Part shown: one piece after another, positions 1-25,893 of the stretch
Layout of the letters: each line of letters starts with the position of its first letter
How positions within the stretch are numbered: the first letter of the stretch is position 1
IMG/VR virus record: IMGVR_UViG_3300022693_000563
Coordinates: 1 to 25,893 of that record
Strand: one strand, 5' to 3'
Origin: a virus
DNA: 25,893 bases
Position numbers and translations under genes: made by a program
Notes under the pieces: generated by a model
The model's database searches: none
Told to the model about the DNA's origin: nothing
Seen by the model: only the letters and a program-made list of their open reading frames with translations

Positions 1-132
1 GAGGACCACTTCGAAGTAGTTGAAGCGTACCGGTCTTACTACCGTGCGGCCAAGGGGCGATTTGCCACGTGGGGCGGTGACAGGAAGTTGCCTGGGTGGT
101 GGTTGCAGACGGTGCCAGACAAAATAGGTTAG
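1..132 (+). CDS. C-terminal end of an unrecognised protein (partial)
   Basis: An open frame runs from the left edge of the window to a TAG at 130-132 and encodes the last 43 residues of a protein. The tail is rich in aromatic and basic residues (RSYYRAAKGRF, then a GWWLQ stretch). I do not recognise a family from this fragment. It lies 46 bp upstream of the next rightward gene, so the two may share a transcript. The start lies outside the window. Confidence 0.55.
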   Translation, partial: EDHFEVVEAYRSYYRAAKGRFATWGGDRKLPGWWLQTVPDKIG

Positions 133-178
133 CGGCGTGTTGGCGGTGTGTTTTTAGTATGGGAAAGGTGTTGTAAAT

Positions 179-547
179 ATGTCACTGGATAAAATTATGG
201 GAGAATTGGAGCGTATGACTTGGGAGCGTGATTCGGCGAAGCGTGAGATACGTATTCTCAAGGACAGGGTATACGGCATGAACCGGGAGATCGCAGGGCT
301 GAAGCGGGGCTCCGAGTCGGTGGATGAGATGGACATCGAAGCGTTTACGAATGCGCGTACTTGGCTGGTCGAGGCCCTGAGGGACGGCGGTGCGGAGATC
401 ACTGACGGTGGCGTAGGGGTTGGTAGGGCTGATACGGGGTTTATTCTGGACGGGATGCCGTTCCAAGTTTCCTTGCGGCCTAGGCCCTTGGTCGAGTTAG
501 AAGACAAGGCACGATTTATAAAAGATGGGAAAATTTATAAGCTCTGA
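179..547 (+). CDS. hypothetical protein with N-terminal coiled coil
   Basis: This 122-residue protein begins with about 45 residues of charged heptad-like helix (MSLDKIMGELERMTWERD onward), a probable coiled coil. A mixed alpha/beta segment with an acidic helix and a glycine-rich turn (DGGAEITDGGVGVG) follows. The ATG at 179 has a purine-rich ribosome-binding site (GGGAAAGG) about 10-15 bases upstream. No enzymatic motif is visible and the function is unknown. The gene points towards the leftward block that ends at 726, so the intergenic stretch 548-725 lies between convergent genes. Overlapping open frames on the other strand are shadows. Confidence 0.7.
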   Translation: MSLDKIMGELERMTWERDSAKREIRILKDRVYGMNREIAGLKRGSESVDEMDIEAFTNARTWLVEALRDGGAEITDGGVGVGRADTGFILDGMPFQVSLRPRPLVELEDKARFIKDGKIYKL

Positions 548-725
548 CTTATTTTAATCAGACGAGGGGGCTCTTGACCGTTAAAGGCGGGAACAGAAGG
601 ATGGCCCGGAACTACGCCGGAGGTCTGCCCAAGAGAGCGTCTGAAACTTGTTGGCGTACAACGCTTGAGACTTGTGATTGTACACAGGTGTTTTCAAAAA
701 AATTTCAGATTTTTTAGGGCCGTGT
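548..725. other. convergent intergenic region with AT-rich dyad
   Basis: These 178 bp separate the 3' ends of a rightward and a leftward gene. The clearest structure is an A-run (696-702) facing a T-run (710-715) across a short TTTCAGA spacer, which can pair in either direction. It may act as a weak bidirectional terminator, but it lacks a GC-rich stem. A 38-codon open frame (601-717) exists, but its only purine-rich motif abuts the ATG, so I do not call it a gene. Confidence 0.3.
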
Positions 726-1052
726 TCAGTGCGCCCCGGAATACGCGAGGGTTCGGCATTCTGGAAGGCCAAGGATATTCCATTTGTAGGTGTCGCAGTT
801 CTTGGCCAGAAGATAATCTAGGTGTTCGCTCTGGGTCATGCAGAGTTTTGTGCCTAGGTCTAGGACACGCGACCACTGGCAATCCATTTTCGTGACTACG
901 CCAATGAGGAGTTCGGTGGATGTTTTGCCTGTCTTTTGGTGAAGGGCAACGTCGGTAGCGGTGGATGTGGCGGAGACATACCACGGGATCGGGAGGATGC
1001 CGCACCCAGACAAGATGGCGAGAGCGGCGAGGATCAGGAGGAGTGCTTTCAC
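726..1052 (-). CDS. small lipoprotein with conserved-looking cysteines
   Basis: This 108-residue protein starts with a classic lipoprotein signal peptide: MKA, a hydrophobic run LLLILAALAI, then the lipobox LSGC with the lipidated cysteine at residue 17. The mature part has four more cysteines (58, 71, 86, 99), which could form two disulfides in the periplasm. The GTG start at 1052 overlaps the stop of the upstream zinc-finger gene in a GTGA arrangement, which indicates translational coupling and fixes the start. It is the last gene of the leftward small-gene block. A role as an outer-membrane lipoprotein (exclusion factor or o-spanin) is possible, but it is not next to the lysis genes and I do not recognise the family. 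Confidence 0.8.
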   Translation of the reverse strand: MKALLLILAALAILSGCGILPIPWYVSATSTATDVALHQKTGKTSTELLIGVVTKMDCQWSRVLDLGTKLCMTQSEHLDYLLAKNCDTYKWNILGLPECRTLAYSGAH

Positions 1053-1198
1053 TCTTCAAGGATCGGTAATGGTGGGGGCTGAGATTCCATGCCGGTACAA
1101 CAATCTTCTACGCCATTGCCTTGGCAGTCGGGGCATGGGGAGGTGACGAACTTGGGGTCAGATACCCACCCCGTACCATTACATTTCGGACATTTCAT
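1049..1198 (-). CDS. 49-aa DnaJ-type zinc-finger miniprotein
   Basis: This short gene encodes 49 residues. It carries two CxxCxGxG motifs, CPKCNGTG at residues 3-10 and CPDCQGNG at 22-29, the signature of the DnaJ central zinc finger. Two motifs suffice for one zinc site. A CC pair at 33-34 and a proline-rich tail follow; there is no J domain. The ATG at 1198 is preceded by AAGGAG eight bases upstream, inside the end of the previous gene. The stop overlaps the next start as GTGA. These couplings support it strongly despite its size. Standalone miniproteins of this kind are known in phages, usually without assigned function. Zinc binding is a firm inference; a chaperone or regulatory role is a guess. 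Confidence 0.85.
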   Translation of the reverse strand: MKCPKCNGTGWVSDPKFVTSPCPDCQGNGVEDCCTGMESQPPPLPILEE

Positions 1199-1424
1199 TG
1201 GCTGGCTCCTTCATCATAATTTGTTGCATGGTGCGAGGATCGTCGGCGCTGTAGCGGACGGCTCCGCATGGGCAGTGGGCGCTGTCGGAGTGCGTAAAGC
1301 CGTCCCCTTTGTCTCGGTGTTGGACGAGGACGGCTTGAAGGCAACCCGTAGCTTGGCAAACTGTACGGCTTGGGCAGTGATGGCAGTGCGCGAGGCTTGG
1401 GACAAGCGACACAACGTTAGACAT
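1179..1424 (-). CDS. 81-aa cysteine-rich protein
   Basis: This 81-residue protein has an N-terminal cluster C14-x2-C17-x5-C23-x4-C28 flanked by histidines, and a second pair C51-x-C53 after HSDSAH. The spacing resembles metal-binding knuckles (zinc or Fe-S), but I cannot assign a family. The ATG at 1424 has an AAAGAGG ribosome-binding site at 1431-1437. The 3' end overlaps the following zinc-finger gene by 20 bp and supplies that gene's ribosome-binding site, so the two are translationally linked. The open frame on the opposite strand here is a shadow. Confidence 0.7.
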   Translation of the reverse strand: MSNVVSLVPSLAHCHHCPSRTVCQATGCLQAVLVQHRDKGDGFTHSDSAHCPCGAVRYSADDPRTMQQIMMKEPANEMSEM

Positions 1425-1473
1425 GGAGAACCTCTTTAATGGTAAGGGTGGTGGTCGGGGTAGCGGGGTTCTG

Positions 1474-1605
1474 TTACCGCATCAGGCTTTTACGCCTTGC
1501 GGAAGTCTGTTGCTTCTTGGAAGTGCGGATGGCCTTGGCCTTTGCGTAGGACGACACCGGCTTTTTCTTGAGGGTGAGGGCCTTTTTCTTGGTCGAGCGG
1601 ATCAT
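1474..1605 (-). CDS. 43-aa highly basic peptide
   Basis: This 43-codon gene has an ATG at 1605 preceded by AAGGGAG about 11 bases upstream, and a TAA at 1474-1476. The product is very basic: KKK at residues 6-8 and 13-15, KK at 30-31, RRK at 37-39, with only uncharged or hydrophobic residues between and no acidic residue. It is likely to bind nucleic acid electrostatically, like protamine-like or ribosomal-protein-like small phage proteins, but this is inference from composition. It lies between a membrane-anchored coiled-coil gene and the Cys-rich genes, in the same orientation and with short gaps. Confidence 0.65.
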   Translation of the reverse strand: MIRSTKKKALTLKKKPVSSYAKAKAIRTSKKQQTSARRKSLMR

Positions 1606-1626
1606 AGTGGTGGGTCTCCCTTCTGG

Positions 1627-1872
1627 TTATGGTTTGTCGCGCATGAAATAAGTGTCTAGCTTCTCTTCCAGCTTGTCAAACCGCTTCATAATATCGTCGG
1701 TGCGGTGGCCGAATTCAGTCTTGGAGACGTAGTTTTTTGCTATGTCTTCGCGGGTTTCGTAGGTCATCTTCTCCAGGTTTCGCTGGGATGAGTTTACGCC
1801 ACGCATCCACCAAAGGAAACTACCACAGACGAGGGACAAAACGCCATTCCAAATTAGTGCTGTGGGGTCCAT
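1627..1872 (-). CDS. 81-aa membrane-anchored coiled-coil protein
   Basis: The real start is taken as the ATG at 1872, with AAGGAAG eight bases upstream and 14 bp after the stop of the previous gene. A longer reading to 2019 would overlap the upstream gene for over 130 bp. The 81 residues begin with one transmembrane segment (about residues 5-23, ending in LWWM). A charged helix (about 30-75) follows with heptad-like spacing and the acidic/basic run DDIMKRFDKLEEKLD. This topology, a short outside tail, one TM and a cytoplasmic or periplasmic coiled coil, is shared by i-spanins and by small phage membrane proteins of unknown role. Function is not assigned. Confidence 0.7.
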   Translation of the reverse strand: MDPTALIWNGVLSLVCGSFLWWMRGVNSSQRNLEKMTYETREDIAKNYVSKTEFGHRTDDIMKRFDKLEEKLDTYFMRDKP

Positions 1873-1886
1873 GACCAGTGCTTCCT

Positions 1887-2279
1887 TTATTTTTTGTAGG
1901 CTCTGTGGCGAGCCATCGCCTTGTCTAGCTTGGCTTCTTCGGCTTTGTTGAAAGCGGCCCGCTCGGCTAAGAATGCTTTCTTTGTCTTTGCCATCTTCTC
2001 TATATTTGCCTTGTTCCATTTTGCATTGTCCTTATCGAACTTGGCCTTGAGCTTTGCGAGCTTGTCGGCTTCGACCTTATTCCATTTAGCGGAGCGGGCT
2101 AGAAATTTCGCTTTGTCTTCGGCGAGAAGCTGCGCCTCTGTCTTTTTCTTGCGGGACTTCGTGTTGGCCTTGGACTTAACATGCTCTACGCCACCCGGCG
2201 TGTTCTGGCGTTGGGGCTTGCCCTTAGGGTGGGGTACGTTGCGTGCGCCTTTGGGGGTGTTTTCGCGGTAATGGGGCAT
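1887..2279 (-). CDS. Lys-rich protein with three 22-residue repeats
   Basis: This 130-residue protein has two parts. Residues 1-48 are basic, proline/glycine-rich and probably disordered, ending in SRKKK. Residues 56-121 are three tandem 22-residue repeats (56-77, 78-99, 100-121), each with an aromatic at position 4, A at 9, W or F at 11, NK at 12-13 and K-(L/M/L) near 18-19. Period 22 equals two turns of an 11-residue helical repeat, so a long amphipathic, very basic helix is expected. Binding to DNA, RNA or membranes is plausible. The ATG at 2279 has GGAG seven bases upstream. No family is recognised; alanine/lysine-rich histone-H1-like tails are the closest analogy, by composition only. 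Confidence 0.75.
   Translation of the reverse strand: MPHYRENTPKGARNVPHPKGKPQRQNTPGGVEHVKSKANTKSRKKKTEAQLLAEDKAKFLARSAKWNKVEADKLAKLKAKFDKDNAKWNKANIEKMAKTKKAFLAERAAFNKAEEAKLDKAMARHRAYKK
1917..2114 (-). repeat. three tandem 66-bp coding repeats (22 aa each)
   Basis: The 198 bp encode three in-register 22-residue units at residues 56-77, 78-99 and 100-121 of the Lys-rich protein. Units 1 and 2 share KAKF at their start and AKWNK at positions 9-13. Unit 3 is more diverged (KKAF, AAFNK). The repeat is clearer in protein than in DNA, which indicates an old duplication under selection rather than a recent slippage. Confidence 0.75.
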
Positions 2280-2288
2280 CGGGTACTC

Positions 2289-2708
2289 CTAGAACTTTAC
2301 TTGGAATCTAGCGTTGATGGATTTGCTGAGGGTCTGCGGGTTGAAGGCGGCCCCGATAGAGTAATTTTTGTTGGATAAGCCTATGCCAAGGTTGGTGAAG
2401 CCTTGGTCACCGTACTTGATGGACGCGGGGGCACCCTCGTCTTGGAAGGCTTGGGGCAACTTGACCCTGCCGCCATAGGCATAGCCACCGGCCTTGAGGC
2501 GGAGGAGGGTATCCTGAAGAAGCTTGTCTATGGGAATTCGGGCTTCGATATCGCCTTCAACTTGGAAGTTGCTTTGGCGGACCCCTTCGGAGCCAGTGGG
2601 GCGCATGGCGTTGCCGGAGCCCTGCATACGGAGAGTGATGTATTTGTTAATGGCCTTGGATATTGCGGAAGGGGAAGGCTTTGATCTGTTGGGGGCTTGG
2701 TGGTTCAT
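2289..2708 (-). CDS. 139-aa hypothetical protein with beta-rich C-terminus
   Basis: The start is placed at the ATG at 2708 because it overlaps the stop of the upstream Cys-rich gene as ATGA; the frame stays open upstream but would overlap that gene completely. The N-terminal third is Ser/Pro/Lys-rich, then comes a helical segment (IPIDKLLQDTLLRLKAGG). The last 50 residues alternate small and aromatic residues and end in RFQVKF. The terminal phenylalanine and alternating pattern recall the final strand of outer-membrane beta proteins, but there is no signal peptide, so this is only a resemblance. Function is unknown. Confidence 0.7.
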   Translation of the reverse strand: MNHQAPNRSKPSPSAISKAINKYITLRMQGSGNAMRPTGSEGVRQSNFQVEGDIEARIPIDKLLQDTLLRLKAGGYAYGGRVKLPQAFQDEGAPASIKYGDQGFTNLGIGLSNKNYSIGAAFNPQTLSKSINARFQVKF

Positions 2709-2896
2709 GGGGTGCCGCCCATGTTCTGCATGGTGGGTTTTGGTAGGGGGTAGGAGCGGACATGGGACGTTTTGCCCCGCATGGTGGAGGAGCGTAAGAC
2801 TTTGATCTTCGTGTCTGCGGCAGTGCCGCACTTGCAGTTGCCACCGCAATTTGCGGGGCTTTTACAGGTGGAGGATGCGTGGGTGTTACATGCCAT
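2705..2896 (-). CDS. 63-aa cysteine-rich, metallothionein-like miniprotein
   Basis: The first 23 residues hold five cysteines (3, 11, 17, 21, 23) and a histidine (6), ending in the compact NCGGNCKCG. The remaining 40 residues are basic and proline-containing with no cysteine. The density resembles small metal-binding proteins, although bacterial metallothioneins usually have more cysteines. The ATG at 2896 has only a weak ribosome-binding site (AGG in TATAGGTTC). The stop overlaps the next start as ATGA, which supports this frame over the competing frame of the 139-aa gene. Metal binding is inferred; biological role unknown. Confidence 0.65.
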   Translation of the reverse strand: MACNTHASSTCKSPANCGGNCKCGTAADTKIKVLRSSTMRGKTSHVRSYPLPKPTMQNMGGTP

Positions 2897-2950
2897 GGTA
2901 CTTGAGAACCTATAGGGGTTAGGGGGTGGAAGTCGTCCCCGGCGCAGGGG

Positions 2951-3337
2951 CTATGGTAACCAAATTTTAAGGGCGGTTCTATACATATTTAGCCAATCGT
3001 CTAGGCGCATTATGGTAAGGGAATCGCCGGTTTTCATGCGGGAGCGGCGGTTGATGACTACGGGGAAGTCGGGGCTACGAGCTTCGCGGATGCCTTTCTC
3101 GGCTTGGTGGAGGGCTTCGTAGAGCCGGAGTTTCTCGGTGCGTTTGGCTTCAACCCAGATATGGGGCGTGCCAGTTAGGTCTGCGGAACCGCCACCGGAA
3201 AGGTTGCGTCCGCCGCCGGAGAGGGGGGCTCTGAATATGACGTTGGAACCGTTGAAGAGACTTTCGTTGAAGTAGGTGGCAAGTTCCCGCTCGTAATTGT
3301 CACCCTTCCCTTTCGCACCACGGGGCTTTAAGGCCAT
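2951..3337 (-). CDS. PD-(D/E)XK nuclease, Holliday-junction-resolvase-like
   Basis: This 128-residue protein has the hallmarks of a small PD-(D/E)XK nuclease. An N-terminal helix carries a glutamate (GDNYEREL), an aspartate lies in SADLTG, and the E-A-K motif follows after a strand (HIWVEAKRTEKL). A helix and a strand (FPVVINRRSR) come next. Archaeal Hjc-type resolvases and phage resolvases share this order, so cutting branched DNA is the likely role; a VRR-type nuclease is the alternative. The start is the ATG at 3337, which overlaps the upstream stop as TAATG. An earlier TTG is in frame but would run into the upstream gene. The neighbouring HTH/zinc gene is translationally coupled to it. 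Confidence 0.7.
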   Translation of the reverse strand: MALKPRGAKGKGDNYERELATYFNESLFNGSNVIFRAPLSGGGRNLSGGGSADLTGTPHIWVEAKRTEKLRLYEALHQAEKGIREARSPDFPVVINRRSRMKTGDSLTIMRLDDWLNMYRTALKIWLP

Positions 3338-3657
3338 TACCAATAATCTCCGTTGTTGTTGTGCTGTTCGTTGTATTCAGTACACTTCTTGCAGATATAC
3401 TGCCACTTTGGGCGCGGTTGGTCGTCCCTACACCTTATGCAGGGCCGCTTCCACAACTCGGTCTTGCGAGAACTGGATAGAGAGACAACATATTTGGCTC
3501 CGTCAAAATCCTTTAATCCTTCTCGTTGTAAGATTCTTTTAACCGTATCGACACAGATGCCGAGGCGTCTGGCCATCTCTGTGTATGGTAACTTCTGTTT
3601 TAATGCTTTGACCAAATAGTTGATGTCGGACTTGGTGACAACAACCGACTTACCCAT
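3337..3657 (-). CDS. HTH plus zinc-ribbon DNA-binding protein
   Basis: This 106-residue protein has a clear helix-turn-helix at about residues 24-48 (YTEMARRLGICVDTVKRILQ), typical of Hin/MerR-like or sigma-4-like HTHs. A zinc-ribbon candidate follows with C73-x2-C76 and C89-x2-C92. It is probably a transcription regulator. The chosen ATG at 3657 has a strong GGAAGGAGG ribosome-binding site six bases upstream; a longer in-frame start at 3702 lies inside the promoter region. It is the first gene of the leftward block and sits about 20 bp downstream of the conserved promoter/operator element at 3678-3700, so it may regulate itself. Confidence 0.8.
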   Translation of the reverse strand: MGKSVVVTKSDINYLVKALKQKLPYTEMARRLGICVDTVKRILQREGLKDFDGAKYVVSLSSSRKTELWKRPCIRCRDDQPRPKWQYICKKCTEYNEQHNNNGDYW

Positions 3658-3677
3658 CGAACCTCCTTCCAATATCA

Positions 3678-3700
3678 GTGACAAAGTTTTAGCATTATAC
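3678..3700 (-). promoter_or_regulatory. leftward promoter/operator, copy A
   Basis: This 23-nt element matches the one at 6234-6256 with only two mismatches. On the minus strand it holds a perfect -10 hexamer TATAAT (3694-3699) followed by CTAAAACTTTGTCAC. No good -35 is seen at 16-18 bp, so an activator or a phage factor may be needed. It lies 20 bp upstream of the HTH/zinc-ribbon start codon. The downstream half of the dyad seen in copy B is degenerate here (GCAT instead of TCAC). Confidence 0.6.
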
Positions 3701-3738
3701 ATATAAGTCCTTATAAATAATTAACAAATACGATCAGC

Positions 3739-3763
3739 CGACCGGGGCGGAAGACCCCGGTCG
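3739..3763. other. perfect 9-bp GC-rich hairpin
   Basis: CGACCGGGG (3739-3747) pairs with CCCCGGTCG (3755-3763) around a 7-nt loop. No T-tract follows on either strand, so a classical intrinsic terminator is unlikely. It lies upstream of the leftward promoter at 3678-3700 and next to the TTAACG array, which suits an origin or regulatory structure; a rho-type or bidirectional terminator is also possible. Confidence 0.5.
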
Positions 3764-3787
3764 TTGGGTGTCTTCAGTTTTGTGTTG

Positions 3788-3930
3788 CGTTAACGGGTTG
3801 ACAGGTCTACAACCCGCGTTGACGATCCGTTAACGTATTAACGCAAACAAGAACTAAAGACAAACAAGGAGAATAAATGCTTCGCATTATTCTCCTTAGT
3901 GTTAAAGATTAACGTGTTAACGTGTTAACG
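3788..3930. repeat. TTAACG motif array (candidate origin iterons or operators)
   Basis: Six exact TTAACG copies start at 3790, 3830, 3838, 3909, 3917 and 3925, with one variant TTGACG at 3819. The last three are spaced exactly 8 bp apart. Two copies sit in the palindrome CGTTAACG (3788-3795, 3828-3835). An inverted repeat CGGGTTG/CAACCCG (3794-3800, 3810-3816) lies between them. The region is non-coding, AT-rich and next to the 3' end of the primase-helicase gene. Such clusters are typical of initiator- or repressor-binding sites. Confidence 0.55.
3866..3897 (-). terminator. probable intrinsic terminator after primase-helicase
   Basis: Two arms, 3866-3880 and 3884-3897, form a 14-bp stem with one bulged A and a 3-nt loop. 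Read leftwards, the stem is followed by a T-rich stretch (TTGTTTGTCTTTAG), as expected for an intrinsic terminator of the primase-helicase transcript that ends at 3932. The stem has moderate GC content, so efficiency is uncertain. Confidence 0.55.
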
Positions 3931-3931
3931 C

Positions 3932-5959
3932 TCACAGACCATCAGCGTCCATCCCCAGCCACCTACGAATTTCATATTGCGGAACCTTCAGCAGTCTACT
4001 GATCTCGGAGGAGCCGAGGCCTTGTGTCTTGGAGATGTGAAGGGCCTGTTGCTTCCGGGATTTGGTGGAGACGATGAACTTCTTGCCGCTGATCAGGTGT
4101 TCGCACCAGCCGATGTAGTGAGTTTGGTGCAACTCCGTCTGTTGCCTGACCTTGCCGAAGCTGACCTGTGTAACCATTACGATTCTGCAATCGTTACCGG
4201 CTTGTGCGCCTAGGTAGGTATAGGGCGTGAACTCCCTGCCGTCGGATGTGTGGACGTATAGGTTAGCGTCGTCCAGACCGGCCTTTGCTTTGACATCGTT
4301 CTTGTCTTGGTAGACTTGGGTGATGAAAATCTGGGTATCGACATCGGTGAGTTGCGCCGTCGATCCGGCCTCACGACCTAGACCAGCGTCCCCTGGTTTG
4401 TTTCGGTGGTGGACCAAGACAACCGAGACCCCTTTGTTTCTGACCGTTTTTGCCACGAGGTTTACCTTCGCCCACTCGGTGGGGCTTGCTTCTTCGAGGC
4501 CACGGAAGGCGTTGCGAATTGTGTCGATGACAAGGATGTCAGGCTTAACAACTTCGAGCCATTCGCCGAGTAGGTTGAACCCCGCTTGCGACATCAGGTC
4601 CATCTCGCCACCGTCTTCGGGGGCTATGAGGGTTGGTGACCATAGGGCGAAGTGTTCGTTGGTGTATCCGAAAGTGTCGTTGAAATCCTTCATCCTCCGC
4701 AGGGTGGTACGCCTTGGATTGTCGTAGTCTAGGTAGAATACCTTGGCCAACTTGCCCATTTCGTAGGGGCCGAAGCTAGGCCTACCGGCGGCGAGGGATG
4801 TCAGCATCGCAGACAAGAAATAGCTCTTACCGTGGCCGTTGAAGCCAACGACCTGAGTAATCGTTGCTTCGGGGATCAGTGGGTCAACCCAGAACGGTTC
4901 GTCTGACAGGTTAGCTATAAGGTCATCGATGGCCGGGGCGTAGATGGGAACGAGGCGACTCGGTGGGACAATCGCCGTTTCCTGTCGCACTATGAGCTTG
5001 TCTTTGCGTATGCCAGCCTCGTCGTAGTCGTCTGGGTAGTTCCTTCTGTCCATATCTTGGGCAGATCGCATCTTCTGGAGCAGCCATAGCTTTAGTTCTT
5101 CGGCGGAGTAGGACTGAGGATCAAAAAAGGATTGATAATAGTTAGTTACGGTCTGTATTAGACTGTCTCCAACAACACCTTTTCGGACCATCTGACCACA
5201 AAACCGGACCATCCAATCATCTGTTCCGTCCCCATCCCGTAATTTTCGTCCCAGTATGGCGACACGGTTTTCGGTTTGCTCGCTGATGGACAGCGATTGC
5301 TCTGGGGTAGCTACGGAAATTGCAGAAAGGTTAAGGGTGTCGAAGCTGAATGCTTCCTCGGAGTCGGTAATTTCTGTAGGGTTTCCCTGCCACTCGTGGT
5401 CGGCGAGGTCATCGAAGCTGTGGTGTTCGGCTATTTCCCACTTGTATTGGTGGGTGACTTCACGCTTTTCGTTTAGCTTGACGGACGGTGGCATTACCAC
5501 GTACCCGCCATCACCCCTAAGGTCTAGGCCTTGGATGTTTACCCATTCTCTGGCGGTGCCGCCAACCTTATTCCCGAAACGCTTACCCTGCATGGGGTGC
5601 GCGAAATAGTAATGGTGCCCCCTCGTGGTCTTGACGGCTATCGGTGTGGTCAGGTTCTTCTTTTTTACGTAAGCCTCTGCCTCGGCGTTGTCGCAATCTA
5701 ATACGATCACGCCACTGATAGCGCCCGTGACTAGGGCCAGATTAAATATCTCTACCCTAGTGCCGCTTGATGTCGGTGCGCCATTATCGAACCAATCCTC
5801 TACCTCTTCCATGGTGGTGGATCGTGTTTGATATTCCTTCCAGCCAGCCAGGGGCTTCTTGCCGCTTACGGACAGGGGGATAATTGTCCATCCGCGATCT
5901 ATTGCATCGACAGCCTCGTCATACAGAAGTGCCTTTAGTTCTTCTTTTCGATCCGTCAT
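3932..5959 (-). CDS. Prim-Pol / RecA-like helicase replication protein
   Basis: This 675-residue protein fuses a bifunctional primase-polymerase domain to a RecA-fold ATPase. In the N-terminal part the metal-binding LDCD (D88, D90), the TTRGHHYYF motif (H115/H116) and LDLRGDGGYVVMPPS (about 146-159) match the archaeo-eukaryotic-type Prim-Pol family. The ATPase has Walker A GFNGHGKS (372-379), Walker B ILVID (475-479) and VVLVHHR (about 514-520), as in RepA/AAA_25 helicases. A short C-terminal HTH-like helix pair (EISRLLKVPQYEIRRW) may bind DNA. It should prime and unwind phage DNA. The ATG at 5959 is chosen for the AGGA eight bases upstream; ATG 5968 and an upstream start at 6013 are possible. 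The 5' end overlaps the Cro-like gene by 41 bp. Confidence 0.9.
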   Translation of the reverse strand: MTDRKEELKALLYDEAVDAIDRGWTIIPLSVSGKKPLAGWKEYQTRSTTMEEVEDWFDNGAPTSSGTRVEIFNLALVTGAISGVIVLDCDNAEAEAYVKKKNLTTPIAVKTTRGHHYYFAHPMQGKRFGNKVGGTAREWVNIQGLDLRGDGGYVVMPPSVKLNEKREVTHQYKWEIAEHHSFDDLADHEWQGNPTEITDSEEAFSFDTLNLSAISVATPEQSLSISEQTENRVAILGRKLRDGDGTDDWMVRFCGQMVRKGVVGDSLIQTVTNYYQSFFDPQSYSAEELKLWLLQKMRSAQDMDRRNYPDDYDEAGIRKDKLIVRQETAIVPPSRLVPIYAPAIDDLIANLSDEPFWVDPLIPEATITQVVGFNGHGKSYFLSAMLTSLAAGRPSFGPYEMGKLAKVFYLDYDNPRRTTLRRMKDFNDTFGYTNEHFALWSPTLIAPEDGGEMDLMSQAGFNLLGEWLEVVKPDILVIDTIRNAFRGLEEASPTEWAKVNLVAKTVRNKGVSVVLVHHRNKPGDAGLGREAGSTAQLTDVDTQIFITQVYQDKNDVKAKAGLDDANLYVHTSDGREFTPYTYLGAQAGNDCRIVMVTQVSFGKVRQQTELHQTHYIGWCEHLISGKKFIVSTKSRKQQALHISKTQGLGSSEISRLLKVPQYEIRRWLGMDADGL

Positions 5960-6158
5960 TGTTATCATCCTGTTCAAAGTAATCATCGATGTTGAGGGGG
6001 CCCTTAACGGCATTCTTTATCTCTTCGAAATGCCGCGTGGTCATGTACCGGGTGTTCATCATGCGGTACGGCGCTGTCCGTGGCTTGCCCAGTAGCTTCG
6101 CGACCTCGTTGGGACCGCCACAATCACTGATAAATCTCTTGGCGTTAAATTTCCACAC
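5919..6158 (-). CDS. Cro-like HTH regulator
   Basis: This 79-residue protein has a compact HTH at about residues 10-48 (GGPNEVAKLLGKPRTAPYRM, then the Y/R-rich recognition segment and EEIKNA), as in small Cro/Cox-like phage repressors. An acidic then basic tail follows. The GTG start at 6158 has AAGGAG eight bases upstream. It is the first gene of the leftward transcript that continues into the primase-helicase, which it overlaps by 41 bp. The operator-like dyad at 6234-6251 lies about 75 bp upstream, so autoregulation is likely. DNA binding is well supported; which promoter it controls is inferred. Confidence 0.75.
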   Translation of the reverse strand: MWKFNAKRFISDCGGPNEVAKLLGKPRTAPYRMMNTRYMTTRHFEEIKNAVKGPLNIDDYFEQDDNNDGSKRRTKGTSV

Positions 6159-6233
6159 ACTCCTAACTCCTTCTGGTTATGGGTTCTTCCTTTTCTCACA
6201 AACCGGACAGCTAATCAACCTAGTCCCATAAAC

Positions 6234-6256
6234 GTGACAAAGTTTTATCACTATAC
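6234..6256 (-). promoter_or_regulatory. leftward promoter/operator, copy B
   Basis: The element shares 21 of 23 bases with 3678-3700. It contains GTGACAAAGTTTTATCAC (6234-6251), an imperfect dyad with 14 of 18 positions symmetric (half-site GTGAYAAA). Read leftwards, a -10-like TATAGT lies at 6250-6255, so the dyad would cover the transcription start. A repressor bound here would block leftward transcription. Confidence 0.6.
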
Positions 6257-6260
6257 CTAG

Positions 6261-6289
6261 TTGTCTTTTATTTCAGACTGATATATAAC
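6261..6289 (+). promoter_or_regulatory. rightward sigma-70-like promoter
   Basis: TTGTCT (6261-6266, 4 of 6 matches to the -35 consensus) and TATAAC (6284-6289, 5 of 6 matches to the -10) are separated by exactly 17 bp. Transcription would start near 6296, about 30 bases before the ATG at 6327, which has a GAGGAG ribosome-binding site. The promoter lies 4 bp from the operator-like dyad, so the same regulator may influence it. Confidence 0.55.
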
Positions 6290-6326
6290 CAGCGGTGACG
6301 ATAACCATAACCCTGAGGAGAATTCC

Positions 6327-6728
6327 ATGTCTGATTGGGATGCATTCGAAAACGATACCGCTACTTCGGGTATGCAGAAACTCTTGGAAGATTACACCGA
6401 GACCAAGGTCATCTTCGACGAGAGTAAGGAAAAGATGTCTACCTTAGAGGCCGGGATTATCGCTGAATTTGGTGATGATTTTGGTGAGCAGAGCAAAAAA
6501 ATAGGCACCAGCATCGTCACGATCAACCGTCAGGAACGGTATGATTGGGACCAGAAAATTCTCGAAGCCCTATTTCATTCTGGTGCGATACCGGAATATG
6601 TACGGAAGAGGCTTACCATCGATAAGCGTTCCTTCCACAAACTAACCAAAGCAGAACAAGCCCCGTTGCTCGCGGCACTTACCCGCAAGCCCGGACCTGT
6701 GTCTGTAAAAGTAACGAGGAGCAGTTAA
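6327..6728 (+). CDS. hypothetical protein, first gene of recombination operon
   Basis: This 133-residue protein has an acidic N-terminus, a central coiled-coil-like helix (about residues 16-45) and a basic C-terminus. The ATG at 6327 follows a GAGGAG ribosome-binding site. The stop overlaps the next ATG as TAATG, so it is translationally coupled to the Sak4-like ATPase. Small coiled-coil proteins often precede phage ssDNA-annealing or recombinase genes, and an accessory role in recombination fits the position. I do not recognise a family by motif. Confidence 0.8.
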   Translation: MSDWDAFENDTATSGMQKLLEDYTETKVIFDESKEKMSTLEAGIIAEFGDDFGEQSKKIGTSIVTINRQERYDWDQKILEALFHSGAIPEYVRKRLTIDKRSFHKLTKAEQAPLLAALTRKPGPVSVKVTRSS

Positions 6729-7540
6729 TGGGATTCGCACCAATGAACACCTCGGACGAGAGAACCGCAAGACGCAAGGTTCTGTTGTACGGCCACCACG
6801 GTTGGGGAAAAACAACCCAGCTTAAATATTTCCAAGAGGAGTACGGCAAGGGATTTATCTTCTCCGGCGAGAGTGGGCTGAGTTCCATCCGCCAAGCTAA
6901 GATCGACTACCTACCGTTTACATCTTGGGACGACGGATCGGACCCAGACAAAGAAAGCTACAGCTTCGTAGACATCTTCAAGTGGACCAAGACGGATGAT
7001 TTCAAGAAGAAGAAGTACCTTTGGATTGGCATCGACAGCTTGACCGAACTTTCTGACATGTCGTTTAAAAGCGCGGAGAAAGAGCAGAGGATGTTGGCGG
7101 AGAAGTCCGGCAAGAACAGTGATGGGTTTGCTGTCTGGGGTAACCACGCAAGCCAACTCATTGGTGCGTGTAAGGCTATACGCGATATGGATATGCATGT
7201 TATCGTGACCGCATTAGCCAAGGAAAGTACGGACGATAACGGCAACACGAATTACTGGCCTATGGTTGCTGGCAAACAAACCACACAACAGCTTCCGGGT
7301 ATCTTCGACTGTGTATTTTGCGGAGTCAGAGTTACCGACGAGAAGAACGGTAGGCAAAAGGTTCTGCGCTATACAATCACAGACGAAGTGAAGGGGTGGC
7401 ACGGAAAGGTCAGGGATGAACGTAGGCGTCTGAAGCCTGTTGAATTAACTGGTAATGTTGTGGAACTTCTCAAGCGCCTTGATATGGACGATGACGAGTT
7501 CAACAAAGCCATAACTAAGATCGTGAAGGAGAAAAAATAA
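6728..7540 (+). CDS. Sak4-like RecA-fold ATPase (phage recombinase)
   Basis: This 270-residue protein carries a Walker A GHHGWGKTT (residues 22-30) right after the first strand and a Walker B YLWIGIDSLTEL (about 97-108, D103). It has the length and order of single-domain RecA-like phage proteins (Sak4 / AAA_24 type), which promote annealing or strand exchange together with an SSB. The C-terminus is charged and ends in lysines. The ATG at 6728 overlaps the upstream stop, and the stop overlaps the next ATG (TAATG at both ends), so it is made in step with its neighbours. The next gene looks like its SSB partner. Confidence 0.85.
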   Translation: MGFAPMNTSDERTARRKVLLYGHHGWGKTTQLKYFQEEYGKGFIFSGESGLSSIRQAKIDYLPFTSWDDGSDPDKESYSFVDIFKWTKTDDFKKKKYLWIGIDSLTELSDMSFKSAEKEQRMLAEKSGKNSDGFAVWGNHASQLIGACKAIRDMDMHVIVTALAKESTDDNGNTNYWPMVAGKQTTQQLPGIFDCVFCGVRVTDEKNGRQKVLRYTITDEVKGWHGKVRDERRRLKPVELTGNVVELLKRLDMDDDEFNKAITKIVKEKK

Positions 7541-8052
7541 TGGCGTTTAATTTTAAGGAACTAAGCCTGTCCGGGGTAGAGGTTTCGACAGCGGCCCCTA
7601 TCTTGAGCCCCGGACGTTATGTCGTAACGGTTAAGAACGCCCAGTTGAAGGACACTAAGAACAAGGGCAACGCCGTTGAGTTAAGTATGACGGACACAAA
7701 CGGCAGTGGATCGCTACGCGGTTGGCTGAATGTGTTCGTACCATCCTCGAAGGTGGCCACCCGCATTGGACGGGAGCAACTAAAGGCGTTGCTTACATTC
7801 GGCCAGCATCCCAACCCCGACAACCCCGGCGACATTAAGACCCTGATTGGTTTGACTGTCGGCATATCTGTTGGGCAAGACACCTACGAGAAGGATGGGG
7901 TGGAGCGCGTGGGATCAAAGTTAAAGGGATTCTTTGATCCAAGCGAAATCGAGCCGGATGCAAAAAAAAACCAATCATCCTCCCCACGGTCTACCGCCCC
8001 TACTGATGACGCTGAAGATGTAGATGATTTGGTAGACGAGATACCGTTTTGA
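7540..8052 (+). CDS. single-stranded-DNA-binding-like protein
   Basis: This 170-residue protein has a beta-rich domain (about residues 1-135) followed by a disordered Ser/Pro/Asp linker. It ends in an acidic tip DLVDEIPF, which closely matches the SSB C-terminal interaction tip (DDDIPF type). It resembles the DUF669-type proteins that sit beside phage recombinases. It probably coats ssDNA and recruits the Sak4-like ATPase or host proteins through the tail. The ATG at 7540 has an AAGGAG eight bases upstream and overlaps the previous stop. A strong terminator follows at 8061-8088. Confidence 0.8.
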   Translation: MAFNFKELSLSGVEVSTAAPILSPGRYVVTVKNAQLKDTKNKGNAVELSMTDTNGSGSLRGWLNVFVPSSKVATRIGREQLKALLTFGQHPNPDNPGDIKTLIGLTVGISVGQDTYEKDGVERVGSKLKGFFDPSEIEPDAKKNQSSSPRSTAPTDDAEDVDDLVDEIPF

Positions 8053-8060
8053 TTGGTTTT

Positions 8061-8088
8061 AGGCGGGGGGGAAACCTCCCGTCTTTTT
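8061..8088 (+). terminator. intrinsic terminator after SSB-like gene
   Basis: A GC-rich stem (8062-8070 with 8075-8083, containing two G-T pairs) closes on a GAAA tetraloop (8071-8074). TTTTT follows (8084-8088). This is a textbook rho-independent terminator nine bases after the stop. The downstream rightward genes therefore need read-through or their own promoter. Confidence 0.85.
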
Positions 8089-8096
8089 CCCCTGTG

Positions 8097-8136
8097 AGGT
8101 CGAAAATGCTTCGCACAGGTCGAAAAACCTTCGCGG
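8097..8136 (+). repeat. 20-bp tandem direct repeat
   Basis: Two adjacent 20-bp units (8097-8116, 8117-8136) agree at 16 of 20 positions. Each starts AGGTCGAAAA and contains CTTCGC. Each unit can also form a small CGAA/TTCG stem. The repeat lies just past the terminator and overlaps the start of the 57-residue frame, so it may be a regulator-binding site. Confidence 0.5.
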
Positions 8137-8279
8137 AAATCGTGCGTAGGTATTTTGCGAAACTAATTCCTACGCCACCTCCGGCTTACCTAACCGGCAA
8201 GCCCATACTTCCTTACCCGAAGAGGCAGTGGATCAGGTGGTCTGACGGAACGTTGACGAGCGAGAAGTATGATAGGTGA
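8106..8279 (+). CDS. 57-aa hypothetical basic protein
   Basis: The ATG at 8106 has GAGG six to seven bases upstream and opens a 57-codon frame rich in basic and proline residues (RRYFAKLIPTPPPAY, later KRQWIRW). A longer reading would start at a TTG inside the terminator stem and is less likely. The stop lies 6 bp before the next ATG. It has no recognisable motif. It could be a real small gene or an accidental frame over a regulatory repeat. Confidence 0.5.
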   Translation: MLRTGRKTFAEIVRRYFAKLIPTPPPAYLTGKPILPYPKRQWIRWSDGTLTSEKYDR

Positions 8280-8285
8280 CTTGAG

Positions 8286-9092
8286 ATGGATATCGCGGAC
8301 CTTATAGAACACGCATATGATACGGAAAAATTAAGCAATAGACCGCCGCGTTCCTATATCGGCGCTAGTGTTATTGGTAACTCCTGTGAAGCAATGATCA
8401 CGTATGCTTTGCGGGGTTACCCTGACACGGACATCTCCGGTCAGCTTAGTAGGATATTCCGTGACGGTCATCGCATAGAGCGACAGGTTCTAGACGATAT
8501 GAAGAAGGCTGGCGTGGCGGTCATGGAGAAAGACCCCATGAATAACCGGCAGTGGGCTTACCATTGCTATGGTGGTCACGCAGTTGGTCACGCCGATGGT
8601 GTGCTGGAGGGCCCCAATGGTGAATCGTGGTTGCTTGAGATCAAGAGCATGAACGATGCCAGGTTTAAGCTGTTCAAGAAGAACGGGGTGAAGTCCAGCC
8701 ACAACAACTATTATTCACAGATGCAATTTATGATGGGCATGGCCCAGTTCGAGAAGGGTGTGCTTGTCTCGTATAATAAAAACAACTCGGAGTATCATTC
8801 TGAGATACTCGAATTTGATGAATTTCATTATCAGGCCTTACGTCAGAAGATTGAGAATGTACTTAATAACGAGGCACGAAAAATATCGGATGATTCCACC
8901 GATTGGAGATGTAAAAGTTGCTTTAAGAGGACAGCATGTTGGGATTCAGAAGAGCCAAAAGACAAAACGATGAGAACGTGCGCGAACTATCTACCGAAGC
9001 TGGACGGAACGTGGGCTTGCCCGAAGGGATGTCAACAGGAGTGCAGGGCGTGGAAGGTTTGGCATCCCAAGCCCAAGGCTTCGTCTATCTAG
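8286..9092 (+). CDS. Cas4-like PD-(D/E)XK nuclease with Fe-S cysteines
   Basis: This 268-residue protein fits the RecB/Cas4/AddB nuclease family. It has a histidine/glutamate helix (GHRIE, 61-65), an aspartate in GHADGV (D104), the LEIKS motif (E118, K120) and a downstream Q/Y motif (YYSQMQ). One early cysteine (C34) and a late CxxCx5C (C209, C212, C218) have the four-cysteine spacing of a 4Fe-4S cluster in Cas4 and AddB. A second group (C232, C245, C249, C253) follows. There are no cas1 or cas2 genes, so it is a phage recombination exonuclease that would make 3' ssDNA for the Sak4/SSB pair. The ATG at 8286 has AGGTGA upstream. Confidence 0.85.
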   Translation: MDIADLIEHAYDTEKLSNRPPRSYIGASVIGNSCEAMITYALRGYPDTDISGQLSRIFRDGHRIERQVLDDMKKAGVAVMEKDPMNNRQWAYHCYGGHAVGHADGVLEGPNGESWLLEIKSMNDARFKLFKKNGVKSSHNNYYSQMQFMMGMAQFEKGVLVSYNKNNSEYHSEILEFDEFHYQALRQKIENVLNNEARKISDDSTDWRCKSCFKRTACWDSEEPKDKTMRTCANYLPKLDGTWACPKGCQQECRAWKVWHPKPKASSI

Positions 9093-9439
9093 CTTCACCG
9101 TATTCCCTAAACGACACCGCAGATGATGCGGCTAGGAATCAGAGGTTCGAACAAATTACTCGTTGTTGCTACACCCTGATGAACACGGGTGTTAGTGTAT
9201 ATTCTCCTATTACACATCATCATGTCGTACAATCAGTTGGTGAAGCGATCAAAGGGGATATCAACTATTGGCTTAGAATGGACTTTGGAATACTTAAACA
9301 TGCCAATGGGATGTACGTCTTGATGCTTGAAGGATGGGAGAAAAGTGTAGGCGTGTCTCGGGAAATAGAATATGCACGTGATACAATTAAGATACCCGTG
9401 ATATTCATATACCCAGACAAGTACATTAGGAGTGGGTAA
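8936..9439 (+). CDS. DUF1937-like nucleoside 2-deoxyribosyltransferase-fold protein
   Basis: From residue 49 the sequence reads FVYLASPYS and later EGWEKSVGVSREIEYA (132-147). This is the YLxxPYS plus GW-x2-S-x-G-x3-E signature of DUF1937 and the nucleoside 2-deoxyribosyltransferase fold, with E143 as likely catalytic glutamate. A role in nucleotide salvage or base exchange fits the adjacent dNMP kinase. The ATG at 8936 has an AGAGGA ribosome-binding site five bases upstream, but it puts 157 bp of overlap on the Cas4-like gene. The domain itself starts near 9080, so a later start (for example ATG 9029) cannot be excluded. The stop overlaps the next ATG (TAATG). Confidence 0.75.
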   Translation: MLGFRRAKRQNDENVRELSTEAGRNVGLPEGMSTGVQGVEGLASQAQGFVYLASPYSLNDTADDAARNQRFEQITRCCYTLMNTGVSVYSPITHHHVVQSVGEAIKGDINYWLRMDFGILKHANGMYVLMLEGWEKSVGVSREIEYARDTIKIPVIFIYPDKYIRSG

Positions 9440-9642
9440 TGGTTGCCAATTTACGCATCACAATCCTCCGGCTGGAACACGAGATCGAAAGCGTCCGTGA
9501 TAGAGTTAAGGACTTGGAGTGGCGTATGGATCATGGCGAAGAGGTCCATCGTGACGCAAGGACGAGGGCGGTAGACAAGCTTAGGCACCTTAACAAGGAA
9601 CTGCTGCACCTAGAAGAAGATGAATTATGCCAATCCTCGTAG
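9439..9642 (+). CDS. 67-aa coiled-coil protein
   Basis: This 67-residue protein is almost entirely predicted helix with charged heptads (ILRLEHEIESVRDRVKDLEW, then HLNKELLHLEE). It is likely to form a coiled-coil dimer. The ATG at 9439 has AGGAG nine bases upstream and overlaps the preceding stop as TAATG; its end overlaps the dNMP kinase start by 16 bp. Function unknown; position suggests a small partner of the neighbouring nucleotide enzymes or an unrelated early gene. Confidence 0.75.
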   Translation: MVANLRITILRLEHEIESVRDRVKDLEWRMDHGEEVHRDARTRAVDKLRHLNKELLHLEEDELCQSS

Positions 9643-10169
9643 GAATTACTGGGTACATGGGCAGTGGAAAGACACTGGCCGCTGATCACTTGTGTTCGCA
9701 ACGGGGATTTAGAAAGCTGAAGATGGCACAGCCCCTAAAGGATATGCTTTCTGCCGTTGGATTAACCACGGATGACCTTGAGGGTGCGAGCAAGGAAGAG
9801 GCCTCGACGTTGCTTTGCGGGAAGTCGCCACGCCATGCCATGCAAACGCTGGGGACAGAGTGGGGCCGCGAATTAATCGGGGAAGATATATGGATTAATC
9901 TCTGGGAACGTAAGGCCACTGGGCTTATGAGCTTGAACCATAACATTGTCGCTGACGATATCAGGTTTGAGAACGAGGTTAAACAGATACGTTTCATGGG
10001 CGGCGTGGTTCTACGGGTAAGCCGGAATGGCGTGGCGTCGGATCACCCGACTGAGGAACAGGACTTCCTAGTTGACTTCGAAGTGGTGAATAATGAAGGT
10101 ACTGACTCCCTAATTGCCCAAGTGGACGCTATTCTTTTTCATAATGTAGTCGCCGAGGAGGACACATAA
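9627..10169 (+). CDS. deoxynucleoside monophosphate kinase
   Basis: This 180-residue protein has a P-loop GYMGSGKT (residues 9-16) immediately after the first strand. A helix and the segment FRKLKMAQPLKDML follow, as in the T4-gp1-type and phage dNMP kinase family; the LID-like segment and ADDIRFENEV (nucleotide monophosphate contact region) come later. It should phosphorylate dNMPs from degraded host DNA to dNDPs in the cytoplasm. The length is typical of the short phage forms. It is translationally coupled to the preceding coiled-coil gene by a 16-bp overlap and precedes the holin by 2 bp. Confidence 0.85.
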   Translation: MPILVGITGYMGSGKTLAADHLCSQRGFRKLKMAQPLKDMLSAVGLTTDDLEGASKEEASTLLCGKSPRHAMQTLGTEWGRELIGEDIWINLWERKATGLMSLNHNIVADDIRFENEVKQIRFMGGVVLRVSRNGVASDHPTEEQDFLVDFEVVNNEGTDSLIAQVDAILFHNVVAEEDT

Positions 10170-10171
10170 AT

Positions 10172-10618
10172 ATGCTTAGTTTAATAGGATCGGTTCTTGG
10201 TTTTACCACTTCCTTTCTTCCAAAAATATTAGGATTCTTCCAGGAGAAGAGGGATCAGGCGCATGAGTTGCGGTTGATGGACAAGCAACTCGAACAGCAA
10301 ATAAAGCTTGGCTCACAAAAAATGCAGATGATGAATATCCAAGCTGACATCAGTGAAGTTGAGGCTCTCCACAAGGAACACGCCGCCGTCACCAAGAAGT
10401 CAGCCCAGTGGTGTATCAACCTTTCCTCGTCTGTCAGGCCTGTAATCACCTACCTGATATTCGCGGAGTTCGTGGTTCTCACTGGATTGCGAGCATCCGG
10501 GTATATTGATGATGCGGCCTATATGATGATCTGGAGTGGTGAAGCAGAATTACTCTGGTCTGCCATCGTCTGCTTCTGGTTCGGTCAACGTACATTTAAC
10601 CGTAAGGAAGCTGGGTAA
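10172..10618 (+). CDS. holin of the three-transmembrane family
   Basis: This 148-residue protein has hydrophobic segments at about residues 4-22, 91-107 and 117-137. Between the first and second lies a long charged amphipathic helix with KRDQAHELRLMDKQLEQQ. SVRPVITYL at 87-95 matches the conserved RP motif of the Holin_3TMs family. It should form the inner-membrane lesions that let the endolysin reach the cell wall. A GAGGAGG ribosome-binding site lies about 10 bases before the ATG. It is the first gene of the lysis cluster, two short genes before the endolysin. Confidence 0.85.
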   Translation: MLSLIGSVLGFTTSFLPKILGFFQEKRDQAHELRLMDKQLEQQIKLGSQKMQMMNIQADISEVEALHKEHAAVTKKSAQWCINLSSSVRPVITYLIFAEFVVLTGLRASGYIDDAAYMMIWSGEAELLWSAIVCFWFGQRTFNRKEAG

Positions 10619-10645
10619 ATGCCCTTTGTCTGGATTGAGAAATGA
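10619..10645 (+). other. 8-codon mini-ORF coupling holin to next gene
   Basis: The holin stop TAA (10616-10618) is followed directly by ATG, giving an 8-codon frame MPFVWIEK. Its TGA overlaps the next gene's ATG (ATGA at 10642-10645). It could carry ribosomes onto the weakly primed start of the 73-residue gene. The peptide itself is unlikely to matter. Confidence 0.35.
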
Positions 10646-10863
10646 CAACAATGTTCTTCATACTATGGGTCCATACCATGACCAGTGATGGATGGTTCGC
10701 ACACGAGTATTTTACAACGCAGTCATCTTGTACGAGGGCGGTCTACCACTTGATTGCGACGATCCCTTGGGGCCCTAACTATGCCTACAAGTGCCTCGCT
10801 AAGGGCAAGAAGCCACCGGTGATTGATATGAGGAAGGTGAGACAGGAGTTGAAGGGTATATGA
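10642..10863 (+). CDS. 73-aa hypothetical protein, lysis cluster
   Basis: This 73-residue protein begins with a short hydrophobic stretch (MTTMFFILWVHTMTSDGW), then an aromatic/Cys-containing middle (SSCTRAVYHL; YAYKCLAKGK) and a basic tail. It resembles the downstream 84-residue protein in order of features, so the two look like diverged paralogs. The hydrophobic start could be an uncleaved signal or a weak membrane segment. A lysis accessory role is suggested only by position between holin and endolysin. The start has a poor ribosome-binding site; coupling to the mini-ORF may compensate. Its 3' end overlaps the next gene as ATGA. Confidence 0.7.
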   Translation: MTTMFFILWVHTMTSDGWFAHEYFTTQSSCTRAVYHLIATIPWGPNYAYKCLAKGKKPPVIDMRKVRQELKGI

Positions 10864-11114
10864 AGCCATTTCTTTTGATCCTACAAATTGTCGTTGTTAC
10901 CCCGGAAGGGGGAATTGCAAATACCATAGACAGGTTTTACATTCCGTCGAAGGCCATGTGTGAAGATGTCCAGAAGATAATGAAATCAGCATTCACTTGG
11001 CAACGCCATGAACGGAATGACCAAGGCCTTATTCAGAAAACCAGAGCCTACTCCATTGCTAAAATCCAATGCATCCCCATGCGTGGCGTACAGCATATGC
11101 CGGGGGATGAGTGA
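10860..11114 (+). CDS. 84-aa hypothetical protein, paralog of its upstream neighbour
   Basis: This 84-residue protein starts MKPFLLILQIVVVTPEGG. Aligned with the previous protein it has the same order: short hydrophobic start, a (T/V)-P/S-acidic-G turn, an aromatic strand, a cysteine before a helix (SKAMCEDVQKIM against SSCTRAVYHLIA) and a second cysteine near the end of the domain (IAKIQCIPM against YAYKCLAKG). The two cysteines suggest a disulfide and thus an extracytoplasmic location. AGGAG and GAAGGG precede the ATG, which overlaps the previous stop by four bases. Function is unknown. Confidence 0.7.
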   Translation: MKPFLLILQIVVVTPEGGIANTIDRFYIPSKAMCEDVQKIMKSAFTWQRHERNDQGLIQKTRAYSIAKIQCIPMRGVQHMPGDE

Positions 11115-11564
11115 GTGAAGATCAATGACGCTGGGTTGGAGATCATTAAGCACTACGAGGGTTACTCTTCGTCTGTCTATCGTTGTCCAGCCTCGCGTCT
11201 GACGATAGGTTGGGGCTCGACATGGGACCATAACGGCGATCCCATACGGGAAGACCAGCCGGATATAGACGAGGAATACGCTGAAAAATTATTGCTGCGG
11301 GAAATTCACCATACTGAACACGCAATTGCTAGGCTGGTTAAGGTTGGGATGACCGCGAATTCGTACTCGTCTCTTACTTCTTTTATATACAATGTCGGCA
11401 GCGGAAACTTTCAGTCCAGTACGTTGCGGATGAAGCTGAACCGTGGAAATTATTACGGTGCCGCCGACGAATTTCCTAAGTGGAGGAGGGGTGGTGGTCG
11501 TATTCTGAGGGGTCTAGTTAGACGAAGGAAGAGCGAGCGAGACCTATTTCTCTTAGACCTCTAG
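11115..11564 (+). CDS. GH24 endolysin (phage lysozyme)
   Basis: This 149-residue protein has the GH24 catalytic pattern E-8aa-C/D-5aa-T: E15 in HYEG, C24 in YRCP and T30 in LTIGWG, as in phage lysozymes that replace the T4 aspartate by cysteine. It hydrolyses the MurNAc-GlcNAc bond of peptidoglycan. No SAR or signal segment is present at the N-terminus, so release should depend on the upstream holin. The GTG start at 11115 abuts the previous stop and follows a GGGGGA motif. The 3' end overlaps the convergent thioesterase gene by 12 bp. Confidence 0.9.
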   Translation: MKINDAGLEIIKHYEGYSSSVYRCPASRLTIGWGSTWDHNGDPIREDQPDIDEEYAEKLLLREIHHTEHAIARLVKVGMTANSYSSLTSFIYNVGSGNFQSSTLRMKLNRGNYYGAADEFPKWRRGGGRILRGLVRRRKSERDLFLLDL

Positions 11565-11927
11565 GTCGCGAAGGGCATCCCTTAGGGTATCGGGTAGTTC
11601 AGTTGGCTTACCGTCGCGGGTGAATACGTTTACGCAAGTAGCGTGGGCCGCTTCCTCCCCCCTAACGAACACCTCGTAGTCTGTAGTAACTGACTTCCCG
11701 CCAATTTTTATGACCTTCGAGAAGATCATCACGTTGCTGGGGTATGTAATCTCTGTCTTAAAGTCCATATCGATATGAACCATAACGTGATCCCATCGGC
11801 TACCTAGCTGTGCATACAATATAGCGTCATCGAATAATTTAACCCGCTCATGGGATACCCAGGCGGCTATGGCCAGATGGTTCGCGTGACCCTGCGAGTC
11901 GATGTCTGTGAACCTGACTTCAACCAT
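11553..11927 (-). CDS. 4HBT-type hotdog thioesterase
   Basis: This 124-residue protein matches the small hotdog acyl-CoA thioesterase family (YbgC/4-hydroxybenzoyl-CoA type). RFTDIDSQGHANH at residues 5-17 fits the D-x-D-x2-G motif with D10 as catalytic aspartate, the WVSHERVKLFDD helix follows, and central strands carry TYPSNVMIFSK. It should hydrolyse a thioester, acyl-CoA or acyl-ACP, in the cytoplasm. It is an unusual gene for a phage late operon. The ATG at 11927 lies two bases after the stop of the lipoprotein gene and has no good ribosome-binding site, so translation probably depends on coupling. It is the last gene of the leftward block and converges on the endolysin gene. Confidence 0.8.
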   Translation of the reverse strand: MVEVRFTDIDSQGHANHLAIAAWVSHERVKLFDDAILYAQLGSRWDHVMVHIDMDFKTEITYPSNVMIFSKVIKIGGKSVTTDYEVFVRGEEAAHATCVNVFTRDGKPTELPDTLRDALRDLEV

Positions 11928-11929
11928 TT

Positions 11930-12442
11930 CTATAACGTGTTTGACGGATTATAAACCGGTCTCCCGCTCATCAGTTGTCTGGCGAATTGGGGTAGGATTT
12001 GGAACACGGACACTATGCACTTACCCTTAGCCAGAACCATTAACCACACCTTGTCAGTCTCACGGTAGGCAATGAATACTGTGTCTGCGTCAACGCTAGT
12101 TATGGGCGGAGAGGCGTTATGCGCGGCCACGGTCTGCATGGCATCGCCATCGGTAAGAAGCATGGTGGTGGCGTTTGGATGACGTTCCTTGATTTCAGCC
12201 ATAATGAAGTCCAGATGGCGGTTGACTTGACCGCATTCGGTACTCCATGTCGCTATTTGCTGATGGATGGTTAGCGGCGGTGGTTTTAAGAGAACCGCCT
12301 TGCCTGAGGGCGTGCTGGTGACACACGCAGACACCACCAGGGCAAGGAGGACGGAAGCAAGGAACCTACCGCCTTTTCTTGGTGTTTCCCTGAGGTAACC
12401 CAACCCAGTTCGTTTTAGTAATCCAGCCACCAGAATTTCCAC
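11930..12442 (-). CDS. lipoprotein with lipobox, unknown function
   Basis: This 170-residue protein has a basic n-region, a hydrophobic core (FLASVLLALV) and the lipobox VSAC with C40 as the lipidated residue. The mature part has a paired-cysteine potential (about C54 and C137) and an alpha/beta pattern. The GTG at 12442 has AGAGGAAG five to six bases upstream but gives a long signal peptide and a 77-bp overlap with the giant gene. A TTG at 12403 would give a more normal signal length. It could be an outer-membrane anchored virion or exclusion lipoprotein; it is not close to the endolysin in the way of a spanin. Confidence 0.7.
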   Translation of the reverse strand: MEILVAGLLKRTGLGYLRETPRKGGRFLASVLLALVVSACVTSTPSGKAVLLKPPPLTIHQQIATWSTECGQVNRHLDFIMAEIKERHPNATTMLLTDGDAMQTVAAHNASPPITSVDADTVFIAYRETDKVWLMVLAKGKCIVSVFQILPQFARQLMSGRPVYNPSNTL

Positions 12443-15400
12443 TTCTACTTCCTCTAGTTTTAGCCTCTCCTCCAGCGAATTCAGCCGCGCTCTCTTGGAA
12501 ACTCTTTATACCACCAAGGACGGGTATCCGTCTTCCTACCGATCTGCCGAAATCTCGTGCCTTGCTGGGGTTGTCGATGTCCATCGCGGCGGAAACGCCC
12601 TTGAGAGCATCAACTCCGATACCGACGGATGGTCCGGCGACGGCAGACAAGACCCGTATCTGGCCGTAGGAGCCATTGTCTGCCTGGGCTGCGGAGTTAA
12701 ACGCCATCTCCGCTACCAGACCAAGGCCACCCATGGCCAATAGGCCTTCTACCCACCAACCGAGGAACTCATTTGGTGTGAAGCCGAGGGTGGCGAGGTT
12801 GTCTTCGTTCATAAACTGGCTGTTTTCGATGTCGCCGCCGAGGGCTTTGGCGATATCACCAACAAATGTTTTGTCTAGCCTACGTTCACGCAGCTTTCTT
12901 TCGGTGCCGGACTTGCCGCCACGGCCCAGTATCAGGTCTTTGGCGGCGTTGGCACCCATGCCGAAACCCGCGCCAGCCGTGAGGAGTAGGGCTAACGGGG
13001 CAACGTTTCCGTGTCCAGCTTCTTTTATGACATCCTTTGACATACGTCCCATCATTATCGGGAATGATTTAAGCTGGAATGCCAGGCCGCCCCACGGTGT
13101 CTGTGCCCACATGGGAACATCGTTGGGGTCAGGCGTGAAGATGGTCTCGTTTACGAAACGCATGATGGCGTAGCGTACTTTATCGTCGTTTACGTGGGAT
13201 CGGATATCGTCCAGACGAGGGCCACCGGCTTCGCCATACTCCTCTAGACCATACCTCTTCAGGAATCGCATGGCCTTTTTGTGGCGGAAATTTCCACCTC
13301 TGCCGTTAGAGACTTGCCGTCTGGCCGCGTCAGCCTCTGCCTTGAGGGCATTGAAGCCTACGAGTGCGGAGACTTCCCTTTGTAGGTTGGTCCATGGGGT
13401 AAGTAGCGTTGCGTTGAAGAAGGCATTGGTAAATCGTTGGGAACCATCACCAGCCATGTAGGTCATGTTATCGTGGATCAGGTTTTCAATGCCAACGCCG
13501 ATATCGCGTGCTGCTTGCTTGTATGAGGGGTCACCCATCCATCGTTGCGCCCAGCCCTTGCCCCAGGCTCCAAGCTTACCGCTTCTTACCAGCGGCAAGA
13601 CAACGTCGGGGAAGGAAGTCAGGGTTGTCCAGGACAGCAGGGAAACCGAGTTGAATGTTTTGATCTTCCTGGTCGTGGAATAAGCTCTCTCCGAACCGAG
13701 TGGTTTACGGTTCAGGACGTTCAGATACCTTACCATCCAATCAGTAGTGTCCTTGCTGGCGGGAACCTCGAAGTCAGCGAGGGCGTTCACGATGGCCTTC
13801 ACCCGGATTTTATATTGGTCATATTGACCTTTGTTTAGAGTGGTTACATCCATCACCTCTAGGAGAAGGTTAATGGCATCCTGTTTATTCTTTGTCTTAG
13901 ACTGCTTGGTCGAGCCGAGCATGTCGGAGACGCGGACTAACAAAGTGCCAGCATCATCCTCACTTAGGGCCAGCCGGGGAATAATCTCGTCTGTTATTTG
14001 GGCTTCGACGCCCATTTCCTTACGGCCAACACCGATTGTCTTATTTCTTAGTAAGATGTCTGCGGCCCCACGTAAGCCATGCTCGGAGACATGGATGTAT
14101 GCGTCTGCGCCGTGGTTGTTGGTGCCGAACTCTTTCGCCATGTTTATGGTTCTAGTGGTTTTGTCGTAGTACCTAGACAAGATACCCTCTAGGTCAGTCA
14201 CCATGTATTCGCCCATTTCAGGGAGTTCGTCTGGGGTAAGCTTCAGGAACCGCTGCATGAATGGGTTGGATGCGCTAGACATACGCCTGTGGAGAACGTT
14301 GTCTACGTCAATTCGACCATCCGTATCGATCATCCTTTTAATGATCTCGGTTGATATGCGGTTGGCTTCCCTGGCGTCCATGTTGATACCGCTCGCTCTG
14401 GCTTCCCGCATGAAATGGGCGACCAGCACCCTGTTGAACTTGCCTGGGTTGGCCTGGATAGCACCCGTATCCCAAACCTGGGGGACGTAGTATTTCTGGT
14501 TGAGTTTTGCCGCAACGTCTCCGATTGGAATGCCGAGTTCCATCATGGTATTGAGTTCGTCCTTAAAGGACTTGGCAATATCCATGGCCACTATGCGCTC
14601 TCGTGCGTTCAGTGTCGTTAAGTCCTGTGCCCGCATTGCACGGATAATTCTTTCGTGACTAGCGGGTACGGCTTGCGTGCCGAGTTTCTTGTTGACGGGA
14701 TAGATGAGGCCTTGGTTCTTTAGGAGCCAGCGTTTGCCGGAGCCAACAGAATCAGGGAGCGACCTAAGGGCGCTGATGAGGGGAGCAACCTTCTTCGCAA
14801 GATCGGAGCTTTGTTTCTGAAACAGGCCAGCCCCGCCTTCTGGCTTTACGATGTTGCCGAACCAATGGGCACCGACTCTGCGTAGGTGGACGGAGTTCTC
14901 TCGTATCCAATTGCCGCCTTTCCCTTGGCCACTGTGGCGTTGGACTGCTGCGAAATCGTCCATTGTGGGCTCTTCGCGGCGAAGTGTTCGTCTGAGGAAG
15001 CCCTGTAATGCGTCAGGAACGCCGAGTCGCTGTGCTTCGGCACCTAGGCCTACCATGTCGCCTGGGTTAATGTTTCGTCCAAGATCGATCTGATCCATCA
15101 TAACCTTGCCAGCCAGGGACGTATCGTCCATGCCGCCAATCATGTCTGCGAACATGTTGGGTAGGTCGCTGTCGAATACGTCGGCGTCAACGTGCTTAAC
15201 GTGGGCTGGGTTGAATACGACTATGGCTTCAACCGCTGATCCATTCACGGGATCAAGGTCGGTGACCCTAAAGCTATCGTAGCCCAAGTCCCGCATGAAG
15301 CTGGTTAGGATGGTCTTGGCCTCTTCTTCTGAGGTTCCCCCGCGTTTGATGCTATCGATAATTATTTCGAAGAGATCGTCACCAGCAAAGAAGCCACCCG

Positions 15401-18400
15401 TCCGCAGTTCTTCGATGAGATTTTTGCCCACGTGTTGGGTGAACATTCTCTTGTCTGCCATGTCGGTGATAAGCCAGGTGATGTCGTTGTGGTTGCCCTT
15501 GATGGAGTAGAAGGTGTTGGCGTCGAAATTAAACGTATCTTCCATCCGTACCAGGAGCGGTAGAACTTTTGGCTGTCTTTGGATACCGGTTGTGTCTGCG
15601 AAGAGCGTCCATAAGACTTTCTCTTCCTGGTATAGAGCCGCCAATTTCTTTTGTACCTTGAAGAGATTACTGGCTGGGCTGTCTACGACCTCGTCAATGG
15701 ACCCATCGGCTATGCTCGCCGCCCGCCTTTTGGTTGTCTCGCGGTAGTGGATGCCGTCTAGGTAGGACAAGAGGTCTGTAATTTTTATGCGGTTAGCGGC
15801 GATCTTGTCTGCGTACTCGTAGCCTATGCCCTTCCTGTTCGAGCTAAGGTTGGCGTCGTCTACCATCTGTCTCATAGAGGTTCGATGGCCCGCTTCGCTA
15901 TAATCGATAGCCAGTGAATTGGCTTTGGTGAGATATATTCCTTCGCCGAACAGGGCTTCAGGGCCTGAAGGCTCTAGGATTACATCTGGGTTGGTGGCGC
16001 GGCTGAACTTACCGCCGTTTGGCGTGCCGTGGTAGTACACGTAGTTCATAAGGTCTTCTGTTTCGTTTACACCCACGAATTCCCGTGCGTATACCTCGCG
16101 GGCAGGGCTGTAGTTTCCTATGGTCTCCTGTGCGTACTTTGGGGCGACCTCGTTCATCATGGAGAAGCTGCCGGTGTTCCGTACCGCGCTTCTAACGGGT
16201 GTGTTTACGGCAGATTTGTTGGCAAGCATATCGCCACCAAAGGTCAGGTAACGGTATTGCTGACGAAGTGTTTTGTTTCCCAGGAGACCGTTGACGAAGT
16301 AGCTGACCTGTTCGATTAGCTCATCGACCATGGTTTCGAGGCGGCCCTTCAGCTTAACCTTGCCGAAGTTGTCTGTCTTGCTGACCCGGTTACCGAGGTA
16401 GTTGGCGAAACCATCCACGAACCATTCTTCCGCCAGCCTTTCTTGGACAGCCTGGGGCGGTAGCCCGTCCAGGGCACCGTAAGCCGAGCTACGCTTTGTG
16501 ACCTCTAGGGCTCGTGGGTCTCCTAGGGTTACTGCTTCCTTGTACATGCCGTTGATGATCTGGCGTTGCTCCAGGGAGAAGTTGCCACGTACCAGGAGGT
16601 GGCCGATTTCGTGTATGACCGTGTATTCCTGGCCCTTCGTGTTTGGACGGAGCCCTATGAAGTCCGCGCCACCGTCGCCCTTCTTGAGGGCCATGCCCAT
16701 TTTACGCATGGTCTTGCGAAGCTGGTTGAATTCCGGGCCATCCTGTGCGTGCCGGAAGACACCGAAGCTACCGTCCTGGGCTTCTGTTCCGAATAGGCGC
16801 TGAACATCGTCGAGGCTCATAACGTTGGCCCTGTTCACCGCGTTTTGCTGGGTCTTGCCCATCAGGTTCATCATACGGTAGGCCAGAAGCCTTGAGTTTG
16901 ATTCAACCTTCTTGTCTCGGTGGGTAATCTTTCTTAATATTTCCTTAACTTCTGCGGTAGCCCTGTTGGGAATGCCGTTTTCTTCGCCCGCACCCCTTGT
17001 CTGGGCGATCTCTACATCCATTGCGCGGTTGACCATGCTGGATTTGAATGAGATGTCTGGGTTTTCTTGCCAAACCCGCTTCAGGCCAGCCGCTGCGAGG
17101 TTCATCTCGTCTTCTTTGCCACGGATGAAGGCGCTTACGATTGCATGTTGGAAGTCTTCGGGGGTTTCGGCTCGTTTTCCACCAACTATTAGCTCGGTCC
17201 CGGCGGGATAATCCAGTTCCGCTATCTCCGGGGCGGTCAAAAGCTTCCTGTTTAGTGCAATGTTTAGGTCGCGGACACGTGCGTTGGGCGAATCGGTGCC
17301 TGAGGACAGTATCTCAGCTACGATTTCGGGCATCGACATCTCGTTGACAGACGAAAACTCGACGCCGGTTGGGTTGTCTGTGGCAACCGTTGTCTTTCCG
17401 CCAATGTCGGCGAAGATACCGTCGGCCTTGGCTACGAGTTTGGCGACGATGTCGTCGGCACCCTCTATTAATGCTTTGCGCTTGGCAAGAGCCCGGCGTT
17501 TGTGGAACTCGGATTGACGGTTCTGCGTGGCTACCATTTCGCCGTCTGGGCTAACGCGGATACCCTCACCAATCTTCGTTTTAGGTGTGTTGCGGCCAAC
17601 CTGTTTACGCATATCCACCTGTACTTCGTGGATAATGTTCAGTACGCGGTTGGCTAGGGTAGTCAACCTATCGCTTACACCTTGGTCTGTCTTGTTGAGG
17701 GCCAGGTCTGCTATGGGATCATTGTATCCCAGACCGTCGATGTCTGGTATCCCGTCGGAATCGCCGCTTAACAGGCTGTCGGCCAGGGCCTCTATTTCCT
17801 GTTGGCGGGCCAACTCGCTTTCGCCTGTTCGTCTGGTTGCCACGGCTTCCAGGGCTTCAGGTGTCAGGGTTCCAGCATAGCTTGGGTCTGGATTTTCAGC
17901 CTGGAAGTCCTGAACTTCTCTCATCGCCCTGAGAAGTTTGTTTCTAACATGGAACGAGTTCATGTACTGGAAGACTTCTCGTCCCTGGTCGTCTTCGCCT
18001 GTCTTTTTCCCCCGGTCCAATAGGCCCACTCGTGTTTTCGCCTGGCCCTTGGCGTTGTAGTATTTCTTGGAACCGTCCTTACCCTTATACGCAATGCTTT
18101 CCTGTACGAATGAATTTACCTCGGCCACGCCGGACGCTGTTACCTTCCGGCCACCAAGGGCTTCTCTTACCTTTTCGGGGTCTCCGTCGGCGAGAGCCCT
18201 TTCGATGTTGTTCTTAATGGTTTCCCAGTTAACAAGTTTGTCAGCGAGGAACTTGACGCGCCCAGGCTTTGAGCCAGAGGTGTTGCCCGCTATCTTTTTC
18301 TGCATGTCTAGGTACTTGTTGGCGTTGAAGTCCCTGTCGGGCAAGATGCGCTCGAACAGCGGGATTAGTTTAGGGTCTACGTTGTTGTCTGCCAGGAAGA

Positions 18401-21400
18401 AACGTTCCATGACGCTGCGGACTTTGACGGCAATTTTTTCCCATAGGGACATAAGTTCTGTTGGTGTCCCGGCCTTGCCGCGAGAGATTGCGAATTGGGA
18501 GAACTGCTGTGCGAAGAACTCGGCGGGACTATGTAGTTCGTTGTCTGCCGCACCCGGAAGACGCTTGGTGAGGCTTCCGATGTCCACGCCTTCGTCGGTG
18601 ATATACCTTCCCATGGCTTCCCAGAACATGCTCTTGTCTTTGGGTGTGAGGATGTTGGCGTAGGCCCAATGACCTATTTCGTGGATGACTTTCTGGAAGT
18701 CCGGTGTGTTGCTGGTTCCGTCGCCCGCCTCACCGATGCCGATGGTGTTGGCCGTGTCGGCGCTACGGGTGGATTGGGGCATGAAGGCGTAGCCAGTTGG
18801 GTCATTCCTGAACCGTGGCAGTGCGCTGTCTGCGCCACTAATGTTGCGGAGGACAGACATCACCGCGTTTAATTCACCGAGCGGACGCGCCCGCATGATC
18901 ATGGCCAATTGCTGCATGGATGCATTGCGGCTGGCGTTGTTCCATTTGATTCCATGAGGGGCGTTGTAGCTGATGATGTCGTTAAGAAGCTCCATGTAGC
19001 TGATGTAGCCCTTGTAGTCGTCTGGGGTTTTGAAGTGCGGGGAACTCCAGGCCATATTCTCGTAGGCCTGAAGTTCCTCTACGACATCCCCCAGATACTT
19101 AAATTTGCCCTGTAGGCTTTTGCCAGCAAAGGTGGGTAGGGTGGCTTGGTCGATCTCAATGTTTGCTGCCTGGGCGAAGCTGATTGGTCGCGTGCCGGGA
19201 TCAACAATGTCTGGATCGTCCTTGAGCTTGCCTACTTTCTCTACGTTCTGTGGTTTCTTGACGGGCGCGTAATCGCCGCCGTCTATTGGTGAGAATGATG
19301 CGTCTCTGGCCCTGCCGCGTAGGCTTGGATCGCTCCAGCCAACGACGAAGCTTTCGCCCTTCTGTTTGCCAAGGATGGCCTTGACGGGGTTGTTCTCGCC
19401 AAGCTGCTTGGGTGATGCGTGCCTGAACTTGCCCTTATATTTACCGCTAGTGATGGCCAGGGCGAATGACATTCCGTCGGGGATATCATCGCCGAATTCG
19501 GACATGGCCATATGGACAGCCCTATTCTCTGTATCGGCGCTCAGTTCCGCTTCGAGTACCGAGGCTTCGTCTACCGGTGTGGTGTCGGGCTCTTCGACGG
19601 CGTTTTTATAGGTGTTGGTGTTCTTGTGGTTCGGGTTGTGGAAGGCGCGTCCAGAGCCAGCCGGGGCCAGTGCAGAGGGTTGGAGGTGGCCTTGTTCCAG
19701 GGCCAGCTTAATCCTTTTGTTGAATATCTTTATTAACTCTCGTTTGATCTCGCTTTCGTATTCGACGACGACATCGTAATCCAGGTCGTCTGTCCTTATG
19801 ACGAAATCGTCGCCATCTTTGGTTACTTTGCCGACGGTTTTGCCCAGGAACTTGATTGTCTTGTTGGGGCCCTTGCCGGTTATTTTGAAGTGGTTGTTCA
19901 GGTCGATTTCCACGCCATCGGCTTCGATGACCATGGGCTTGGCTTTGGCGCGGGGCTTGGTGGCGGGCGCGGCGTTGGCCAGCATTTCGAAACGCTTCTG
20001 GATTTCAGTTAGTTCTCTTGTTAGGAGCGCGGGGTCTCTATGTGATTCGAACCTGACGGTTGCATCCTTGGTGAGATTGACCTGTAACTCTTGGAGCGCA
20101 GCCGCGTGTTGCGACTTGTCTGCAATTGCGCGGCCTACCAATTTGTCTTCTTCGGTGACCTTGGTGTTCAGGGTGTCACCTAGTTCTTTTATGGCCTTTG
20201 GTTTATCTGTGACGACGCCCTTGTCTGCGCCTTCTTCGAGGGCGGCCATGCCTTTTTTCACCCATCTACGGTTCTTCCAGGCGGCTGGGTCTAATTTTCT
20301 TAACTCTTTCTTGAGTTCTTTAATGGCCCTTGTGTGTGCGTTGACCTGTATGTCGCTGTTCCAAGGCCCCTTGGCCTTGGCGGCAATACTCTTTAGCCGT
20401 TGCTCTTCTCTTATCTCACTGATCAAACGTTGGACCTTGGCGGGGACACTTTTCATTCTACTCTGTATGGCGGAGCCCTTGACTTCCGCTTCGGATGACT
20501 GCGTTAGGCGTTTCATCGCGTTGTTGATATCCGCGATAATTGCTTGTGGGCTATCAATGGCATCAGCCGCCAGCGGTGCGTCGGCCTTGGTGAGATACAT
20601 GCGGTTCGTGACGGGGTCTACAAAAACCACCGAGCCCTTGGTATATGCGGTGGAGCCACCCTTTTGCTCTATTAGCATTCCTGGGTGGACCTTCATTTTC
20701 TCGTAGACAACGCCATCGATCTTCTCGAACTTGGGGATTGACCGTTTGTTGATGTCACCAATGCCGAAGTCCATCTTTGTCTTAGGGGTCCGACGAAGCA
20801 AATTCCCTGCTTTCGTGCGGGCCAGTTTGTAGGCGAAGACCTCTCCGGGGTGCTGGGGCCCGCCCTTGCCCCAGGATCGTTTGCCGGTTTTGGCCCAAGC
20901 GAACTTGGAAACCTGTTTGGGGAAACGGCTGACTACGCTTTCGGGGGACTCAAGTATGATTTGCTGTAGGGCGTTTTCGCTGTCTAGCTGACGGATTTCA
21001 GGGATGAGACCCTTTGAGACCAGGTCTTTTCTGATGGCTGCGATATCGATGGTGTCTTCGTCGGCCCCGTCCTTAACTGCTTTGCGGAGGTCGCGCACTA
21101 CGGCACGGAGGGCCACTACGATCTCTACGTTTTCACCGGATAATTCGGTGACTTTCTTGCCGTCTGCGTTGGTGACCTTGGTTTCTTTGAATTTGTTCGG
21201 GTCTTTGACCATCCTTACTTTGCTGGCTGAAGCTAAGGAACCCTCTTCTATGGCGGTCATGGCGGCCATTTCGCCGGTGAGGACTTCGCCATCCCGCTTC
21301 AGGGTGTCGGTAAGACGACCGGTGTAGCCGTATTTATTGGATGTATTTCCGGGTCCAGACAAAGCACCCTGAACCTTGCCCAGCTTGTCTACGCTGTAGG

Positions 21401-24323
21401 TTATGCCGTTGATAACCTGAGTGCCCTGAACGATTTGGCGACCTTCATGTGGTGCAATCGTTACGTCGCTGTCTTTGTGGGCGACGAAAACCTTATCTCC
21501 GTCTACGCGGCGGGCCCTGATCTTCTTGATGTTTATGTTTATGAATTCCTGGATGAACGCCTTGTTCATGCCGGTTGCGGCTTTGGCCTCGTGCAGCATA
21601 GCCGTGGCTTTTTCGAGGGCCTCGCGTTCCTGGGGGGTAAAATCTTCCAGGCTGTCTGGCTTGACAACTGCTTTGCCTGACCGTTGTGGGACCACGAGGT
21701 TGATGTCGGCGGCTGGGATGGCCCCGTCTTTGAACATTTGGCGAGACAGTATGGCGTGTGTCTTGGAGCCGAACCGCTCCATCACTTCTGCCATTAACTC
21801 GCCGGGATTGAACTTACTGCCCATGCCCTCGGAGAGTTCAGCGAACAGTTGGATCGCGTTGTCTTCAAGGTACTTGTGATACTCCAATAGGGACGATGCC
21901 AGTGCTTGAGCCCTGGAAGCCTCGCTTACTAGAGCGGTATCGCCGCTCACCTGGTGGGTGAGAAGGGTCTCGACAAGGTCCGAACTGAATACTCTTGGGC
22001 CGTAAGGCATGTTAGGAGTGACTTCGGAGCCTTCCGCGAGTGCGCTGAATACGGAGATTACCCTGTTCTTTGCGTTTATCCCGTCTACCTTGCGATTCAT
22101 CCACGCAATGCGAGCGGCAGTCTTCTCTGCCTTGGAGGAAAGGCCTTTGACTAAGGCTCTGAGTTCTACGCGGGCTGCTTTGGCCCAACCCTCGAAGGCG
22201 ACATCGGGATCAATGGCCGCGAGGAACGTTAGGGTTTTCCCTTCACTGGACGCCGCGTCTATGACGGCATCATCTAGGTCTGGGAGAGCCTCGGCGTCTG
22301 GGGCGTCGGTATCGGCAACCTTTGCGGCGGCTGCGTCGTCTGCATCTACTGAGGCCAGTATCTTCTCGGCCTCGTTGACAATGTCGTCTTCGCGTGAAGC
22401 GGTAGCGACCTTGTCGTCTAGCTCGGCCTGGGCATCGTCGGCTGCCTTCTTTGCCGTCTTGCGGTCGGCTTGCATACCCTTGCGACGGCCTAAGTGATCC
22501 TTGAGAGTTGCTTCCTCTTCGGGTGTGGCGGTGCCCCGTTTGACTTTCCGGCGAATATTCTTGATTTCGCTTTCCTGGGTCTTGAGATTTTGGGTGATTT
22601 CCTCTTCGAGGGCCCTGTTTTCGTTGATGCGAGCGGTTACTTCGGCATCGGCGTCGGGGACGCCCGCCATATCGTCGGCATCGAAACGAACACCGGGCTC
22701 GCCAGCCGCGTCGGGTTCAATGGGTGCGGCTGCTTCGGCGTCAGGGGCGGCTTCGTCTCCGGCTCTGGCGGGAGTGCCTTCGGGGACGGCTGCGGCTGGG
22801 GCGGCTCTTGCCGCCGCGCCAGGCTGGCCACCGGCATCGGGTGGGGGAGCGCCACCTTCAGCGGCGTCAGCGGCGTCCATGGAGCCAGCTAGGCTACGGG
22901 CCGCGTTCTTCATGCCATCACCGGTGTCTTCGACCATGGCTTTTAGGTATCGTTTGTATGCGGTTTCGAGGTCGTTGGCGGTTCTTCGCAGACTTTCGAC
23001 CTTATTCATGTCTGCCATTGGGGCGTCAGGGTCACCGGCACTCTTGGCGGCGGCAGCTTCGAGGGCGTCGGCTTGGTCGCGTAATTCCCTGATGATACTT
23101 GGGGCCCTACGCATGGCCTCGTGTGTGGTTAGGGCGTCCTGGGCCTGTAGGATTTCCGTCATGTCGTCAGCGTCGATTAGACCTCTATCAACGCCGTCTT
23201 GCAGAACGTCCTTGAGTGCTGGTGCGTCCACCGTGTTGCCGTCTGGGTCTGTATAGCGTCCCCCCTGGACAGCGGCGTTAAGGTGGGCGTCGGGAATATC
23301 GATACGGTCGAAATGGTTCTCTAGGTCGCCCTCTAACTCTTGTGTCTTGGCGGCCCAGTGGGCGTCAACCTCTTCGGGGCCAACTTCGTCCGCATCCAGA
23401 CGAGCCTGGAGTTCCGCTTCGGCCTCTTGTCTTGCTGCCAGGCCCTCGGCTTGTCCCTCTTTCCAATTGCTTTGTTTCCACTCTAACTTACCCTTCTTCA
23501 GGGCAGACCACCTGGGACGGATAGGGTTGACGGCACCCAATGCACCGAATATTCCGCCTAGACCAGCGCCCGCCAGCCCGCCGATGCCAGCCTCGAAGGC
23601 TAGTTGGGTTTTAGAGAACTCGTCTTGAAGCCCGATATTGATATCGCGGGTCTGGATACCGGCTGAAGCGATACCTTCCGTGCCGACGCCGATTACACCT
23701 TCAGTGAGGGCACCTCTTTTTATCCCGCCCCATAAGCCAGCCTTGAAGGCGGACTTTCCGGCTTCCGCTGCGGCCCTTGCCGCAACCTTTGCGCCAGCGC
23801 CACCGAAGCCGAAACCGAGTATGTTGACGGGGTCCAGGAGGACCGCGCCCGCGTTCTGCCAGAAACCCTCGGCACCACGCCCACCTTCTTCGTAGAAGTT
23901 GGGCATCTGCTCGTAGACGCTTTGTAGTCTGGCTAGACGAGCATTCTGGATGTTGTTGTTTTCGAAGGTTTCGAGGGCCTCGCCGACAATATAACCCGTG
24001 TTCAGGTTGCTCCATGCGCGGTCGGAGAAAAATCTTTCGATGGCCTCATCTATGTCAGAGAAGGTCGAGCCATCCTTATCGTAGTAATAATCATATATGT
24101 CCTGGATAAACCTGGTGTCGGCCAGTTTCTCTAGGGCTTCTTGCTTGGTAAGGTTTGCCGCATAACCTAGGGCATTAGCGTCCTTTGCGGCGGGGTCTAG
24201 TTCTCCCGTAGGAGATGGGATGTCTTCCCAGATGTTGTAGCTCGAACTTGCGCCATCAGAGATCATTTCGCCAGTTCTAGAAACACCACCTATTTCAGGG
24301 TAGCTCGCGTCACCTTTTGCCAT
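12366..24323 (-). CDS. giant 3985-aa polyvalent virion-type protein (zincins plus ART)
   Basis: A single frame of 11,958 bp. Architecture: glycine-rich hydrophobic segments at about 154-185, 193-223 and 240-265, with an LLDPVNILGF motif often seen in phage internal/ejection proteins; Ala/Pro/Asp-rich linker about 478-545; coiled coil about 545-690; zincin-like HEIGH at 1881-1885 with candidate third ligand E1935; second HEIGH at 2571-2575 with E2632/E2633; an ADP-ribosyltransferase-like domain about 2760-3045 (YHGT H2765, GIYLT Y2797, later FNPAHVKHV); and a C-terminal region with hydrophobic stretches near 3778 and 3857-3878. This fits polyvalent phage proteins delivered with DNA to modify or protect against host factors. 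ATG 24323 has GGAG seven bases upstream. Overlapping opposite-strand frames, up to 302 codons, are shadows. Function of each domain is inferred by motif only. Confidence 0.85.
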   Translation of the reverse strand: MAKGDASYPEIGGVSRTGEMISDGASSSYNIWEDIPSPTGELDPAAKDANALGYAANLTKQEALEKLADTRFIQDIYDYYYDKDGSTFSDIDEAIERFFSDRAWSNLNTGYIVGEALETFENNNIQNARLARLQSVYEQMPNFYEEGGRGAEGFWQNAGAVLLDPVNILGFGFGGAGAKVAARAAAEAGKSAFKAGLWGGIKRGALTEGVIGVGTEGIASAGIQTRDINIGLQDEFSKTQLAFEAGIGGLAGAGLGGIFGALGAVNPIRPRWSALKKGKLEWKQSNWKEGQAEGLAARQEAEAELQARLDADEVGPEEVDAHWAAKTQELEGDLENHFDRIDIPDAHLNAAVQGGRYTDPDGNTVDAPALKDVLQDGVDRGLIDADDMTEILQAQDALTTHEAMRRAPSIIRELRDQADALEAAAAKSAGDPDAPMADMNKVESLRRTANDLETAYKRYLKAMVEDTGDGMKNAARSLAGSMDAADAAEGGAPPPDAGGQPGAAARAAPAAAVPEGTPARAGDEAAPDAEAAAPIEPDAAGEPGVRFDADDMAGVPDADAEVTARINENRALEEEITQNLKTQESEIKNIRRKVKRGTATPEEEATLKDHLGRRKGMQADRKTAKKAADDAQAELDDKVATASREDDIVNEAEKILASVDADDAAAAKVADTDAPDAEALPDLDDAVIDAASSEGKTLTFLAAIDPDVAFEGWAKAARVELRALVKGLSSKAEKTAARIAWMNRKVDGINAKNRVISVFSALAEGSEVTPNMPYGPRVFSSDLVETLLTHQVSGDTALVSEASRAQALASSLLEYHKYLEDNAIQLFAELSEGMGSKFNPGELMAEVMERFGSKTHAILSRQMFKDGAIPAADINLVVPQRSGKAVVKPDSLEDFTPQEREALEKATAMLHEAKAATGMNKAFIQEFININIKKIRARRVDGDKVFVAHKDSDVTIAPHEGRQIVQGTQVINGITYSVDKLGKVQGALSGPGNTSNKYGYTGRLTDTLKRDGEVLTGEMAAMTAIEEGSLASASKVRMVKDPNKFKETKVTNADGKKVTELSGENVEIVVALRAVVRDLRKAVKDGADEDTIDIAAIRKDLVSKGLIPEIRQLDSENALQQIILESPESVVSRFPKQVSKFAWAKTGKRSWGKGGPQHPGEVFAYKLARTKAGNLLRRTPKTKMDFGIGDINKRSIPKFEKIDGVVYEKMKVHPGMLIEQKGGSTAYTKGSVVFVDPVTNRMYLTKADAPLAADAIDSPQAIIADINNAMKRLTQSSEAEVKGSAIQSRMKSVPAKVQRLISEIREEQRLKSIAAKAKGPWNSDIQVNAHTRAIKELKKELRKLDPAAWKNRRWVKKGMAALEEGADKGVVTDKPKAIKELGDTLNTKVTEEDKLVGRAIADKSQHAAALQELQVNLTKDATVRFESHRDPALLTRELTEIQKRFEMLANAAPATKPRAKAKPMVIEADGVEIDLNNHFKITGKGPNKTIKFLGKTVGKVTKDGDDFVIRTDDLDYDVVVEYESEIKRELIKIFNKRIKLALEQGHLQPSALAPAGSGRAFHNPNHKNTNTYKNAVEEPDTTPVDEASVLEAELSADTENRAVHMAMSEFGDDIPDGMSFALAITSGKYKGKFRHASPKQLGENNPVKAILGKQKGESFVVGWSDPSLRGRARDASFSPIDGGDYAPVKKPQNVEKVGKLKDDPDIVDPGTRPISFAQAANIEIDQATLPTFAGKSLQGKFKYLGDVVEELQAYENMAWSSPHFKTPDDYKGYISYMELLNDIISYNAPHGIKWNNASRNASMQQLAMIMRARPLGELNAVMSVLRNISGADSALPRFRNDPTGYAFMPQSTRSADTANTIGIGEAGDGTSNTPDFQKVIHEIGHWAYANILTPKDKSMFWEAMGRYITDEGVDIGSLTKRLPGAADNELHSPAEFFAQQFSQFAISRGKAGTPTELMSLWEKIAVKVRSVMERFFLADNNVDPKLIPLFERILPDRDFNANKYLDMQKKIAGNTSGSKPGRVKFLADKLVNWETIKNNIERALADGDPEKVREALGGRKVTASGVAEVNSFVQESIAYKGKDGSKKYYNAKGQAKTRVGLLDRGKKTGEDDQGREVFQYMNSFHVRNKLLRAMREVQDFQAENPDPSYAGTLTPEALEAVATRRTGESELARQQEIEALADSLLSGDSDGIPDIDGLGYNDPIADLALNKTDQGVSDRLTTLANRVLNIIHEVQVDMRKQVGRNTPKTKIGEGIRVSPDGEMVATQNRQSEFHKRRALAKRKALIEGADDIVAKLVAKADGIFADIGGKTTVATDNPTGVEFSSVNEMSMPEIVAEILSSGTDSPNARVRDLNIALNRKLLTAPEIAELDYPAGTELIVGGKRAETPEDFQHAIVSAFIRGKEDEMNLAAAGLKRVWQENPDISFKSSMVNRAMDVEIAQTRGAGEENGIPNRATAEVKEILRKITHRDKKVESNSRLLAYRMMNLMGKTQQNAVNRANVMSLDDVQRLFGTEAQDGSFGVFRHAQDGPEFNQLRKTMRKMGMALKKGDGGADFIGLRPNTKGQEYTVIHEIGHLLVRGNFSLEQRQIINGMYKEAVTLGDPRALEVTKRSSAYGALDGLPPQAVQERLAEEWFVDGFANYLGNRVSKTDNFGKVKLKGRLETMVDELIEQVSYFVNGLLGNKTLRQQYRYLTFGGDMLANKSAVNTPVRSAVRNTGSFSMMNEVAPKYAQETIGNYSPAREVYAREFVGVNETEDLMNYVYYHGTPNGGKFSRATNPDVILEPSGPEALFGEGIYLTKANSLAIDYSEAGHRTSMRQMVDDANLSSNRKGIGYEYADKIAANRIKITDLLSYLDGIHYRETTKRRAASIADGSIDEVVDSPASNLFKVQKKLAALYQEEKVLWTLFADTTGIQRQPKVLPLLVRMEDTFNFDANTFYSIKGNHNDITWLITDMADKRMFTQHVGKNLIEELRTGGFFAGDDLFEIIIDSIKRGGTSEEEAKTILTSFMRDLGYDSFRVTDLDPVNGSAVEAIVVFNPAHVKHVDADVFDSDLPNMFADMIGGMDDTSLAGKVMMDQIDLGRNINPGDMVGLGAEAQRLGVPDALQGFLRRTLRREEPTMDDFAAVQRHSGQGKGGNWIRENSVHLRRVGAHWFGNIVKPEGGAGLFQKQSSDLAKKVAPLISALRSLPDSVGSGKRWLLKNQGLIYPVNKKLGTQAVPASHERIIRAMRAQDLTTLNARERIVAMDIAKSFKDELNTMMELGIPIGDVAAKLNQKYYVPQVWDTGAIQANPGKFNRVLVAHFMREARASGINMDAREANRISTEIIKRMIDTDGRIDVDNVLHRRMSSASNPFMQRFLKLTPDELPEMGEYMVTDLEGILSRYYDKTTRTINMAKEFGTNNHGADAYIHVSEHGLRGAADILLRNKTIGVGRKEMGVEAQITDEIIPRLALSEDDAGTLLVRVSDMLGSTKQSKTKNKQDAINLLLEVMDVTTLNKGQYDQYKIRVKAIVNALADFEVPASKDTTDWMVRYLNVLNRKPLGSERAYSTTRKIKTFNSVSLLSWTTLTSFPDVVLPLVRSGKLGAWGKGWAQRWMGDPSYKQAARDIGVGIENLIHDNMTYMAGDGSQRFTNAFFNATLLTPWTNLQREVSALVGFNALKAEADAARRQVSNGRGGNFRHKKAMRFLKRYGLEEYGEAGGPRLDDIRSHVNDDKVRYAIMRFVNETIFTPDPNDVPMWAQTPWGGLAFQLKSFPIMMGRMSKDVIKEAGHGNVAPLALLLTAGAGFGMGANAAKDLILGRGGKSGTERKLRERRLDKTFVGDIAKALGGDIENSQFMNEDNLATLGFTPNEFLGWWVEGLLAMGGLGLVAEMAFNSAAQADNGSYGQIRVLSAVAGPSVGIGVDALKGVSAAMDIDNPSKARDFGRSVGRRIPVLGGIKSFQESAAEFAGGEAKTRGSRSGNSGGWITKTNWVGLPQGNTKKRR

Positions 24324-24386
24324 CGGATACTCCAGTTTTCTAACAGCGTTTTTTTAGTATAGACAAGACAGGTAGGGTAATCGTCC
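24324..24386 (-). promoter_or_regulatory. gap before giant gene with possible -10
   Basis: These 63 bp lie between the upstream stop and the giant gene's start. They contain a small stem (TAGGG/CCCTA with a 7-nt loop) and, leftward, a -10-like TATACT followed by an A-rich stretch. No matching -35 is seen, so an internal promoter is only tentative; the ribosome-binding site GGAG is clear. Confidence 0.3.
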
Positions 24387-25893
24387 CTATGGGGTGGTAG
24401 GCGGTGGTTTAGCCGCCTCTATCCTCCCAAGGTTCAAAAGCCTTTCATAAAACTCATCCTCTCCCAACATTAAGACATCCATTGGCATTTGATATAATCC
24501 ATTATTGCCCTTCAATATATCGGCGAGATAGCCTTGATTGGGAAGCCTTTCTCTTTTGAAGCTGTATGAAGTGCCCTGGTTCCCACCGAATTGCCTAAAG
24601 AAAATGTTGTTTGAAATCTTGTTTGCCAGCTTGCCGTCTTGCTGGTCCCTGCCGCCAAACAGGATCATATTACGTAAGAGCTTCTTGGCCTCTTTTGGTC
24701 TTAATTCCAGGTTATGGACTTCCTTCGCCAGTTCTTTGATTTTGTCGTTATTCACTATGTCATCACCCAATACTCCGTCTTTCAACCACTCCGGGGGGAT
24801 GCTGTATTTCGTCTTGGCAGTTGCATTGGGTATGAGGAACTGGCCTATTTGCAGACCCTTTGCAGCATCGGGGGTCCGAAGAGTGCCCCCGTGAGAAATA
24901 CCCAGTTGGGTTGCAAGATGCGCGGAAGCGGGCAACGAAATCGCCGTCAGAGTGGCCCTTTGTTTCGGAGTAACATTAATAATTTTCAGTTTCCGGCCCC
25001 TGTCTATTACCTTTGTATCCTGTGGTCGTGTGCCACGTATCTCTCTTAGGCCGTCTTCCTTGATTTTCTCCAGTTTTAGAAGTTGGTACTGGTAAAGTTG
25101 CTGGATGGTGTTAATTGTTGCGCCTGTCCAGAAATCATCATCTGGGATAAAGCCCAAACCCGCCTTGGGCACGGTCCACATGGAATCCTTCATTGTGTCA
25201 CCAAACGTATTGTCGAGCCGCGCCTTCCTATCTTTCATTGCCGCATTCCAATCGGTGACCATTACTCCTATGTCAATATTGGACGTTACGGTCCAGCCCA
25301 CCCCATCTTGATAGTCCGTTTCTGGTGCGGCCTTTATTCTTTTTACCATCTGGTCAAGCTGGTCTTCTATGTGTTCCCATAGTTTCTTCGTTTGATCCAG
25401 GGGGAGTGCGTTTGGTGACAGTACGAATGCCCGTCTGTACTGGTTTTCAATTTGAGTTTTACGGACTCCCCATTTTTTCCAGGTAGGAAATTTCGCTAAA
25501 ATAGCAATTTTTACGGCGGTAGCGTTCTTAGTCTTTATGGCTTCTTTCTCTATTGCGTCCATGGCGGCGGGTAGTTCTGCGGGGGGAATATAATATTCAG
25601 TGGTAATAAACTGGGCAGCCAACGTAGCCGCACCGGCTTCCCCCCAAGCCCCCTTTTGAGCGTCGTCGCCGTCTTGTCTTTGGGCAACAGCAGAAACTAT
25701 AATCTGTATGTAATTTTTACGTTCTTCATCCGCCTCCTGGCTGCCCTTCATTGCGCGGATGGCATCCAACTGCGCGTCCTTTTTGTAAACAATGAATTTC
25801 TGCAACCTCTTGAAGGCGGTATCGCCTATCATCTCTTGCAGCCTATCCATGCTTTCGTCGTGTTTCTCTACAAAGTCAAAGTAACCCACAGGG
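24387..25893 (-). CDS. virion-type protein upstream of giant protein (partial)
   Basis: The frame is open to the window edge; a GTG at 25889 could be a start but its ribosome-binding site would lie outside, so I treat the gene as possibly truncated. At least 500 residues are present. The sequence is helix-rich and hydrophilic, with a coiled-coil-like start, an alanine-rich helix about residues 80-115, Tyr/Phe-rich segments and a proline-rich end (KPPPTTP). There is no signal peptide or enzymatic motif. Its position directly upstream of the giant protein in the same orientation suggests an internal virion or injection protein. I do not recognise the family. Confidence 0.75.
   Translation of the reverse strand, partial: PVGYFDFVEKHDESMDRLQEMIGDTAFKRLQKFIVYKKDAQLDAIRAMKGSQEADEERKNYIQIIVSAVAQRQDGDDAQKGAWGEAGAATLAAQFITTEYYIPPAELPAAMDAIEKEAIKTKNATAVKIAILAKFPTWKKWGVRKTQIENQYRRAFVLSPNALPLDQTKKLWEHIEDQLDQMVKRIKAAPETDYQDGVGWTVTSNIDIGVMVTDWNAAMKDRKARLDNTFGDTMKDSMWTVPKAGLGFIPDDDFWTGATINTIQQLYQYQLLKLEKIKEDGLREIRGTRPQDTKVIDRGRKLKIINVTPKQRATLTAISLPASAHLATQLGISHGGTLRTPDAAKGLQIGQFLIPNATAKTKYSIPPEWLKDGVLGDDIVNNDKIKELAKEVHNLELRPKEAKKLLRNMILFGGRDQQDGKLANKISNNIFFRQFGGNQGTSYSFKRERLPNQGYLADILKGNNGLYQMPMDVLMLGEDEFYERLLNLGRIEAAKPPPTTP

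Follow-up and report, generated by a model that had tools for sequence, protein, structure and literature searches.

Organization of the locus

The stretch analyzed here, referred to as the window, is an entire virus record from IMG/VR (25,893 bases). A single minus-strand open reading frame of 3985 codons, beginning with ATG, takes up 46% of its length (Table 1), and ACTGGAGTATCCG, located 5′ of this ATG, is a plausible ribosome-binding site. ORF analysis confirms the uninterrupted gene of about 12 kb reported by a first-pass annotation, which had given no strand. Strongly hydrophobic segments are located only near the two ends of the protein (residues 241–266 and 3774–3794), in agreement with the mosaic layout described there, and its low-complexity linker is found as A/P/D/E/G-rich stretches at residues ~451–570 and 631–720. 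When searched whole and alone against Pfam, PHROGs and PDB, the giant protein has no significant match. The earlier statement that most of its residues cannot be named holds for such a search, but most of the C-terminal 850 residues are nameable and belong to a gp16-type scaffold that had been overlooked.

Table 1. Features of the giant gene and its upstream neighbor, in window coordinates
Feature	Residues	Positions	Strand	Basis and remarks
Giant gene, putative ejection-protein scaffold with inserted enzyme cargo	3985 aa	12366..24323	minus	ORF list, relatives
N-module, Gly-rich, hydrophobic, T7 gp16 TMH I-like	47–337 (best part ~145–270)	23313..24185	minus	Profile alignment, hydrophobicity
Low-complexity A/P/D/E/G-rich linker	~451–720	22164..22973	minus	Composition
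Zincin-like domain 1	~1744–1950	18474..19094	minus	Motif, conservation, model
Zincin 1 HEIGH	1881–1885	18669..18683	minus	Third ligand Glu1935 at 18519–18521
Zincin-like region 2 and conserved flank	2394–2716	16176..17144	minus	Motif, conservation
Zincin 2 HEIGH	2571–2575	16599..16613	minus	Third ligand Glu2633 at 16425–16427
ADP-ribosyltransferase (ART) domain, ART-PolyVal type	2737–3067	15123..16115	minus	Triad H2765, Y2797, D3016; profile
C-module, homologous to T7 gp16/TL-2011b internal virion protein and phrog_684	3137–3969	12417..14915	minus	Profile, profile–profile and fold matches
C-terminal hydrophobic part of C-module, place of T7 gp16 TMH II	~3740–3910 (boundaries approximate)	12594..13106	minus	Hydrophobicity, collinearity
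Upstream gene, position of a gp15-like tunnel protein (position only)	≥501 aa, ends at contig edge	24387..25892	minus	ORF

No homology to any gp15 protein was detected for the upstream gene. Directly downstream of the giant gene, a small minus-strand gene (11930–12365) encodes a lipobox protein (LVVSAC) that, judged by its sequence, looks like an outer-membrane spanin lipoprotein. The window also encodes a prim-pol/AAA primase and an endolysin. Between the endolysin and giant genes lies a minus-strand gene for a 124-aa hot-dog (4HBT-type) thioesterase-like protein (11553–11927; PDB 2cye, E = 3e-10), which has no match among 50,697 phage records and is possibly an auxiliary metabolic gene. The prim-pol gene lies between two direct repeats of 45 nt that share 76% identity (3668–3712 and 6224–6268) and are possible regulatory or replication sites.

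The C-module is homologous to gp16-type internal virion proteins

The profile phrog_684, annotated as a virion structural protein, is matched by the C-module of the window (E = 1.7e-10) and by those of 27 of the 28 family members. A second profile, phrog_342 (internal virion protein with endolysin domain), is matched by 12 of the 28 members (best E = 2.3e-22), by T7 gp16 over its full length and by the TL-2011b protein itself (E = 5e-210). These matches are collinear: residues 65–197 of one relative's C-module align to profile positions 531–674, and residues 573–772 of another to positions 1025–1201, which correspond to the end of gp16 that carries transmembrane helix (TMH) II (TMH positions of T7 gp16 from PMC8954989). 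In profile–profile alignments (hhalign), the C-module matches the cargo-free TL-2011b-type virion proteins of ~1,000 aa over most of its length (E = 2.3e-24) and T7 gp16 with E = 2.4e-6; the best E among reversed and 100 column-shuffled decoys, with gap columns removed, is 0.0028.

A viral fold library searched with the predicted structure of the ART domain plus C-module gives hits to core or internal virion proteins from LKA1, Ab05, JG068, VP2 and others (E = 6e-7 to 4e-5), and also to PolyVal-ART proteins. A PDB Foldseek search with the long multi-domain model of residues 2735–3934 returned nothing at E ≤ 0.001. The C-module is homologous, by these alignments, to proteins that are located inside the virion in other phages. 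This homology lends real support to the earlier suggestion that the giant protein enters the host together with the DNA.

Hydrophobic ends and the TMH I-like N-module

At the other end of the protein, the N-module aligns to residues 320–416 of T7 gp16, which contain TMH I (E = 0.0043, hhalign probability about 8%), and to residues 122–247 of the TL-2011b type (E = 0.0046). T7 gp16 and the TL-2011b type align to one another on those same TMH I residues (E = 0.0078). Each of the three alignments is weak and they agree with one another, which is consistent with a TMH I-like N-module. Across 28 relatives, nearly all strongly hydrophobic segments lie at one end of the protein or the other. A basic C-terminal tail, as in T7, was also considered; the window has TKKRR, but the relatives lack it as a conserved feature, and we dropped it.

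The cargo contains an ADP-ribosyltransferase and two zincin-like regions

By alignment, the linker, both zincin-like regions and the ART domain sit between the two gp16-homologous ends. This cargo of ~2,800 residues occupies a place where T7 gp16 has ~100 residues and TL-2011b-type proteins have ~14–110.

The ART domain carries the motifs YHGTP (at 2764) and GEGIYLT (at 2793), which contribute to the H-Y-D triad described for ART-PolyVal by Iyer et al. 2017 (PMC5512222). Of 22 relatives, 14 match the Pfam profile ART-PolyVal (PF18760; best E = 2e-9), while the window member's own segment matches only PARP in Pfam (E = 0.013). Where both the His and Tyr are present (n = 45), the third position is Asp in 42 members and Glu in three; some entire clades have lost the His or the Tyr. 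The profile match in relatives and the triad are those that define the ART-PolyVal/Tox-ART-HYD2 type and, together with the structural matches to PolyVal-ART proteins, they bear out the ART domain that the first-pass annotation had proposed.

Both HExxH motifs read HEIGH and are followed by a Glu as third ligand (H1881, E1882, H1885 and E1935 in zincin 1; H2571, E2572, H2575 and E2633 in zincin 2). Shuffled versions of the giant protein contain an average of 0.05 HExxH motifs, and none of 2,000 shuffles contained two at once. Zincin 1 and zincin 2 are themselves related (E = 3.6e-7). In the structural model of zincin 1, where pLDDT is mostly 75–93, strands precede the HExxH helix and the Glu-bearing helix comes last, the topology expected of a zincin; zincin 2 is assigned by its motif and its kinship to zincin 1. 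Searches of profile and fold libraries found no significant match between either region and a zincin family or a solved fold, and PDB Foldseek with residues 1740–2720 (a multi-domain model; mean pLDDT of models 67–69) found nothing at E ≤ 0.001. Such long multi-domain models are ill-suited to single-domain matching and, consequently, the PDB searches do not decide the zincin fold. The Pfam profiles MPTase-PolyVal and LPD38 had no match here, and the controls were likewise unmatched, which makes this comparison uninformative. The two zincin-like motifs originally proposed are conserved, each along with a third ligand; motif, conservation and predicted topology point to the fold, which the profile and fold libraries did not match. 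An ART domain and two zincin-like regions in one polypeptide amount to at least two unrelated effector domains in a phage protein, supporting the polyvalent mosaic layout that had been claimed.

Across 65 non-redundant members, both HExxH motifs are intact in 24, zincin 1 alone in 31 and zincin 2 alone in 10 (one of which ends at a contig end), and none lacks both. Zincin 2 is therefore altered in 31 members and zincin 1 in 9–10. Retention of at least one zincin has a hypergeometric P of 0.0014 if the relatives are assumed to be independent; the tree of relatives has one zincin 1 loss and about nine zincin 2 changes. With a single zincin 1 loss, independence fails, and we treat the retention as an observation only. 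Entire clades lack zincin 2 or the ART domain or have altered versions, so ejection requires neither of them.

A widespread single-gene family related to Roseobacter phage CRP-810

Phages related to Roseobacter phage CRP-810 encode a family of single-gene giants (~2,700–4,100 aa), to which the window's protein belongs. Scanning IMG/VR viral contigs with a C-module profile yielded at least 342 relatives, of which the best 80 were kept; among these, 69 of the 70 ORFs with a complete 5′ end span 2,717–4,121 aa. The module order, where modules are present, is always N-module, zincin 1, zincin 2, ART and C-module, so that the domain order sought in related phages was found in single ORFs. Since a single ORF with the same order recurs in 60-odd further contigs with complete 5′ ends, the giant ORF is not an assembly accident. 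The enzyme modules and both ends are the best-conserved parts; residues 1250–1600 are variable and often absent. In one clade (L012, L036, L044, L119, L124 and L127), giants of ~4,000–4,120 aa have no recognizable zincin 2 and a reduced ART domain. A search for named hosts in a genome collection found only MAG contigs, probably binned phage.

A tblastn search with the giant protein finds CRP-810, where gp36, gp35 and gp34 are collinear with residues 42–341, 1634–3052 and 3139–3973, respectively. The window and CRP-810 also share genes for a primase, an AAA ATPase, a nuclease and a Holliday-junction resolvase; consequently, we place the window phage as a relative of the CRP-810 family (PMC11288001). 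At the gp35/gp34 border, CRP-810 (positions 24061–24129) has a perfect 31-nt tandem duplication that breaks the frame (genome L002); a relative 91–94% identical to it (L017) is continuous across this border, and in other relatives the regions of gp36 and gp35 adjoin within one ORF. The three-gene annotation of CRP-810 may therefore reflect recent damage or a sequencing artefact.

A proposed working of the giant protein and its alternatives

The best reading of these sequence relationships is that the giant is a polyvalent protein built on a T7 gp16-type scaffold, encoded by a single gene and common in marine phages. Polyvalent phage proteins are already known; the gp16-type scaffold of the giant family is identified here. 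The window phage would be a podovirus-like phage of the CRP-810 kind, and we consider it probable that the giant serves as its third ejection protein, the T7 gp16-type one of the inner membrane, expanded by a cargo of ~2,800 residues. T7 gp16 spans the inner membrane by TMH I and TMH II, and its intervening body is located in the host cytoplasm (PMC8954989). The N4 virion RNA polymerase (vRNAP), another giant, is likewise a third ejection protein; its N-terminal domain inserts into membranes, and it also contains a HExxH domain (PMC12633501). The giant gene is syntenic with that of N4 vRNAP as the last gene of the head/ejection module, and in one relative a head protein is encoded upstream on the same strand.

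By analogy with these two proteins, several copies of the giant would be packed in the head and ejected via the tail, ahead of the DNA, and its hydrophobic ends would insert into the host inner membrane as do T7 TMH I and TMH II. If both ends are so inserted, then the cargo would face the cytoplasm, and its enzymes would be presented there prior to phage gene expression. Host proteins could then be modified by the ART domain at an early stage of infection, while the zincins could either cleave the giant itself to free the cargo or act on proteins of the host.

Could the zincins mainly be self-processing proteases, active either within the head or once the protein has been ejected? The giant would then be a polyprotein, with separate scaffold and ART pieces present in the mature virion or the infected cell. 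Iyer et al. proposed such processing for polyvalent proteins (PMC5512222), at least one HExxH is intact in all 64 relatives although either one by itself can be lost, and the CRP-810 module is annotated as three genes with breaks at module borders. However, its gp35/gp34 break is the perfect tandem duplication, and the 91–94% identical relative is continuous there, N4 vRNAP is packaged unprocessed (PMC5512222), and the pattern of one zincin 1 loss and about nine zincin 2 changes cannot be tested on the tree. We regard this account as tentative, a sizeable minority possibility. That the enzyme domains are structural relics within a long protein serving only for ejection or scaffolding is improbable: the frequent alteration of zincin 2, the rarer one of zincin 1 and the clade-wide losses of the ART His or Tyr agree with decay, but every catalytic position is intact in the window, the Asp of the ART triad is kept as often as described above, and the zincin 1 ligands are kept in 55 of 65 members against ~20–30% identity elsewhere.

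Very improbable is a reading as an N4-like vRNAP whose polymerase domain has diverged beyond recognition, with the zincins and ART riding along. The giant lies at the end of the structural module, like N4 gp50, and is similar in size; some relatives' N-modules weakly match phrog_2206 (virion RNA polymerase), and the vRNAP of Roseovarius Plymouth podovirus 1 (RPP1) has comparable enzyme motifs. However, the giant's middle scores E = 0.2–0.8 against the N4 polymerase profile, similar to reversed decoys (RPP1, the positive control, E = 1.8e-49), the poorly conserved and often absent residues 1250–1600 lie in that middle, and the C-module is of the gp16/TL type (E = 0.43 against the N4 C2 type). 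No RNA polymerase domain aligns, and we rejected it as a candidate; lacking a recognizable one, the giant is not filed as a vRNAP.

If the giant is indeed a gp16-type ejection protein with added cargo, the DNA-injection machine of a widespread family of marine phages itself contains effectors, and such enzymes would reach the host ahead of all phage gene expression. Two usually separate lines of research, on T7-type ejection proteins and on polyvalent conflict proteins, would be linked, and a scaffold is named for a family annotated almost entirely as hypothetical. The cultured CRP-810 (host FZCC0198) is available for testing packaging, cleavage and ADP-ribosylation. More broadly, gp16-type proteins could have a general cargo port at the point where TMH I meets the body, carrying enzyme batteries that differ by phage group and keeping at least one active zincin to free the cargo in the host cytoplasm; this generalization is rather unlikely. 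The examples on a gp16-type scaffold are two zincins with an ART domain in the giant, and an SNase with a zincin-like motif in phiA008.

Comparison with known systems

T7 gp16 and the other phrog_342 proteins, including the 1004-aa TL-2011b protein, share with the giant a C-module homologous over its length, an N-module resembling TMH I, a hydrophobic region at each end of the body and a gene that closes the ejection cluster. T7 gp16 (1318 aa) differs in its N-terminal transglycosylase; no SLT/lysozyme match was found in the giant, which instead has its ~2,800 other residues between the N- and C-modules. The P22 and Sf6 homologues of gp16 also lack a transglycosylase, which is not a defining feature (PMC8954989).

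N4-type vRNAPs resemble the giant as large ejected proteins with zincin-like motifs, encoded by the last gene of their module. The RPP1 vRNAP (CBX87992) in particular has an ART motif (YHGT at 1028) and two HExxH motifs that flank its polymerase (at 1291 and 2520). It is a precedent for the combination of two zincin-like motifs with an ART that the first-pass annotation had singled out. The order in RPP1 is ART, HExxH, polymerase, HExxH, whereas the giant has no polymerase and a C-module of another family.

The polyvalent proteins of Iyer et al. 2017 (PMC5512222) similarly combine several unrelated enzyme domains, the H-Y-D triad of ART-PolyVal and zincin-like motifs; they differ in MPTase-PolyVal and LPD38, unmatched here, and the giant's scaffold is of the gp16 type. 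The Aeromonas phage phiA008 protein UIS74281 (2050 aa; L005, 7102–13254) has the same C-module and a zincin-like HELGH motif, but it is half the giant's size, carries an N-terminal SNase domain and had no ART match. The collinear homologue of the whole giant is gp36-gp35-gp34 of CRP-810 (PMC11288001), 26–33% identical, deposited as three overlapping ORFs and annotated only as 'internal virion protein D' and hypothetical proteins.
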